From NCBI GenBank assembly GCA_947451145.1, contig CANFXW010000009.1:62001-126000 (forward strand): a DNA stretch of 64,000 nucleotides. Reading direction: 5' to 3'. Positions within the stretch are counted from its first letter, which is position 1. Each line of letters opens with the position of its first letter. A model generated the notes under the pieces. The model did not search any database, was not told the DNA's origin, and saw only the letters and a program-made list of their open reading frames with translations. This stretch comes from Sphingomonadaceae bacterium (GTDB lineage Bacteria; Pseudomonadota; Alphaproteobacteria; Sphingomonadales; Sphingomonadaceae). Below, piece by piece: positions 1-64,000 of the stretch. The translations under genes were made by a program, and so were the position numbers.

Positions 1-2
1 CA

Positions 3-170
3 CCCTTGTTTGAACGGATCGGAACTTGCGATGCCGCGTTCAATCGAGCGGTTCTGTTCCCCGGGAACCTGCTCCACTGCGCCTCGCTTGATGGCGTGCT
101 GTTGCCATCTGGCATAACCGGTGGAAGGTTGACGATCGCCGCATTCATCCTGCCTGTCGAAGGAACATGA
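3..170 (+). CDS. 3' end of a CDS (C-terminus ...GGRLTIAAFILPVEGT*), possibly DUF6445-like; truncated by window start
   Basis: Open reading frame running from the window edge to TGA at 168-170, directly upstream of the cupin-like gene; C-terminus resembles DUF6445-type proteins. Confidence 0.45.
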   Translation, partial: PLFERIGTCDAAFNRAVLFPGNLLHCASLDGVLLPSGITGGRLTIAAFILPVEGT

Positions 171-173
171 GCC

Positions 174-1184
174 ATGGGACAAGGCATCGATGAAGTAACC
201 TGCACCGCCGGTACTGATTACCATGATCTGGTCCTGGCAAGTGACCAGCCGCTCGTCTTGCGGGGGCTGGCAAACCATTGGCCGATCGTTGCCGCCGCGC
301 GGACAAGCGATGCAGCAGTGCTTGCCTATCTGCGCGCAGGGGCGAGTGAAGCGCCCGTCCAGTTCGTTGTCGCGCCACCGGGCTCGGGCGGACGAATGCA
401 TTACGACGATGACATGCGCGGCTTCAATTTTCGCCGCGGACAGGCCCCGCTGGGACCACTGCTTGATGAGCTCGCGCGGCTTTCTGGCGAAACCGATGCC
501 GCGGCAATGGCCGCACAGGGCGTGCTGGCCGAGCAGGCGGCCCCGGGCTTCTGCGATGAGAACCGGCTTGATTGGCTCCCGGCCACGGCAAAGGCGCGGC
601 TCTGGATTGGCAACCGGATCGAAGTGGCCATCCATAGTGATCCTGCTGACAACATTGCCTGCGTTGCCGCAGGGCGCAGGCGGTTTACCCTGTTCGCTCC
701 CGAACAGCTGCCAAACCTCGCCATGGGACCATTTGATCCAACCCCTGCTGGAACGCCGATCGGCATGGCCGATCCGCTAAGGCCGGATTTTGATCGCTTC
801 CCCCGCTTCAGGCAGGCCATGGACAGTGCCTTGTCCGCCGAACTGCTGCCCGGCGACGGGATCTTCATTCCCTATCACTGGTATCACCACGTCCAGTCAC
901 TTGATCCGGTCTCGATACTGGTGAACCACTGGTGGAACGATGCGCCTGCCGATGGCGGATCGCCGTGGGATGCGATGCTTCACGCGATCATGGCAATCAG
1001 GCATCTGCCGCCAAACCAGAGACAGGCGTGGCAGGCGATGTTCAGCCACTACGCCTTCCTTGCGAGTGGTGATCCCCGGGAGCATTTGCCCGCGCACATC
1101 CATGGCGTCCTCGGCGCCGAAAGTCCGGCCGACCGTTTGGCCATACGCCAGATGCTGCTCAAGAATCTGTCAGGACGGCAATGA
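174..1184 (+). CDS. Cupin-like (JmjC-type) domain protein
   Basis: 336 aa; motifs IEVAIHSDPADNIACVAAGRRRFTLFAPEQLPNL and GDGIFIPYHWYHHVQSL typical of cupin_8/JmjC-like proteins. Confidence 0.8.
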   Translation: MGQGIDEVTCTAGTDYHDLVLASDQPLVLRGLANHWPIVAAARTSDAAVLAYLRAGASEAPVQFVVAPPGSGGRMHYDDDMRGFNFRRGQAPLGPLLDELARLSGETDAAAMAAQGVLAEQAAPGFCDENRLDWLPATAKARLWIGNRIEVAIHSDPADNIACVAAGRRRFTLFAPEQLPNLAMGPFDPTPAGTPIGMADPLRPDFDRFPRFRQAMDSALSAELLPGDGIFIPYHWYHHVQSLDPVSILVNHWWNDAPADGGSPWDAMLHAIMAIRHLPPNQRQAWQAMFSHYAFLASGDPREHLPAHIHGVLGAESPADRLAIRQMLLKNLSGRQ

Positions 1185-1288
1185 TGGTGCCAGCAAACGG
1201 GCCAACAACGCGTTTGGCAAGCTCTTAGCTGGTTCCTGCCATCGTAGCCAAAGCGGGGCTGGCGCATCAGCTATCAACTGAAGATCCG

Positions 1289-1471
1289 GTGCGAATTCTC
1301 GCCGCCTGCCTGTCAAACCGCCTTGCCATGGATGCGGCGGCTGGCATCCGTAACGCCGTGGTGCTGAGTTCCGGATTTGGAGAAGCCGGCGAAGAAGGTG
1401 CCGCTCTCCAGCGCGAACTCTTGGAAAAGTGCGCAGTGGCGGGCTGGCGGTCTACGTCTGAGCGCGCATAA
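1289..1471 (+). pseudogene. Fragment of an ADP-forming acyl-CoA ligase (CoA-binding domain)
   Basis: RNAVVLSSGFGEAGEEGAALQRELLEKCAVAGW resembles the CoA-binding region of acetate-CoA ligase (ADP-forming) family; only about 45 aa remain with no flanking domain. Confidence 0.5.
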
Positions 1472-1495
1472 TCTGCAACCCGGACGATGCGCCGG

Positions 1496-2977
1496 TCAGG
1501 CGCTAACCCAGTGCAACATCTCGCCCCGGCGCACGGTTTGCCCGGCGGTACCTACCGGCTCGACCTTGCCATCGGTCAGGAAAGCGATCCCGGCCTGATC
1601 CTCGGCGTCGATACGCGAGATAACCCGCTCGCCTGCAGGATTTCGGGCCAGGACCACACCATGCGTGGGGCTGCCGAAGCGGTCGTAAAAAACAGTGTAC
1701 GTTTCGATCGTCGCCGGCCCCTCATACTCGTCCGTCAGCTTTGGTATCGGCCCGCGGCGGTCATCCGCCAGTGATTGGAAGTGATAGTCCTGCGGCAGGG
1801 TAACGCCTGACAGCGGGTGACTTGCCAAGACGATGGCGTGGTTGTGCGTGCAGTGGCCGCCATTGCCATAGAGCAGGCCAAACTCGCCCCCCTTGCGCAT
1901 GGCGCGCACCATCTCGGCGGCGGCGTGCATCATGTAATTACCGATGGGGCCGCCGCCAAAGGTGAGCCCGCCCAGCACGGTCAGCGGACGCTCCGCGGAA
2001 AGATTCAGCTTGCGCCGTGCCAACTTGGGCACACAGGGAAAGCAGGAATAGAGTTCGACATGTTCAAGGTCCGCGCCTTGCAGCCCGTTCAATTCGAGCA
2101 CCTTTTCCAGCGCTACTTCCATAGCGGGGGTGCCGTCGAAGCTCGCGCGCTCCAGCGGTTCCACGCTCTCGTGCGCCGATGCCCCCGCGCCGATATAGAC
2201 CAGACGGTCAGGATCGATGCCTGCCGCCCGTGCCAGAGCCAGACTGGTGACGATCAGCGCGGCCCCTTGATTGACCGAGGAATTGGCGACCTGCAGCTTG
2301 GTATAGGGAAAGGCCAGCAGCCGGTTATCAGCAGTGACCTCGATGATTTCGTCCGGCCCGCGCGCCTGTTTGATCCAGGCTCCCTCGGACCGGGCCGCAA
2401 CCTGCGAGTTGTTCGACCAGATCACGCCGGTTTCGCGCTGGCCCTCCGTCAGACCCTGTCCCCAGGCGGCCCGGATCGCGTTCTCATAGAAGGGATAGAT
2501 GTCCGCCGGATTGATCAGGCCATAGCGCCTGCGCAAGGGCGTGGCGCGCGCAGCAGAGCCGGCAAACAGGGTTTTCTGCTCGCCGGCTTCGGCCGCGCGA
2601 CGGGCAGAGGTGCGAACAGCCTCTCCACCCACCAGCAGGCAGATGTTAGCCTGCCCCGCTGCAATCGCATTGGCCGCGTCATTGATGTGCCGCACCGGCG
2701 AATCCCCGTCGGCAGAGGGCGCCTGCATGACATGGGCGGGCGCGATGCCCAGCACTTCGGGCAGCATTTTCGGCACGTTATATTCACGGAAGGAAATCTG
2801 GGGGACGATCGCCAGCCAGTCGGCACGAGAGAGCCAGTCACCACCGGCATCCTTGTCCGCACGGCGAAGAGCTTCGGCCATCAATTCCACGGAGTCGAGC
2901 CCGGGCTCACCAGGTTCAGGCCGGTCATTGATGTCGCCAACGCCGATAATGACAGGGATGCGGGTTTCAGCTGTCAT
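1496..2977 (-). CDS. Acetyl-CoA acetyltransferase / thiolase-like protein
   Basis: ORF 499 aa, start taken at MTAETRIPVIIGVGDINDRPEPGEPG; thiolase-family features (LVGGEAVRTS, SVNQGAALIVTSLALARAAGI, GGLTFGGGPIGNYMMHAAAEMVRAMR). Confidence 0.8.
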   Translation of the reverse strand: MTAETRIPVIIGVGDINDRPEPGEPGLDSVELMAEALRRADKDAGGDWLSRADWLAIVPQISFREYNVPKMLPEVLGIAPAHVMQAPSADGDSPVRHINDAANAIAAGQANICLLVGGEAVRTSARRAAEAGEQKTLFAGSAARATPLRRRYGLINPADIYPFYENAIRAAWGQGLTEGQRETGVIWSNNSQVAARSEGAWIKQARGPDEIIEVTADNRLLAFPYTKLQVANSSVNQGAALIVTSLALARAAGIDPDRLVYIGAGASAHESVEPLERASFDGTPAMEVALEKVLELNGLQGADLEHVELYSCFPCVPKLARRKLNLSAERPLTVLGGLTFGGGPIGNYMMHAAAEMVRAMRKGGEFGLLYGNGGHCTHNHAIVLASHPLSGVTLPQDYHFQSLADDRRGPIPKLTDEYEGPATIETYTVFYDRFGSPTHGVVLARNPAGERVISRIDAEDQAGIAFLTDGKVEPVGTAGQTVRRGEMLHWVSA

Positions 2978-3354
2978 CTTCCCTCTCCCCTTCACAGGCC
3001 GGATCGTAGCAGAAAGCGCTCAGGCAACTTGATCCAGCTTCTAACGGCGTTTTCGTCTGTGTGCGATAGATGTCATGGCATTGCTTGCACGGCAGATCGA
3101 CCGTCAGATTTGAGGCGGCCCGGAGCCTGGCAGACTCTCAAGGCTTGGCCATGCCGTTCACAGCAGTATCCAGACGACCGCGTTGTGCCCTGCACACCTC
3201 ACTCCAGGCCAACAGAACATGGCCCGAATGGGGAAGGCACAAAAGTTGTCACATCTCCAACGGTCTGCATCCTCCGAAGGAGGGCTAAAATGTTCGAAAA
3301 AATGGCGGAATTGGCGGTGGGTGCGGTCAGTTGCGAACTGGTCTCGGCTTCAAA

Positions 3355-3525
3355 TTCCCTGTTAGCAGGGAAAATACAGGGAAAATTGCCATTTTTTCAG
3401 ACTAAATGTGGCCTTCTTATGCCTTGAAAACCGCAGATTTCTGCTAATTCTTTAGCTAAATTCCCTAGAAAATTAACAGGGAATTGCATTTCGCATATCA
3501 GGGAATAGGAAACCCAAAAACAGGG
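3355..3525. repeat. Cluster of CCCTGTT / CAGGGAA words (dispersed repeat, copy 1)
   Basis: AATTCCCTGTTAGCAGGGAAAATACAGGGAAAA ... AATTCCCTAGAAAATTAACAGGGAATT ... TCAGGGAATA ... ACAGGGTG. Confidence 0.7.
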
Positions 3526-3777
3526 TGCCACTCAATCCCAGCCTTCTATCTTTCTCAATGCATGCACCTTAATAAGCGCCTGAGCCAGCCATGCCTCGAT
3601 TCCCGGCAAGGATAGCCCAAGTTGGGCTTCTGCATTCCCCGTGAGTTGCAGCAGTGTCGACATCACGGCCGGTTAGTTTGTTGCCAGATTTAACCGCCTA
3701 GCCCGGCAATAAGGCTACGATAGAGGGTCCTTCGTTTATCAGACGCAAAACCGCGCTGTAACTGAGCGATTGGCAAA

Positions 3778-5505
3778 TCAGTTCATCGCAAACTGCGGCC
3801 CCCGAACCAGCTTGCCAGGCAGGGCTTCCGTCATCACACCATCCTTCACGATCACTTCGCCATTCACCAGCGTATAGCGGAAGCCATCGACCTTCTGCAT
3901 CATCCGCTTGCCGCCCGCCGGCAGATCATAGGCCATATATGGCGCGGGCAAGTGCAATGCCTCCAGATCGATGATGTTGATGTCTGCCTTGCGGCCCTGA
4001 GCAATTACGCCGCGATCATCCAGTGAATAGAGGCTAGCCGGCTCGCTGGTTTGCAGGCGGATCACTTCTTCCAGCGGCAAGCGCGGTCCGCGCGTGCGGC
4101 CCTTGACCCAATGGGTGAGCATGAAGCTCGTGAAGCTGGCGTCGCTGATGCTGGCGACATGCGCGCCGCCGTCCGATAGCGAGGCCGTGGTGCGCGAATG
4201 GCTGAGCTGCTCGTGCAGGATATCAAGACTGCCCAGCGCATAGGCCGCGACCGGCACGAACAACAACGCCTTGCCACCCTGCTCCAGCAGCGCGTCGTAG
4301 ACGTACTCTTGCGGGCTAACACCCTTGGCTTTCGCCAGCCCTGCCACGCTTTCTTCCGGGGTCGGCTCGTAGTTCGGCGGATCGCCCAGCGGGAACATCT
4401 TGTCGAAACGGGTGGCAAGGCCAGTGAGAGACTTGCTCATGTCGGGCTCGTCCGCCAGCAGCCGCGCGCGGAAAGCGGGGTCGCGCATGCGCTCCACCTT
4501 CTCGGCAAAGGGCAGCGCGTCGATTTCGGCATAGACCGGATAATAGCTGAAGGGATTGAGCGAGGTTTCCAGCCCCATCAGGAAGCCCGGCGGACGCCAC
4601 GGAACAGCGGCACGGATATCGACGCCTTCGGTCTCATAGATTCGCTTTAACGAATCCAGGGTCTGACGAAATTCATAGGGATCGCTGTCAGGCTTCACTT
4701 CAACCAGCGAGAAGATCACCGGCTTGCCCGTCTTGCGGCCGATCTTGCTCATCCATGCGAGGTCTTCCGGCTTGCCCAGCTTATCGGAGATCAGCTGGAA
4801 CACGCCCGATCCGGCATCAACCATGGCATCGGCAATGGTCAGCAGTTCCTTGGGCTCGGCATAGGTGCCCGGGATCAGTTCGCCCTTCGATGTAAGGTGG
4901 ATGAACGTCCGCGAAGTGGTGAAGCCGTGCGCACCAGCCTGCACCGCTTCCTTCACCAGCTGTGCCATTTCGGCAATATCTTCATCGGTCGCCTCGCCAT
5001 CAATGGCGCGGTCTTTACCCATGACATAGGCGCGCAAGGGGGCGTGGGGCACCTGCGCCACAACATCGATGGCGTGTGGCTTGCAGTCGATTGAATCGAG
5101 GTATTCGGGGAAGCTCTCCCAGTCCCAGCTGACACCCTCGGCGAGCACGGTTCCGGGAATGTCCTCAACGCCTTCCATTACCGTAATGAGGTAATCGCGC
5201 GCTTCGATGCCGGGCCGGATCGGCGCAAAGCCCATGCCGCAATTGCCCATGATCGCAGTGGTTACGCCATGCCATGCGGCCGGTGAAAGCTGAGCATCCC
5301 AAGTGACCTGCCCATCATAATGGGTGTGCGTATCGACGAAGCCCGGGGTAACGATATTGCCCGTGGCATCGATTTCCTCGCGCCCCGGCCCGACATTGCG
5401 ACCAACTGCGACGATTGTGCCCTTGTCCACGGCAACATCACCGACAAACCCCGGCGCACCGGTGCCGTCGATAATCGTGCCGCCGCGAATGACCAGATCA
5501 TGCAT
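3778..5505 (-). CDS. Amidohydrolase / N-acyl-D-amino-acid deacylase family
   Basis: 575 aa; MHDLVIRGGTIIDGTGAPG...GFVDTHTHYDGQ...; D-aminoacylase-type. Confidence 0.88.
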   Translation of the reverse strand: MHDLVIRGGTIIDGTGAPGFVGDVAVDKGTIVAVGRNVGPGREEIDATGNIVTPGFVDTHTHYDGQVTWDAQLSPAAWHGVTTAIMGNCGMGFAPIRPGIEARDYLITVMEGVEDIPGTVLAEGVSWDWESFPEYLDSIDCKPHAIDVVAQVPHAPLRAYVMGKDRAIDGEATDEDIAEMAQLVKEAVQAGAHGFTTSRTFIHLTSKGELIPGTYAEPKELLTIADAMVDAGSGVFQLISDKLGKPEDLAWMSKIGRKTGKPVIFSLVEVKPDSDPYEFRQTLDSLKRIYETEGVDIRAAVPWRPPGFLMGLETSLNPFSYYPVYAEIDALPFAEKVERMRDPAFRARLLADEPDMSKSLTGLATRFDKMFPLGDPPNYEPTPEESVAGLAKAKGVSPQEYVYDALLEQGGKALLFVPVAAYALGSLDILHEQLSHSRTTASLSDGGAHVASISDASFTSFMLTHWVKGRTRGPRLPLEEVIRLQTSEPASLYSLDDRGVIAQGRKADINIIDLEALHLPAPYMAYDLPAGGKRMMQKVDGFRYTLVNGEVIVKDGVMTEALPGKLVRGPQFAMN

Positions 5506-5525
5506 TTCCCAAAACTCCAGTAACT

Positions 5526-6380
5526 TCAGGCAGCAGCAGCGAGTGGCTGACCGGTGGTGGACCCTTCGCCAAACACGCGGGTGACGTCAGCGCCACTGTC
5601 GTAGATCGCGCTCCATTCGTTGAAATACTTGGGCAGCGGCTGATGTTCCGGATTGTGCCAGGGCATCTGCGACATCATGATGCCGTAAGCCGACTTCCAC
5701 TTTGCAACGCGCGGCATCTTGAAGTTCGAATTGCCGGAGAACAGTTCCTTGGGCAGTTCCGGAAACGCCTTTTCAAACTCTTCGGTGATCGCACCGATCA
5801 CCTTGCCGACATGCTGCATGAAGCCCTTGAACCGGCTGACACGATACCAGTAGTTGCCGTAGACATGGTCATAGACCATCAGCCCCGAGCTGCGGTGCTC
5901 GATCTCCTCACAGAAGTGCCAGAGCAGCAGAGAAGCGACCCGCGCATCGCCGTTGAAAAGGTGCTCGCGGTGATCGAGCATCAGCTTGAACGAAGGCGTG
6001 AAGATGCTCTCCAGCCCGCCGGTGTAGGCGAGATGATACTTGAGCGGCTCTGCCGCATAGAGCTCGTCATAGAGCTCAATGCAGCGGTCGAGCGCCGATT
6101 GCAGCGCGGGCGTCTGCGCAATCAGCGCCTTGCAGTGCTTCCGATGTGCGCTTGAGTGAAGCCCTTCCTGCGCGCGGAAATCGCGTGCTTCCTGCAACAC
6201 GCGCGGATCGGTGATCAGGGGTTCGGCATCGCGCATCGCCTGGCAGATGTATTTTTCGAAGCCGATCGCAAAGAACGACAGCTTGTTCATGGTGATCGCG
6301 AATTCTGGGTTATTCTTGTTCCAGATGAAGTCCACGCCTTCGAAATCGAAGGGGATCCGCCTGATCTTGAGGTCAATCAT
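5526..6380 (-). CDS. Metal-dependent hydrolase (PF10118-like)
   Basis: MIDLKIRRIPFDFEGVDFIWNKNNPEFAITMNKLSFFAIGFEKYICQAMRDAEPLI; LLLWHFCEEIEHRSSGLMVYDHVYGNYWYR. Confidence 0.85.
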   Translation of the reverse strand: MIDLKIRRIPFDFEGVDFIWNKNNPEFAITMNKLSFFAIGFEKYICQAMRDAEPLITDPRVLQEARDFRAQEGLHSSAHRKHCKALIAQTPALQSALDRCIELYDELYAAEPLKYHLAYTGGLESIFTPSFKLMLDHREHLFNGDARVASLLLWHFCEEIEHRSSGLMVYDHVYGNYWYRVSRFKGFMQHVGKVIGAITEEFEKAFPELPKELFSGNSNFKMPRVAKWKSAYGIMMSQMPWHNPEHQPLPKYFNEWSAIYDSGADVTRVFGEGSTTGQPLAAAA

Positions 6381-6454
6381 TGCCTGCTCCCAGCCTTGCT
6401 GCCGACGCCCGGATACCGGACGATTCGTCTCGATTGGCGGCATCTAGTCAAAAA

Positions 6455-6487
6455 TGGACATAGTGTCCAGTATGGACAGCGCGTCCA
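6455..6487. promoter_or_regulatory. Tandem palindromic operator, TGGAC-N5-GTCCA x2
   Basis: TGGACatagtGTCCA (6455-6469) and TGGACagcgcGTCCA (6473-6487), 18 bp centre-to-centre, between divergent hydrolase and TetR genes. Confidence 0.8.
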
Positions 6488-6508
6488 TTTCGCTTTAGGC
6501 CCAGCGTC

Positions 6509-7129
6509 ATGAGCCTTCAGGTACCTTCATCAGATGCTACGGACGCGCATACTAACCCGCGGCGAGTGGCCACACGCGCGCGGATCTGCCGTTCAGCTTG
6601 CAAGCTATTCTTCGATCACGGCTACGCAACGGTGACAATGGAGCACATTGCCCAAGCGTCGGATATCCGGCGATCGACGCTCTATCTGCATTTCCGCGAG
6701 AAGGACGAAATCCTTGCTGCCATTGCCCAGGATTACACCGCGAAGGTGCGCCAAGTCGTAGCTCGCCTGCCCGGTCCTGTGCCGAGCCGCGTCCAAGTCG
6801 CTGCATGGGTCACAGAATTCGCTGTCTTTGTCACCCAGGAGCGCGCGGCGACGGAACTTCTGGTCTCACTTAGCCACCTTCCCAAGGCTCCCGCCGCTGC
6901 TGTGGCCTTTGGTCAGGCGCTCAAGGAAATGATGGCTGACCAGCTTCCGGTCTTCCGCACCGCCATGGAGCCAGCGCAGCTTTTGGCCCATGCCCGGGCG
7001 ATTACGGTAATGGACTCGCTCGGTTGGGCGCTGTGTCACCATGCCCGCACCGGCGGCTGCGAGATGTCCAGCGCGCGCCTTGCCGTGGCCGCTGAAGACC
7101 TGAGCCGCTTCGCAAGCGGAGACCTGTAA
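6509..7129 (+). CDS. TetR/AcrR family transcriptional regulator
   Basis: RRVATRARICRSACKLFFDHGYATVTMEHIAQASDIRRSTLYLHFREKDEILAAIA HTH. Confidence 0.9.
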   Translation: MSLQVPSSDATDAHTNPRRVATRARICRSACKLFFDHGYATVTMEHIAQASDIRRSTLYLHFREKDEILAAIAQDYTAKVRQVVARLPGPVPSRVQVAAWVTEFAVFVTQERAATELLVSLSHLPKAPAAAVAFGQALKEMMADQLPVFRTAMEPAQLLAHARAITVMDSLGWALCHHARTGGCEMSSARLAVAAEDLSRFASGDL

Positions 7130-7130
7130 T

Positions 7131-8294
7131 ATGAGCGAGACGATTCAACCTTTCCACATTGCGATCCCGCAAAGTGATCTCGATGACCTGCAAGACCGTC
7201 TGCGGCGCACCCGCTGGCCGCAGGAGATCGGCGATAACAGTGGGTGGCAGGCTGGCACCAACCTCGCCTACATGCGCGAGCTCGTCGATTACTGGCTGAA
7301 CGGCTATGACTGGCGCGCGCAGGAGGCGGCTATGAATGCCCTGCCGCAGTTCCGCACCCATATCGAAGGCGTGCCCGTTCATTTTGTGCATGTGAAGGGC
7401 AAGGGCCCCAATCCGATGCCTCTGGTTATCAACCATGGCTGGCCCTGGACCTTCTGGGACATGCGCAGGATCATCGGCCCGCTGACCGATCCCGCAGCCT
7501 ACGGCGGTGATCCTGCCGATGCCTTTGAAGTTATTGCCCCCTCGCTCCCCGGCTTTGCCTTTTCCAGCCCTCTCACAACAGAGGGCATGTTCTTCAATCC
7601 AACGGCGGATCTCTGGGTCAAGCTGATGGCGCGGCTGGGCCACAAGCAATTCGCTACGCAGGGCGGTGACATCGGCTCGTTTGTCTCGGCACGGCTGGGG
7701 CACAAATATGCCGAAAACATCATCGGCGTTCACCTCCACCTCGCCGGTGCGGTGATGCCGCCTTACCCCACAGCAGAAGACTACGCGCCAGAAGAGCAGG
7801 CGTGGGGCGCAAAGTTCGCCGCGTTCATGGCCGAGGGTAACGGCTACATGCAGATCCAGCGCACTCGGCCGCAAACAATCGGCTTTGCCATGCATGATAG
7901 CCCGGTGGGGCTTGCCGCCTGGCTGATAGAAAAGCGCCGCGCCTGGAGCGATTGCGGTGGCGATGTGGAGGCAGTGTTCAGCAAGGATGACCTGATCACC
8001 AATGCCATGCTCTACTGGCTGACCGATACCTATGTCAGTTCCGCCCGCCACTACTATGAAACCCGGGGGCCAGAGATGGCGCCGGCGCATGATCGCCAAC
8101 CGCCGGTCGAAGCGCCTACCGCGCTGCTCCAATTCAAGGGCGATGTATGGCTCTATCCGCGCAAATGGGCAGAGCGCTATTACAACCTGAAGCGCTGGAA
8201 CGTGGCCGAAAAGGGCGGCCATTTTGCGCCGATGGAGCAGCCGAAACTGTTGGTTGACGATATTCGCGCGTTCTTCCGTGGGTTGAGGCGCTGA
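7131..8294 (+). CDS. Epoxide hydrolase family protein (EHN N-terminal domain)
   Basis: PFHIAIPQSDLDDLQDRLRRTRWP...; VINHGWPWTFWDMRRIIGPL; GGDIGSFVSARLGHKY. Confidence 0.92.
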   Translation: MSETIQPFHIAIPQSDLDDLQDRLRRTRWPQEIGDNSGWQAGTNLAYMRELVDYWLNGYDWRAQEAAMNALPQFRTHIEGVPVHFVHVKGKGPNPMPLVINHGWPWTFWDMRRIIGPLTDPAAYGGDPADAFEVIAPSLPGFAFSSPLTTEGMFFNPTADLWVKLMARLGHKQFATQGGDIGSFVSARLGHKYAENIIGVHLHLAGAVMPPYPTAEDYAPEEQAWGAKFAAFMAEGNGYMQIQRTRPQTIGFAMHDSPVGLAAWLIEKRRAWSDCGGDVEAVFSKDDLITNAMLYWLTDTYVSSARHYYETRGPEMAPAHDRQPPVEAPTALLQFKGDVWLYPRKWAERYYNLKRWNVAEKGGHFAPMEQPKLLVDDIRAFFRGLRR

Positions 8295-8900
8295 TCAGCG
8301 CTCGGGATCGTCAGCGCCATCCCCTGTGACGGCAAAAAGTGCTTTCAAATAGCGCTCCACAGCTTCAATCCCGGGGGTGCCAAGCGAACGCTGGCTGCCA
8401 ACGAACTGGGCTGACATCAGGATCACCTGCGCCATAACCTCCGTCGGCACTTCGGGTTGGGCACCGCGCCGGATATAGGCTTCCTGCAACATTTCTGACA
8501 GCATCGCGTTGAGATCTTCGCCGACTTCGCGATAGGCCTCACCGACCACGCTGCTCGCCAGTGCGCGGGCGCGGAAGGCTTCTGCTGTGGCCATGCTGAT
8601 GGAATATTGCTCCCAGATATCCTTACCAATGGTTGATATACTGAAGCGCTTGCGGATGTTTTCCCGCATTTCGGCGAAGGAACGCCGCACCAGTGCAGCG
8701 AGTAGGTGGTCCATCGTCCCGAAGTGATAATGCACGACCGTGCGCTTGAGGCCGACATGGGCCGCCAGCTTTCCCGCAGTCAGTCCCTCAAGGCCGCCTG
8801 CAGCGATGATCTCTGCCGCAGCATCGAGCAGACGATCCTTGTATTCCGACTGATCGTCCGGCGTTGCGGGCACGCTGCGGGGCTTTTTCGGCAAAGGCAT
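8295..8900 (-). CDS. TetR/AcrR family transcriptional regulator
   Basis: KDRLLDAAAEIIAAGGLEGLTAGKLAAHVGLKRTVVHYHFGTMDHLLAALVRRSF. Confidence 0.9.
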   Translation of the reverse strand: MPLPKKPRSVPATPDDQSEYKDRLLDAAAEIIAAGGLEGLTAGKLAAHVGLKRTVVHYHFGTMDHLLAALVRRSFAEMRENIRKRFSISTIGKDIWEQYSISMATAEAFRARALASSVVGEAYREVGEDLNAMLSEMLQEAYIRRGAQPEVPTEVMAQVILMSAQFVGSQRSLGTPGIEAVERYLKALFAVTGDGADDPER

Positions 8901-8944
8901 GGCGGCGGATTACCTCAGGCTAGCCAGTCATCTGGGCAACATTC

Positions 8945-8961
8945 ACTGACACCATGTCAGT
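8945..8961. promoter_or_regulatory. Palindrome ACTGAC-N5-GTCAGT, probable TetR operator
   Basis: ACTGACaccatGTCAGT in the divergent intergenic region between the TetR gene and the ThuA gene. Confidence 0.6.
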
Positions 8962-9069
8962 TTTGCTTGCCGCTGGCAATGTGCGCGTATAGAATGAGGC
9001 GTGAGGTGCCAGCAAGAAAGCTGGGCGAGCGCCCGGCCAAACCAATGGGCCATCGGTGGGAGAAGATCG

Positions 9070-9975
9070 ATGAAACGCATTGTTAAGCGCACCCTGTGGG
9101 CCGTGCTGGCGCTGTTCCTGGTGGCACTCGTCGGAGCTGCCATCGCGTTCGGGCCAATGACCTATGCGGCCATGGTCGGCTACCAGATTTATGAAACGGT
9201 CCCTCCGAAGCTGCCCGATAATTTGGGGCCAAAGGCTATCCTGATCTTCTCGAAAACCAACGGTTTCCGCGACGATGATCAGATCAAGGCAGGCAATGCG
9301 GCGGTTGAAGCGATTGCCAAACGCGAGAGCTGGTCGAGCTTTACCACAGAGAATGCAGCCGTCTTCAATCCGGAGCAACTCGGCCATTTCCAGGCCGTCG
9401 TTTTCGATAGCGTCAGCGGCGATGTCTTCACCCCAGAACAGCGCGCTGCATTCAAGGCATGGCTGGAGCAGGGCGGCGGTTTCGTTGGCCTGCATGGTGC
9501 AGGCGGAGATACTAAATACGCCTGGCAATGGTATGCCGACGAGCTGATCGGTGCGCGGTTTATCGGCCATACGCTCGGGCCGCATATCCAGCAGGCAACA
9601 TTGGTGATCGAGGACCAGAACCACCCCGCGACCAAGGGCCTTGGTGCAAGCTGGGTCCGTTCGGACGAATGGTATTCCTTCGCCGCAAGTCCGCGCGCCA
9701 AAGGTTACCAAGTCCTCGTCTCGATCGATGAATCGACTTACAAGCCGATTGAGCACCTCCTTCCGTTCACCACACCAAAGAGCCTTGCCATGGGCAAAGA
9801 CCACCCGATGGTGTGGACGCATTGCGTCGGCAAGGGGCGGGCGCTTTATTCAGCTCTGGGCCATACGGCATCGTCCTATACCGAGCCGAAGCATGTCGAG
9901 CTCATTAAGGGCGCGATTGCCTGGGCGGCTGGCTACGAAGGCACCGGCTGCGGCTCTGAACAGACAGGCAAATAG
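9070..9975 (+). CDS. ThuA domain-containing protein
   Basis: AILIFSKTNGFRDDDQIKAGNAAVEAIAKRESWSSFTTENAAVFNPEQLGHFQAVVF...GGGFVGLHGAGG; start at MKRIVKRTLW. Confidence 0.9.
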   Translation: MKRIVKRTLWAVLALFLVALVGAAIAFGPMTYAAMVGYQIYETVPPKLPDNLGPKAILIFSKTNGFRDDDQIKAGNAAVEAIAKRESWSSFTTENAAVFNPEQLGHFQAVVFDSVSGDVFTPEQRAAFKAWLEQGGGFVGLHGAGGDTKYAWQWYADELIGARFIGHTLGPHIQQATLVIEDQNHPATKGLGASWVRSDEWYSFAASPRAKGYQVLVSIDESTYKPIEHLLPFTTPKSLAMGKDHPMVWTHCVGKGRALYSALGHTASSYTEPKHVELIKGAIAWAAGYEGTGCGSEQTGK

Positions 9976-9978
9976 GCC

Positions 9979-11166
9979 ATGGCCAGATCACGGTTCAGCC
10001 GGTTTATCCGCTTCCTCGGCAAGGCGCTGATTGTCATCTTGGCGCTCGGCATGCTGGGCAGCCTGTTTCCGCAGATTTCCGTGCTGGGCGAACTCGGGCC
10101 AATCCTGACTGCCCAGCTTGGCCCCTGGCTGGCGGTCATCGCGCTGGCCGGAGCTGTTATCATGCTTCGCCGCTGGCGGGCAGACCGCCGCAGAAGTGCG
10201 CTGGTCCTCTGCGGTATGGCGGCATTCGCCGGGGTTGTGGCTGTATTCATCCTGTCCCAGCAGGCCGCAACTGCGCGAGCCAACGGGGCGAGGGTTGATA
10301 TTGCGCAGATGTTTCTGGCCAGCTCGCAAGAGGCACCTGACCCGCTTCCGGTTACCGTGAACTACACTAAGTTCGGAACGGAAGATCTGCCGCTGGATAT
10401 CTACCGACCCGCGGCCAGGGCGGACGGCAGGGGCGCACCGGTGTTTGTCTATGTCCATGGCGGCGGCTGGGGAGGACAGACGCTCAAGCAGCGCGAGGCG
10501 GACTATCGCTGGTTCGTGGACCGTGGCTATCTGGTGGTCTCACTGGAATACACTCTATCCAGCAAGACCAGACACACCTGGAACGTGGCTGAGCCGCAGC
10601 TCGCTTGCGCGCTCGGCTGGATCAACGCCAATATCGCGCGCTACGGCGGTGATCCGGCAAGGCTTGCGCTGTGGGGCGAATCTGCCGGCGGCAACCTTGT
10701 TCTCAACCTTTCCTATCGCGCCAACGGCGGAACCCTGCAGTCCGTCTGCGGCGGCACCATGCCCCATGTTGCCGCGACCATTGCGCTCTATCCCGTGGTC
10801 GATCCTGCACGGATGTACCGCCCGGATGAGGCGCTGCTCGGCTTTGCCGGCAGGATGATGGGTGACAACTACACCGGCGGTTCGCCCGAGCAGTTTCCTG
10901 ATCGCTATGCCGCCATTGCTTCGGCAACCCACATCAATCCCAAGGCCCCGCCGACTCTGCTGGTCATCCCTGCAGCCGATCACCTTGTGGCTCCTGCCGT
11001 CGCCTATTCTTTTGACGAAAAGGCGCGCGCAGCCGGGATCGAAACCCGCGTGATAACGATGCCCCATGCCGAGCATGCCTTCGATCTGCGCAGCGGCAGC
11101 GTGGGTAGCCAAATGGTCAGGCAGGTGATGCTGCAATTTCTCGAAGCCCACGAATTGAAACCCTGA
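9979..11166 (+). CDS. Alpha/beta hydrolase (esterase/lipase family)
   Basis: VFVYVHGGGWGGQTLKQREADYRWF...LALWGESAGGNLVLNLSYRA. Confidence 0.88.
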   Translation: MARSRFSRFIRFLGKALIVILALGMLGSLFPQISVLGELGPILTAQLGPWLAVIALAGAVIMLRRWRADRRRSALVLCGMAAFAGVVAVFILSQQAATARANGARVDIAQMFLASSQEAPDPLPVTVNYTKFGTEDLPLDIYRPAARADGRGAPVFVYVHGGGWGGQTLKQREADYRWFVDRGYLVVSLEYTLSSKTRHTWNVAEPQLACALGWINANIARYGGDPARLALWGESAGGNLVLNLSYRANGGTLQSVCGGTMPHVAATIALYPVVDPARMYRPDEALLGFAGRMMGDNYTGGSPEQFPDRYAAIASATHINPKAPPTLLVIPAADHLVAPAVAYSFDEKARAAGIETRVITMPHAEHAFDLRSGSVGSQMVRQVMLQFLEAHELKP

Positions 11167-11191
11167 ATTGCGACTGCAGGAACGAGATCCC

Positions 11192-12895
11192 ATGACAATC
11201 AAGACAATCAACCTAGGTGCAACAGCACTTCTGCGGACCTCTGCATTGATCGCCTTGGCCATTGCGCCCCCTGCTCTCGGCCAATCCGCTCCCGCTCCTG
11301 CCCCCGCACCGGCCAGTCCCGGTCCGCTGACCATTCAGGCTGACAAGCCCGGCGCGGTGATCAACCGCGACATTTTCGGCCAGTTCGCCGAGCATCTTGG
11401 CCTCGGCATCTATGACGGTGTCTGGGTCGGCAAGGACTCCAGGATTCCCAATGTCCGAGGCATCCGCAGCGATGTGGTTGGCGCGCTGAAGGCGATCAAG
11501 GTGCCGGTCGTGCGCTGGCCGGGCGGCTGCTTTGCCGATGAATACCACTGGCGTGACGGCATCGGCCCCGCAGACAAGCGCAGGACCACGGTCAACACCA
11601 ACTGGGGCATGTCGGTTGAGCCGAACACCTTCGGCACTGACGAATTCATGGATTTCGCGAGCCAGATCGGGGCGGAAGCCTATATCTCGGTCAACGTCGG
11701 TTCGGGCACAGTCAAAGAGGCAAACGACTGGGTCGAATATATGACAGCCGCTGCGCCGGCCACTGCTGCTGCCGAGCGCGCTGCCAATGGTCATCCAGCA
11801 CCCTACAAGGTCAAGTACCTCGGTCTCGGCAACGAAAGCTGGGGCTGCGGCGGGCCGTTCACTGCAGACGAATATGTCACCAATATGAAGCCGTTCGCGC
11901 ATTTTGTGCACAACCAGAACCCGGCCCAGGCCGATCCGGCGATCGACTTCACCAAGCTGATCAACGATCTGATGACGGGCAAGGGCATGGACGCCCTTCC
12001 GCGCAATCCAAATGGGATGATGCGTGTCGCGGTCGGGCCGAATTCGCTGGATGGGTCCTATACCGATGCGGTGATGAAGGCGTGGAAGACGCGCTCGCCA
12101 ATCGATTGGAGCATCGAAGGGCTATCGCTGCACCACTACACCTATGGCGGCCTGCCAATGAGCGAACCCGCGACCGGGTTTGGCGAGAAGCAGTATTTCA
12201 CCATGCTCAAGCAGACGCTCGGCATGGAAAGCAATATCGCTATGCATTCGGCGATCATGGACAAGTATGATCCGAAAAAGACTGTTGGTCTGATGGTCGA
12301 CGAATGGGGTGTATGGTTGAAGGCTACGCCCGGCACCGAGCCTCTGCACCTACGCCAGCAAAATTCGCTGCGCGATGGCATTGCCGCATCGCTCAACCTC
12401 AACATCTTTGCCCGTCACGCAGACCGCGTGCGGATGACCAATATCGCGCAGATGGTCAACGTCCTGCAGTCGATGATCATCACCGACGGCGAGAAGATGG
12501 TGCTGACGCCTACCTATCAGGTCTACAAGATGTATGTGCCGTTCCAGGACGCGACCTTCCTGCCGATCACCTTCAACAGCGGCGAATACAGGCTGGGCAC
12601 TGCGAGCCTGCCAAAGGTCGATGCCATTGCTGCCAAGGACAAGGACGGCAAGGTCTGGTTGGCACTGACCAATCTTGATGGCAACAATGCCGCAGACATC
12701 AGCGCTAGCGCCGCCGGGGTGACCGCCAAATCGGCGATTGGCGAAGTTCTGACAGCGGACCGGGTCGATTCGATCAACACTTTTGACACGCCCAATGCCG
12801 TGGCTCCCAAACCTTTCAGCGCAAAGGCCGCCAACGGCAGTCTTGTTCTGCACCTGCCGCCCCATTCTGTGACGGTTGTCAGGCTGGACAAGTGA
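11192..12895 (+). CDS. Alpha-L-arabinofuranosidase, GH51-like
   Basis: DIFGQFAEHLGLGIYDGVWVG...VVRWPGGCFADEYHWRDGIGP...; KYLGLGNESWGCGG; signal peptide at MTIKTINLGATALLRTSALIALAIAPPALGQS. Confidence 0.9.
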   Translation: MTIKTINLGATALLRTSALIALAIAPPALGQSAPAPAPAPASPGPLTIQADKPGAVINRDIFGQFAEHLGLGIYDGVWVGKDSRIPNVRGIRSDVVGALKAIKVPVVRWPGGCFADEYHWRDGIGPADKRRTTVNTNWGMSVEPNTFGTDEFMDFASQIGAEAYISVNVGSGTVKEANDWVEYMTAAAPATAAAERAANGHPAPYKVKYLGLGNESWGCGGPFTADEYVTNMKPFAHFVHNQNPAQADPAIDFTKLINDLMTGKGMDALPRNPNGMMRVAVGPNSLDGSYTDAVMKAWKTRSPIDWSIEGLSLHHYTYGGLPMSEPATGFGEKQYFTMLKQTLGMESNIAMHSAIMDKYDPKKTVGLMVDEWGVWLKATPGTEPLHLRQQNSLRDGIAASLNLNIFARHADRVRMTNIAQMVNVLQSMIITDGEKMVLTPTYQVYKMYVPFQDATFLPITFNSGEYRLGTASLPKVDAIAAKDKDGKVWLALTNLDGNNAADISASAAGVTAKSAIGEVLTADRVDSINTFDTPNAVAPKPFSAKAANGSLVLHLPPHSVTVVRLDK

Positions 12896-12935
12896 ATTCG
12901 AGCCGATCGATCCAACAGCAAAGGAAAATCCGCCC

Positions 12936-13505
12936 ATGACCTTCAGCACTGTTCAGGAAATTGGTTTGGAGCGGCGCGATTTCATTCGCGGTGCCCTGCT
13001 CGCTATCGGCGCTGCCGGAGCATCGTTTCCGGGGTTGAGCGCACTGGAAGCGGCGACGAAGGTCAAGCCACCGTTCTTTGACGCGCGCCGTTTCGCTATC
13101 CTGGATGCCGCAGCGGAGACGATCCTGCCGCGCACCGACACACCCGGCGCGCGCGATGCCAAGGTACCCAAGCGGATCGACATGCTGATGATCGGCTGGG
13201 CTTCGGCCAAGACCAAGGCCGATTTCACAAAGGTGCTTGATGACATGGACAGCGCGGCAGGCGGTCTTGCCGCACTGCCTGCGGACAAGCAGCTGGCGGC
13301 CGTCTCTGCCTTTGACAAGGCGCATGCCGCAGACCCGGCTTATGGCAAGTTCAAGAAGCTGGTTCTGGCGCTCTATTACTTGTCCGAACCGGGCGCGACG
13401 CAGGAACTGCGGTACGAACATACACCGGGCGCATGGGAACCTTCGATCCCCGTTACCGCCGATACCCGCGGCTACGCGGTTGACGTAAGCTTTGGAGGGA
13501 ATTGA
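12936..13505 (+). CDS. Gluconate 2-dehydrogenase subunit 3 family protein (Tat signal)
   Basis: RRDFIRGALLAIGAAG twin-arginine signal; followed by GMC oxidoreductase. Confidence 0.8.
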   Translation: MTFSTVQEIGLERRDFIRGALLAIGAAGASFPGLSALEAATKVKPPFFDARRFAILDAAAETILPRTDTPGARDAKVPKRIDMLMIGWASAKTKADFTKVLDDMDSAAGGLAALPADKQLAAVSAFDKAHAADPAYGKFKKLVLALYYLSEPGATQELRYEHTPGAWEPSIPVTADTRGYAVDVSFGGN

Positions 13506-13506
13506 G

Positions 13507-15192
13507 ATGTTCGATGCAATTGTCGTCGGTTCGGGAATCAGTGGCGGCTGGGTCGCCAAGGAACTGACCGAAAAGGGCCTCAAGGTGCTGGTGCTCGAAC
13601 GGGGCAACAACATCGTCCACGGACAGGATTACAAAGACGGCCTGATGCCGTGGGAGCAGGAGAACGAAGGCCGCGTCAACGAGGACGAGGCTGCCCGCGA
13701 CTACGCCATCCAGAGTACTGCCTATCCCTTCAGCAGCGCGAACAAGACCTTCTGGGTGAAGGACAGCGAACACCCCTATGAGACGCCGGAGGGCAAGCCC
13801 TTCACCTGGACCCGCGGGTTCCATCTGGGTGGCCGTTCGCTAATGTGGGGCCGCATGTCGCTGCGTCTCAGCGACCTCGATTTCGCCGCAAACAAGAAGG
13901 ACGGACATGGTTCCGACTGGCCGATCCGCTATGCCGATCTGGCCCCCTGGTACGATCATGTCGAAGCCTTTGCCGGCGTTTCAGGCTCGCGCGAAGGGCT
14001 GTCGCAATTGCCTGACGGCGATTTCCTCAAGCCGATGGGCCTGAATGACGTCGAGGCTGATTTCAAAAAGAAGATCGAAGCGAAATTTCCCGGTCGCACG
14101 GTGATCCCGCCGCGCGTTGCCAACCTTACCGAAGTGCGTGACCAGCAGGCAGAACTGGGCCGCGGACCCTGCCAGTTCCGCTCGCAGTGTCATAACGGCT
14201 GTTCTTACGGTGCCTATTTCTCCAGCCTCAGCGCAACCCTGCCGGCGGCGGTGAAGACCGGTAACCTGACAGTCATCACCGACGCCATCGTCCACAGCGT
14301 GATCCACGATCCGAAGACCAATCGCGTTACCGGAGTGCGGGTGATCGATGCCAAGACCAAGAAGGCGCGCATCTATGGTGCCAAGGTGGTCTTCCTCAAC
14401 GCATCGACAATCCCCACAGCGCAGATCCTGCTCGCGTCAAAGAGCGCGGCCTTCCCCAATGGCCTCGCCAACAGTTCGGGCATGGTTGGGCGCAATCTGA
14501 TGGATCACGTTGGCGGAGCCTTTGCCTTCGGCATGTATCCGGGCTTTGAAGATCGCTATTATCGCGGCCGCCGTCCGCAGGCGAACATCATCCCGCGTTA
14601 TCGCAATGTCGATACCCAGGAAGACTATCTGCGCGGCTTCGGGCTTGGAACCATGGCCTTCCGCTCTAACTGGCAACTCACCTCGGCGATGCCGATTGGC
14701 ATCGGTGCCGCAGCAAAGGCGCGAATGCGCAAGCCCGGACCGTGGTTCATGTTCGTGGGCGGCACTGCCGAGATGCTGCCGAATCCGGAAAACCGCATCA
14801 CCTTGCATCCCACCCGGACCGACAAATGGGGCATGCCGATCCCGCTGATCGACTGCAGCCATGGCGACAATGACCGCAAGGTGCTCGCCGCTGCCCAGGC
14901 CGATGCTGAAGCCATGATGAAGGCGGCCGGTGCGGTCATTCTCGGCAAGGGCAAGGGGCCGAGCGCACCGGGCATTTCCATCCACGAAATGGGCACCGCG
15001 CACATGGGCACCGATCCCAGAACCTCGGTGCTCAACGGTTACAACCAGGCGCATGACGTGCCCAACTTGTTCATCACCGATGGCGCAGCCATGGCTTCGA
15101 CCGGAACGCAGAATCCGTCGCTCACCTATATGGCCTTGTCAGCCCGCGCGGCGCACCATGCAGTGGAGTTCCTGAAGGCAGGGAAGATCTGA
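13507..15192 (+). CDS. GMC family oxidoreductase
   Basis: MFDAIVVGSGISGGWVAKELTEKGLKVLVLERG; GPCQFRSQCHNGCSYGAYFSS; FITDGAAMASTGTQNPSLTYMALSARAA. Confidence 0.92.
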   Translation: MFDAIVVGSGISGGWVAKELTEKGLKVLVLERGNNIVHGQDYKDGLMPWEQENEGRVNEDEAARDYAIQSTAYPFSSANKTFWVKDSEHPYETPEGKPFTWTRGFHLGGRSLMWGRMSLRLSDLDFAANKKDGHGSDWPIRYADLAPWYDHVEAFAGVSGSREGLSQLPDGDFLKPMGLNDVEADFKKKIEAKFPGRTVIPPRVANLTEVRDQQAELGRGPCQFRSQCHNGCSYGAYFSSLSATLPAAVKTGNLTVITDAIVHSVIHDPKTNRVTGVRVIDAKTKKARIYGAKVVFLNASTIPTAQILLASKSAAFPNGLANSSGMVGRNLMDHVGGAFAFGMYPGFEDRYYRGRRPQANIIPRYRNVDTQEDYLRGFGLGTMAFRSNWQLTSAMPIGIGAAAKARMRKPGPWFMFVGGTAEMLPNPENRITLHPTRTDKWGMPIPLIDCSHGDNDRKVLAAAQADAEAMMKAAGAVILGKGKGPSAPGISIHEMGTAHMGTDPRTSVLNGYNQAHDVPNLFITDGAAMASTGTQNPSLTYMALSARAAHHAVEFLKAGKI

Positions 15193-15194
15193 TC

Positions 15195-16067
15195 ATGATG
15201 ATGAAGACTTCTCTGGTGCTAGCGGGCGCGATTCTGCTCTCTGCCCCTGCTGAAGCACAAATGCTGCATTCGCCAACGCAGGCCGAAACCTGCGCCAGCG
15301 TGCAGCCGCCGCCAGAGCAAAGTCTGGCGATTCTAAACTTGCTGATGGTTGAGTCGAAGAAATTCACCGGTCTGGCAGATCTGCTCAAGCAACTTCCGCC
15401 AGAGGCTATGGCCAAGATGGCGACTGCGCAGGCACAGGAAAAGGAGCGGCAGGCAAAGGACTGGCCCTGGCTCTGCCGCTATGCCGCCGATAATGCGGCG
15501 GTAATCCAAAGCGGCGTGCGGCCGAAGGTCGTCTTCATCGGCGATTCGATCACCGAGAACTGGAAGATCGCCGACCCCTCGCTGTTCAGTGAAACCATGC
15601 TGGATCGCGGCATTGGCGGCCAGACGACGCCACAGATCCTGCTGAGGTTCTATCAGGATGTCGTTTCGTTGCACCCGCAAGTGGTTCACATCATGGCGGG
15701 GACCAACGACATTTCGGGCAATACCGGAGCCTCAACCGACGGAACCATTGTCCGCAACATCCGCGCGATGATCGACATTGCCAAGGCAAATGGCATTCGC
15801 GTGGTGCTCGCGAGTATCACCCCTTCGAAGACCTTCATCGCACGCCCTGGCGTGGACCCTTCTTCCCGAATTGCCGCCGTGAACCGTGAGCTCAAGGCAC
15901 TCGCTGCAGAAAAGCGGATCACCTATGCCGATTATTTCCCGCTACTTGCTGACAACGACGGTGGAATGGATTCTTCATTGGGAAACGATGGCCTGCACCC
16001 CAATCGCATTGGCTATGCGAGAATGCGGGTGTTAACGGACAAAGTCATCGGCTCGCATCCAAAGTAA
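15195..16067 (+). CDS. SGNH/GDSL hydrolase family protein
   Basis: KVVFIGDSITENWK; GIGGQTTPQILLRFYQDV; HIMAGTNDISGNTG; LGNDGLHPNRIGYARM. Confidence 0.9.
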   Translation: MMMKTSLVLAGAILLSAPAEAQMLHSPTQAETCASVQPPPEQSLAILNLLMVESKKFTGLADLLKQLPPEAMAKMATAQAQEKERQAKDWPWLCRYAADNAAVIQSGVRPKVVFIGDSITENWKIADPSLFSETMLDRGIGGQTTPQILLRFYQDVVSLHPQVVHIMAGTNDISGNTGASTDGTIVRNIRAMIDIAKANGIRVVLASITPSKTFIARPGVDPSSRIAAVNRELKALAAEKRITYADYFPLLADNDGGMDSSLGNDGLHPNRIGYARMRVLTDKVIGSHPK

Positions 16068-16394
16068 CACCTATTATCTGGGCATAAGGATTTCGGCTCC
16101 GGCAAATGAAGGGGCCCGCAGGTTCTGATGCCTGTTTCTTCGCCGCGGATTTCTCTAGCGCGCGTGGATGAATGGTAGCGGCAAGCGTGCCCAGCTAAGT
16201 AGTGAGCGAGCAACAACTAATATGTCTGCGCCGACCGATACAAAGCGAACGCCTGCTTTGTTGTCGTGTCCGAACGGGCTGCATTCAGATTGGATCGGCT
16301 ATTCGCTGACATGGCTGTGCATTCATTGGGGCGTCCGCATTTCGGGGTTCCAAACAATTTGCCACCGTTCAGGATCGTCCAACAAAGCCGACCC

Positions 16395-16943
16395 TCACCC
16401 TCGCTCAGTCCACCACTCTGGCCAACGCACATTCTCTGGCGTGCGCGTCGCCTTCCACACCTCACGCTGCTCTTCCGGCGCAAGTCGCCGTGTCCCGAAC
16501 CTGTTCAGTGCTGCCTCGACGATCCACGGGGCGAGCAGCCAGTGTACCTTCTTTTCGTCGAGCGGGAACCGTTTCACTGCTAGTCCGAGCGCGCGAAGCG
16601 AACAGCCGATTGTATAACTGATCACGATGATACGGGTGATCTGGGTTATCCCCTGTTTGTCAGGTCGGCTGGCGCGGGCGGCTTCGATTGCATTGAGAGA
16701 AGCCCGTGCGGCTGCACTGTCACCCGCAAGTCCCTTGCGTGTTAGCTGAAGCAAGAACGCTTCCGCCGCGGTAACTCTTCGTTCACGCCCGTCTTCGCGG
16801 ATCGTGACCATCTGACCGAGGACGGTGTCATAGGGGATCTGCCGGGCGCGACCGCGCGGACGCCCCTTGGGATTACCGCTGCTACCTTTCCTGAACCGCG
16901 TCGCCGCCGGCGGACTCTTGTACCCGATCTGCTCACTCTCCAT
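16395..16943 (-). CDS. DUF5681 domain-containing protein (AT-hook-like N-terminus)
   Basis: TRFRKGSSGNPKGRPRGRARQIPYDTVLGQMV. Confidence 0.8.
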   Translation of the reverse strand: MESEQIGYKSPPAATRFRKGSSGNPKGRPRGRARQIPYDTVLGQMVTIREDGRERRVTAAEAFLLQLTRKGLAGDSAAARASLNAIEAARASRPDKQGITQITRIIVISYTIGCSLRALGLAVKRFPLDEKKVHWLLAPWIVEAALNRFGTRRLAPEEQREVWKATRTPENVRWPEWWTERG

Positions 16944-16945
16944 GG

Positions 16946-17485
16946 CTAACCTCGCCGCTTGCGCGGCCAGCGCAGTCTGGCGGGATTGATCGTCTGGCGC
17001 TTGATGTCCTCGATGTCCTTGTCGGTGAGCATTCGCCGGCCGGGGCGGCTGATAGCCATCTGGCTTGCCCAGGTGGCGAGTCTCATGGGCCGTGTTGCAG
17101 GACCTCCACCGTGCGGCGGCTCGTCGAGTTCCGCTATGCCAAGGAGCATCATCGCATCGTTGGCATTGTTACTGTCATGCTCGATCTCGAGAGTGACCGG
17201 CTTGAACTCTGGAGGAGCCAGTTTCAGGATCGCAGCCTCGCGCTTCTCGATCATCTTGAGTACGGTGCGGATCGCCATGCGGCTGCCCTTGAGCGCGGCC
17301 TGGTAGGTCGGGAGCTGAAGCGCTTCATCAACGCTGAACTCACGCTCGATGCCGTTCTGTGTCACCTTGAGCGTCTTGTCGAAGATGATGTCGAACGCCG
17401 AGATATCCGGCCGCCGCTTTTTCGGGCGGCCTTTGAGGTTGCCCGATTGACCTTTCTGGAACCGGGTGGATGGCATGCCGTTCAT
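16946..17485 (-). CDS. DUF5681 domain-containing protein (second paralogue)
   Basis: STRFQKGQSGNLKGRPKKRRPDISAFDIIFDKTLKV; 4-nt overlap with the methyltransferase gene. Confidence 0.8.
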   Translation of the reverse strand: MNGMPSTRFQKGQSGNLKGRPKKRRPDISAFDIIFDKTLKVTQNGIEREFSVDEALQLPTYQAALKGSRMAIRTVLKMIEKREAAILKLAPPEFKPVTLEIEHDSNNANDAMMLLGIAELDEPPHGGGPATRPMRLATWASQMAISRPGRRMLTDKDIEDIKRQTINPARLRWPRKRRG

Positions 17486-18783
17486 TCAGCAGCCTCCGCG
17501 ACCCCGCGATGGACAAGAATCGCTTGCCTGCCGGTAAGCTGCTCCCAGCGCATGATGGCAACATCGACATAGGCAGGATCGATATCGACGCCGCGGAACT
17601 GCCTTCCCACCCGCTCGGCCGCGATCAGGCTGGTGCCCGAGCCGAGGAAGATGTCGAGGACAAGTTCACCCAGCCGGGTAACATCACAGATCGCATCAGC
17701 GACCATAGCGACCGACTTTACCGTCGGGTGCAGCGCCAGATCCTCGCGGCGGCTGCCGCGCATCGAGTTCACCGAGGCGTAGTCCCAGACGTTGGTCCGG
17801 TTGCGCCCATGCTTGCCAAGTTCGACCGTGTTGGAGTGCGCAGCACCCGGCACCCGGTAGACGAACACCATCTCGTGCTTTGAACGATAGAGCGAGCCCA
17901 TGCCGGCATTGCTCTTGTTCCACATGCACATATTGAGAAGCGTGTCGTAGATAGGAGTGGCCGCCGCACTGACATCGTCCATATGCCGCCAGTCCATACA
18001 GACGAAGTGGACCGCGCCGGGCCTTGAGACCGCGGCACAGGCACCCAGCGTCTCGGAGAGGAACGTCCGGAACGCGGACGTGGTCATCTCGCCCGAGGCC
18101 ATGGCGAACTCGCGGTGTCGCCCCTTGGCATTCGCGTGGCCGTTGATCTTCACGTTGTAAGGCGGATCGAGAAAGGCGGCATCGATCGCGCCCTTACCGA
18201 TCACCTCGCGCAGAAACGAGATATCTCGCCCATCGCCGCAACCAATACGGTGTTCGCCGAGTTGCCAGATGTCGCCGGGCACCGTGCGGGGAGTCTCGGG
18301 TACGGCCGGGATCACCTCGTCGTCGGGATCTTCGCTGTCCTTGAGGATTACGTCGATCTCGCCCGAGCTGAACCCGGTGAGGCCAAGATCAATGTCGATG
18401 TCCGGCAGTGACAGGTCGGCGAGTTCCAGCTTGAGGATCTCGACATCCCAGCCGGCGCTTAGTGCAATCTTGTTGTCAGCCAGCCTGAGCGCGCGGACCT
18501 GCGCGTCGCTGAGCCCGGCAATCTCGATCACCGGGACCTCGGCAAGACCCAGTTGCTTTGCCGCCAGCAGCCTTCCGTGCCCGGCGATCACCTTGCCCGA
18601 TGGCTCCGCGAGCACCGGGTTGGTAAACCCGAACGTCCGGATCGAGGCAGCGATCTGTTCGATCTGCCGTTTGGGATGCGTGCGCGCATTGCGGGGGTCG
18701 GGGACGAGGCTCGCGGTCGGCCAATAGGCGACGGCGAGCGAGCGATCAGCAGGCGAGGCTGCCGAGTGGGGCGAATCGGCCAT
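17482..18783 (-). CDS. ParB-like nuclease domain fused to site-specific DNA (N4/N6) methyltransferase
   Basis: SLVPDPRNARTHPKRQIEQIAASIRTFGFTNPVLAEPSGKVIAGHGRLLAAKQLG (ParB-like); DAAFLDPPYNVKI and VLDIFLGSGTSLIAAERVGRQFRGVDIDPAYVD (MTase). Confidence 0.92.
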   Translation of the reverse strand: MADSPHSAASPADRSLAVAYWPTASLVPDPRNARTHPKRQIEQIAASIRTFGFTNPVLAEPSGKVIAGHGRLLAAKQLGLAEVPVIEIAGLSDAQVRALRLADNKIALSAGWDVEILKLELADLSLPDIDIDLGLTGFSSGEIDVILKDSEDPDDEVIPAVPETPRTVPGDIWQLGEHRIGCGDGRDISFLREVIGKGAIDAAFLDPPYNVKINGHANAKGRHREFAMASGEMTTSAFRTFLSETLGACAAVSRPGAVHFVCMDWRHMDDVSAAATPIYDTLLNMCMWNKSNAGMGSLYRSKHEMVFVYRVPGAAHSNTVELGKHGRNRTNVWDYASVNSMRGSRREDLALHPTVKSVAMVADAICDVTRLGELVLDIFLGSGTSLIAAERVGRQFRGVDIDPAYVDVAIMRWEQLTGRQAILVHRGVAEAAE

Positions 18784-18913
18784 GATCGAACATAGGCAGA
18801 ACGTTCCCGTTATGTCTACCTCCCGACACAATGCCCTTGGGGATAAATTCGGGAGCGCCTCAGGCATCGACAATGGACTGGACTGTTGGGCGCAACCGAG
18901 CATTGGTCGTTAT

Positions 18914-18930
18914 GCCCGGCCGTGCCGGGC
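18914..18930. promoter_or_regulatory. Inverted repeat GCCCGGC-CGT-GCCGGGC in divergent promoter region
   Basis: 7-bp perfect arms, about 50 bp upstream of the DUF3489 start. Confidence 0.5.
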
Positions 18931-18980
18931 TCGTGGCGGTAGCGGCCGGGATTGTCCCGCGCTGCAACCGGAGAACTACA

Positions 18981-19286
18981 ATGACTAACATTACCCAGAG
19001 CGCCGCTAGCCAGAAGAGGCCGCGCCGGATGGCGCGCGAACCGCAGGCTAGCTCAGGCTTGCAGCAGCAGTCCGAACCGCGCGCAAAGGCACCATCAAAA
19101 CTTGACCAGGTCGAGGCCCTGCTTCGCGCCGGGCAAGGTACCGGCATTGCCGAGATCATGGCTGTAACCGGCTGGCAGCAGCACTCGGTGCGTGGGGCCA
19201 TGGCGGGAGCACTCAAGAAGCGCGGACTGGTGATCACCTCGGCCAAGGTCGATGGTGTCCGCCGCTACCGCGCGAGCGCGGCATGA
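18981..19286 (+). CDS. DUF3489 domain-containing protein
   Basis: SKLDQVEALLRAGQGTGIAEIMAVTGWQQHSVRGAMAGALKKRGLVITSAKVDGVRRYR. Confidence 0.9.
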   Translation: MTNITQSAASQKRPRRMAREPQASSGLQQQSEPRAKAPSKLDQVEALLRAGQGTGIAEIMAVTGWQQHSVRGAMAGALKKRGLVITSAKVDGVRRYRASAA

Positions 19287-19693
19287 GCGCGGCGCAGGTA
19301 ACAGAGTCCGTCCGCGAGATTGAGAACCTCGATCTTGATGGCCTGAGGAAGGAGTGGGCGCGCCATTACGGCGCGCCTCCGCCGCTGCGTTCGGTCACCA
19401 TCCTGCGGCTTATCCTGGCATGGCGGCTGCAGGCTGATGCGCAGGGCGGACTAGACAGCGATACGCGCCGCGCGCTGGCAAGGAAGGGCAGGGTTAAGGC
19501 TGAAGGGCTGGAACTTGGCATTGGCGCGCGGATTACCCGCACCTGGATGGGCAAGACCCACGAGGTAATCGTCGAGGCGGACGGGTTCCGCTGGGAGGGA
19601 CACACCTATCGCAGCCTGTCAGCGGCCGCGACCGCGATTGCCGGCAGCCGCTGGAATGGGCCGCGGTTCTTTGGCCTGCGCGAGGCACCATGA
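19283..19693 (+). CDS. DUF2924 domain-containing protein
   Basis: EIENLDLDGLRKEWARHYGAPPPLRSVTILRLILAWRLQADAQGGLDS...GARITRTWMGKTHEVIVEADGFRWEGHTYRSLSAAATAIAGSRWNGPRFFGLR; ATGA overlaps on both sides. Confidence 0.92.
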   Translation: MSAAQVTESVREIENLDLDGLRKEWARHYGAPPPLRSVTILRLILAWRLQADAQGGLDSDTRRALARKGRVKAEGLELGIGARITRTWMGKTHEVIVEADGFRWEGHTYRSLSAAATAIAGSRWNGPRFFGLREAP

Positions 19694-21252
19694 AGCGCTG
19701 CTCCATCTACACCCGCAAGAGCAGCGACGAGGGTCTCGAGCAGGAGTTCAACAGTCTCGATGCCCAGCGCGAGGCAGGTGAGGCCTATGTGAAGAGCCAG
19801 GCCAGCGAAGGCTGGCGCGCATCGCCTGCGCGCTACGACGATGGCGGCTATTCAGGAGGCACCATGGAACGCCCGGGTTTGCAGCGCTTGCTGGCAGATA
19901 TCGATGCAGGCCTGATCGATGTTGTGGTCGTCTACAAGATCGATCGACTGACCCGCAGCCTCGCCGACTTCGCCCGCATCGTCGAGCGGTTTGATGCCAA
20001 GGGCGTGAGCTTCGTCTCGGTAACCCAGTCGTTCAATACAACCTCGTCGATGGGCCGGCTGACGCTCAATGTCCTGCTGTCGTTCGCCCAGTTCGAGCGC
20101 GAGGTCACTGGCGAACGTATCCGTGACAAGATCGCTGCCTCCAAGGCCAAGGGCATGTGGATGGGCGGCACCCTGCCGCTGGGTTACGATCCACCGCTTC
20201 CCGGCGCCCGCGTTCTGCAGGTGAACCAGTCCGAAGCGGCAACAGTGCGGCATATCTTTACGCGCTACCTTGAACTCGGCTCGGTGCACAGGCTCGCCGA
20301 GGAGCTGCAGGAACAGGGCATCTTCTCGAAGCGCCGCATCGCGGCGAGCGGCAAGGAGCAGGGCGGCTTGCCATTCTCACGTGGCGCCCTGTTCCACCTG
20401 CTGCGCAACCGGATCTACCTCGGCAAGATCACGCACGGCACGCTCATCCACGAAGGCCAGCACGAGGCGATCATCGACGAGGACCTGTTCGCGGCCGCCG
20501 AGGCAAGGCTCGACCTCCAGAAGCGCCGACATGGCAGTAGGGCCGAGAGCAGGGTCGCCAAGGCGCCGCTCACCGGTCGGTTGTTCGATGCAGCAGGTAT
20601 TCCAATGAGTCCCTCGTTCTCGCGCGGGCGCTCGGGGAGAGTCTATTGCTACTACGTGTCGGCGTCGCTGCAGCAAGGCGGCAGGGCAGGGGCCTCGAAT
20701 GGAACCCGCGTGTCAGCGACCGTTCTGGAGAGGATCCTGACGCAGGCGCTAGGCCGGCTCATGCCTTCCACGCGCAATGCCTTTGGTCAGGTGGACAAGG
20801 TAACGATGCGTCATGACCGGATTGAGCTGGCATTGCCCGCAACACTCGCACGCGAAGCGGCATTGAACTGCGAGGATGGAGAAGAGGTAGTGCCGTTGGA
20901 CAGAGCAACAAGCCTCCTCATCTTGCCAATCACCCTCGCTTCCAGGCGTGGTGCCAGAACCATTGCGAGCGGCACGAAGCCGCAGGCGCAGCCTGATTCC
21001 ATCCTCATCGCAGCGCTGCGCAAGGCGCACCGCATGCTGGGTTCCGATCGGATCGGCAGACCGGTTCTTCATTCCTCGCCAGCCTCCAGATACGAACGGC
21101 GCCTGGTCCGGCTGGCCTTTCTCGCCCCTGTGATCCAGGCCGATATCCTTGCCGGACGCCAGCCACATCACGTCAACCTCGAGGTCCTGATCAGGGCAGA
21201 CATACCGCCAGATTGGGATGACCAACGCGCCGCGCTGCGCTGGAACGGCTGA
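19690..21252 (+). CDS. Recombinase family protein (large serine recombinase)
   Basis: MKRCSIYTRKSSDEGLEQEFNSLDAQREAGEAYV...DVVVVYKIDRLTRSLADFARIVE...SSMGRLTLNVLLSFAQFEREVTGERIRDKIAASKAKGMWMGG. Confidence 0.95.
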   Translation: MKRCSIYTRKSSDEGLEQEFNSLDAQREAGEAYVKSQASEGWRASPARYDDGGYSGGTMERPGLQRLLADIDAGLIDVVVVYKIDRLTRSLADFARIVERFDAKGVSFVSVTQSFNTTSSMGRLTLNVLLSFAQFEREVTGERIRDKIAASKAKGMWMGGTLPLGYDPPLPGARVLQVNQSEAATVRHIFTRYLELGSVHRLAEELQEQGIFSKRRIAASGKEQGGLPFSRGALFHLLRNRIYLGKITHGTLIHEGQHEAIIDEDLFAAAEARLDLQKRRHGSRAESRVAKAPLTGRLFDAAGIPMSPSFSRGRSGRVYCYYVSASLQQGGRAGASNGTRVSATVLERILTQALGRLMPSTRNAFGQVDKVTMRHDRIELALPATLAREAALNCEDGEEVVPLDRATSLLILPITLASRRGARTIASGTKPQAQPDSILIAALRKAHRMLGSDRIGRPVLHSSPASRYERRLVRLAFLAPVIQADILAGRQPHHVNLEVLIRADIPPDWDDQRAALRWNG

Positions 21253-21263
21253 TCGGGTATTTT

Positions 21264-21482
21264 CCTGTTATTGCGCTTAGCAGGCCCTGTTCTGGTCGAT
21301 AACAGGGCCTGTTATGGCGATTTAAGCCCCTGTTATGGCATTTAACAGGGAATGGCATTTTGCGGCTCGAAAGTGGCAGAAAACTGCGGCCCACGGTCGG
21401 CCACGATAGCGATGCAGACCGCAAATGCCCTGTTTTGACCTGCGATTTTTGCAATTTTCCCTGTTCCTGATTGAAAACAGGC
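21264..21482. repeat. Cluster of CCCTGTT/AACAGGG words downstream of the serine recombinase (copy 2)
   Basis: Nine CCTGTT/AACAGG occurrences in about 220 bp, including a 21-bp-period direct repeat CCTGTTATGGC(g)ATTTAA at 21308 and 21329. Confidence 0.75.
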
Positions 21483-21651
21483 AAACCGGACCGATTGCGA
21501 TCCGTGCGGAGACTGGCTCCGCGACGGGCCGTAGAAAGGGTCTAAGACGGCGGCAACATTTGCGCCCTGATCCGGTTTGAGCCACGCAAGCCCGCGCACA
21601 CCGCGGCGTTGCGCGGAGACCCTGTTATCAGAGACTGGTGCTCGGGGTCGC

Positions 21652-21665
21652 TGGCGGAGACGGAG
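21652..21665. repeat. Candidate attL (14-bp core TGGCGGAGACGGAG)
   Basis: Identical to the tRNA-Ser 3' terminal sequence at 28273-28286. Confidence 0.7.
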
Positions 21666-21856
21666 TCCGTCCGAATGACGGCGTATTTGTCGAATGTGAC
21701 GGTATTGCGTGGGATTGACCCATTGCCAGCATCGGAAACTAGACCCATCCGACGCACAAGACTTTTGCAAGCGGGTCGTAGTTGCAGGGTCGAAATTACA
21801 TGGTTGCATGGTTGGACGGAGGTGCACTAATTGCTTAGCCCCCAATGGAGGCAACA

Positions 21857-23005
21857 ATGACAGACACCAAACGCAAACCCCTAACCACTGATCTTGCAGT
21901 CAAGAACGCGAAATGCGCAGAGGGAAAACGTGTCACGCGTTATTCCTGCGGAGGTCTCGGTCTATTCCTTGACGTCAAAGCGGGCGGTGCGCGGTCCTTT
22001 ATGCTTTGCATCATGGTCAATCGAAAGCGTTTGGAGCGAGGTCTTGGGTCGTACCCACAAGTTGGGCTGGCCGATGCCAAGGAGCGAGCCATTGTGTGGG
22101 CACGGCAGTTGCGCGAAGGCAATCAGGTAGGGGTAAAGGCGGCAAGGGCAGCGGCCCCAGCAGTTGTCACCTTTCGCGCGGCCGCCAAGCAATTTCTCGA
22201 ATTCCAAGACAGAGAAGGTAATTATAAGAAGGCATTAAATGGCAAGGAGGGTGTTCATCGCCGTCAATGGGACTACACGCTCGATACTTTTGTTCACCCA
22301 AAGATAGGGGATATGGACGTCAATGAGATACGGCTTTCGCATCTCACCCCAATCTTTGAACCTATGTGGAAGGCGAAGTATGCGACCGCATCGAAGACGC
22401 GCTCGCGCATTGCGCTTGTCCTCGATTACAGCGTTGATCAAGGTTGGCGGAATGAGGATTTGATGAATCCTGCACGTCACAAATCAACCACTTTCAAGCG
22501 ACCGAAGGGCTACCAAACAAAGAGTCATGCAGCTGTTGAAGTCGAGGATATGCCAAACTTCATGGCCGATCTTCGTAAGCTGGAATCGATTTCAGCAGCC
22601 GCATTAGAGATCACGATCCTGACAGGCGTTCGCACAACTGAAACTCGTGCGGCGAAATGGGACGAGATTAACTTCGAATCCCGAACTTGGATCATTCCTG
22701 CCGAGAGAATGAAAGCGAGCAAGGCGCATCGCGTTCCGTTGTCTGATCGCGCAATCGAAGTGTTCAAGCGGCTTCTCCCACTGCGGGGGCCGGACGACTT
22801 TGTGTTCCCAAGCCGGGGGAGCTGCCTTTCAAATATGGCACAGCTTGCTTGTCTCAAGGGCCTCCTGCCTGATGTAACCGTCCATGGCTTTCGCTCGACG
22901 TTTCGCGATTGGGCCATCCAACAAGGTATTGTCGATGAAGTGCGCGCAGCATGCAGCGCACACTCGAAAAAGGACAAGGTGCAGGCGGCATACGAACAGG
23001 CCTGA
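21857..23005 (+). CDS. int: P4-type tyrosine recombinase/integrase, short C-terminus
   Basis: LAVKNAKCAEGKRVTRYSCGGLGLFLDVKAGGARSF (DUF4102-like N-terminus); LTGVRTTETRAAKWDEIN; VHGFRSTFRDWA; SAHSKKDKVQAAYEQA*. Confidence 0.9.
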   Translation: MTDTKRKPLTTDLAVKNAKCAEGKRVTRYSCGGLGLFLDVKAGGARSFMLCIMVNRKRLERGLGSYPQVGLADAKERAIVWARQLREGNQVGVKAARAAAPAVVTFRAAAKQFLEFQDREGNYKKALNGKEGVHRRQWDYTLDTFVHPKIGDMDVNEIRLSHLTPIFEPMWKAKYATASKTRSRIALVLDYSVDQGWRNEDLMNPARHKSTTFKRPKGYQTKSHAAVEVEDMPNFMADLRKLESISAAALEITILTGVRTTETRAAKWDEINFESRTWIIPAERMKASKAHRVPLSDRAIEVFKRLLPLRGPDDFVFPSRGSCLSNMAQLACLKGLLPDVTVHGFRSTFRDWAIQQGIVDEVRAACSAHSKKDKVQAAYEQA

Positions 23006-23074
23006 GGCCGCTTGCGAAAGTCCTGAACTCACGCCACAACGATTTTGCCTTCCGTGAAAGCCGGTAGGCGGGGC

Positions 23075-23188
23075 TTAGTAACCCCTCTCAGCAAACTCGG
23101 TCCCCAATTTGGAGGCCGGGTGGCATGCGCGTATGTCCAGCCGGTTCGCCGGTAAAGGCGCATGCGCCTGCGCTGAGTAGGTTACTAA
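23075..23188. other. Nested inverted-repeat region (structured DNA/RNA candidate)
   Basis: TTAGTAACC/GGTTACTAA (23075-23083 and 23180-23188) and CTCAGC/GCTGAG (23087-23092 and 23172-23177) enclosing GCATGCGC/GCGCATGC and CCGGttcgCCGG. Confidence 0.6.
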
Positions 23189-23251
23189 CATCCGGCTTTG
23201 GCCGCGCCCCGAGAGGAACATAGGGGTTGCGCAAGGTCTAGCTGATCGCCG

Positions 23252-23268
23252 CTCCTGACAGTCAGGAG
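23252..23268. promoter_or_regulatory. Hairpin CTCCTGAC-A-GTCAGGAG overlapping a Shine-Dalgarno sequence
   Basis: 8-bp perfect arms; right arm contains the AGGAGG ribosome binding site of the GTG-started ORF at 23276. Confidence 0.6.
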
Positions 23269-23275
23269 GCGCGCT

Positions 23276-23860
23276 GTGAAATTCGTTGCAGTAATGGTTT
23301 TCGCAGGAGGGTTGGTCGCTCTTCTGCTTGGGCTGATTGGTATCGTAAGACCGATTACGATCTTGCGCATGCCCACAAGGAAGCGCGCTGCCGGTTGGGT
23401 AGTTATCGGCTTTACTGCGATGATTCTCGCGGTGATTGTCGGCCCCTCTGAGACGGAAAAGCAACGAGCTGGCGGACAGCAAGAACTAGGCCAGCGTCGG
23501 GAAGCGGCAGTTCAGAAGTGTTTGCAAGATGGCAAATATGCAAGTCAGGCTGACTGCATATCAAAAGTCAGCGATGCCTTTGAACTGCGTCGCCATGGGA
23601 TGAGTGACGCGCTAGATAAATTTCAACAGTGTGCCAAGGATGGTTCGGGCTGTCCCGACGCCAATTCCTTTGATCTGCCATATTCCTGCCAAACTGCATT
23701 CGAGGCAGCGGGCGTCGCATTGTACTTTACAGATTCAATTGATCGGAAGCGAAAGTGGGCAGAGGTAAAACCCACCGAATGCATTGATGAAATGGAGCTA
23801 TGGAAGTTGCAGGCAAAGCCGGTTTTTAACGCTTTGGAAAGAGCAGCAAATCGTCCGTAA
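23276..23860 (+). CDS. Hypothetical protein with N-terminal membrane segments and a Cys-containing C-terminal domain
   Basis: GTG start with strong SD; MKFVAVMVFAGGLVALLLGLIGIVRP...AAGWVVIGFTAMILAVIVGPS. Confidence 0.6.
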   Translation: MKFVAVMVFAGGLVALLLGLIGIVRPITILRMPTRKRAAGWVVIGFTAMILAVIVGPSETEKQRAGGQQELGQRREAAVQKCLQDGKYASQADCISKVSDAFELRRHGMSDALDKFQQCAKDGSGCPDANSFDLPYSCQTAFEAAGVALYFTDSIDRKRKWAEVKPTECIDEMELWKLQAKPVFNALERAANRP

Positions 23861-24280
23861 CAGGCCGTTGGGTAGCAGCTACTCCCGGTATCGATACCCT
23901 GCCTGTTGAAACCTTGCCGCGCATTGCAAACATGGCAACTGACTGCGACCACGAGCTAACCGAGGCTGGGTTGGCTGGCTTGGCAGATAGCCTGACCACA
24001 GATTGAGACCATTTTACCGACAGCGGGGGGGATAAGCATGATCCCTTTCACCGGATCAAGATGCTGATGCGGACATGACGTCCGCAACACTCAATAGGAA
24101 ATCCGCCACTTTCCGACTGTTGTTGTCCGCTAACCCTGCAAATGCACCGATAACAAGGAGCGTCGAGGTCGCAGCATGTGAGTGTGCAATTTGCCTTTGG
24201 ATGCGAGGCAGGCCTTGTTTGATGTAGCTGCTTCACTGATCCGGCGTAGATATTTGGGCTGCAATTTGCCAATCTCAGCT

Positions 24281-24523
24281 TATCATCCTGCAATATCATC
24301 AGAACAAATAAAACGTATCATCGAGAAATAAGCGGCTCATGATACAAAATTCAGCTGATTTTGGGGATTTAATAAACATGTATCACAAATATCATTTTTA
24401 TCATTATTTCATGAAATTTTGAGTCTCGATATGAGGCTCTATAAATTGCTTCCGACGCATATCTCCTTCGACGCCTTTGTGCAGGCGGGGCGCACGTCAT
24501 ATTCGTGTGAAGCGTGATACATG
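24281..24523. other. AT-rich iteron-like region, putative replication origin
   Basis: Six TATCAT/ATGATA words within 24281-24404, TATCAC/GTGATA at 24381 and 24514, palindrome ATTTCATGAAAT at 24406-24417, adjacent to the primase gene. Confidence 0.5.
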
Positions 24524-24530
24524 CACATGA

Positions 24531-26927
24531 TCAGTCAAAAGCATCTCCACGTGCCCAACGGCCATCAATCTGCTGGCCCTTTGCGTCCTTGACGGGTTCA
24601 ATTTTTCGCGAGAGCTCAAGTAGACCTAGTGCGGCTCTGATCGCCCTTTTAGGGTCCTTGCTGTCGATCTTGCCCGCACGTGTGGTTATGCTGTCATAAT
24701 CGGGCAGATAGGCGAGTGTGAAATAGCCTTTGGCAATCGCCATGCGCGCCCGAGCGGGATTTGTGCACTTTCCTTTCTCAAAATATCGACGGATTAGCTC
24801 TTCGATCCGCGCAGCGAGAGCAATGGTATCGCTGTCCAGGTTACCGTTGCGAAGATGCTCCAGCGCAATTGCAGTTGAATTTTCGCAAGCCATGCGCGAC
24901 CAGTCCAGTATCTCCCGCGTGATTGGCGTCCCGTTCCAAAATGCCATTGCCGTGGCCATTCGAATTGTGTTCTCGCATAATGAGCGGAGCAGCTGTGCCT
25001 TTTTCCCAGCGTTTGCACGTCTCCAAAGCGATACCTCCTGCCGCCATTCGAAGAATTCATTGTCCAGCTCTTCGGTCGTGAAGCCGACGTGGAAATGGGG
25101 CTGAGGTAGATTGTTCGGCGGGTTGATGCAGGCAAAGCGCGACTGCATGGCTTCAAGTAATTTCGGATCGACTGCTTCGGCTGGCTTCCGATTGAATGAT
25201 GGCTTACCATCACCCTGAGCAAAGAACACGCGACCTAGAAGCCCGTCTGTGACGCCATGCGCAGCCAACCCTTGAAACGTCTCTTCTTCGGTCCCCATCC
25301 CCAAAAACGACAACGCCGGATTGGCGATGGGTTCACGGTCTTTATCGGCCTTGGTCAACTCTTGCCCGGTTAGCATTTTGCGCGGGCCAAACTGCGAAAC
25401 TCCGTAAATCTTCTTCATCAGATCGAGAATGCCGCGCTGCCAAGCCGAGGTTGATCTTGTCAGGGCCTCAAACCAAGGGCCCATTTCATCTTGCAGTAGG
25501 AAGCCCGAGCCATTGCACGGACCCTCACCGAGTTTTCGATAGAGGCCGCTGTCCGAACGCGGTTCACCGATGATCTTAACTCGATCGCCGACGACCTGTG
25601 ACATTGCTCCTCCTGAAAGGACCTCCTTGCCGAAACCGGCTGTTGCAGTGGCAATGATGTAAAGGTTGGCGAACGCGAGTGAGGGTCCGACAACGCGGTT
25701 GCCAAGCATCGCTCCCATGTGACTAAGGGTTGCGACGTTCGCCAACTGAAGGTCGGTTTCGGCGACCGAAGTCAAAAGCCAATCGCGGTAGCCGCGGTAG
25801 ATTGGGACGGGAAAATCGGGCAGTTCAATTCGCGGGAAGTCATCATCGATCTCGATCCGCTTCCCGGCTCGAGCTATATAGATGCCTGCCATGCGCTCCC
25901 GCTGCGCATCGGCCTCCCGCTTAGCTTCCTCCACTTCGCGGTTCGCTAGGCCAATGAGCTTGTGATACTCGCCCCTGAGGTTGAAGCGATCATAGTTGAC
26001 CTTCGAAGGCGAAGTGAAGCGACGCTGGTTCTGCTTGGAGATGGCAGGGGTTTGCTCGGCCAAGTAGGACTCGCTGACGATCCGCCAAACAATCTCATGT
26101 TGGTCCCTGTGGCCACAGGTGATTTTTGCGGCCCATTGGATCAAGGCCGCACGGGATTCGGACAGGTTGACCTCATCAAGCCCGGCTGGGCCTTCTATCA
26201 ATTCCCGGTAGTTGAACCCTGCGCTGGTCTTGCTTGAACTCTGGACCATGCGTCGCCGGGTTTCGCCAATGGCCTCCTCCAAAGGTAAGGCGCATAGTTC
26301 GGAATCGCCTTCAACCTCGGAAATGGGGACACCGTCGAAGCTGTAGCTTGAAGCGATGCCTTGCAACTGTGCTAGCAAGTTCGCGGGAATGGCAGCGATT
26401 GGCAGGCCATTGCTGCAGCCGGTCATCCGAACCCAACCGTTACCGATCAGCAAATCAATTCCATGGAGGCCTTTTATTTGGCGGAAGGGAAGGCCGTGGT
26501 CGTTAGGCAACCGGAACGCGGCATGAAATCGCCCTGGGCTGCGGGACTGCTCAGTGTAGGTGGTTTCAAGACAGTCGGCCAGCAAGCAATCATACGCTGA
26601 CTGCGCCGTTTCCAAAGTCTGACCTTCACCATAGTTCGCATGCTCGCGGCTGGGACGATCATCGAAATCCAGCCAGAGAATTGACCCTGTGCCAAGGTGC
26701 GCCGCGTATGCCTGCTTACCCTGTCCTCTCCAATAATCGACCCATGCGATAATCCGAGGCAGTGCCGAACGTACTGACGAGTCACTCCAAGTGACAACTG
26801 TACTTGTCCCGTAGTGCGGGTTGTTCTCATCACCAGCCAACGGTTGATAGAGCCATTGATCGCCAAGGTTCAGGAGAAATTCGTCTCCCTCTATGACGGG
26901 CCAGTGGTTTGGTTTGAACTCTGACAT
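24531..26927 (-). CDS. Primase/helicase-like protein (DUF3987-like)
   Basis: MSEFKPNHWPVIEGDEF...; ILWLDFDDRPSREH...GRFHAAFRLPNDHGLPFRQIKGLHGIDLLIGNGWVRMTGC (prim-pol-like); LYIIATATAGFGKE (Walker-A-like) and FLLQDEMGPWFEAL. Confidence 0.75.
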   Translation of the reverse strand: MSEFKPNHWPVIEGDEFLLNLGDQWLYQPLAGDENNPHYGTSTVVTWSDSSVRSALPRIIAWVDYWRGQGKQAYAAHLGTGSILWLDFDDRPSREHANYGEGQTLETAQSAYDCLLADCLETTYTEQSRSPGRFHAAFRLPNDHGLPFRQIKGLHGIDLLIGNGWVRMTGCSNGLPIAAIPANLLAQLQGIASSYSFDGVPISEVEGDSELCALPLEEAIGETRRRMVQSSSKTSAGFNYRELIEGPAGLDEVNLSESRAALIQWAAKITCGHRDQHEIVWRIVSESYLAEQTPAISKQNQRRFTSPSKVNYDRFNLRGEYHKLIGLANREVEEAKREADAQRERMAGIYIARAGKRIEIDDDFPRIELPDFPVPIYRGYRDWLLTSVAETDLQLANVATLSHMGAMLGNRVVGPSLAFANLYIIATATAGFGKEVLSGGAMSQVVGDRVKIIGEPRSDSGLYRKLGEGPCNGSGFLLQDEMGPWFEALTRSTSAWQRGILDLMKKIYGVSQFGPRKMLTGQELTKADKDREPIANPALSFLGMGTEEETFQGLAAHGVTDGLLGRVFFAQGDGKPSFNRKPAEAVDPKLLEAMQSRFACINPPNNLPQPHFHVGFTTEELDNEFFEWRQEVSLWRRANAGKKAQLLRSLCENTIRMATAMAFWNGTPITREILDWSRMACENSTAIALEHLRNGNLDSDTIALAARIEELIRRYFEKGKCTNPARARMAIAKGYFTLAYLPDYDSITTRAGKIDSKDPKRAIRAALGLLELSRKIEPVKDAKGQQIDGRWARGDAFD

Positions 26928-26928
26928 T

Positions 26929-26957
26929 GCACTCACCTTGTGTTTCAGGGTGAGTGC
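26929..26957. promoter_or_regulatory. Inverted repeat GCACTCACC-N11-GGTGAGTGC upstream of the primase start
   Basis: 9-bp perfect arms immediately 5' of ATG at 26927 (minus strand), overlapping the apparent SD AAGGTGAG. Confidence 0.6.
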
Positions 26958-27073
26958 CATCCCTTGTATTGGGACGCCGTTTTGCACCTATATAATTGTA
27001 TTACTAATATTATTTTGCTTGTCTCAACTGCCGCGCATGATGTATTCGATACGCCTCGTCAGGACGCCCCACA

Positions 27074-27520
27074 ATGACGCCAGAACCTTTTCATCAAGTA
27101 CGCGCTGACATTGCATTGGCCCTAATCGCCGATGGCCGTGTCCCATCCGAATTTTGCAGCGAGCAAGACCCGAATTTGCCTAGCCGTCCGTCGAGCCTTG
27201 AGCATTGGGCACTCGTTGATGCGGGCTTCGCTGCGCGGCTCAAAGCGGCCAAGGCGACCGGGGCCTTGGTCATGCTATCGCAATGCATCCAAATCGCTGA
27301 TGATCAAGCAATCCGGGCAGACCAGAAACGCCTGATGATCGACACACGCATGAAGGTCGCTGCGATTTGGAACCCATCTGACTGTGTGCCGTCGAAACCA
27401 GACAAGGAGCCGATAGCTGGCGTTCACGCACTTTTGCACGTGCCCTTCGATCAGCTCGATGACAGTAAGAAGCGCGAAGTCGAGAAGTTTTTCGGCTTCG
27501 ATGCGCCAGATCGGCCATAG
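27074..27520 (+). CDS. Small terminase subunit-like protein (Sf6 gp1-like fold)
   Basis: ADIALALIADGRVPSEFCSEQDPNLPSRPSSLEHWALVDAGFAARLKAAKATGALVMLSQCIQIADDQAIRADQKRLMIDTRMKVAAIWNP follows the Sf6-type TerS pattern (W..D..FA...A.A.......I.IAD......RL.IDTR). Confidence 0.65.
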   Translation: MTPEPFHQVRADIALALIADGRVPSEFCSEQDPNLPSRPSSLEHWALVDAGFAARLKAAKATGALVMLSQCIQIADDQAIRADQKRLMIDTRMKVAAIWNPSDCVPSKPDKEPIAGVHALLHVPFDQLDDSKKREVEKFFGFDAPDRP

Positions 27521-27547
27521 TTGCTTGGGGTGTCAGTGCGCACTCTA

Positions 27548-27748
27548 TCACCTGCCCAACTCCTCACAGAGCTGAGAAACCATGTCCTTTAGAGCAATGC
27601 TGAAACTACCATGATAGCTTACCGCTCCAGCAAGATCAGTCAGGGCTTCGGCAATCTTCGACAGCTCGAGTACGTGAAGAGCGGCAGCAACGATTGCAGG
27701 GTCGCTTGAGTCGAGAAGTCTGGCTACAATGTGATCGCGCTCGCTCAT
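27548..27748 (-). CDS. Small hypothetical protein translationally coupled to the AlpA-like gene
   Basis: 66 aa, 4-nt overlap with upstream regulator ORF. Confidence 0.5.
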   Translation of the reverse strand: MSERDHIVARLLDSSDPAIVAAALHVLELSKIAEALTDLAGAVSYHGSFSIALKDMVSQLCEELGR

Positions 27749-27957
27749 GCCGAAGCTCCCGCTGGATGCCGACAGGCATCGAGAAGCCCCTCTAGGCTTG
27801 AAACGAATATTAGCCTGCGGCCTCCCACAGTCGCCGACTCAAGTCGGCCATCGTCCATCATTTTGTATAGTGTGTCTTTGCCCAGCCCCGTGGCTGAAAC
27901 AGCCGCCTTTACCGAGCAGGTGATTGGCCGAAGGCCAGTTGAAGTATCGAAGTGCAT
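27745..27957 (-). CDS. AlpA/excisionase-like helix-turn-helix protein
   Basis: CSVKAAVSATGLGKDTLYKMMDDGRLESATVGGRRLIFVSSLEGLLDA matches the MerR-like HTH_17/excisionase pattern. Confidence 0.8.
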   Translation of the reverse strand: MHFDTSTGLRPITCSVKAAVSATGLGKDTLYKMMDDGRLESATVGGRRLIFVSSLEGLLDACRHPAGASA

Positions 27958-28148
27958 AACGCCTCCCTAGAGGCGGTGTTTCCGGCTAAAGGCCTTATGA
28001 TTACCGCGAGTTGATAACCCGGTCGCAGTTGCAGGTCGCTCATATGAGTGGCTTTCGAGTCTCTTTTCCGGGGCGACACATGTCGCGCCACCCTGCATAG
28101 GTCGAATGCGACTAATTGTCAACATAAATAATGTTTAATTTCATGCAG

Positions 28149-28187
28149 TTATTACATCTTTGTAATAATGCTACGCCTACGCGTAGG
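28149..28187. promoter_or_regulatory. Two adjacent palindromes in the att-proximal arm
   Basis: TTATTACA-tctt-TGTAATAA (28149-28168) and CCTACGCGTAGG (28176-28187). Confidence 0.65.
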
Positions 28188-28275
28188 GCAAGAAGCAGTG
28201 ATGGGTTGATTACAGGGTTATGCCAAGGGTCCATCAATTTATGATGGATTTTCAGTGCGATAAATTATGAAATGG

Positions 28276-28365
28276 CGGAGACGGAGGGATTCGAACCCTC
28301 GGTACCGGATTTACCAGTACGACGGTTTAGCAAACCGTTGGTTTCAGCCACTCACCCACGTCTCC
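28276..28365 (-). tRNA. tRNA-Ser (anticodon GCT); encoded CCA at 28273-28275
   Basis: Reverse complement GGAGACGTGGGTGAGTGGCTGAAACCAACGGTTTGCTAAACCGTCGTACTGGTAAATCCGGTACCGAGGGTTCGAATCCCTCCGTCTCCG(CCA); acceptor stem GGAGACG/CGTCTCC, class II variable arm. Confidence 0.97.
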
Positions 28366-28608
28366 GGATCGCAGCGGCGAGCGGGCGCTATAGCGAGGGG
28401 CTGGGAGGGGGGCAAGGGGCTTTGGCACCTGGATGGAAAGACCGGAAAAATACCTGAACATACCGCGTCTTGACTCGCCCCGCCGCAAACCAGACTCGGC
28501 TCATCGCCGGTTCATTGCCGATGGGTGAGGGTTCGATTCTGAAGGACACGGGGCAAGTGCGCCGGTCCGGCCTTCCGGGCAGGCTGGCAACGAATATGAG
28601 GTAGGAAC

Positions 28609-29388
28609 ATGGCCGAATCTTGGACAATGGCGGGTCGCAGATTGATCGGTATTGTAGCTGTCTCGGCGGCTTTGGTGCTGGCTGGCCCATCCCAGGCGCA
28701 GGTCAATTCGGTTGATCCCGACAAGGCGATCAGTGGCGATCTGGTGCCGCTGGCGCAGCAGAGCGCTACGCCTGCTCCCGCGCCGGGCCCGACCTTTGCC
28801 GCCGCACCGGTTGCCCAGCAGGATCCGACGGCCAAGCCCAATTTCGGCACTGCCGATTCGGCGGCCGCAGCGGCTTCTTCGGCAACTGGCCCGGCCGCAA
28901 AGACCGGAACCTACCGACAGGATGACGTGATCGGCGCCGCCGAGGGCGTGTTCGGCAAAGGCGCGAAGGGTCTTGCCGGCGTGATCAAGGATATCCTTGC
29001 CAAGCAGGGCGAGCCCAACGGCTATATCGTCGGTCGCGAGGGCGGCGGTGCAGTGGTGGTTGGCCTGCGCTACGGCTCGGGCACCCTGTACCACAAGGTT
29101 GAAGGGCAGAAGCCGGTTTACTGGACGGGGCCATCGATTGGCCTTGATGCCGGGGCGAGCGGCGGCAATACCTTCATCCTCGTCTATAACCTCTACAACA
29201 CCGATGATATCTATCACCGCTTTGGCGCGGGCGAGGGGCAGGCCTACCTCGTTGGCGGCTTCCACGTATCCTATCTGCGGCGTGGTGATGTAGTGCTGAT
29301 TCCGGTGCGGGTGGGCGTCGGGCTACGGCTCGGGGTCAATGCGGGCTATATGAAGATCAGCAAGAAATCGCGCTGGTTCCCGTTCTGA
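28609..29388 (+). CDS. eipA: DUF1134 / EipA family envelope protein
   Basis: DDVIGAAEGVFGKGAKGLAGVIKDILAKQGEPNGYIVGREGGGAVVVGLRYGSGTLYHKVEG...PSIGLDAGASGGNTFILVYNLYNTDDIYHRFGAGEGQAYLVGG. Confidence 0.85.
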   Translation: MAESWTMAGRRLIGIVAVSAALVLAGPSQAQVNSVDPDKAISGDLVPLAQQSATPAPAPGPTFAAAPVAQQDPTAKPNFGTADSAAAAASSATGPAAKTGTYRQDDVIGAAEGVFGKGAKGLAGVIKDILAKQGEPNGYIVGREGGGAVVVGLRYGSGTLYHKVEGQKPVYWTGPSIGLDAGASGGNTFILVYNLYNTDDIYHRFGAGEGQAYLVGGFHVSYLRRGDVVLIPVRVGVGLRLGVNAGYMKISKKSRWFPF

Positions 29389-29467
29389 TTGCCTTCGGGG
29401 TCAATCCAAGCTCATATTCACTTCGATGACCGCCCGGTATGAGAGGCGGGATCGGAGGAACCTGACT

Positions 29468-30982
29468 ATGCTGACCCGTTTGAGCCGCCGCTCTGCCGTA
29501 CTTCTGTATTCTGCTGCCTTTGCCTGCACGCCTGCTGCCCTTTTTGCGCAATCGGAGCCTGCTCCGGCAATCGCCTCTCTGCCGGGCAAGCCGGTGCTGC
29601 TGATGGGCAGCTATGATCTGGCCGGCATTGGCTATCAGGTCGGTGAGTTTACCGCAGCCGGAAAGGCAAGCCGCTATGCGCTGAAACGCCCGGCAACGAT
29701 TGATGGCAAGCTTGCTGCCGTGGCTGATGGCACGGCGGACTATGCCACCCGCTATGTCGTGATCCGACCGAGCGACCCGAAAAAGTTCAATGGCACGGTG
29801 CTGGTCGAATGGCTGAACGTCACCGCCGGTCAGGATACGCCCGCAGACTGGATGGTTGCGCACCGCGAGATCTTGCGGCGCGGCTTCGCCTATGTTGCCG
29901 TCTCGGCGCAGAAGGTCGGGATTGAGCCGGGTACATCGGTGATGGGAATGGGGCTGCCGTTGAAGAAAGCGAACCCGGCCCGCTATGGCAGCCTGTCGCA
30001 CCCGGGCGATGCCTTTTCCTATGACATCTATTCGCAAGCAGGACGCGCGCTGAAGGCCAAGGGTTCGAGCGGGCTTCTCGGCAATCTGGCGCCGCGCAGG
30101 GTAATCGGCATCGGTGAATCGCAATCGGCGGCCTATCTCGTTACCTATGTCGATGCGGTCGATCCGCTGGCAAAGGTCTATGACGGGTTTCTGGTTCACT
30201 CGCGCTTTGGCAGCGGGTCTTCGCTAAGCAACAACCGGGGGATCGACAGCAAGGCGGCGCCCAACCCGCAGTATGACATGCCCGCGCAGATGCGTTTTCG
30301 CAGCGATATGCGGGTGCCGCTTCTGAGCCTTGTCACCGAAACCGATCTCAACGGCTCGCGACTCACCGGCTATGCCGGATCGCGTACGCCTGACGGCAAG
30401 AACCTGCGCGTTTGGGAACTGGCCGGTGCGGCGCATGCCGATGGCTATCTGTTCGGCGGGGCCTTCATGGACGATGGCAAGCGCAGCGCGGCAGAGCTGG
30501 CCAAGGTGTTTGTGCCATCGGTCAACGGTGCCGGATCAAAGCTCGAAAAGCCCTATAATTCGGGTCAGCCGCACCACTATGTGCTTCAGGCGGCAGTGCG
30601 CGGTATCGATAGCTGGCTGCGCAGTGGCAGGGCTCCGGCTTCCACGCCGATCGTCGCGACGAGGGCCGACGGCGACAAGTGGGCCTTCGTCACCGATGCC
30701 AACGGCATTGCCAAAGGCGGCGTGCGCACGCCCTGGACCGACGTGCCGACCATGCGGCTTTCGGGGATTGGCAATTCGGGCGGATTCATCGGCATACTGG
30801 TGGGCGTTGGCGAGCCTTTCGATGCGGCGAAACTTGCGGCGCTCTATCCCGACGGCAAGGCGGAATATCTGAAGCGTTTCACCGCCAGTCTGGATGCCGC
30901 AATCGCCAAGGGACATCTCCTGAGCGATGATCGACGGGAGATTCTGGACATTGCAGCGATAAATTACCAAGGAGCACCGTAA
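29468..30982 (+). CDS. Alpha/beta hydrolase domain-containing protein (secreted)
   Basis: Signal peptide MLTRLSRRSAVLLYSAAFACTPAALFAQ; NGTVLVEWLNVTAGQDTPADWMVAHREILRRGFAYVAVSAQKVG; GIGESQSAAYLVTYVDAV. Confidence 0.85.
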   Translation: MLTRLSRRSAVLLYSAAFACTPAALFAQSEPAPAIASLPGKPVLLMGSYDLAGIGYQVGEFTAAGKASRYALKRPATIDGKLAAVADGTADYATRYVVIRPSDPKKFNGTVLVEWLNVTAGQDTPADWMVAHREILRRGFAYVAVSAQKVGIEPGTSVMGMGLPLKKANPARYGSLSHPGDAFSYDIYSQAGRALKAKGSSGLLGNLAPRRVIGIGESQSAAYLVTYVDAVDPLAKVYDGFLVHSRFGSGSSLSNNRGIDSKAAPNPQYDMPAQMRFRSDMRVPLLSLVTETDLNGSRLTGYAGSRTPDGKNLRVWELAGAAHADGYLFGGAFMDDGKRSAAELAKVFVPSVNGAGSKLEKPYNSGQPHHYVLQAAVRGIDSWLRSGRAPASTPIVATRADGDKWAFVTDANGIAKGGVRTPWTDVPTMRLSGIGNSGGFIGILVGVGEPFDAAKLAALYPDGKAEYLKRFTASLDAAIAKGHLLSDDRREILDIAAINYQGAP

Positions 30983-31018
30983 TCCAGTTCAACTTTTGAA
31001 CCGATATCGAGGCCCATC

Positions 31019-31807
31019 ATGCATTCGCTTTTAAACGGTGACACCATCCTGCGTCTGTCGGTGATCGGCATTTTCGTCATCGCCGGTGTTGCCGGGATCA
31101 CATCCGGCTATTTCAAGGCACGCAAGTGCCAGCCGAAGGGCTTCAAGTGGAAGCAGTTCCGCTTCGAGGCGATGATCGCGGTGATTACCCTGGCGTTTGG
31201 CGTTCTGGTTCTCGGCAATTTGCAGACCTGGCTGAAGGCGCATGGCTGGATCGTATTCAAGCAGGAATCCGCTGCCTGGTGGGTGGTCGTTCTGGAATAT
31301 GCCGCCTACTTCCTGACCTTTGACACCTGGTTCTATTGGCTGCACCGCTGGATGCATAACGAGCCCTATTACCGGTGGATCCACAAGCTCCACCACAAGT
31401 CGACTTCGCCCAATGTGCTGACAACGCTTTCGGTTCATCCGTTCGAATCGTTCATCAACGGCGGCTGGTCGATCATCTTCGTCACGCTCTACAGCTTTGT
31501 CGGCGGTGTTCATGTTGCCTCGATGGCCTTCATCGCCATGACCAATCAGGTCATGGGCCTGTGGGTGCATTTGGGGTACGAGTTCCTGCCCAAGTGGTGG
31601 AACAAGACCTGGCTCACCAAGTGGTTCATTTCCGCGACATTCCACGATCACCATCACAAGTACTTCAACTGGAACTTCGGTGGCTACACCACGATCTGGG
31701 ACCGGATTTGCGGCACGGTGCACAAGAATTTCGAGCGCGATTTCGTGGCGATCAAGGAGCGTCCGATCCGCCCCAAAGCCGAGCCCCAGTCTATTCCGGC
31801 GGAGTAG
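31019..31807 (+). CDS. Sterol desaturase / fatty acid hydroxylase family protein
   Basis: WFYWLHRWMHNEPYYRWIHKLHHKSTSPNVLTTLSVHPFES...FHDHHHKYFNWNFGGYTTIWDRICGT His boxes. Confidence 0.93.
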   Translation: MHSLLNGDTILRLSVIGIFVIAGVAGITSGYFKARKCQPKGFKWKQFRFEAMIAVITLAFGVLVLGNLQTWLKAHGWIVFKQESAAWWVVVLEYAAYFLTFDTWFYWLHRWMHNEPYYRWIHKLHHKSTSPNVLTTLSVHPFESFINGGWSIIFVTLYSFVGGVHVASMAFIAMTNQVMGLWVHLGYEFLPKWWNKTWLTKWFISATFHDHHHKYFNWNFGGYTTIWDRICGTVHKNFERDFVAIKERPIRPKAEPQSIPAE

Positions 31808-31864
31808 GCACAATCGCGGGTTAGCCCCTTGCCCCCGCCAAACCCCGGGGGTATGGGCGCGCCC

Positions 31865-33043
31865 ATGTTGAACAATCTCCAGCAGCAGCCCGCCGACGCG
31901 CTCCTCGCGTTGATCAAGCTCCACAACGACGATCCGCGCACCAGCAAGATCGATCTTGGCGTCGGTGTCTATCGCACCGGCCAGGGCGATACGCCCGTGT
32001 TCGGCGCGATCAAGGCGGCCGAGAAAAAGCTGCTCGAGACGCAGAACTCGAAAGCCTACCTTGGCCCTGAAGGCGATATGGGCTTTGTCCATGCGCTGAT
32101 GCCGTGGGTGTTCGGTCGGCAAGATCCCACCAAGGGCGGCCGGATCGAAGGCATGCAGACCCCCGGCGGCACCGGCGCGGTGCGGCTGGCCTGTGCCCTC
32201 GCCAAGCGGGCGGGCGTCAAGCGGGTGTGGATGGGCACGCCGAGCTGGCCCAACCATGCGCAGATCATCGCCGACCTTGGGCTTGAGCTGAAGGGCTTCA
32301 AGCACAACACGGCCGAAGGCGTGGTCGATATGGATGCGCTGATGGGCGCGCTGGCAGAAGCCACACCCGAAGACGCCATCCTGCTGCACGGTTGCTGCCA
32401 CAACCCCACCGGCATCGACTATGCGAATGCCCAGTGGGACGCGATTGCCCCGGCGATTAAAGCTGCTGGCGTGCTGCCGATCCTCGATCTGGCCTATCAG
32501 GGCCTCGGCTATGGCATGGAAGAAGATGCCTATGGCCTGCGCCGCGTCCTTGCCGAAGTTCCAGAAGCGCTGATCGCCTATTCGTGCGACAAGAACTTTG
32601 GCCTCTATCGTGATCGTGTTGGCGCGGTTTACGTGATGATGGAAAGCGCGGATCAGGTTCCTGCCGCGATCTCGAACGGCCATGCGCTGGCCCGCGCCGC
32701 CTGGTCGATGCCGCCTGATCACGGCGCGGCTGCCGTGCGGCTGATTCTTGAAGATGCCGATCTCACCGCGATGTGGATTGATGAACTCGACCAGATGCGC
32801 ACCCGCATGGCTCAGGTTCGCGCCAAGCTGGCCGCTGCTGGCGTGGCGGGTTCGGTCAACCTTTCGCCGCTCGGCGGACAGAACGGGCTGTTCTCGATTG
32901 TCCCGCTGAGTGCTGAGCAGATCCTCGCCATGCGCGAAAAGCACGGGGTCTATATGGCAGGCTCGGGCCGCATCAACGTGGCGGGTCTGACGATGAACAA
33001 CATCGACCAGTTTATCGCCGCCGTCGCGGACGTCTCGGTCTGA
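31865..33043 (+). CDS. Aromatic amino acid aminotransferase (class I)
   Basis: KIDLGVGVYRTGQGDTPVFGAIKAAEKKLLETQNSKAYLGPEGD...LHGCCHNPTGIDY...LIAYSCDKNFGLYRDRVGA. Confidence 0.93.
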   Translation: MLNNLQQQPADALLALIKLHNDDPRTSKIDLGVGVYRTGQGDTPVFGAIKAAEKKLLETQNSKAYLGPEGDMGFVHALMPWVFGRQDPTKGGRIEGMQTPGGTGAVRLACALAKRAGVKRVWMGTPSWPNHAQIIADLGLELKGFKHNTAEGVVDMDALMGALAEATPEDAILLHGCCHNPTGIDYANAQWDAIAPAIKAAGVLPILDLAYQGLGYGMEEDAYGLRRVLAEVPEALIAYSCDKNFGLYRDRVGAVYVMMESADQVPAAISNGHALARAAWSMPPDHGAAAVRLILEDADLTAMWIDELDQMRTRMAQVRAKLAAAGVAGSVNLSPLGGQNGLFSIVPLSAEQILAMREKHGVYMAGSGRINVAGLTMNNIDQFIAAVADVSV

Positions 33044-33600
33044 TGAACTGGCAGCCGGTTCTCGAAGGGGGCCGGCTTTTGCTCCGTCCTCTGGTTCCCG
33101 AAGATTGGGACGCGCTGTTTGGTGTCGCCAGTGACCGGCGGATCTGGGAAATTCACCCCGCGCATGATCGCTGGCAGGAACCGGTGTTCCGCGCCTTCTT
33201 CAACGATGCTTTGGCGGGCGGCGGTGCCATGGCGGTAATCGACAAGGCAAGCGCGGCGATCATCGGCTCGTCGCGCTGGCAGGGTTATGATCCTGCTAGC
33301 CAAGAAACTGGGGGCGGCGGGTCGATCGAAATCGGCTGGACTTTCCTCGCCCCCAGCCATTGGGGCGGCAGCTACATCCGCGAGATGAAGCGCCTGATGC
33401 TCGCCCATGCCTTTCAATATGTCAGCCGCGTTGTGTTCCGCATCGGCGAAACCAACTGGCGCTCGCGAAAGGCGATGGAAAAAATCGGCGGACAGCTAAC
33501 CGACGCGGTGGATTCCAGCCAAATGGCCGGGCGCGAAGTTGCCCACGTTGTCTATGAAATCACTGCTAAGAGCTTTGCCGAAGGGCCGCTCGCGCTATAG
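33043..33600 (+). CDS. GNAT family N-acetyltransferase
   Basis: GGRLLLRPLVPEDWDALF...EIGWTFLAPSHWGGSYIREMKRLMLAHAFQYVSRVVFRIGETNWRSRKAMEKIGG. Confidence 0.9.
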   Translation: MNWQPVLEGGRLLLRPLVPEDWDALFGVASDRRIWEIHPAHDRWQEPVFRAFFNDALAGGGAMAVIDKASAAIIGSSRWQGYDPASQETGGGGSIEIGWTFLAPSHWGGSYIREMKRLMLAHAFQYVSRVVFRIGETNWRSRKAMEKIGGQLTDAVDSSQMAGREVAHVVYEITAKSFAEGPLAL

Positions 33601-34443
33601 CAGTACCTTCGCCAGCTCGCGGAATACCTGCATAGCAGCCTGCATGCCGCCTTCCGCCGTGACCACCTGAAGGCAGACGTGATCGGCCCCCGCGGCGAAA
33701 TGCTCATCCACCCGCGCCTTGATCGCTCGGGCGTCACCCCAGGCGAACAGCGCATCGACCAGACGGTCACTGACGCTATCGATGTCTTCCTGCGTCAAAC
33801 CGAGGCGCAGCCAGTTGTTGGTGTAGTTCGGCAGCCGGCAGTAATGCTCCACCGCCTTGCGGGCAACGGCGCGGGCCTTTTCGGGATCGCTTTCCAGCAC
33901 CACGCCCTGTTCAGGCGCGAGCAGCTTTCCGGGGCCGAGCACCTTGCGTGCTTCTGCGGTGTGCTGAGGGTTGATCAGGTAGGGGTGTGCGCCTGCGGTC
34001 CGTGTCCCCGACAGGGCGAGCATCTTTGGCCCGAGTGCGGCGAGGCATAGCTGGTCGCCCGGCATATCCAGCGCCGTCAGCTGATCGAGATAGCCGCGCA
34101 TCGCGGAAACCGGCTTTGTCCATGCCTCGCCAATTATCGGTGCATGGCTGATCCCCAGTCCGAGCATAACCCGCGCCTGCATGTCTGCAGGCAGGGCATG
34201 GAACCATGTGGCAATCTCGGCCGGCTCATGCTTCCACACATTGAGGATGCCGGTGGCGATTACCGCGCGCTTTGTCGCGGCCAGCAGGTGATCGAGATCG
34301 CCTGTCACATCGCCGCCGATGCCGCCGGGCACCCACAGCGTGCCATAGCCCAGATCTTCGAGCTCTGCCGCCGCCGCCGCCGCGTCAGCCTTGTCGCCAA
34401 AACGCAGTTCCATCGACCATACGCCGATCCGCCCGAGATCCAT
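33595..34443 (-). CDS. LLM-class (F420-dependent-like) oxidoreductase, TIGR03620-like
   Basis: LGRIGVWSMELRFGDKADAAAAAAELEDLGYGTLWVPGGIGGD... Confidence 0.85.
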   Translation of the reverse strand: MDLGRIGVWSMELRFGDKADAAAAAAELEDLGYGTLWVPGGIGGDVTGDLDHLLAATKRAVIATGILNVWKHEPAEIATWFHALPADMQARVMLGLGISHAPIIGEAWTKPVSAMRGYLDQLTALDMPGDQLCLAALGPKMLALSGTRTAGAHPYLINPQHTAEARKVLGPGKLLAPEQGVVLESDPEKARAVARKAVEHYCRLPNYTNNWLRLGLTQEDIDSVSDRLVDALFAWGDARAIKARVDEHFAAGADHVCLQVVTAEGGMQAAMQVFRELAKVLL

Positions 34444-34471
34444 GCCTTGCTCCTGATTTGTCGGTGCGGTT

Positions 34472-34485
34472 TCCACTTAAGTGGA
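34472..34485. promoter_or_regulatory. 14-bp perfect palindrome TCCACTTAAGTGGA upstream of LLM oxidoreductase
   Basis: Located 29-42 bp 5' of the start at 34443 (minus strand). Confidence 0.6.
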
Positions 34486-34503
34486 CCGATGAGTCAACGC
34501 GAA

Positions 34504-34532
34504 AGGGCCTCCCCCGCTATGGGGAAGGCCCT
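34504..34532 (-). terminator. GC-rich hairpin terminator downstream of CsgG-like gene
   Basis: AGGGCCTccccc...ggggaAGGCCCT, followed on the minus strand by TTTCG. Confidence 0.7.
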
Positions 34533-34558
34533 GATCCGCTCCAGCGATGGAGTAGCTG

Positions 34559-35338
34559 TTACTTCGCCTGAGGCGCTGCGGTTGCCGCATTGTCCGGCAG
34601 GCCGCCGAACTGGCTGACCAGCTTGGTATAGGCATCGAGATAGGCCAGCACGATCACCTGACCGATCGCCGTATCCTGATAGCCGCCGCCGCCAGCCGCA
34701 GCGAAAGTACCGCCGCCGAACAGGCCGCCACCGCCAGCGCCGAACGAAAGGTCGCTCTTGCGGGCGTAGCCCTCGATCAGCGCCTTTTCTTCGGTTGTGC
34801 GGGCATCTACGACCGAGATGGTCACATTGGCTTCGCTCTTCTTGACGCTGATGCCGCCCAGCACGGCACCCGCGCCGCGACCGAACAGGCCGCCGCCAAT
34901 GCCGCCCAGCATGCCGCCCAGCGCATTGCCGCCGGAATTCTTGTTGCTTGAAACGATGTCAGGCTGAAGGAAATAGTCTGCCGACTTGACCTGGCCCTTG
35001 CCGAGGTTTGAGCCGTCCTGCAGCTCGCCGTTATCGGCCATGGCGCGCTCCATGGCGCGGCTCTGCATCGCGCGGCCACGGTTGACCAGACTGAAGCAGC
35101 CGGACTTCTGGACGAAGATCTTCAGGATCGCCTCGGGGCTGCCGAGGTTCAGCTCGCGCCACCACTGGTTATCGGGTTCAACAATGGCGATGGTGCCAAG
35201 GTTCCTGGTGCAGACGGGGATTTGCGCTTCGCCCTTCTTCTGGGCCTGATGGCCGGACGAGCCTTTGTCTTCAGCCATGGCGCTCGTCGAACCGAGAGCG
35301 ATTGCCGCAGCGGCGGCCGCGAAAAGAAACTTCTTCAT
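34559..35338 (-). CDS. CsgG/HfaB family secreted protein
   Basis: Signal peptide MKKFLFAAAAAAIALGSTSAMA; SGCFSLVNRGRAMQSRAMERA; DYFLQPDIV; ANVTISVVDARTTEEKALIEGYARKSDL. Confidence 0.75.
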   Translation of the reverse strand: MKKFLFAAAAAAIALGSTSAMAEDKGSSGHQAQKKGEAQIPVCTRNLGTIAIVEPDNQWWRELNLGSPEAILKIFVQKSGCFSLVNRGRAMQSRAMERAMADNGELQDGSNLGKGQVKSADYFLQPDIVSSNKNSGGNALGGMLGGIGGGLFGRGAGAVLGGISVKKSEANVTISVVDARTTEEKALIEGYARKSDLSFGAGGGGLFGGGTFAAAGGGGYQDTAIGQVIVLAYLDAYTKLVSQFGGLPDNAATAAPQAK

Positions 35339-35485
35339 GTCAAACGTACTCCCCAAAAGGAACGCCGGTGCCAATGCCCTCCAGCAGTGCCGGACGTTGC
35401 GAATAGTCAATTGCGAACCGATTGATGCCGCGTTTGACGGCGTTATTCAAATTACGAATACTGTTAGGCTTGCCTTCGTTCCGCT

Positions 35486-36340
35486 TCAAGCGGCCATATT
35501 GTCGATCAAGCGCGCCTTGCCGATGCGGGCTGCGACCAGCAATCGGGCGGGCGCAGAGCCGCGCGTGGCGAGCGGGGCCAAGCTATCGGCATCGCACAGT
35601 TCAGCATAGTCGACCGAGGCGAATCCCCCGGCCAGCAAAGCCGATCGCAAAGCCTCAAGCGCACCCTCCACCGGTTCACCAGTGCCAATCGCGGCAATGG
35701 CCTCGCGCATTGCCCGTGGCAGGTTGGCGGCGTCGGCTCGTTCCTGCCCGGTCAGATAGGCATTGCGCGATGACATGGCGAGGCCGTCTGCCTCGCGCAC
35801 GGTGGGCACGCCGATGATGTCGGCAACGCAGGGCCGGGTCAGGTCGAGATCGCGCGCCATGCGCCGGATCACGGCAAGCTGCTGCCAGTCTTTCTCGCCG
35901 AACAGGGCGAGATCGGGCAGCACCTGATGGAACAGCTTGCACACCACTGTGGCCACACCATCGAAGTGGCCGGGACGGTTCGCCCCGCACAGGCCATCGC
36001 TGACCCCCGAGACTGAAACGTTGGTGGCATAGCCGGCGGGGTACATATCCGGCACTTCGGGCGCCCAGACCAGCGCGACGCCTTCCCCTGCGAGCAGCGC
36101 GAGATCGCGCTCCCTTGGCCGGGGATAGCTCGCCAGGTCCTCGCCTGCGCCGAACTGGCGCGGATTGACGAAGATCGAGACGACAACATGGGCTGCCAGC
36201 TTCCTGGCCACGCGCACCAGCGTCAGGTGGCCTTCATGCAGCGCTCCCATGGTCGGCACGAGGGCAATCTTGCCCTGTTGCCGCAATGTTGCGACCGCTT
36301 GTCGTAGTGGATCAATCTGGCTGACCGTTTGCACTGGCAA
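35486..36340 (-). CDS. panC: Pantoate--beta-alanine ligase
   Basis: KIALVPTMGALHEGHLTLVRVA...VVSIFVNPRQFGAGEDLASYPRP...FGEKDWQQLAVIRRMARDLD. Confidence 0.96.
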   Translation of the reverse strand: MPVQTVSQIDPLRQAVATLRQQGKIALVPTMGALHEGHLTLVRVARKLAAHVVVSIFVNPRQFGAGEDLASYPRPRERDLALLAGEGVALVWAPEVPDMYPAGYATNVSVSGVSDGLCGANRPGHFDGVATVVCKLFHQVLPDLALFGEKDWQQLAVIRRMARDLDLTRPCVADIIGVPTVREADGLAMSSRNAYLTGQERADAANLPRAMREAIAAIGTGEPVEGALEALRSALLAGGFASVDYAELCDADSLAPLATRGSAPARLLVAARIGKARLIDNMAA

Positions 36341-36436
36341 AGCCCCTTGGGTTAGGATCGGTAACGAATCTGCTGCTTCGCCCTAGCGCCGCAGCAGCAG
36401 CCCGCAAACCCTCTGTTAAAGGCCGCCATACCCGCC

Positions 36437-37264
36437 GTGTCCAATTCAGCTGCCCCTCCCCAAGGTCCACACCGTATCGTCTTCGCCAACGAAAAGGGCG
36501 GCACCGGCAAGTCGACCACGGCGGTGCATACCGCCATCGCGCTGGCCTATAAGGGCGCGCGAGTGGGGGCGATCGATCTCGATCCGCGCCAGCGCACCAT
36601 GCACCGGTACCTCGAGAACCGCGCCGAGACCGAGCGGCGGCGCGAGGTTCAGCTGCCGGGCGCGCGCTTTGCCGTGTTCACCGGCGAGACGGTGGAAGAG
36701 CTGGAACTGCTTATCGCCGAAATGAGCGAGGGGGTGGACTTCCTCGTGTTCGATACTCCGGGACGCGATGATTTGTTCGCCCGCCACGTTGCCACTGGCG
36801 CCGATACCCTGGTCACGCCGCTGAATGACAGCTTCGTCGATTTCGACCTGATCGGGCAGGTTGATGCCGAAACCTTCAAGGTCCGCCGCCTGTCGTTCTA
36901 TGCCGAACTGATCTGGGAAGCCCGGCTCAAGCGTTCGAAAGCGACGATCACCGACAAGAAACGCGAGATGGATTGGGTCGTGGTCCGCAACCGCACCGGC
37001 CATGTCGAAGCCCGCAACCAGAAGCGGCTTGAGGGCGCGCTGACCGAGCTTTCCAAGCGCGTCGGTTTCCGCATTGCCAATGGCCTTTCAGAACGCGTAA
37101 TCTATCGCGAGCTGTTTCCCTCGGGCCTTACCCTGCTCGACAAAGGCCAGTTGGGCGAGCTTGGCACCAGCCACCTCGTCGCCCGGCAGGAACTGCGCTC
37201 GCTGATCGCCAGCCTCAACCTGCCGATGCCCAAGGCGGCACAGGCCGAGCTGGAAATGGTGTGA
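36437..37264 (+). CDS. mipZ: Division-plane positioning ATPase MipZ
   Basis: HRIVFANEKGGTGKSTTAVHTAIALAYKGARVGAIDLDPRQRTMHRYLENR; FLVFDTPGRDD. Confidence 0.93.
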   Translation: MSNSAAPPQGPHRIVFANEKGGTGKSTTAVHTAIALAYKGARVGAIDLDPRQRTMHRYLENRAETERRREVQLPGARFAVFTGETVEELELLIAEMSEGVDFLVFDTPGRDDLFARHVATGADTLVTPLNDSFVDFDLIGQVDAETFKVRRLSFYAELIWEARLKRSKATITDKKREMDWVVVRNRTGHVEARNQKRLEGALTELSKRVGFRIANGLSERVIYRELFPSGLTLLDKGQLGELGTSHLVARQELRSLIASLNLPMPKAAQAELEMV

Positions 37265-37280
37265 TGGAGGCACTTCGCCG

Positions 37281-37559
37281 ATGATCCGCCTGCTGTTCTA
37301 TGCCGCGATCATCTCGGCGATCTGCAAGCTCATCACCCAGCGCTGGCCGTGGGAGTTCATGAACACCCAGTCGACGCGCGCGCAGGCGCTGTTCCGGGCG
37401 CGAAAGCTGCTTGGCCTGCGCGCCGACGCCAGCCGCGGCGAAGTGATCGAGGCGCATAAGCGATTGATCGCCATGGTCCATCCCGATCGCGGCGGCACCA
37501 ACGATCAGGTCCACGAAGCGAACGCAGCGCGTGACCTTCTACTTGACGAATTGCCCTGA
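37281..37559 (+). CDS. Small J-domain protein
   Basis: [49 protein letters not shown] with HPD motif. Confidence 0.88.
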
Positions 37560-37579
37560 TTGAGGCTCTGGCCTCAGTC

Positions 37580-38983
37580 ATGACACACAAATTTCATTCC
37601 ACGACGCTCCGCGAATACGATATCCGCGGGATTATCGGCGAAACGCTGGGCGCAGAAGATGCCCGGGCCATCGGACGCGGCTTCGCGACGCTGCTGCGGC
37701 GTGCGGGCGGAACCAAGGTTGCGGTGGGCTATGACGGCCGCGTCAGTTCGACCATGCTGGAAGAAGCGCTGGTTGAGGGACTTAATGCCAGCGGCGTTGA
37801 TGTGGTGCGCGTCGGCATGGGGCCAACCCCGATGCTCTATTATGCCGAAGCCTCAATGGAAGATGTGCAGGGCGGCATTCAGATAACTGGCAGCCACAAT
37901 CCCGCCAATTATAATGGCTTCAAGATGGTATTTATGGGTCGTCCGTTCTTCGGTGCGGATATCCAGAAGCTCGGGGAAATGGCTGCCGCCGGAGACTGGG
38001 CGGAAGGAAAGGGCGTGCATGAGCGCCGCGAAATCCTCACCGCTTATGTCGACCGCATCGTCGAAGGGCTGGACGGGATCTCCCGTGAGAGCCTGTCGGG
38101 CCTGCGCATCGGCTGGGACGCGGGTAACGGTGCGGCCGGCCCGGCGCTCGAACTGCTGGTGAAAAAACTTCCCGGTGAACATTTTTGCCTCTTCACTGAA
38201 GTCGACGGGAACTTTCCGAACCACCATCCGGACCCGACCGAGGAAAAGAACCTCGCAGACCTGAAAGCGCTCGTCGCGGCGAAGAACCTCCATTTCGGAG
38301 TGGCTTTTGACGGCGATGGCGACCGGATCGGTGCGGTTGATGGGCAGGGCCGGGTGGTCTGGGGCGATCAGCTGCTGATGATCTATGCCGAAGACCTGCT
38401 CCGCATGGTCCCCGGTTCCACGATTATCGCCGATGTGAAGGCCTCAAGCGCTCTGTTCGACAAAGTTTCCGCGCTCGGCGGCAAGCCGCTGATGTGGAAG
38501 ACCGGGCATAGCCTGATCAAATCCAAAATGAAGGAAACTCATTCGCCGCTCGCCGGTGAGATGAGTGGGCACGTGTTCTTCGCGCATGACTATTACGGCT
38601 ATGACGATGCGCTCTATGCCGCCGTTCGCCTGATTGCCGCTTCGGCGCGGCTGGGCAAAAGCGTTACCCAATTGCGCGGCGAAATGCCTGCGATGATCAA
38701 TACGCCGGAATTGCGTTTTCAGGTGGACGAGAGCCGCAAGTTCGCAGTGATCGACGAGGTCAAGGCGCGGCTTTCTGCCAGCGGCGCTGACGTCAACGCC
38801 ACCGATGGCGTGCGGGTGAATACCGCCGACGGCTGGTGGCTGCTGCGCGCCTCAAACACGCAGGATGTGCTGGTCGCCCGGGCTGAAAGCCTGAGCGAAG
38901 CGGGGCTGGAGCGGCTGATGGAACAGATCGACGGCCAGCTCGCTGCATCAGGTCTGGAGCGCGGCGAGCAAGCCGGGCACTAA
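37580..38983 (+). CDS. Phosphomannomutase/phosphoglucomutase
   Basis: [74 protein letters not shown]. Confidence 0.95.
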
Positions 38984-40251
38984 ACCAGCAGCATCCCCGG
39001 CACCACCGCCAGCAAGCCTGCCAGAAGTCCAGCTGCCCCAGGCCAACCGCGCCGTCCACCTGAAATGGTCGCCGCCAGGCTCGCCTTAAGCAAGGTGTTG
39101 AGCTGGATCGGTACTGCGAGCACCAGTCCGGCCACGTTGGGGGTCAGTATGCCCCGCGGCAGGTTCCCCATCGTGATGATCGCTGAATCGACGTCGACTG
39201 TCCCGGTAATCGCCAACACCACGGCCACCCCGTTGTCACCATAGCGCTCAAGCACCCAGCGCGCTGCGAGGCTGAGCGCCATGACCAGCGCTGTCAGCAG
39301 CAGCGCCGGGCCAAGATCAAAGGGATTACGCAGGGTGACCTGCCCGGCCGACGCTTCGCTCTTGGGTTGCGCCTTGCGCAGGATCCAGACGGTCGCGGCG
39401 AGGCTCACCAGCAAGCCCGGCACGGCGACAGTAGCAAGCGGGCGCAGGGCAAATGGCGCCAGCACTGCGGTCAGCACCATAACGCGCAGGTACATCACCA
39501 CAGAAGCCAGCACGATCCCGCCATTGTTGATGGCGGCATCGCCCTCGCCAGCCTTCAGCTTACCGGCGAGCGCCACGGTAACGGCGGTTGAAGACACGAC
39601 TGCCCCCGCCGCCGCTGTCGCCAGCACGCCGCGCGTTGAGCCGAAATGCTTGGCGGCGAGGTAACCGGCGAAGGAAAAGCCCGAGACCAGGACCACCACC
39701 AGCCACAATTGCCGCGCCCGCCAGGCGCCATAGGGGCCGAACGGCGTATCGGGCAGCACCGGCAGCACGACCAGCGCAATCAGTGCAAAACGCGCGATGG
39801 CAACTATTTCCTTTTCGGAAAGCGAGGCAACCCAGCCATGCAGCCTGCTGCGCGTTGCCAGCACCAGCACGATCAGGCCGGTTGCGACCGTGGCGATGGT
39901 GCTTTCGCCCACCCCGGCAAGATAGCCGCAAGCCAGCGTGAGCAGAGCCACCATGCTGGCCGTGCCACTGACTTGCCCATCGATGCGCGTCGATCGCCAA
40001 TAGCCGAGCAAGACCAGCGCCGCGCCCGAAGCCAGCACGACCAGCGAAAGCGCCGGTTCGCTCAGCTTGAAGGCTCCGGCAAAACCGCCAGCCAGCGCGA
40101 TCAGACCATAGGTTCGCACTCCGGCAAAGCGGCTGCCGGGCGTATCGTTCCGCGCCGCCCAGCCGCGCTGCACTCCCACCAGCAGGCCAAGCGCCAGTGC
40201 CAGCAGGATTGGCACGGCTTCGGGTAAGGGAGTGAATGATGCGGGGCTCAT
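38980..40251 (-). CDS. MgtC/SapB family (DUF4010-type) membrane protein
   Basis: [44 protein letters not shown]; multiple TM segments. Confidence 0.88.
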
Positions 40252-40293
40252 GGCAGAGCAATGACAGGCGCGGTGCGGCGAGGGAAGTGGGTT

Positions 40294-43017
40294 CTAGACC
40301 TTTCGCGTCCCGCTCACTTTGGCGGAACCGAACATGCCCATCTTGCACTTGCCGGAAACAGAATCGCCATCGAACTGAAGGTCATACTTCAGGGTGATCT
40401 TCATCGGCTTCTCGACCTTGAGGTCGAAGCGAACGCGGCCCTCTTCCAGCGTGCCGCCGCTGAACTCCTGCGTGCCCTCTGGGCTATCAAAGCGTCCTGA
40501 TACGGCGCTCCCAACGATCGCAAAAGTCACCACCATGCCCTGCGGCCCCATCGGGGTTTTGAGCACCATGTCCCATGCCCCTTCAACCCGCACTTCGCCC
40601 GCAGGCGCGGCGGCTGCCGGGGCGGGTTCGGACGCGGGTACGTCCGCTGAAACGACTACCGGCGCGGGAGCTGAATGCGCGGTGAGATCGCGCCCCTCGA
40701 TCACCGAGAGCAATTTGGTCGGGGTGAGCGGCAGGGCCAGGGTGTCGGGCAATTCGCCAAAAGGGCTGAGTGCATCGGCGATGGCATTGACCAGCGTCGG
40801 CGGACCGATGATCGCGCCGCCCTCACCCACGCCGCGCATACCGCCCAGCGCCTGGCTGGGCGTGTTGGCGTGGACGAATTCGAACTCGGGAATATCGCTG
40901 ATGGCCGGGAGCAGATAGTCCTTGAAGGTCGCCGCCAGCGGATTGCCGCGCGCGTCGAAGGGCATTTCCTCCAGCAGCACCATGCCGATGGCCTGCGCGA
41001 GGCCGCCCGATATCTGGCCTTCGACCACGGCGGGATTGATCACCGTCCCGCAGTCCTCGCTTGAGATCCAGCGCAGGATCTTCACAAAGCCGGTTTCGGC
41101 ATCGACCTCGACGACGCAGGCATGGGCGGCGCTGGTGAAGGTCATCGGCGGTGGCTGATAGCGGTGCTGCACTTCAAGCCCGCTTTCGCAGCCGGGCGGC
41201 AGACGGTCGGGCTCACCATAGGCAATCGCGGCAATCTCGCCGAGCTTGCGCGACATTTCCGGTGCGCCCGCGACGTGCACCATGCCGCCGTTGATAGTGA
41301 TGGTTTCGGCGCTGGCATTGAGCAGGTGTGCCGCGATGGTCTTCACTTTGGCCGCCAGCAGGTCTGCCGCCGATATGGCCGCGCCGCCGCCGATCACGCC
41401 TTGTCGGCTGCCTGCCGCACCCGGCGAAAATCCGCCGCGCGCGCTATCGCCCTCGAACACGGTAACGTCTTCATAGGCTACGCCCAGCCGGTCGGCGATG
41501 ATCTGCGCCATGGTGGTGGCTGTGCCGTGACCCTGGCTGTGGGTAGACATGGTCGCGGTGACCTTGCCGGTCGGCTCGATCCGGATCTGCGCCAACTCGC
41601 CAGTCATCACCGGCATGGAGCCCGCCGAGCCGGTCGGTTCGACATAGGTGGCAAGGCCAAAACCGAGGTAACGGCCCTCCGCCCGCGCTGCCACCTGTTC
41701 CTTGCGGAAGGCGGCAAGGTCGAAGTGCTGGAGCAACTTTTCCATGCACTCGGCAGGGGTAATGTCTTCACGCGGAATGCCCATCGAGCTGACGCTCGGC
41801 TGGTCCTTAAGTGTCACCAGATTGCGGCGGCGTATTTCAACCGGATCAATGCCGATTTTTCGCGCTGCCTTGTCGAGCAGGGTCTCGCGGATCAGCGATT
41901 CCAGCGCCCACGGACCGCGATAGGCGGCAAGGCCCATGGTGTTGGTGTAGTATCCGCGCGTCAGGAAGGCATAGGCCGGCATCTTGTAAGCCGCCCAGAG
42001 GAACATGTGCACGGCGATGTTGTTGTCCGGCCCTTGCGGGTTCGCGCCGTTGTTGCAGGCATAGTCGCCGTGGCTGGCGAGCAGGTGCCCTTCGGCATCG
42101 AAAGCCGCCTGCAGTGTCATTTCGGCTTCGCGGCACTGGTTGGAGGTGGTCAGCGCCTCATAGCGATCTTCGATCCATTTCAGCGGCCGCCCGAACAGCA
42201 GCGCGGCGAGGATGACCGAGACTTCTTCCTTCCACGGATGGTTCTTGAGCCCGAATGAGCCGCCAACATCCTTGGCGATCACCCGGATCGCGGTTTGCGG
42301 CAGGCCCAGCGACAGGCTCACCCAGCGGGCGATCATGTGCGGGCTCTGGCAGGTGATCCACAAGGTGAGCTCTTCGTTGCCATCGCGCGTGGCGACAACG
42401 CCGCGGCATTCCATCGGAGCCTGCGAGATGCGCTGATGGACGACTTTGTGCATCACCAGATGCGCTGCGCCGTTCAGTGTGGCGGCAAGGTCATCGTCAA
42501 GCTCTTCATCGCCCATTTCGGCGGACACGTTGTCGCTGGTGCCGGGGTGGATCGGCGGGCCAGCCCGTGCATCGGCAAGGGTAACGACTGGATCGAGTTC
42601 TTCGTACTCCACCTCGATCAGCGAGGCGGCGTCTTCGGCCAGCGCGCGACTGTCAGCCACTACCAGCGCAAGCGGCTCACCGACATAGCAGACGCGGGAT
42701 CCGGCCAGCGGGGTGATCTCCACCTCGGGGGGCAGGAGGAAGAAGCTGAGCATCTGCGCATTGAAGTGGGCTAGGTCGGCCTGAGTATAGACCGCGTGGA
42801 CGCCCGGCATGTCTTTCGCTGCCGAGGTATCGATCGAGACGATATTGCCCCGGGCAATCGGGCTGCGGGCAAAGGCGCAGTGCAACATGCCGGGTAGCGA
42901 AATATCATCGACGAACTGTCCGCGTCCGGTCAGCAGGCGGGGGTCTTCCTTGCGCAGAACGCGCTGGCCGATGTAGCGCGCGGCCCCAAGCCCTTGTGGC
43001 AATTGCGGGGCGTTCAT
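40294..43017 (-). CDS. Xanthine/CO dehydrogenase-family molybdopterin-binding (large) subunit with C-terminal extension
   Basis: ARYIGQRVLRKEDPRLLTGRGQFVDDI...; AYRGPWALESLIRETLLDKAARKIGIDP; GVGEGGAIIGPPTLVNAIADAL; about 120-aa extra C-terminus. Confidence 0.93.
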   Translation of the reverse strand: MNAPQLPQGLGAARYIGQRVLRKEDPRLLTGRGQFVDDISLPGMLHCAFARSPIARGNIVSIDTSAAKDMPGVHAVYTQADLAHFNAQMLSFFLLPPEVEITPLAGSRVCYVGEPLALVVADSRALAEDAASLIEVEYEELDPVVTLADARAGPPIHPGTSDNVSAEMGDEELDDDLAATLNGAAHLVMHKVVHQRISQAPMECRGVVATRDGNEELTLWITCQSPHMIARWVSLSLGLPQTAIRVIAKDVGGSFGLKNHPWKEEVSVILAALLFGRPLKWIEDRYEALTTSNQCREAEMTLQAAFDAEGHLLASHGDYACNNGANPQGPDNNIAVHMFLWAAYKMPAYAFLTRGYYTNTMGLAAYRGPWALESLIRETLLDKAARKIGIDPVEIRRRNLVTLKDQPSVSSMGIPREDITPAECMEKLLQHFDLAAFRKEQVAARAEGRYLGFGLATYVEPTGSAGSMPVMTGELAQIRIEPTGKVTATMSTHSQGHGTATTMAQIIADRLGVAYEDVTVFEGDSARGGFSPGAAGSRQGVIGGGAAISAADLLAAKVKTIAAHLLNASAETITINGGMVHVAGAPEMSRKLGEIAAIAYGEPDRLPPGCESGLEVQHRYQPPPMTFTSAAHACVVEVDAETGFVKILRWISSEDCGTVINPAVVEGQISGGLAQAIGMVLLEEMPFDARGNPLAATFKDYLLPAISDIPEFEFVHANTPSQALGGMRGVGEGGAIIGPPTLVNAIADALSPFGELPDTLALPLTPTKLLSVIEGRDLTAHSAPAPVVVSADVPASEPAPAAAAPAGEVRVEGAWDMVLKTPMGPQGMVVTFAIVGSAVSGRFDSPEGTQEFSGGTLEEGRVRFDLKVEKPMKITLKYDLQFDGDSVSGKCKMGMFGSAKVSGTRKV

Positions 43018-43490
43018 GTGCCCGGCTCCGCGGCAAGGCGGCGCGCGGCGCGGCGGATGCCTTGGTATCCGGTGCAACGGCAGATGTGGCCCGACAGCGA
43101 ATTCATCAGCGTCGCCTCGTCAGCTTTGTCCTGCCCGCCGGTCAGCGCGGCGAGCGTCATCACTATGCCGGGCGTGCAAAAGCCGCACTGCAGCGCGTGT
43201 TCCTCGCGCATGACCTGCTGCACCGGGTGGAGTGTGCCGTCGCTATCGGCGAGGCCCTCGGCGGTGGTCACTTCCGCGCCGTCGGCTTGCACTGCGAGTA
43301 TCAGGCAGCTCCGCACAGCGCGGTCATCAACGATCACCGTGCAGGCACCGCAAACGCCATGCTCGCATCCCAAATGCACCCCGGTGTAGCCCGCCTCATC
43401 GCGCAGATAGTCACCCAGCGACATGCGCGCTTCGACTGTGGCTGCGTGACGGCGGCCGTTGATGGTCAGATTGACGCGGTGCTCGCTCAT
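43014..43490 (-). CDS. (2Fe-2S)-binding small subunit (CoxS-like)
   Basis: LGCEHGVCGACTVIVDDRAVRSCL...QCGFCTPGIVM...HICRCTGYQGI. Confidence 0.96.
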   Translation of the reverse strand: MSEHRVNLTINGRRHAATVEARMSLGDYLRDEAGYTGVHLGCEHGVCGACTVIVDDRAVRSCLILAVQADGAEVTTAEGLADSDGTLHPVQQVMREEHALQCGFCTPGIVMTLAALTGGQDKADEATLMNSLSGHICRCTGYQGIRRAARRLAAEPGT

Positions 43491-44356
43491 GCGGCCTCCC
43501 GGACAGTTAGAGCCTCGCGCAGGGCCTTGGCGAACAATCGCCTGCCCACCGTGCGGCGGTATTCGGCGCTGGCGTGGTGATCATCGAAAGGAGCGCATTC
43601 GCTGAGTGCGAGTTCGGCGATGGCATCGGCATTGACGCTGTCCAACGCTTGCCCAAGCAATGCGGCCTCTGCAGCGCGGGCGCGGATCGGGGTGCCGCCC
43701 ATGCCGAACCAGCCGAGCCCGGCGCGGGTTATCGAACCGCCCTCAAGCGCCAGCGCACCGACCATGCCTACCAAAGCAAAGTCGCCCGGCCGCTGCGCCA
43801 GTTCGCGGAACAGAGTGATGTGGCCGCTCGGCCAATGCGGAAAGGTGATGCCGGTGACCAGCTCATCGGGTTCGAGCACGGTCATGAAGGGGCCGACGTA
43901 GAATTCGGTCGCGGCAACCGAACGGCGACCGCGCACCGAGGCGATCTCGATGCTCGCACCCAGCGCCACGGCGCAGGCGGGCTGCTCCGCTGCCGGTTCG
44001 CCCAGCGTGATCGACCCACCCACAGTGCCGCGATTGCGCGTCTGGTGGTGGCCGACATGGCGCAGCGCCTCGACCAGCACTGGCAGTTCAGCGGCGAGCA
44101 GCGCGTTGCTCAGCGCATCGCACTGCCGCGTGGCTGCGCCGATGCGGATGCCGTTTTCGCTGCGTGATATGCCAGACAGTTCAGGGATCTTGTTGATGTC
44201 GACGAGCACGAAAGGCTGGCTCATCCTGAGATTAAGCAGCGGCATCAGCGTCTGCCCGCCGGCGAGCACTGTCGCTCCGCCACCTGCTTCGGCGAGCACT
44301 TTGCAGGCCTCTTCCACCGAAGTCGGCGCGACATAGTCAAACGGGGCGGGCTTCAC
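43487..44356 (-). CDS. FAD-binding medium subunit (CoxM-like)
   Basis: VKPAPFDYVAPTSVEEACKVLAEAGGGATVLAGGQTLMPLLNLRMSQPFVLVDINKI; likely GTG start. Confidence 0.94.
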   Translation of the reverse strand: MKPAPFDYVAPTSVEEACKVLAEAGGGATVLAGGQTLMPLLNLRMSQPFVLVDINKIPELSGISRSENGIRIGAATRQCDALSNALLAAELPVLVEALRHVGHHQTRNRGTVGGSITLGEPAAEQPACAVALGASIEIASVRGRRSVAATEFYVGPFMTVLEPDELVTGITFPHWPSGHITLFRELAQRPGDFALVGMVGALALEGGSITRAGLGWFGMGGTPIRARAAEAALLGQALDSVNADAIAELALSECAPFDDHHASAEYRRTVGRRLFAKALREALTVREAA

Positions 44357-45018
44357 GCCGGCCCTCCGAGCCCCGAGCGATAGCCCGCAACGGCCGAGGC
44401 CAGTGCCAAGGCGACTGCGCCCAGCACCCAGGCCGGAGCCGCGCCGCTCTGGCCGAGCAGGTAGCCAGCGACAATCGCGACAGCCAACGCCGCCAGCCAT
44501 GCCAGCGGGAAGCCGCCAGTGCCTGCAGCAACAGGCCGTGCAGGGGCTGCGGATGAGACGGCTTCAACAAGCGCTACACCGCCACCCACAACTTCCCCGA
44601 ACTTGGCAAAGAACTTACCCGCCATTTGTTTGGCGGTAGCATCGATGATCGGTCCGCCAAGCTGCGCCATGCGCCCGCCTACGTCGGCATCGACTTCATA
44701 GCTGACTAGCGTGCCCGCGCCGTCATCGCTCAGCTGCACCCTAGCGCTGCCCTTGGCACTTCCGGCGATGCCGCCATTGCCCTGCCCGGTGATGGTATAG
44801 CCGTTGGGCGCGTCGATATCGGATAGCTGGACCGATCCCTTGAACCGCGCACCGATGGGGCCGACCTTGACTTCGGCTTGCGCGACAAAGCGGTCTTCGT
44901 CCTCGCGTTCAAGGCTCTGGCAGCCGGGAATGCACTGGCGCAGCACCTCCGGATCGTTGAGCGCCGCCCAGACCTTGGCTCGCGGGGCAGAGACCCGCTG
45001 TTCTCCCGTCATTCGCAT
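44353..45018 (-). CDS. CoxG-like SRPBCC family protein
   Basis: MRMTGEQRVSAPRAKVWAALNDPEVLRQCIPGCQSLE...; C-terminal TM helices. Confidence 0.93.
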   Translation of the reverse strand: MRMTGEQRVSAPRAKVWAALNDPEVLRQCIPGCQSLEREDEDRFVAQAEVKVGPIGARFKGSVQLSDIDAPNGYTITGQGNGGIAGSAKGSARVQLSDDGAGTLVSYEVDADVGGRMAQLGGPIIDATAKQMAGKFFAKFGEVVGGGVALVEAVSSAAPARPVAAGTGGFPLAWLAALAVAIVAGYLLGQSGAAPAWVLGAVALALASAVAGYRSGLGGPA

Positions 45019-45218
45019 CGGCTTCGAATCCCCGATTTATGATACACTGTGTCTTATATCTTTCCCATAGAGTAGTCTCCGGATCGGGCGCAAGTCCATA
45101 TGGTCCATGAGCGGCTGGCGGTGGCGTCGCATCTTCCCGGCGATCACTGGCCCAGCAACCCTTGCCCTCGCGCCACGTCTCGCCAACACTCGGGCGAGCA
45201 TGCGAGAGGAGCAGCCCG

Positions 45219-45848
45219 ATGGGCGCGATTGAAACCAGTGAAATTCCCGTCGATGTGGCAGCACGGCACGCGCAAACGCTGGGTGATGCCCCGCGCATCG
45301 CCCCGCTCAAGCAGGCCGAGATGGGAGCCGACGATCTGGCGCTGTGTATTGCGATCCGCGAATCCGTGGGCGTTTTCGAACACAGCCGTATCCCCGATTA
45401 CATGCTGACAATGATCAAGCATCCCGAGCTGTTCCGGTGCCAGATGGAAATGGGGACCGTGTTGTTTCAGGGCCGGATTGGCGCTCGCGAGCGGGAGCTG
45501 GCGGTGCTCAGGGTCGGCTATCTTACGCGCGCACCCTATGAATGGGGGCAGCACGTGGCCATCGCCAAACGCTATGGCCTGTCGGACGAAGAGGTCGAGC
45601 GGGTGACACGCGGCTCGGCAGCAGCAGGCTGGTCGGCGCACGAGGCGGCGATCCTGCGCGGGGTTGAGGAACTGCTCGGCGACCAGTGCATCAGCGATGC
45701 CATCTGGGCCGCGCTGGCGCAAAGCTGGGACGAGGCGCAGCTGATCGAATTTCCGATGATGATCGGGCAATATGTCGCCACTGCCTATCTGCAGAATTCG
45801 TTGCGCATCGCGCTGGAAGGCGAGAACACGGGGCTGATCCGGCGATGA
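45219..45848 (+). CDS. Carboxymuconolactone decarboxylase family protein
   Basis: LFRCQMEMGTVLFQGRIGARERELAVLRVGYLTRAPYEWGQHVAIAKRYGLSDEEVERVTRG. Confidence 0.88.
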   Translation: MGAIETSEIPVDVAARHAQTLGDAPRIAPLKQAEMGADDLALCIAIRESVGVFEHSRIPDYMLTMIKHPELFRCQMEMGTVLFQGRIGARERELAVLRVGYLTRAPYEWGQHVAIAKRYGLSDEEVERVTRGSAAAGWSAHEAAILRGVEELLGDQCISDAIWAALAQSWDEAQLIEFPMMIGQYVATAYLQNSLRIALEGENTGLIRR

Positions 45849-46462
45849 TGCAGTCCGATTCCGAGGCCGAAGAGCGCCAGCGCACTATATTGGGCGCGCC
45901 AATTCGCATTGCGCCCATGGAGCAGGACGAGCTGGGGCCAGAGGTGCGCGACCAGGTCGCCCGTATCGGCGCCTCGCTCGGCTATCAGGCGCCCGAAGTT
46001 CTCACCACGCATTTCGCGGTCATGGCCCGCCATCCCGCGATGTTCCGCTGCCAGCTGGAAACCGGGATCATGTTCTTCACCGAATGCACCCTGCCGCCGC
46101 GCGAGCGTGAGCTGGCGGTGCTGCGCACCGCTTGGCACGCTGGGGCACCTTATGAGTGGGGCGAGCATGTCGATATTGCCCGCAAGCTCGGCATGACCCC
46201 CGAAGATACCGACCGCGTCCGCGCCGGACCGCAGGCACCGGGCTGGAGCGAGCACGAGGCGGCGCTGCTGACGGCGGTGGACGAGCTGTTTGCCGACAAG
46301 ATGATCTCCGATGCCACATGGGCCAAGCTGGCAGAGACATGGAACGATGCGCAGCTGATTGAGCTGCCCTGCCTGGTTGGCCAATACCTTGGTGTCGCCA
46401 TGCTGCAAAACTCGTTACGTATGCCATTGGCTCGAGAATCCAAGGGATTTGCAGAAAGATAG
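45845..46462 (+). CDS. Carboxymuconolactone decarboxylase family protein (tandem paralogue)
   Basis: MFRCQLETGIMFFTECTLPPRERELAVLRTAWHAGAPYEWGEHVDIARKLGMTPEDTDRVRAG; ATGA overlap with upstream paralogue. Confidence 0.88.
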   Translation: MMQSDSEAEERQRTILGAPIRIAPMEQDELGPEVRDQVARIGASLGYQAPEVLTTHFAVMARHPAMFRCQLETGIMFFTECTLPPRERELAVLRTAWHAGAPYEWGEHVDIARKLGMTPEDTDRVRAGPQAPGWSEHEAALLTAVDELFADKMISDATWAKLAETWNDAQLIELPCLVGQYLGVAMLQNSLRMPLARESKGFAER

Positions 46463-46504
46463 GCGCTGGGTTAGTCTGGTGCCCTGACAAATTGGGTGCC
46501 GCCG

Positions 46505-47242
46505 ATGACTGATGCTTCTGACCCGCCGCAGGTGGTAAAACGCCATCGCCTCTCCACCCGTCTGTGGCACTGGATCAACGTGGTCTCGGTCGCGATCATG
46601 CTGATGAGCGGGCTGATGATCTTCAACGCCCATCCCCGCCTCTACTGGGGCCAATACGGCGCCAATCCGGATAAGGCCTGGCTTGAACTGCCCGACTTTC
46701 CCGGCTGGATCACGATCCCGTCCTACTACAGCCCGGCCGATGCGCGCGTCTGGCATCTGGCCTTTGCCTGGGTGCTGGGAACGGCGATTGCGGCATACCT
46801 GATCTGGTCGCTTATCAACGGCCACCTGAAGCGGGATCTGCTGCCCAAGCTGTCTGAGCTTTCGCCGGGGCACCTGTGGCAGGATATCAAGGACCACGCC
46901 GCGCTGCGCTTTCCCACGGGCGAGGCGGCGCTGGCTTACAACATCCTGCAGAAGCTGGCCTATGGCGGGGTATTGGTGGTGCTGTTGCCCGGAATTATCC
47001 TGACGGGTCTCGCCATGTCGCCGGGTGTCGATGCTGCGTGGCATTGGCTGCCGGAACTGTTCGGCGGGCGGCAATCGGCGCGATCGATCCATTTCCTCTG
47101 CGCGGGCGGACTGGTCGCCTTCTTCATCGTACACATTGCGATGGTGGTTCTCGCCGGGCCGGTGAACGAGGTGCGTTCGATGATCACCGGTTGGTATCGA
47201 TTGCCGCAGCCCAGGGCCAAGCGGAGTGAAGATCATGAATGA
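46505..47242 (+). CDS. Cytochrome b/b6 domain-containing membrane protein
   Basis: VVKRHRLSTRLWHWINVVSVAIMLMSGLMIFNAHPRLYWG...; LAGPVNEVRSMITGWYR. Confidence 0.9.
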   Translation: MTDASDPPQVVKRHRLSTRLWHWINVVSVAIMLMSGLMIFNAHPRLYWGQYGANPDKAWLELPDFPGWITIPSYYSPADARVWHLAFAWVLGTAIAAYLIWSLINGHLKRDLLPKLSELSPGHLWQDIKDHAALRFPTGEAALAYNILQKLAYGGVLVVLLPGIILTGLAMSPGVDAAWHWLPELFGGRQSARSIHFLCAGGLVAFFIVHIAMVVLAGPVNEVRSMITGWYRLPQPRAKRSEDHE

Positions 47243-47999
47243 TACGTTCTCCCGCCGCCGCCTGCTCTCCGCTGGCGCTCTCGGCGCAGGCAGTCTGCTG
47301 CTCGCCGGCTGCGACAAGCTTTCCAAGGCCGGGCCGTTTCGCGATGCGATGGAAGGCGTCGGCAGCCTGCACTTCGGTGCCCAGCGCGCGCTGATGGGTG
47401 ATGCTTTGGCGCGCGAGTTCAGCGAAGCCGACATGTCGCCCAATTTCCGCGCCAACGGCAGCCGGACCGGCGCGGCTAATGCTGACTGGGCCAGCCATGC
47501 TGCGAACAATTTTGCCCAGTGGAAGCTCAAGGTCGACGGCCTCGTCCTGCGCCCGCTCGAACTCAGCCTTGATGCCCTGAAAGCCCTGCCGCAGCGCACC
47601 CAGATCACCCGCCACGATTGCGTCGAAGGCTGGAGTGCAATCGGCAAGTGGCAAGGGCCGCAGCTTTCCGCTGTGCTGGGCATGGCGGGTCTGCTCCCCT
47701 CGGCGCGGTTCCTCGTGTTCCACTGCGCCGATCTTTACGAGGGCAAACCCTATTACGAATCGCTTGACCTGATCGAAGCGCACCACGCGCAGACGATCCT
47801 CGCCTGGCAGATGAACGGCCAGCATCTCCCCGTCGATCACGGCGCGCCGATCCGTCTGCGCTCAGAGCGCCAGCTCGGCTACAAGCAGGCGAAGTACGTC
47901 ATGCGGATCGAGGCGAGGTCGACCCTCGCCGGGCTGTACGGCGGCAAGGGCGGCTTCTGGGAAGATTCGCGCGGATACCAATGGTGGGCGGGGATATAA
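47235..47999 (+). CDS. Molybdopterin-dependent oxidoreductase (sulfite oxidase/YedY-like), Tat signal and lipobox
   Basis: [47 protein letters not shown]. Confidence 0.9.
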
Positions 48000-48057
48000 G
48001 GGGAAATTTCGCCGCTGCCGCTTGCCCATCGCGTCCGCATCGGGAATCACGCTGCCC

Positions 48058-48612
48058 ATGACGATTCTCTCAGACCGCTGGATCCGCAACGAAGCCCGCC
48101 ATAACGGCATGATCGAACCGTTCGTCGAAAGCCAGCGGCGCGATGGCTGCATCTCATACGGCCTTTCCTCATACGGTTATGACGCCCGCGTTGCGGACGA
48201 GTTCAAGATCTTCACCAACGTCAACAGCGCCGTGGTCGATCCGAAGAACTTCGACGCCAACTCCTTCGTCGATCGCAAGACGGATGTCTGCGTGATCCCG
48301 CCGAATAGCTTCGCGCTGGCCCGCACGGTCGAATACTTCCGCGTGCCGCGCGATGTGCTGGTGATCTGCCTCGGCAAGAGCACCTATGCCCGCTGCGGCA
48401 TCATCGTGAACGTGACCCCGCTCGAACCGGAGTGGGAAGGCCATGTCACGCTGGAATTCTCCAACACCACGCCGCTGCCGGCCAAGATCTATGCCAATGA
48501 AGGCGCCTGCCAGTTCCTGTTCCTGAAGGGCAATGAGCCTTGCGAGACGAGCTATGCCGATCGCGCAGGCAAATACATGGGCCAGCGCGGGGTCACGCTG
48601 CCGAAACTGTGA
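48058..48612 (+). CDS. dcd: dCTP deaminase
   Basis: [26 protein letters not shown]...[24 protein letters not shown]. Confidence 0.97.
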
Positions 48613-48619
48613 CTAATAG

Positions 48620-48643
48620 CCCTCTCACCTTTAGGGGAGAGGG
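48620..48643. terminator. Hairpin CCCTCTC...GAGAGGG after dcd
   Basis: CCCTCTC-A-CCT-TT-AGG-G-GAGAGGG immediately downstream of the dcd stop. Confidence 0.5.
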
Positions 48644-48765
48644 TTGGGAGATGGGAACGTTACGCCAAGCTTCCCCCTCTCTACTTCGGCTAGGCAGATG
48701 AACTGCCAAGCCTACGTATCTCTCCCCTGAAGGAGAGAGAGCAGTGGGATCATTGGAGCAGCTAG

Positions 48766-49320
48766 GTGTCTGGATTTCTCTTCGCCTTCCTTGCCACGTT
48801 ATTGATCAGCCTCGGCGCGCGCGATCAGTTGCTGGTGGCGCAGCTGAGCGCCAAGCAGGGTCAGAGACCTGCTCTCCTCGCGGTCGCAGTTGTCTCCTGT
48901 ACGGTAACCTGCGCTGCGGCAGCGTGGCTGGCGACGATTTTCGTTACCGAACTGCCGACCATTCCGGCGCGGATGGTGTTCGCCGGGCTCGCGCTGGTTC
49001 TGGCTGGCGTTGAGGCTGTGCTGCTGGGCGCGCGAAAACTACCCAAGGAGCCGACCCATTCGCTGTTCGCCGCGCTGATCGTGCTGTTGGCCCAGCAGGT
49101 GACCGATGCTACGCGCTTTGCGGTTCTGGCCTTGGCGATGGTCACGGCAGCACCGGCGCCAGCGGGGATCGGTGGCGCGGCAGGCGGGGCGGTTGCGCTC
49201 GGCATTGCCTGGCTGGCCCCTGAAATCGCGGCGAGGCCAGAGCTTTCCAAGCTCAGGCGGTTGGCCGGACTGTTCCTGCTCGCCGCCGGTCTTGTGCTGG
49301 TATGGCGCGGGGTGCAATGA
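48766..49320 (+). CDS. TMEM165/GDT1 (UPF0016)-like membrane protein
   Basis: FLFAFLATLLISLGARDQLLVAQLSAK...; six hydrophobic segments. Confidence 0.65.
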   Translation: MSGFLFAFLATLLISLGARDQLLVAQLSAKQGQRPALLAVAVVSCTVTCAAAAWLATIFVTELPTIPARMVFAGLALVLAGVEAVLLGARKLPKEPTHSLFAALIVLLAQQVTDATRFAVLALAMVTAAPAPAGIGGAAGGAVALGIAWLAPEIAARPELSKLRRLAGLFLLAAGLVLVWRGVQ

Positions 49321-49327
49321 TCGGCCC

Positions 49328-49948
49328 ATGGCTATCGAGATCATAGATGCTGCCAGCGACGCGGCGATCGCCGACTGGATCGAGGACAAGCTTCAGGTCG
49401 CGCTGCAGGCTGCCGGTGGGTCTGGGGTAGCGATCTCGGTCCCCGGCGGCTCGACCCCCTTTCCGATCCTGGCCGACCTTGCCAAGCGCCAGCTCGACTG
49501 GCGGCGCATTGCCGTTTGGCCGGGTGATGACCGGATCGTGCCGGAAGACAATCCCGCCTCGAACGTCGGCCGTATCCGCGCGCTGCTGGAGCCGGTCGGG
49601 GCGCAAATCGTGCCGCTGGCGGAAGGCGCGCGTCCGCCGCATTTCGCGCTGGTCTGGCTCGGCATGGGCGGTGACGGCCATATTGCCTCGCTGTTTCCCA
49701 ACACCGACCCGCAGGCTGACGATCCGCGCGATCTGGTGCGCCTCACGCCTGATCCGCTGCCGCCCGAAGCGCCCTATGACCGGTTCAGCCTGACTATCCC
49801 GGCGCTGCTCGCCTGCGATGCGCTGATGTTCGTCATCCGCGGCGCGGACAAGCGCGCGCTGTTCGAGGCGGCCTTGCTGGGCGCCAACGATCTGCCGGTT
49901 GCCCGTTTGCTGGGCGCGCGCAGGCAGCCGGTAACATGCTTCGCCTGA
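49328..49948 (+). CDS. pgl: 6-phosphogluconolactonase
   Basis: VAISVPGGSTPFPILADLAKRQLDWRRIAVWPGDDRIVPEDNPASNVGRIRALL; GMGGDGHIASLFPNTD. Confidence 0.94.
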   Translation: MAIEIIDAASDAAIADWIEDKLQVALQAAGGSGVAISVPGGSTPFPILADLAKRQLDWRRIAVWPGDDRIVPEDNPASNVGRIRALLEPVGAQIVPLAEGARPPHFALVWLGMGGDGHIASLFPNTDPQADDPRDLVRLTPDPLPPEAPYDRFSLTIPALLACDALMFVIRGADKRALFEAALLGANDLPVARLLGARRQPVTCFA

Positions 49949-50424
49949 TACCCAAGAGCCTGCATATCGTGGCGCTGCGGTCTGCGCACGCCGTGCGAAT
50001 TCGCTGGTGGCGCTTGCGTAAGACGCGGGTTTCCGGCTGCCGCGTTCTGGTTCTCGATGAGCAGAGCCGCGTGCTGTTGATCCGCCACTCTTATGGCAGC
50101 CCGCACTGGATGCTGCCCGGCGGCGGCATGAAGCGTGGCGAGGACCCACTCGTTTGCGCGGCGCGCGAGGTGTGGGAAGAATGCGCGGTGCGGATCGAGC
50201 GCGCGGTCGAGATCGGTGTTGTCACGGACATGATGCACGGCAGCAACAACGATGTGCGGGTGGTTGCTGGTCTGACGAGTGATGCCCCTCGCGCCGATGG
50301 CCGCGAGATTGCCGAGGCGCGGTTCTTTGCGCTTGACGATCTGCCGCATGACCTTGCGGGGAAATTGCCAAGCCAGATTCCGGCCTACATCACAGCAGCG
50401 AAAGCTGCGCATCGCGGGGATTGA
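49936..50424 (+). CDS. NUDIX hydrolase
   Basis: YGSPHWMLPGGGMKRGEDPLVCAAREVWEECAV Nudix box. Confidence 0.92.
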   Translation: MLRLIPKSLHIVALRSAHAVRIRWWRLRKTRVSGCRVLVLDEQSRVLLIRHSYGSPHWMLPGGGMKRGEDPLVCAAREVWEECAVRIERAVEIGVVTDMMHGSNNDVRVVAGLTSDAPRADGREIAEARFFALDDLPHDLAGKLPSQIPAYITAAKAAHRGD

Positions 50425-51505
50425 TCGCCTCTTCCTTGTCGCCTTCCAGCGACGACAGCGTCAGCCCCATCAGGCGAATGGCCTGTGGCAGGGGCAGCAA
50501 TTCTTCGAGCAGGGCATGGCCCAGCGCCGCGAACTCCGCCCTGCCGGAAACCCAGTCAGCAAGCGTGCGTGACCGGGTCTTCAGGGTGAAATCGGCATAG
50601 CGCAGCTTCAGCGTTACGGTGCGGCCCCTGGCGTTCAGCCGCTCGATGTCCCCCCAGGCAATGGCGATGATGTTGTCGAGCGCTTCTCGCAGCGCTGGTG
50701 CGGCGGCAATGTCGCGGTCAAAGGTGCGCTCGGTGCCCACTGATTTCCTCGGCCGGTCGGCGCTCACCCGGCGCAGGTCGATGCCCCGGGCGGCGCGGTA
50801 GAGATAGTCGGCCAGACTGCCAAAGTGCTGGCGCAGGAACAGGATGTCCTTGGCGGCGAGCTCTGCTCCGGTGTGGATGCCCAGCGCCGCCATCTTTTCC
50901 GCCGCCTTTTGTCCAACCCCATGGAATCGCCGCACCGGCAGTCCTGCGACAAATTGCGCGCCTTGCCCCGGGCGGATCACGCAGAGGCCATCGGGCTTGT
51001 TCTGGTCGCTCGCGATCTTGGCGAGGAACTTGTTGTAGCTGACCCCGGCGCTGGCGGTGAGGCTGGTTTCGGCCTTGATCCGGGCGCGGATCGTTTCGGC
51101 AATGCGGGTGGCCGAGCCGATGCCTTTCAGGTCTTCGGTCACATCGAGATAGGCCTCGTCGAGCGCCAGCGGCTCGACCAACGGGGTGTATTCGTGGAAA
51201 ATCGCGCGGATCTGGCGCGATACCTCGCGGTAGGCGGCAAAACGCGGACGGACGAAGATCAGGTTTGGGCACAGCCGCTTCGCCTGCGCCGATGCCATCG
51301 CCGAGCGAACGCCGAACTTGCGTGCTTCATAGCTTGCCGCTGCTACTACGCCGCGCTCCGCCGAACCGCCAACCGCCACCGGCTGGCCCTTTAGGGATGC
51401 ATCATCGCGCTGTTCGACACTGGCGTAGAAAGCATCCATGTCGACATGGATGATCTTGCGCAGCCCCATCGGCTCGAAGGAATCATCGTCATGCCTCTCG
51501 CTCAT
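50390..51505 (-). CDS. dinB: DNA polymerase IV
   Basis: RKIIHVDMDAFYASVEQRDDASLKGQPVAVGG...LALDEAYLDVTEDL... Confidence 0.96.
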   Translation of the reverse strand: MSERHDDDSFEPMGLRKIIHVDMDAFYASVEQRDDASLKGQPVAVGGSAERGVVAAASYEARKFGVRSAMASAQAKRLCPNLIFVRPRFAAYREVSRQIRAIFHEYTPLVEPLALDEAYLDVTEDLKGIGSATRIAETIRARIKAETSLTASAGVSYNKFLAKIASDQNKPDGLCVIRPGQGAQFVAGLPVRRFHGVGQKAAEKMAALGIHTGAELAAKDILFLRQHFGSLADYLYRAARGIDLRRVSADRPRKSVGTERTFDRDIAAAPALREALDNIIAIAWGDIERLNARGRTVTLKLRYADFTLKTRSRTLADWVSGRAEFAALGHALLEELLPLPQAIRLMGLTLSSLEGDKEEAINPRDAQLSLL

Positions 51506-51602
51506 GAGGGCAGCATATCACCGCAGGCGGTCCGGCAACATGATTCGCAGAATTCGATTGTGAGGGGTGGCAAAAGCCCCGCGCTGCCTCCATGAGGCGA
51601 TT

Positions 51603-52868
51603 ATGTCGTCGCCTGCCAAGTCTCCCAGCCTTTCACCCGTGCCCTTCCCGATCAGCGAGCGCGAACTGGTGTTCCTGCTCGCCATGATCCAGGCACTGCA
51701 TGCGCTGGCTATAGACACGATGTTGCCTGCGCTGGGCGATATCTCGCGCGATCTTGTGGTTTCAGATCCCAACCGCCGCCAGCTGGTGATCGGCCTGTTC
51801 CTGTTCGGCCTTGGTGCCGGAGCCCTGTTCCCGGGCGCCTTTGCCGACCGTTTCGGCCGCAAGCGCGTTTTGCTGGTCTGCATCGGGGGCTATGTCGCGC
51901 TGTCGCTGATTTCTGCGCTTGCATGGAATTTTACCGTTTTGGCAATGATCCGGCTGGCGCAGGGTTTCCTTTCTTCGGGCATGTCGGTGGTGCCCAGCGC
52001 GATCATTCGCGACCGTTTCGAGGGTGACCGCATGGCGCGGCTGCAATCGACCATCGGGATGATCTTCCTTGTCGTGCCCATGATCGCGCCGAGCATCGGT
52101 CAGGCAATTTTGCTGATTGCCGGCTGGCGCTGGATCTTTGGCCTGATGGCGCTGCAAGGCGTGGTGATCGGCATTTGGGCATGGCGGCGTTTGCCTGAAA
52201 CGCTGCATCCCGAATATCGCCAGGCGATCAACCTCAAAGCGATCGCCACCAACATGGGCGTTGCGCTGACCAACCGCCCGTCCATCGGCTATGTGCTGGG
52301 TGTCGCCTGCACCATGGGCGTGGGTTGGGCCTACATCCAGTCGAGCCAGCAGCTGGTGGCCGAGCATTTTGGTGCGGGCACCCTGTTCCCGGTGCTGTTC
52401 GGCGCCATGGCGCTTTCAATGGCGAGTGCCAACCTGATCAACTCGCGTATTGTCGAGCGGTTCGGCGCGCGCCGCGTGTCGCATACGGCATTGATGGCCT
52501 ATATCGTGCTGTCATCGGCGCAGGTCTGGCTGTCGCACAGTCCCTATGAGAGCCTGTGGACCTTCGTGCCGCTGCTGACCATGAACCTGATGCTGAGCGG
52601 CTTCATCGGCGCGAATTTTGGCTCGATTGCCCTCCAGCCTTTTGCCCGCATTGCCGGAGCGGCGAGTTCGGTGCAGACCTTTGTACGGCTGGTGCTGGCC
52701 TCGTTGATTGGCGCATTTGTCGGCCAATCCTATGACCAGAGCGCAAGGCCGCTCAGCCACGCATTTCTGCTGGCTGGCCTCGCCACGCTGGCACTGGTGC
52801 TGTTCAGCGAAAGAGGCCGCCTGTTCCGCAGGTTGAACCCGCCGGGCGCGGTAAGGCCGGTTAGCTAA
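51603..52868 (+). CDS. Bcr/CflA-type multidrug efflux MFS transporter
   Basis: DTMLPALGDISRDLVVSDPNRRQLVIGLFLFGLGAGALFPGAFADRFGRKRVLL. Confidence 0.9.
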   Translation: MSSPAKSPSLSPVPFPISERELVFLLAMIQALHALAIDTMLPALGDISRDLVVSDPNRRQLVIGLFLFGLGAGALFPGAFADRFGRKRVLLVCIGGYVALSLISALAWNFTVLAMIRLAQGFLSSGMSVVPSAIIRDRFEGDRMARLQSTIGMIFLVVPMIAPSIGQAILLIAGWRWIFGLMALQGVVIGIWAWRRLPETLHPEYRQAINLKAIATNMGVALTNRPSIGYVLGVACTMGVGWAYIQSSQQLVAEHFGAGTLFPVLFGAMALSMASANLINSRIVERFGARRVSHTALMAYIVLSSAQVWLSHSPYESLWTFVPLLTMNLMLSGFIGANFGSIALQPFARIAGAASSVQTFVRLVLASLIGAFVGQSYDQSARPLSHAFLLAGLATLALVLFSERGRLFRRLNPPGAVRPVS

Positions 52869-53446
52869 AGATCCTTCGCCTTCATCTGGAAAATCGTCGT
52901 ATGCGGCTCATGCGCTGCCATGCGGGTGAGCAACATGTCCAGTTCATGTTCGGCAATGATGATCCCGGCGTGTTGCGGGCGAACAAAACCGACTTCGGCC
53001 ATATGGCGGTTGAAGGCGAGCAGGTGATCGAAGAACCCGAAGGCATTGAGCAGTCCGACTGGCTTGGCGTGATAGCCCAGCTGCGCCCAACTCACTGCCT
53101 CCCACAGCTCGTCCATCGTGCCGACCCCGCCGGGGATCGTGATGAAGCCGTCGGAAAGGTCGGTGAAAGCCGCCTTGCGCTCGTGCATGTTGGCGACCAC
53201 CCGCAGCTCGGTGCAGTCGTGATTGGCGACTTCGCCCGAGACCAGCGCCTCGGGTATCACCCCCATAACTTCACCGCCTGCATTCAGCGCGCCAGAGGCC
53301 ACCGCCCCCATCAGCCCCAGCCGCCCGCCGCCATAGACGAGGGCGATGCCCCGCTCGGCCAGTGTGCGGCCGACTTCGCTGGCGAGTTCGATATAGCGTG
53401 GGTCGGCAGGGGTTGCGGAACCGCAGTAAACAGCTAGGCGCTTCAT
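52865..53446 (-). CDS. TIGR00730/LOG family Rossmann-fold protein
   Basis: MKRLAVYCGSATPADPRYIELASEVGRTLAERGIALVYGGGRLGLMGAVASGAL; GGVGTMDELWEAVSWAQLG. Confidence 0.94.
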   Translation of the reverse strand: MKRLAVYCGSATPADPRYIELASEVGRTLAERGIALVYGGGRLGLMGAVASGALNAGGEVMGVIPEALVSGEVANHDCTELRVVANMHERKAAFTDLSDGFITIPGGVGTMDELWEAVSWAQLGYHAKPVGLLNAFGFFDHLLAFNRHMAEVGFVRPQHAGIIIAEHELDMLLTRMAAHEPHTTIFQMKAKDL

Positions 53447-53451
53447 CTGGA

Positions 53452-54345
53452 TCAGGTCTCCCGCCAACCCACCGGGAAGGCGGTTTCGTATTGCCCGATT
53501 GGTGCACCGTCGGCAATCTTGCCTTCGGGCGGTTCGCCGCCGGGAGGCGGGAACGTCTTGCCCTCGCTGCGGTGATAGCGCAGCAGCGGCCCGCCCCACA
53601 GACTGGCGAAGGCGCGGCGGCCCAGCGGATAGTCGGCCCGCCCTTCTGCACCGTGCAGCACGTTGCCCTGGAAGATCAGCGCATCGCCGGGCTCGACATC
53701 GAATCGCAGGATTTCGAAGCTTTCGCGCTGACCGGCAACATCGGGAACGAGCGGCAAGTGGGCATCGCCCAGTTGATCGTTGGCGAAATCGCCTTCGCGC
53801 GCGGGCACTACTGGCGATGCCGCCATGGACCTGGTGTTGTAGACCACATTCCAGCGGTGCGATCCGCGCACCACCTGCACTGTCAAGTCGGCGGGGCTGG
53901 GATCGGCGCATAGCCACACCCGCACCAGGTCATCGCCGCGAACACGCAGGAACGGCGTATCCTGATGCCAAGGTGTCGCCGCGACTGGGCCCGGGCATTT
54001 GTAGAAGATCTGGTCGAGCACCAGCTGCGCGCTCGGTGTACCCATAGCCCGCGCGGCGATTTGTCCCGGGACCCCGCTTGCCACCAGTGCTGCCAGCGAC
54101 GGACTGTGCTGGCTGGGATACTGTTCAACCAGCGTCTCGCCCTTGCCTTCTGCATTGCGGACCACCGAATGGCGCTGGTTTCGGTTGTGGTATGCCTCTT
54201 CCACCCCGGCTTCGAGCAGGGCAAGTGCCGATGCATCGAGCACCCCGCGCAGAACCACGGCGCCATCTCGGCGGTAAGCGGCGAGGTCTTCCTCGAGGAT
54301 GGGGAGGTGCGCAGGCATTCCTGGCAGCATAGCGCCCTCTTGCAT
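53452..54345 (-). CDS. Phytanoyl-CoA dioxygenase (PhyH) family protein
   Basis: YRRDGAVVLRGVLDASALALLEAGVEEAY...ATPWHQDTPFLRV. Confidence 0.88.
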   Translation of the reverse strand: MQEGAMLPGMPAHLPILEEDLAAYRRDGAVVLRGVLDASALALLEAGVEEAYHNRNQRHSVVRNAEGKGETLVEQYPSQHSPSLAALVASGVPGQIAARAMGTPSAQLVLDQIFYKCPGPVAATPWHQDTPFLRVRGDDLVRVWLCADPSPADLTVQVVRGSHRWNVVYNTRSMAASPVVPAREGDFANDQLGDAHLPLVPDVAGQRESFEILRFDVEPGDALIFQGNVLHGAEGRADYPLGRRAFASLWGGPLLRYHRSEGKTFPPPGGEPPEGKIADGAPIGQYETAFPVGWRET

Positions 54346-54377
54346 GTGTGCAATGTTCCGGCATGATCGCCGCTGTG

Positions 54378-54905
54378 ATGATCCGCTCCGCCACGCTTGC
54401 CGATGCCGCCGCCTGTGCCGGTATCTATGGCCACCACGTGCTCCACGGTACCGCGACTTTCGAGACCGAACCGCCGGATGATGCGGAATTTCGCGCGCGG
54501 ATTGGCAAGGTCCTGGATGCCGGATCGCCTTGGCTTGTCGCCTGTGATCCCGACGGGGCCGTGACCGGCTATGCCTATGCGGCGCAGTTTCGGGACCGGC
54601 CGGCCTATCGCTTTGCTTGCGAGGATTCGATCTACATTGCCGAAGCTGCTCGCGGCAAAGGGGTTGGCACGGCGCTGCTCAATGCCCTTTTGGAAGCATC
54701 GGTCGCAGCGGGATACCGCCAGATCATCGCAGTAATCGGCGGGGCAGAGCCAGCCAGCCGCGCGCTCCACGCCCGTGCCGGATTTGTCGAGACTGGCCGG
54801 ATGCGCTCGGTAGGGCGCAAGCACGGGCGCTGGCTCGATACGCTCTACATGCAGCGCGCCCTTGGTGATGGTGACGAAAGCGCTCCCCTGCAGGAGCCAG
54901 CATGA
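54378..54905 (+). CDS. GNAT family N-acetyltransferase (phosphinothricin acetyltransferase-like)
   Basis: [42 protein letters not shown]...[38 protein letters not shown]. Confidence 0.92.
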
Positions 54906-55489
54906 CCTCACTTCTTCCCAACCGGCGCGGCGCACTGTTTGCGCTCACCACCGCACTGGTCATCGCCGCGATCCTGCTCGCCATGGGCCGGGTGCCGATC
55001 TGCACCTGCGGCACGGTCAAACTGTGGTGGGGTAATGTCCAGTCGGCCGAGAACAGCCAGCACATTGCTGACTGGTATTCGTTCAGCCACGTTATCCATG
55101 GCCTGCTGTTCTATTTCTTCGCCCACATCCTGTGGCGGCGCTGGAAGTGGTTTGGCGGCAGGCCAGCATCATGGGCTCTGCCCATCGCGGTGGCTTTCGA
55201 AGGCTTCTGGGAACTGCTGGAAAACTCGCCGCTAATTATCGAACGCTACCGCGCGGTGACGGTGAGCCTTGGCTACAACGGCGATTCGGTGGTCAATTCG
55301 CTGTCCGACATCAGCTTCATGACGCTGGGCTTTCTGATCGCCAGCCGCCTGCCGGCATGGGCGAGCGTTGCGCTGGCACTGGCATTTGAGCTGTTCACTC
55401 TCGCCATGATCCGCGACAACCTGACGCTCAACGTGCTGATGCTGGTCTGGCCGATTGATGCTATCAGATTGTGGCAGGCAGGGGCCTGA
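54902..55489 (+). CDS. DUF2585 family membrane protein
   Basis: [49 protein letters not shown]. Confidence 0.92.
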
Positions 55490-55506
55490 CGAAAAGGGAC
55501 GCGCAA

Positions 55507-56496
<990 letters not shown>

Positions 56497-56497
56497 G

Positions 56498-56759
56498 CCC
56501 TGTTTCACATAGCTGGAAGCATCGTCATCGCGTTAGGAAGTGCGCTGGATAGGAGCGGCGTGCGGCAGGGGCTGGTTGCCCCTGCAATCGACGCGACGCA
56601 GCCAGCGCACTTCCTAACGCGACCCCGCAGGGGCGGGCCGAATTTGGCCCAGCGCAGCGTTGCTCGTCGGTTACTATATGCTCGCATAGCTCCCTCCTCG
56701 CGCCTCGCGCTGAGCCAAATTCGGCTCCGTGCCGACGCTTCCAGCTATGTGAAACAGGG
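56498..56759. repeat. 262-bp nested inverted-repeat (MITE/REP-like) element between convergent genes
   Basis: Terminal 23-bp perfect IR CCCTGTTTCACATAGCTGGAAGC/GCTTCCAGCTATGTGAAACAGGG, with internal 20-bp IR (56529-56548 and 56602-56621), 8-bp hairpin (56565-56585) and 12-bp IR (56637-56648 and 56714-56725). Confidence 0.9.
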
Positions 56760-56765
56760 TCTAGC

Positions 56766-57278
56766 TCAGTCCAGCTCGGTCCACTGGTCAAAGGCAGCGG
56801 CCTGACCGTGCACCCCGCCATGTTCATCAACCAGATTCCACACAGTCGCTGCCTCGATGCGGAAGCGGCGGCCTTGGGCGGAAATCCGCACGCCGGCATA
56901 GTCGGCGATGAAGCCGTCGCGGCTGACACGGTCCAGCAGGCCCTGCCGCTCCTCGCGCAGGGGGGCCTCGGCGGAAAGGCGCGAGGGCGACCCGATGAAA
57001 GCATCAAGGCTGGTCTCGAACCGCTCCAGCGCGGCGCGGTTGGCGAAGAAGAAGCGTGGATCGTCTTCCGTGCCGTGGGCGACGATCACCTGCGGCGCGA
57101 GCCACAGTGCGGCGGCGCTGTCATCTCCCGAGGCGACCAGATCGTGTCCGGTCAGCTGCCGGTAGCTGGTGGCGATCCGCGCAATCCGGCGGGCGGTTTC
57201 AGGATCTGCATAGGGCTCGGGCAAAGCAGGCATCTCCAATTCATGGCCGCTCAAAGCCGCGTGGTAAAGCGCCGTCAC
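56766..57278 (-). CDS. MEKHL domain-containing protein
   Basis: ARRIARIATSYRQLTGHDLV...VIVAHGTEDDPRFFFANRAALERFE...LPSRLSAE-type motif SPSRLSAEAPLREERQGLLDRV. Confidence 0.88.
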   Translation of the reverse strand: MTALYHAALSGHELEMPALPEPYADPETARRIARIATSYRQLTGHDLVASGDDSAAALWLAPQVIVAHGTEDDPRFFFANRAALERFETSLDAFIGSPSRLSAEAPLREERQGLLDRVSRDGFIADYAGVRISAQGRRFRIEAATVWNLVDEHGGVHGQAAAFDQWTELD

Positions 57279-57362
57279 ATTCTCTTTTCCACCGGGCCTT
57301 TACGGCAAGCCCGATACCGGCCATTCTCCCCGCCGGGAGCCGGTTGACGAAAGGATGGTCGC

Positions 57363-57764
57363 ATGACCTCAGCTATAGACGCGCCTGCTTGGTCCAGCCT
57401 GCTGATGGGCCTCGCGGCCCTGTTCGCCGGGATCGGAGCCCTGCGCAAACCCGGGACATGGCAGACCATGGTCGCCGAGATCGAAAAGTCTCCCACCCTG
57501 CAATTCCTTTGCGGCATGCTCGAACTGCTGGTTGGCGGCCTTGTCTATCTCGCTTGCCCGTGGGTGCCGGGCGACCTGCTGTCATGTCTGATGAAGGCGA
57601 TGGGCGGCCTGATGATGATCGAAAGCCTGGCGATCATCGGCTTCTGCGATGTCTATTCGCAACTGTGGATCAAATACCTAAGCTCCATGCACCGCGGCTG
57701 GGCCACATTCACACTGGTGTTCGGACTGGCGCTGGCCGCTGCGGGAATGCTGCGGTTTCATTGA
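57363..57764 (+). CDS. Small integral membrane protein
   Basis: 133 aa with several hydrophobic segments. Confidence 0.65.
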   Translation: MTSAIDAPAWSSLLMGLAALFAGIGALRKPGTWQTMVAEIEKSPTLQFLCGMLELLVGGLVYLACPWVPGDLLSCLMKAMGGLMMIESLAIIGFCDVYSQLWIKYLSSMHRGWATFTLVFGLALAAAGMLRFH

Positions 57765-57853
57765 ACGACTGGCAGTTGCATCAAATGCAAGTTGATAAAA
57801 CTCATGCTGGGGAAGCCTGTGTGCTTTCATAGGGACTGCTCCAGATGCAGCAA

Positions 57854-57877
57854 AGGCCGCGCTGGGGGGCGCGGCCT
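57854..57877. terminator. GC hairpin AGGCCGCGC...GCGCGGCCT between convergent genes
   Basis: 9-bp perfect arms, 6-nt loop. Confidence 0.6.
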
Positions 57878-57960
57878 GATCAAGGGGGATTCCACGGGGC
57901 AACGAGCACGGCAGTAATGCGGCGCGCAGGATGACAGAGACGGTGCTTGTAGGAAAGCGC

Positions 57961-58434
57961 CTAGAAAATTGGCTTGGCCAGCATCAACCACACGATGGCC
58001 AGAACGGCAGCGAAGGCCGGGAATCCGCAAGCGAACCACGTGCGGAAATAACGGAAATAGGTAGCCGGCAATTCCTCTCCCGTCGCTGCGGCATGGCGCG
58101 CGAGATCACGCATGCGTACCTGCAGCCAAACAACCGGCAGCCAGAAGAATCCCACCAACACGTAGAACCCCATGGCGAGCACTATCCACGGGGTCATCAG
58201 TGGCCAGCCAATCAGGCGCGCAAGCCACAGGCCGGTGAGCGGTTGCACCACAACGGCGCTGGCGGTGAACAGGAAGTCGGCGATGACAACCGTTCCGGCG
58301 ACGTGGGCAATCAGCGCAGGATTGTGGCTACGATGCGCCATGAGCATGAAAAAGGCGATTCCCGCGCCTGTGCCCAGCAGCACGCAGGCACCGATTACGT
58401 GCAGCCATCGGGCAAGAACGATCAGATCGATCAA
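57961..58434 (-). CDS. DUF2269 family membrane protein
   Basis: LARWLHVIGACVLLGTGAGIAFFMLMAHRSHNPALIAHVAGTVVIADFLFTASAVVVQPLTGLWL. Confidence 0.85.
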   Translation of the reverse strand: MIDLIVLARWLHVIGACVLLGTGAGIAFFMLMAHRSHNPALIAHVAGTVVIADFLFTASAVVVQPLTGLWLARLIGWPLMTPWIVLAMGFYVLVGFFWLPVVWLQVRMRDLARHAAATGEELPATYFRYFRTWFACGFPAFAAVLAIVWLMLAKPIF

Positions 58435-59735
58435 CGCTCATCCACCATGGCAAGGCACAGAAGGGTCAGGGCGATGGCCGGAAGTACCTTGAGCATTGGT
58501 CCTAGCGGATCACTCCACAGGTACGGGGCCATAACCACCGATTCGGCGACATAGCCAAATGACGCTGCCAGCATGCCGAGCAGTGCCAAGCGGGTTGTCC
58601 GTCGCACCACAAGCAGTGCGGCCAGAGCAATATCTGCAAGAGATGCGAGGAACACGGTGTTCATCGCTCTTTCAATCGGAACACCGCCAGTCGAAAGGAT
58701 ATTTGCCGCTTGCTGAAGATGTTGGAGGCCGAGCAGACCCGATCCCAGCCACAATGCAAACAGACATACCATCGCCAGCGGATAGACCAGCGCCGTTCGG
58801 GCATGCCAGCGGTCAGCCTTGCCCGACGGTGGCAGGGCAGCGAGAGTTTGCTCAAGTGAAAGCGGCTCGCGCCCGAGCAGCATGTGCGCCTGATCGGTGT
58901 TGCCTGAAACACCGTTCATCAATGCTGCAATCGAATTGGATCGCAAGGGCGAGCGCCAACCCAGCCAGCCCAGTGCATCTGCCACCACAGTAACAGGACG
59001 CAGCAACCATCGCGGCAATGGCAAATGCAGTCGGGCGGGCGCTATGCCCAGCCATGCGCGGTGGAGCGCGATCACCGCATCCAGCGGACGACCATCGCGT
59101 TCGACAAGATCATAGCTGCCCTGCGCTCGTTCGGGATTTTGCATCGACAGGATCACGGCATCGACGAGATCACGCATTGCAACGCATTGCACTTCTCCTG
59201 TGCCGGTGACGACTGGCACAATTCCGGGCAGGCTGGCTACCATGCGGGTCATTTCCGTGCCGCCAAAGGCATTCCGTCCGATGACAAGGCCAGGCCGCAG
59301 CACAGTGCAGGACAATCCCGAGGCAGTTAACAGGGCATCGGCCTCGCCCTTGGTCGCCATGAAGGAACTGGGTGCGGCCGGATCGGCATTGCTGGCAGAA
59401 ATCTGGACAAAATGGATGCTCTTGCTTCTCTCGCAGGCTGCGATGAGCGCCCGGATCGCATCAAGCTGTACCCGCTCTACATTGTCGCGCAGTCCCGTTT
59501 GCAACGAGCCGCTGGCGTTGACCACGGCATCGATGCCAACAAGATGCGGTTGCCAGTCTGCAGTGCTTTGCATGGCGCGCAGGTCTGCTGTTATCCAGTC
59601 GATTCCCGGTAATGTCCGCGCGGCATATGCCCGGTCACGGCCGAGCCCGGTTACACTGTGTCCCGCCATCTGCAGGGCGCGGGTAAGTTCGCTGCCGATG
59701 AAGCCACTGGCACCAAGCAGGAGAACCCGCACCAA
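58431..59735 (-). CDS. SDR/NAD(P)-binding protein fused to a DoxX-like membrane domain
   Basis: VRVLLLGASGFIGSELTRALQMAGHSVTGLGRD...; C-terminal TM segments LVYPLAMVCLFALWLGSGLLGLQ... Confidence 0.85.
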   Translation of the reverse strand: MVRVLLLGASGFIGSELTRALQMAGHSVTGLGRDRAYAARTLPGIDWITADLRAMQSTADWQPHLVGIDAVVNASGSLQTGLRDNVERVQLDAIRALIAACERSKSIHFVQISASNADPAAPSSFMATKGEADALLTASGLSCTVLRPGLVIGRNAFGGTEMTRMVASLPGIVPVVTGTGEVQCVAMRDLVDAVILSMQNPERAQGSYDLVERDGRPLDAVIALHRAWLGIAPARLHLPLPRWLLRPVTVVADALGWLGWRSPLRSNSIAALMNGVSGNTDQAHMLLGREPLSLEQTLAALPPSGKADRWHARTALVYPLAMVCLFALWLGSGLLGLQHLQQAANILSTGGVPIERAMNTVFLASLADIALAALLVVRRTTRLALLGMLAASFGYVAESVVMAPYLWSDPLGPMLKVLPAIALTLLCLAMVDER

Positions 59736-59741
59736 TCGCTC

Positions 59742-60680
59742 CTAGTCAAACAGCGACGAAACCGAACTCTCGTCTGCAATCCGCCGGATCGCTTCGCCGA
59801 TCAGCGGGGCGATGCTCAGAACGCGGATGCGGTCGCAGGCTTTGGTTGATTCGGTGGCGAGGATGGTGTCGGTGATCACCAGTTCCTTCAGCGCCGAGCC
59901 TGCTACCCGCTCCACTGCCTTGCCCGAAAGCACGCCGTGCGTGAGGTAGGCGGTGACGCTGGCCGCACCGGCTGCCATCAGTGCTTCGGCGGCGTTGCAC
60001 AGGGTGCCGCCCGAATCGATGATATCGTCGATCAGGATACAGGCGCGGCCCTTTACGTCGCCGATGATGTTCATCACTTCCGACTGGCCGGGCTTGTCGC
60101 GCCGCTTGTCGACAATCGCCAGCGGGGCATTGTCATCAAGCCGCTTGGCGAGTGCGCGGGCGCGGACCACGCCGCCGACGTCAGGGGAGACGACCATCAG
60201 GTCTTGTCCGGCATAGTGCTGCTGGATGTCTGCCGCCATAACCGGCGCGGCATAGAGATTGTCGGTCGGGATATCGAAAAAGCCCTGAATCTGACCGGCG
60301 TGAAGGTCAACCGCCAGAACGCGGTCGGCGCCGGCCGTGGTGATCAGGTTGGCAACCAGCTTGGCCGAAATCGGCGTGCGGGGCCCGGGTTTGCGGTCCT
60401 GCCGGGCATAGCCGAAATAGGGAACCACGGCGGTGATCCGCTTGGCCGAGGCGCGGCGCAGCGCGTCGGTGCAGATCAGCAGCTCCATCAGGTTGTCGTT
60501 GCACGGGCTTGAGGTCGACTGGAGGATGAACACATCCTCACCGCGCACGTTTTCGTGGATTTCGACGAAGACTTCCTCATCGGCAAAGCGCCTTACCGAG
60601 GCATTGGTCAGCGGCACCTCAAGATAGGTGGCAATCGCCTGTGCCAGGGGCAGATTGGAATTGCCTGCCAGAAGTTTCAT
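59742..60680 (-). CDS. prs: Ribose-phosphate pyrophosphokinase
   Basis: [68 protein letters not shown]. Confidence 0.97.
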
Positions 60681-60796
60681 GCGCCAGTGCCTTTTCGCTC
60701 GCTTAGACCTTGGCCTGCGGCCTTAGCGGCGAGTCTTGCGAATGCAATATGGCGGGGAGGGTTTTCGGCCTTATTGCGCGCTTCTTATTCCGCCAA

Positions 60797-61750
60797 CTAC
60801 TCCCAGGGCCGCTTTGCCCCCGGCGCGACGCGGGCGATGGCTTCCAGTCTTCCGGCCTGCCGCGATTCGAGGGTCATCGTCAGCAGCGGCTGCGGGCGGG
60901 CGACGAACTGGCTGGGGCTCATGCCGAACAGATCGGTGAATTCGCGGATCAGGTGGCTTTGGTCGTAATAGCGCAGCAGCAGATCGTCTGCCTCGCCCTC
61001 GTCCCCCACGCCGCGAAGCTGGGCGGCCATATCGAGCGCGCGGCTGCGGCGGAGCACCTGCTTGGGCGTCAGGCCGAAATCGCGGGTGACGATCCGCTCC
61101 AGCCGCCGCTGGGGGATACCCAGCTGTTCGGCGAATTCGGCGACGGCAAAGCTGGGATCGATCAGCGCGGCCAGTTCAAACCGGGCAGTAACCGGATCGG
61201 GCTGTTCGCCGCCCTTTTCTTTGATGATGGCGCGGATGAAGTGTTCCAGAACGGCGAACCAGCCCTCGGGCTCGCTCTCCTGATCAAGCCGGGCGAGGGC
61301 GGCTGAGCCGGGCAGGCCCATTTCATCGCAGGTGATAAACCGGTCAAGCAGGTCATGCGTCTTGGTGCGGAGCAGCGCGTGGCCGGTGCCGGGGCGCAGC
61401 GAAAAGCCGACAGTGAGGAAGGGGCCGATCGTCGACAGGCGCATCATCCGTGTTTGCGGACCGAACATCAGCGCGCTCTGCTCTGTCATGCGCACGCCGT
61501 CGAGCGTATCTGCCTCCCACGTGCCGCGAAGCTGCATGCGAAATACGGTGGCATCGTAAAACAGGCCGCAATCAACGCGGTAGTCATCCGCCGCATCGAT
61601 CGCCCCGACATAGAGCCGGCCGATCCATGGTGCGATGTCATCCGATGGCGCGCGGCTGAGGCAAACGGGCTGCCCGCCGCGGGTTGTGCCGAACCGCGAT
61701 TTGAAGGTGGGGTCCACCGCTGGCTGCCCGCGTTTGAAAAACCGATCCAA
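60797..61750 (-). CDS. AraC family transcriptional regulator
   Basis: FAEQLGIPQRRLERIVTRDFGLTPKQVLRRSRALDMAAQLRG...YDQSHLIREFTDLFGMSPSQFV. Confidence 0.92.
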   Translation of the reverse strand: MDRFFKRGQPAVDPTFKSRFGTTRGGQPVCLSRAPSDDIAPWIGRLYVGAIDAADDYRVDCGLFYDATVFRMQLRGTWEADTLDGVRMTEQSALMFGPQTRMMRLSTIGPFLTVGFSLRPGTGHALLRTKTHDLLDRFITCDEMGLPGSAALARLDQESEPEGWFAVLEHFIRAIIKEKGGEQPDPVTARFELAALIDPSFAVAEFAEQLGIPQRRLERIVTRDFGLTPKQVLRRSRALDMAAQLRGVGDEGEADDLLLRYYDQSHLIREFTDLFGMSPSQFVARPQPLLTMTLESRQAGRLEAIARVAPGAKRPWE

Positions 61751-61881
61751 TTTCGCTCCGTTCCCCAGCGCCGCGCGACCATGCAGATGTTTGATTTACA
61801 AGGAAACCATTCAAAACGAAACCAAAGAATTTAGGATGCCGCCAAAGCGGAGGTATCTTGACCGGGCTGGCGGCAGGCCCG

Positions 61882-62676
61882 ATGAGCGGGGCCATGAATC
61901 TTGAAGCCGATATTGCCCTTGCGCTCCGCCTTGCCGATGCTGCCGGAGATGCCATTCGCCCGTGGTTCCGCACTGCCATGGAGCCAGACCGGAAAGGCGA
62001 TTCCACGCCCGTCACCCAGGCTGATCGCGCCGCCGAAGAGGCGATGCGCCGCCTGCTCAAGGCCGAGTGTCCGCGCGATACGGTGATCGGCGAGGAATTC
62101 GGCTCGACGCCGGGCAACTCGGGCCGGTCATGGGTGCTCGATCCGATTGATGGCACGGCGGGCTTTCTGGCCGGCCGGCCGATGTTCGGCACGCTGATCG
62201 CGCTGGTGGTTGAAGGCTGGCCGGTGCTCGGGGTGATCGACCAGCCGATCCTGAAAGAGCGCTGGTTGGGGGTGAGCGGCAAGCCGACCACGCTCAATGG
62301 CCAGCCGGTCCGCACCCGGCTCTGCCGTGAACTCGCCGATGCCACGTTGGCGACCACCGGCCCGCATTATTTTGACGATCACGATGGCGGCCACTTCATG
62401 GGGCTAGCCGCCAAGACCGATCACCGGCGCATGGTGATGGGCGGCGATTGCTATAACTATGCCATGCTCGCCTCGGGCCATCTCGATGTGGTCTGCGAGG
62501 CGGGGCTGAAACTGCACGATTGGGCGGCACTGGTTCCGGTGGTCGAGGGCGCGGGCGGCACGATGTGTGACTGGAACGGCGATCCGCTGCATGCGGGATC
62601 AGACGGCCATGTCCTCGCGCTCGGCGATCCGGCGCGCCTCGAAGATGTCATCGAGGCGCTGGCCTGCGGTCATTAA
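61882..62676 (+). CDS. hisN: Inositol monophosphatase family; histidinol-phosphatase-like
   Basis: VIGEEFGSTPGNSGRSWVLDPIDGTAGFLAGRPMFGTLIAL; GGDCYNYAMLASGHLDVVCEAGLKLHDWAALVPVVEGAGG. Confidence 0.88.
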   Translation: MSGAMNLEADIALALRLADAAGDAIRPWFRTAMEPDRKGDSTPVTQADRAAEEAMRRLLKAECPRDTVIGEEFGSTPGNSGRSWVLDPIDGTAGFLAGRPMFGTLIALVVEGWPVLGVIDQPILKERWLGVSGKPTTLNGQPVRTRLCRELADATLATTGPHYFDDHDGGHFMGLAAKTDHRRMVMGGDCYNYAMLASGHLDVVCEAGLKLHDWAALVPVVEGAGGTMCDWNGDPLHAGSDGHVLALGDPARLEDVIEALACGH

Positions 62677-62695
62677 TTGAGTTGGAGAGACAACG

Positions 62696-63217
62696 ATGAG
62701 CCTATCACTTTACCAAGCCGCCGTTCCATCGTTCCTGCAGGTGCTGACCCCGGTTGGCGGACTCGTGGAAAAAGCGCGGGCGCACTGCGCGGACAAGGGC
62801 GTGCCAGAAGAGGCTCTGCTGGATCAGCGCCTCGCCGAAGACATGTGGCCTTTCGCCAAGCAGGTGACCGCAGCCTGCGCACACTCGTTCGGCGCGATCG
62901 AGGCGCTGCGCAGCGGTGAAACCGGGCCGGATCGCAACCCGTCGCCCAGCAGCTTTGCCGCACTTGCCGAGCGCGTTTCCGCCGCAGTGGCTGGATTGCA
63001 GGCTGTGACCGAGGCGGAAATCGCCGCGCTGGAAGGCGGCGACGTTGTGTTCCGCTTTGGCGAGCGCGCCATGCCCTTCACGGCGAGCGACTATATCCTG
63101 TCTTTCGCCATGCCCAATTTCTATTTCCACGCCTCGATGGCCTATGGCGTGTTGCGCAATCAGGGGCTGACCATTGGCAAGATGGACTGGCTTGGCCAGA
63201 TCCGCATGAAGGGGTGA
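62696..63217 (+). CDS. DUF1993 domain-containing protein
   Basis: LYQAAVPSFLQVLTPVGGLVEKARAHCADKGVPEEALLDQRLAEDMWPFAKQVTAAC. Confidence 0.92.
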   Translation: MSLSLYQAAVPSFLQVLTPVGGLVEKARAHCADKGVPEEALLDQRLAEDMWPFAKQVTAACAHSFGAIEALRSGETGPDRNPSPSSFAALAERVSAAVAGLQAVTEAEIAALEGGDVVFRFGERAMPFTASDYILSFAMPNFYFHASMAYGVLRNQGLTIGKMDWLGQIRMKG

Positions 63218-63283
63218 TTGCCAGCGGGGGCTGAACCGGTCTAGGGCGCGCGAACGGGGGCGTGAATTGCCGGGAGTGCAGGT

Positions 63284-64000
63284 TTGACCTCGCCTATCTT
63301 TTTTGATGCATCGGGTAAGCGCCGCCGGTTGGTGGGGCGCATTGTTGGGCTGTTGCTCGGCCTGGCGCTGATCGGCGCGCTTGTTTTTGCCGCAACTCTG
63401 GTCGCCGTGCCGACCGAAAAGCCGCTAGTGCTGGGGCGTGAGCGGCAGCAGCCGCTGCCGTTTCTCAGCCATGTAAACCGGCTGCGCGGGCAGTTCCCCC
63501 GGCTCAAACCCACAGGTGCACGCGGACAGCCTGTGCGCATCGGCTTTTACGTACCTTGGGATCCCGACAGCGCCGCCTCGCTCGACAGGAACTACAATGC
63601 GCTTGATTGGGTGATCGCGGCTGACGCACAGGTCGAGTTGCCATCAGGCAAATTGAATTTCACCGACGATGCCAAGATCAAGAGCATCAACCACAGCCAC
63701 ACCAACCCGCCGTTTTTCCTGTTGATGGTGCAGAACATCGCGCACGAAAAGTGGGACGGGGAGGGCATGGCGCGGCTGCTGGCAGATCGGCGCAAGTCCG
63801 AGGCGTTGATCGACCAGACGATCGCGGCAGTCAAAACTCTGGGCTGGAACGGTGCCTGCTTTGACATAGAAAACATGCCGTCATCAGCGCTTCCCGCCTA
63901 TGAGGCGATGCTGTCGCGCGCGCATGACAAATTCGCCCGAGCCGGGATTGCCCTGACCATGACTGTTCCGGCGGGCGAACCCGACTGGAAGCTCGACCGT
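63284..64000 (+). CDS. N-terminus of a membrane-anchored GH18-like (possibly multi-domain glycosyltransferase) protein, truncated by window end
   Basis: TTG-initiated open frame: ...GLLLGLALIGALVFAATLVAVPTEKP...VRIGFYVPWDPDSAASLDRNYNALDWVIAADAQVE...LGWNGACFDIENMPSSALPAYEAML... Confidence 0.7.
   Translation, partial: MTSPIFFDASGKRRRLVGRIVGLLLGLALIGALVFAATLVAVPTEKPLVLGRERQQPLPFLSHVNRLRGQFPRLKPTGARGQPVRIGFYVPWDPDSAASLDRNYNALDWVIAADAQVELPSGKLNFTDDAKIKSINHSHTNPPFFLLMVQNIAHEKWDGEGMARLLADRRKSEALIDQTIAAVKTLGWNGACFDIENMPSSALPAYEAMLSRAHDKFARAGIALTMTVPAGEPDWKLDR

Follow-up and report, generated by a model that had tools for sequence, protein, structure and literature searches.

Within the window, i.e. 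the whole 64-kb stretch of DNA that was analysed, a block at positions 21652–28286 carries six ORFs, all open, which encode an integrase, a membrane protein, a primase–helicase, an Sf6-type TerS (terminase small subunit), a 66-aa product and an AlpA/HTH_17 protein. An earlier note, made from the sequence alone, had placed these ORFs at the same positions, and family matches were obtained for the integrase, primase, TerS and HTH_17/AlpA proteins. Its statement that the block lacks capsid, tail, portal and large terminase genes was also borne out, as searches of the block's ORFs against Pfam, PHROG and NCBIfam returned no TerL (large terminase subunit), portal, capsid, tail or lysis family.

The block is bounded by two exact copies of the 14-bp direct repeat TGGCGGAGACGGAG (21652–21665 and 28273–28286), as the note had described; the window holds no further exact copy, and composition predicts 0.0013 exact matches in 64 kb. 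TGGCGGAGACGGAG is the last 14 nt of a tRNA-Ser(GCT) gene predicted by ARAGORN (28273–28365, minus strand), the integration target, so that the second att copy (28273–28286) is the 3′ end of this gene and the copy away from the tRNA (21652–21665, plus strand) is a displaced tRNA-Ser 3′ end. An Rfam scan returned only this tRNA and a sub-threshold match to a plastid family on its reverse strand. The tRNA-Ser(GCT) gene lies beside eipA in a neighbourhood that is kept within the genus, and an empty site is present in the congener G537 (locus L117). In this genome the left flank, the same as that of the window, meets tRNA-Ser at the position matching the 21652 repeat, and a serine-recombinase island continues directly into tRNA-Ser and eipA without the block. 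Because the two flanks of the window overlap in G537 by exactly those 14 bp, the block is a discrete insertion of 6,621 bp in the 3′ end of tRNA-Ser(GCT), as had been proposed. The empty site rules out a chance repeat and, as G537 has the neighbouring island without the block, also excludes the block being a piece of that island. As far as the data allow, nothing indicated that the block occurs without att repeats or within a larger decayed prophage. Its GC content is 0.535, compared with 0.602 and 0.633 for the flanks. Insertions recur at the tRNA-Ser(GCT)/eipA site, a hotspot whose content varies from congener to congener and includes further P4-type integrases.

The integrase gene (21845–23005, plus strand) occupies the end of the block away from the tRNA and is oriented opposite to alpA and the primase gene. 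It encodes a 386-aa P4-type tyrosine integrase with Arm-DNA-bind_3, Phage_int_M and Phage_integrase matches and a phrog_1 match at 1e-42. The catalytic residues R263, H347, R350, H373 and Y383 are all present and the active-site columns are invariant in the alignment. The C-terminus extends only 3 aa beyond the catalytic Y383, compared with 23–45 aa in the compared homologues; loss of this tail by one simple frameshift was considered, but the missing motif is not clearly visible in the other frames. ORF194 (23276–23860, plus strand), present in one copy in the host genome, encodes a membrane protein with N-terminal hydrophobic segments that has no Pfam, NCBIfam or PADLOC family and matches phrog_3403 only at 0.022. 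It is followed by a low-GC stretch of 670 bp (23861–24530) without a convincing gene, which holds the GC minimum of the block, in which the coding share is approximately 76%. The repeats in this stretch are short and two-copy only. As it lies downstream of the primase gene, it is a candidate replication origin region; in Gram-negative PICIs, the origin is known to lie downstream of pri (PMC10111431).

The primase–helicase gene (24531–26987, minus strand) encodes a protein of the prim-pol plus DUF3987 type, with a match to the phrog_3022 DNA primase at 2.5e-32 over residues 104–801. The Pfam DUF3987 score was 18.7 bits against a cut-off of 27, and Prim-Pol was likewise sub-threshold. The DxD (D107 and D109), Walker A (G453-K454) and D500-E501 residues are conserved. 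ATG 26927 is more likely than GTG 26987 to be the start codon, judging from the possible ribosome-binding site AAGGTGAG found there, and an imperfect inverted repeat of 15 bp (26926–26960) that spans the primase start may be an operator. Single-protein searches of GenBank phages (distant matches only), plasmids, IMG/VR and GTDB contigs yielded no near relative of the primase. Seven aligned primases were too divergent to serve as a scan profile, and the structure model of the primase (pLDDT 37.7) was left out of the analysis. At the tRNA end, ORF66 (27548–27748, minus strand), an ORF call with an ATGA overlap with alpA, had no family match in Pfam, PHROG, NCBIfam or PADLOC. The 70-aa AlpA/Xis-like HTH_17 protein (27745–27957, minus strand) matched PF12728 with 27.7 bits against a cut-off of 27, TIGR01764 (excise) at 7.9e-6, which is below cut-off, and phrog_66 at 0.01.

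The terS gene (27074–27520, plus strand) is inverted relative to the primase gene, ORF66 and alpA, and has a sigma-70-like promoter (TTGGGA-16-TATAAT, 26969–26996, plus strand) upstream; such predicted promoter and terminator sites are weak, since their counts in the region show no clear excess over shuffles. The 148-aa product matched PF20901 at 1.3e-8, above the gathering score, and phrog_1482 at 4.8e-8. Its predicted structure (pLDDT 83.7) retrieved Sf6 gp1 for all six of the best PDB matches (probability 1.00, Foldseek E approximately 1e-3), and Sf6 gp1 provided the only high-probability matches. Sequence family and predicted fold thus support the assignment as an Sf6-type TerS made in the note; a check for a different identity did not overturn it, and the same evidence rules out a spurious ORF. 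Phage relatives of this TerS mostly lie directly upstream of TerL, followed in several by a P22-like portal gene, so that the copy in the block is an orphan. It is also highly divergent: in the tree of compared TerS proteins its terminal branch measures 3.32, whereas the median is 0.21, and parts of the conserved R-L-R-L-x-G-K-W motif are lost. Single-protein searches of GenBank phages and plasmids gave no near relative.

By gene content, the element resembles three kinds of known satellite. PICMIs have integrase, AlpA and primase as core proteins (PMC10803314) and share with the element a size of approximately 6 kb, an integrase, HTH_17/AlpA and a putative DUF3987-type primase, the lack of capsid-remodelling genes, a position at a chromosomal gene end and large non-coding stretches. 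In a search for the PICMI trio (integrase, AlpA as PF05930/PF12728, and DUF3987/DUF5906 primase), integrase and PF12728 were above cut-off and DUF3987 below it, with phrog_3022 strong. However, PICMIs adjoin fis in Vibrionaceae, whereas the element lies in tRNA-Ser(GCT) beside eipA in a sphingomonad-type host, an attribution of the note that is supported; PICMIs are also without terS, and their int-overlapping gene (iolg) was not found in the element. Gram-negative PICIs, whose key genes are int, alpA and primase (PMC10111431), are similar in having this int, alpA and pri set without structural or lytic genes, and some carry terS (PMC6092414, PMC10111431). They are usually 12–15 kb, twice the size of the element, and their conserved gene order is not kept, the int gene of the element being distal to the tRNA and its terS inverted. 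A further trait of these PICIs is an att site that prophages never occupy; the site of the element is the hotspot at which congeners carry other P4-type integrases. P4-like satellites share a P4-type integrase, insertion at the 3′ end of a tRNA gene, an AlpA/Vis-like protein and a primase–helicase, but the element has no recognized sid, delta or psu-like gene, no P4 CI-type or C4/isrK RNA (Rfam scan), a primase of another family and, in addition, terS.

Other tRNA-borne int–AlpA–primase elements exist in sphingomonads (L051, L052, L062 and L066) and likewise combine a tRNA target (tRNA-Ser in L051 and L052), a P4-type integrase, HTH_17/AlpA and a primase. In L051, L052 and L066, unlike the element, int adjoins the tRNA and the genes are co-linear, whereas L062 differs from these; the primases of all four are only distantly similar to that of the element. 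Sf6-type TerS was absent from these and all other such elements examined, some of which carry defence genes. A primase search of 301 family genomes plus 196 congeners and a TerS search of 401 family genomes revealed no close sibling. IMG/VR contained nothing that fitted primase or TerS patterns set for close relatives, and GenBank phages had no DNA-level match. Only one copy of the int–AlpA–primase–terS combination was found in the family. In Wenzhouxiangella limi, whose genome gave no Terminase_6N match, one locus combines an Sf6-type TerS with a related integrase, HTH_17 and a replication initiator. At locus L203, where part of the element was covered, the large ORF (744 aa) next to TerS is not a primase. 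No described satellite in Sphingomonadaceae was found in the literature searched. Since the genes are those of PICMI/PICI satellites with terS added, and a single copy of this combination was found in the family, the new family suggested in the note is premature.

The block has genes for integration, replication and regulation and none for a virion of its own, the combination by which satellites are generally recognized. As it holds genes for moving, copying and probably packaging, it is likely to be a phage parasite, and we consider it probable that it is a minimal phage satellite in tRNA-Ser(GCT) that steers helper packaging by its own TerS. Helper infection or induction would switch on AlpA, which together with the integrase would excise the element, and the primase–helicase would replicate it to concatemers. 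The pac site of P22/Sf6-like phages is located within or close to terS. The element's own TerS would recognize a site on the element and recruit the helper TerL, directing satellite DNA into helper capsids. With no recognized capsid-resizing gene, approximately six copies would fill a head of about 38 kb, cf. the eight copies of PICMI115. No helper phage was identified; our best guess is a headful phage with a short tail, of the P22/Sf6/Pam1-like kind, since it is in such phages that TerS relatives from the same bacterial family sit. The very small satellite proposed in the note is supported as regards integration, gene set and lack of structural genes; that it works as a satellite is less certain, given the lack of an identified helper, the missing integrase tail, the long TerS branch and a host TerL (PF17289) detected only in a GTA-like cluster.

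The missing integrase tail and the long TerS branch would fit a cryptic integrative element or a decaying satellite or prophage remnant, integrated once by its own integrase and now stuck with terS as a relic, and the coding share and 670-bp gap point the same way; the open ORFs, conserved integrase and primase residues, exact att copies and absence of other phage-gene traces between them make this reading rather unlikely. The extreme divergence of TerS from all compared phage TerS proteins, and the reversed orientation of its gene, which sits between those of primase and ORF66 and has a promoter-like site to itself, might instead reflect a small integrative element that recruited a TerS-fold protein to bind DNA as a regulator or to block phage packaging in defence. 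We regard this as improbable, given that the Sf6 TerS fold is kept in the model and that, outside phages, TerS genes are known from satellites (PMC6092414). Exploitation of a host gene transfer agent, raised by the only TerL found in the host genome with PF17289 lying in an RcGTA-like cluster, is most improbable, as the TerS of that cluster is of a different family (phrog_4044), its TerL is unlike those that accompany Sf6-type TerS in G063 and G274, GTA packaging is not known to accept a foreign TerS, and a helper may be virulent or absent from the host strain.

The minimal satellite that we favour could conceivably represent a functional satellite of an unrecognized kind in Sphingomonadaceae, PICMI-small, entering capsids as a full-length concatemer and steering its packaging by a terS and pac site that it carries itself, although we hold this more specific reading only tentatively. 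If true, it would combine the economy of PICMIs with the TerS strategy of PICIs, and, if the element works as proposed, approximately five functions (integrase, AlpA, primase, TerS and one or two small ORFs) would be enough to make a phage parasite in charge of its own packaging. The element also hints at a wider stock of sphingomonad tRNA-borne int–AlpA–primase elements, which can be screened together.

All the ORFs that the earlier note had placed in a 6.6-kb block at 21652-28286 (an integrase, a membrane ORF, a primase, a TerS-like protein, a 66-aa ORF and an AlpA-like protein) were found where it had placed them, and the 14-bp flanking repeat that it reported, TGGCGGAGACGGAG, is exact and occurs twice in the window, compared with 0.0013 copies expected from composition in 64 kb. 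The right copy forms the final 14 nt of the integration target, tRNA-Ser(GCT) (28273-28365, minus strand). The GC content of the block is 0.535, against 0.602 in the left flank and 0.633 in the right, and its genes have GC3 values of 0.49-0.61, against 0.70-0.76 in neighbouring genes. The empty-site comparison that the note had suggested was performed by searching 196 congeners with the left flank (the serine recombinase at 19690-21252 plus spacer), and G537 matched the full query at 80% identity in two places. In one of these (L117), the serine-recombinase island leads straight into tRNA-Ser(GCT) and then eipA, thereby joining both window flanks; the matches to the left flank (ending at 9008) and to the right flank (beginning at 9021, minus strand) share precisely the 14 bp of the repeat. 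This overlap marks the 6,621-bp interval between the repeats as a discrete insertion, distinct from the serine-recombinase island, and these data show that the element inserted site-specifically at tRNA-Ser(GCT).

The neighbouring island (16365-21665 in the window, L117 and L116 in G537, and L115 on host contig C4) carries two DUF5681 genes, a ParB-domain/N6_N4 methylase, DUF3489, DUF2924 and a large serine recombinase. Its end bears a tRNA-Ser 3'-end-like sequence, TGGCGGAG(A)CGG(A/G)AG, at which the second G537 copy and a deleted copy on C4 also stop, away from any tRNA. eipA is present in 57 of 60 congeners and is adjoined by tRNA-Ser(GCT) in most of those examined, an arrangement conserved within the genus. 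As the sequence on the 3' side of this tRNA varies from genome to genome, and as other P4-type integrases adjoin it and an EipA-like ORF at L255 and L257, the site is a hotspot.

The integrase matches Arm-DNA-bind_3, Phage_int_M and Phage_integrase (phrog_1, 1e-42), is typed as P4 by NCBIfam PRK09692 with a score under the cut-off, and has R263, H347, R350, H373 and Y383 in invariant alignment columns. It ends in YEQA-stop, three residues past the tyrosine; the homologues examined have 23-45 residues more, with a conserved KRR-x-LM-x-x-W motif. The AlpA-like protein lies barely above the cut-off for PF12728 and under that for the TIGR01764 excisionase, and no family matched ORF194 or ORF66. 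ORF66 and alpA overlap by ATGA (27548-27957), and since terS lies antisense within the alpA-ORF66-primase run, any transcript reading through from alpA would run antisense to it. The primase matches phrog_3022 (2.5e-32, residues 104-801), with DUF3987 and Prim-Pol both sub-threshold, and keeps D107, D109, Walker A G453-K454 and D500-E501 when aligned with 13 viral relatives. No close relative was found in 301 family genomes or in the 196 congeners, the latter yielding two distant ones (26-28% identity). Of 201 family genomes, 20 have phrog_3022 primases, several of which lie within tRNA-associated elements: alongside a P4-type integrase and HTH_17/AlpA at tRNA-Ser CGA (L051), tRNA-Ser TGA (L052), tRNA-Leu (L062, G147) and, in the same genus, tRNA-Tyr (L066), and with an integrase at tRNA-Ser CGA, also in the same genus (L091). 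Sf6-type TerS is absent from all of these loci. L062 (3146-13966) comprises tRNA-Leu, integrase, HTH_17, a prim-pol/D5 primase, type III-like restriction-modification genes and a Cap15-type (CBASS) protein, and reads as a satellite-like element carrying defence cargo.

The TerS-like assignment was borne out by PF20901 (1.3e-8, above the gathering score), by phrog_1482 and by a model based on 45 IMG/VR relatives (pLDDT 83.7), for which Sf6 gp1 accounts for all of the top six PDB matches (probability 1.00, TM 0.56-0.69), the rest being much weaker. Family searches found no TerL, portal, capsid, tail or lysis family among the block ORFs, in agreement with the absence of capsid, tail, portal and TerL noted earlier. 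The majority of 80 TerS loci fetched from IMG/VR have TerL immediately downstream, and in G063 and G274, of the same bacterial family, TerS overlaps a Terminase_6N TerL; in G063 this TerL, 74% identical to that of phage Pam1, is followed by a P22-like portal. This G063 phage region lies both in the chromosome (L053, contig C1) and on a separate 38,127-bp contig (L054, C2), which may be a phage genome that is excised or extrachromosomal. The window TerS is an orphan, without TerL, and is the sole PF20901 protein in the host genome. The one host PF17289 TerL is clustered with a TerS of another family (phrog_4044), portal, adaptor, tail and host-specificity genes and a glycoside-hydrolase-like protein (L118, contig C8, about 1100-13000); we read this cluster as a gene transfer agent of the RcGTA-like kind. 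The window TerS sits on an end branch of 3.32 in a tree of 58 TerS proteins (median 0.21), and neither its origin nor its helper can therefore be placed. The best analogue carrying terS is L203 of Wenzhouxiangella limi, where TerS (PF20901, 2e-28) accompanies HTH_17, a replication-initiation-like protein and an integrase of 36-37% identity; no TerL was recognised nearby, and Terminase_6N is absent from the W. limi genome searched. A tRNA-3'-end-like sequence adjoins this integrase in L203, which covers the element in part. A Wenzhouxiangella MAG has a further orphan Sf6-type TerS (L202, 7983-8462) that is sister to the W. limi protein and adjoins tRNA-Leu; no TerL was recognised within that locus.

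The chief reservations are that the integrase is short, that TerS is divergent and that siblings are lacking; they leave some chance, which we judge small but real, that the element is stuck or decaying instead of being a working satellite. As a working satellite, the likelier reading, it would, from its protein families, be excised by AlpA and integrase, replicated by the primase-helicase and packaged by its own TerS with a helper TerL. The candidate helper, proposed solely from the company of TerS relatives, is a short-tailed, P22/Sf6/Pam1-like phage; with a helper of 36-38 kb, approx. six element copies would fill one head. PICMI115 depends on int, alpA and prim to excise or replicate, and a headful-like mechanism that involves no terS packages its DNA in concatemers of eight copies (PMC10803314). 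The cycle of Gram-negative PICIs is induced by AlpA, and terS is encoded by some of these elements (PMC6092414). The element differs from PICMIs in site and host and in having terS, its size and gene order do not fit PICIs, and neither P4 late genes nor a CI RNA were recognised in it, so we have not filed it as PICMI, PICI or P4-like. It resembles all three in being integrated with a satellite gene set, and would combine PICMI115-like traits with a PICI-style terS of its own.

Follow-up and report, generated by a model that had tools for sequence, protein, structure and literature searches.

A 6.6-kb island at a sphingomonad tRNA-Ser gene carries an Sf6-type small terminase and resembles minimal phage satellites

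We analysed a 64,000-nt stretch of DNA from a Sphingomonadaceae bacterium (the window), in which a 6.6-kb element at positions 21652-28286 is bounded by two copies of a 14-nt repeat at a tRNA-Ser gene. Between the repeats lie six genes, which encode a P4-type integrase, ORF194, a primase, a terminase small subunit (TerS), ORF66 and an AlpA/Xis-like helix-turn-helix (HTH) protein. The features, with the evidence for each, are as follows.

21652-21665, no strand: distal att copy TGGCGGAGACGGAG, displaced tRNA-Ser 3' end, left island end (exact-word search)
21845-23005, plus strand: P4-type tyrosine integrase, 386 aa (PF00589 at 2.1e-17, PF22022, PF13356; phrog_1 at 1e-42)
23276-23860, plus strand: ORF194, a protein of no confident family match, with N-terminal hydrophobic stretches by reading
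24260-24539, no strand: AT-rich non-coding stretch with repeated ATGATA/TGATAC, candidate replication origin (word counts)
24531-26987, minus strand: primase/helicase, 818 aa as listed (phrog_3022 DNA primase at 2.5e-32; sub-threshold DUF3987 and Prim-Pol)
27074-27520, plus strand: terS, Sf6-type terminase small subunit, 148 aa (PF20901, phrog_1482, AlphaFold, Foldseek)
27548-27748, minus strand: ORF66, from the list of open reading frames, with no family match and a 4-nt overlap with alpA
27745-27957, minus strand: AlpA/Xis-like HTH protein, 70 aa (PF12728 HTH_17 at 3.3e-6, above cut-off)
28273-28286, no strand: tRNA-side att copy TGGCGGAGACGGAG, right island end (exact-word search; break of congeneric similarity)
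28273-28365, minus strand: tRNA-Ser(GCT), the integration site (ARAGORN; Rfam RF00005)

The repeat is the longest exact word common to the boundary region and the interval 15.9-24.6 kb. The chance expectation for a 14-nt match is about 0.015, before its position at a tRNA end and its distance of ~180 nt to the integrase are counted. A search with 25 nt of the tRNA, allowing up to 3 mismatches, and a first repeat scan gave no second att copy; the 14-nt copy was found by exact-word search. Its tRNA-side counterpart starts at the exact 3' end of tRNA-Ser(GCT), and the similarity of congeneric genomes to the window, followed from the tRNA outwards, is lost at 28272/28273, again precisely at the tRNA 3' end. 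GC content is 53.7% from 21.3 kb to the tRNA versus 60-63% outside. Two of 11 related integrases (41-43% identity) adjoin other tRNA-Ser genes.

The integrase stops right after its tyrosine motif, and alignment shows that ~25 C-terminal residues of its relatives are missing. Longer homologues occur in 26 genomes of the family, and the C-terminal segment is present in all homologues listed, so this copy of the island may not excise. The primase is more likely to start at the ATG at 26927 than at the listed start. It scores 18.7 bits against DUF3987, below the cut-off of 27, and its G-GK motif region retains the form seen in relatives. Searches of genome-contig, viral-contig and plasmid collections yielded no relatives of the primase, and tblastn against phage records gave only matches of 23-27%. 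The stretch 24260-24539 has ATGATA 6 times on both strands and TGATAC 4 times; some 6-mer reaches 6 copies in 1.6% of Markov simulations, which is no more than suggestive of a replication origin. The AlpA-like protein also matches the TIGR01764 excise family at 7.6e-6, slightly below cut-off. We recognised no interference or capsid-remodelling gene in the island.

The terS frame opens with ATG, and both its sequence and the predicted fold of its product identify an Sf6-type TerS. Residues 12-102 match Pfam family PF20901 (Sf6_terminase) at 35.3 bits, above the curated cut-off of 27 (E 1.3e-8), and PHROG 1482, annotated 'terminase small subunit', matches at E 4.8e-8; terS is the sole PF20901 match in the source genome. 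NCBIfam gave no match and a direct sequence search of the PDB nothing convincing. A profile of TerS and 57 relatives reaches Sf6 gp1 at about 5e-41, a signal that comes mostly from the relatives. The AlphaFold2 model built on this alignment (pLDDT 87.9, pTM 0.67) predicts an N-terminal HTH (helices 8-19, 24-28 and 39-48) followed by a central domain of two long helices (50-76 and 82-99). With this model, the top six Foldseek matches in the PDB are all Sf6 gp1 chains (probability 1.00, TM 0.55-0.69), with E values of 2.5e-3 to 5.3e-3 and thus none below 0.001; beyond Sf6 gp1 the PDB search returned no convincing match. Among viral structures, the named top matches are mostly terminase small subunits. 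The earlier note, made from the letters alone, had read this protein as Sf6 gp1-type, and the Pfam, PHROG and Foldseek matches bear this out; it had also named a predicted structure without the TerS HTH and oligomerisation fold as evidence against that assignment, and the model has both an HTH and a helical central domain. A promoter and terminator scan around terS gave no excess over chance.

With Sf6 gp1 (PDB 3HEF, 4DYC; PF20901) the island protein shares an N-terminal HTH and a central helical oligomerisation domain; the two sequences are 24-25% identical over about 104 aligned columns. The island protein differs further in having no adjoining large terminase (TerL) gene and in its tail, which takes the place of the YGDK segment and is modelled mostly at low confidence, with a single helix. 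Residues 101-148 are predicted at low confidence except for that short helix at 130-140. The K and YGDK by which the family leads into its C-terminal domain are replaced, with I98 for K (98% of relatives), V105 for Y (95%) and P106 for G (88%). By eye, the tail resembles those of phage TerS proteins well; with a tail HMM, 282 of 13,974 scored shuffles equalled or exceeded the real tail, and an ungapped PSSM gave p = 0.049, on which we make no claim of homology. Since the K/YGDK segment is absent and the likeness to the tails of phage TerS proteins is marginal (p~0.05), the binding to a helper TerL that the earlier note suggested for this tail is a tentative candidate role.

Together, the shortened integrase and the changed TerS C-terminus suggest that a once mobile satellite might have been stranded, with terS and the primase as decaying passengers. 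Such an account would also fit the absence of close relatives of the island among 300 genomes of the family. We nevertheless consider it unlikely, as no other frame is interrupted anywhere along its length, the G-GK region of the primase is as in its relatives and an intact-looking att pair persists.

The nearest genomic relatives of TerS in the 300 Sphingomonadaceae genomes are 31-37% identical and occur in two genomes. They immediately precede large terminase genes that match Terminase_6N, and in one case a P22-type portal follows. No close relative was found in the order, and tblastn of TerS over phage records gave no match. Among 209 viral loci with TerS relatives, 191 have enough sequence 3' of the gene, and a large same-strand ORF adjoins it in 181. 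When five sphingomonad downstream ORFs (three confirmed as TerL by Pfam, two unnamed) were used as tblastn queries, 134 of 211 loci, that is the 209 viral loci plus the island loci L140 and L141 described below, had a match. The relatives of TerS are thus overwhelmingly found in phage packaging modules, and in the sampled prophages none of the other island genes stands beside them. Two congeneric genomes encode 99-aa PF20901 proteins in which the HTH part is kept and the remainder shortened, with no PF17289 terminase match nearby. In one genome, a single TerS-TerL prophage region is present twice, on the chromosome contig and on a 38-kb contig of its own; the prophage may be active or plasmid-like, or the assembly may have duplicated it.

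The island could be a non-packaging integrative element whose TerS-like protein binds DNA to assist in replication, in partition or in regulating the divergent primase gene: terS is divergent from the primase with an AT-rich intergenic region common to both, and its C-terminal half, where contact with the motor is expected, is not family-like. We regard this as rather improbable, given that the retained HTH and oligomerisation core matches packaging proteins only and that its relatives are so consistently phage packaging genes.

The earlier note had placed terS inside an island with no large terminase or structural gene nearby, and both statements hold. The gene belongs to a bounded unit with satellite-type genes, whose limits and tRNA-Ser att repeat are new in the present analysis. 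No TerL was found in the window; Pfam and PHROG family scans found no virion or structural gene among the six island genes, and reading of the open reading frames elsewhere in 8-36 kb gave no structural gene. The genome has a single Terminase_6 match, which lies on a different contig and is preceded by a small terminase-like ORF of its own, and most sampled relatives have a comparable match; we infer that this locus is an alphaproteobacterial gene transfer agent. The search for a resident helper phage, which covered two TerL families and identified none, leaves room for a helper with another type of TerL.

An independent parallel was found in a betaproteobacterial genome, an Oxalobacteraceae MAG, where a 9.9-kb island (5946-15898, locus L140) sits at tRNA-Ser(TGA). 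It encodes an integrase, a gene overlapping the integrase by 4 nt, AlpA, a D5-type primase, an unknown ORF, an orphan TerS (PF20901 at 75.8 bits) and cargo, and is bounded by a 14-nt repeat (5946-5959 and 15885-15898) that ends exactly at the tRNA 3' end. The architecture therefore recurs at a tRNA-Ser site in another class. The cargo consists of two caspase-domain proteins and a MORN-repeat protein, possibly a defence module. Another island (L091) has the integrase, AlpA and primase without TerS. We rejected an apparent second sphingomonad with the island (L056/L141): the entire 11.5-kb contig matches a section of the Oxalobacteraceae contig at 99.94% identity, chromosomal flanks included, and its presence in a Sphingomonadales MAG was for that reason treated as misbinning.

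That terS was retained by chance in a prophage remnant appears highly improbable. Its relatives are indeed phage genes, but the locus is a single bounded 6.6-kb unit with integration, excision and replication genes and no tail, capsid, lysis or TerL fragments, and L140 repeats the same gene set.

Most descriptions of phage satellites concern enterics, vibrios and Gram-positive cocci. We found no report of sphingomonad phage satellites in the open-access literature; such reports may exist elsewhere. Some Gram-negative PICIs carry terS, and AlpA drives their induction (PMC6092414). The island shares with them (EcCICFT073 type and terS-bearing E. coli PICIs; PMC6092414) an integrase, an AlpA-type regulator, a primase and a unit bounded by its own att repeat without structural or lytic genes among its six genes. 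It differs in its size (6.6 kb versus about 15 kb), its sphingomonad host, the lack of recognised interference genes and the inverted terS between ORF66 and the primase. Its gene order also departs from the usual PICI one: int occupies the end distal to the tRNA, and terS runs in the opposite direction to alpA and the primase. A closer match in size and core is PICMI115 from Vibrio, a 6,110-bp int-alpA-prim satellite for which there is evidence of headful-like packaging as a concatemer (PMC10803314), with which the island shares int, AlpA, a small ORF after alpA and the primase. From the mandatory PICMI set (int, an AlpA of PF12728 or PF05930, and a DUF3987/DUF5906 primase), the integrase and the PF12728 match are present and the DUF3987 similarity of the primase is sub-threshold (18.7 versus 27 bits). 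In contrast to PICMIs, which are reported without terS and at fis (PMC10803314), the island has terS, is at tRNA-Ser and has no integrase-overlapping gene. SaPIs with their own TerS (PMC6092414, PMC5052747) are comparable in that an orphan TerS is thought to recognise island DNA and to use the helper's large terminase. They differ from the island in being Gram-positive, in having a Stl repressor and capsid-size genes and, as published descriptions have it, in belonging to another terminase family. TerS-bearing PICIs and minimal int-alpA-primase satellites are thus already known; what is new is that both features meet in a 6.6-kb element of a sphingomonad, inserted at tRNA-Ser.

With moderate confidence, we favour the reading that 21652-28286 is a minimal PICI/PICMI-like satellite in which TerS marks island DNA for the motor of a headful helper, and that the island probably travels inside the particles of a helper phage. 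The reading draws on the identity and predicted fold of TerS, with relatives that are phage packaging genes adjoining TerL. It also draws on the tRNA 3' end being repeated over 14 nt at the far boundary, the low GC content and the int/AlpA/primase set, with no TerL or virion genes. The independent Oxalobacteraceae island at a second tRNA-Ser, the published PICI terS (PMC6092414) and the packaged 6,110-bp satellite (PMC10803314) point the same way. Once a helper phage becomes active, the island would leave tRNA-Ser through the joint action of the integrase and the AlpA-like protein, and would be replicated by the primase/helicase. TerS would form a ring, bind a pac-like site in the island DNA and present the island concatemer to the large terminase of a headful (Sf6/P22-like) helper, whose capsids would then fill with island DNA. 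A headful helper fits the P22-type portal beside a related TerS; for induction, ring assembly, pac binding and use of the helper motor, we infer by analogy with published satellites. Counted against the satellite reading are the shortened integrase, a TerS without K98/YGDK, a tail not clearly phage-like, the strand of terS, the position of int, and the absence of a recognised interference or capsid-remodelling gene and of an identified helper.

A more speculative extension, which we hold to be quite doubtful, is that the island belongs to an unnamed lineage of small proteobacterial satellites that enter tRNA-Ser genes at their 3' end and have an Sf6-type TerS core and an exchangeable tail matched to the local motor, here possibly that of the gene transfer agent. 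If the function proposed for the satellite is true, the island shows how little a satellite needs, its own packaging-specificity gene included. More such islands could be sought by the signature of a 14-nt repeat at the 3' end of tRNA-Ser, and a TerS whose core is kept while its tail has diverged offers a way to test if satellites adjust to their helper through the motor-binding end.

Two further observations concern the sequence in and beside the island. At 23100-23225, between the integrase and ORF194, an intergenic stretch of ~110 nt shows 76-87% identity to intergenic regions of sphingomonad plasmids, which in three annotated records lie a short way ahead of a gene for an RNA polymerase sigma factor, with a FecR gene after it. 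It has self-complementary arms (fold z-score -1.8) and no Rfam match, and may be a leader RNA or a repeat that has not been catalogued. The immediate left neighbour of the island, at 16168-21252, is a separate module, probably another mobile cassette, in which a large serine recombinase (19690-21252; PF00239, PF07508) is preceded by ORFs that read like a ParB/DNA-methyltransferase fusion and by small unknown genes.
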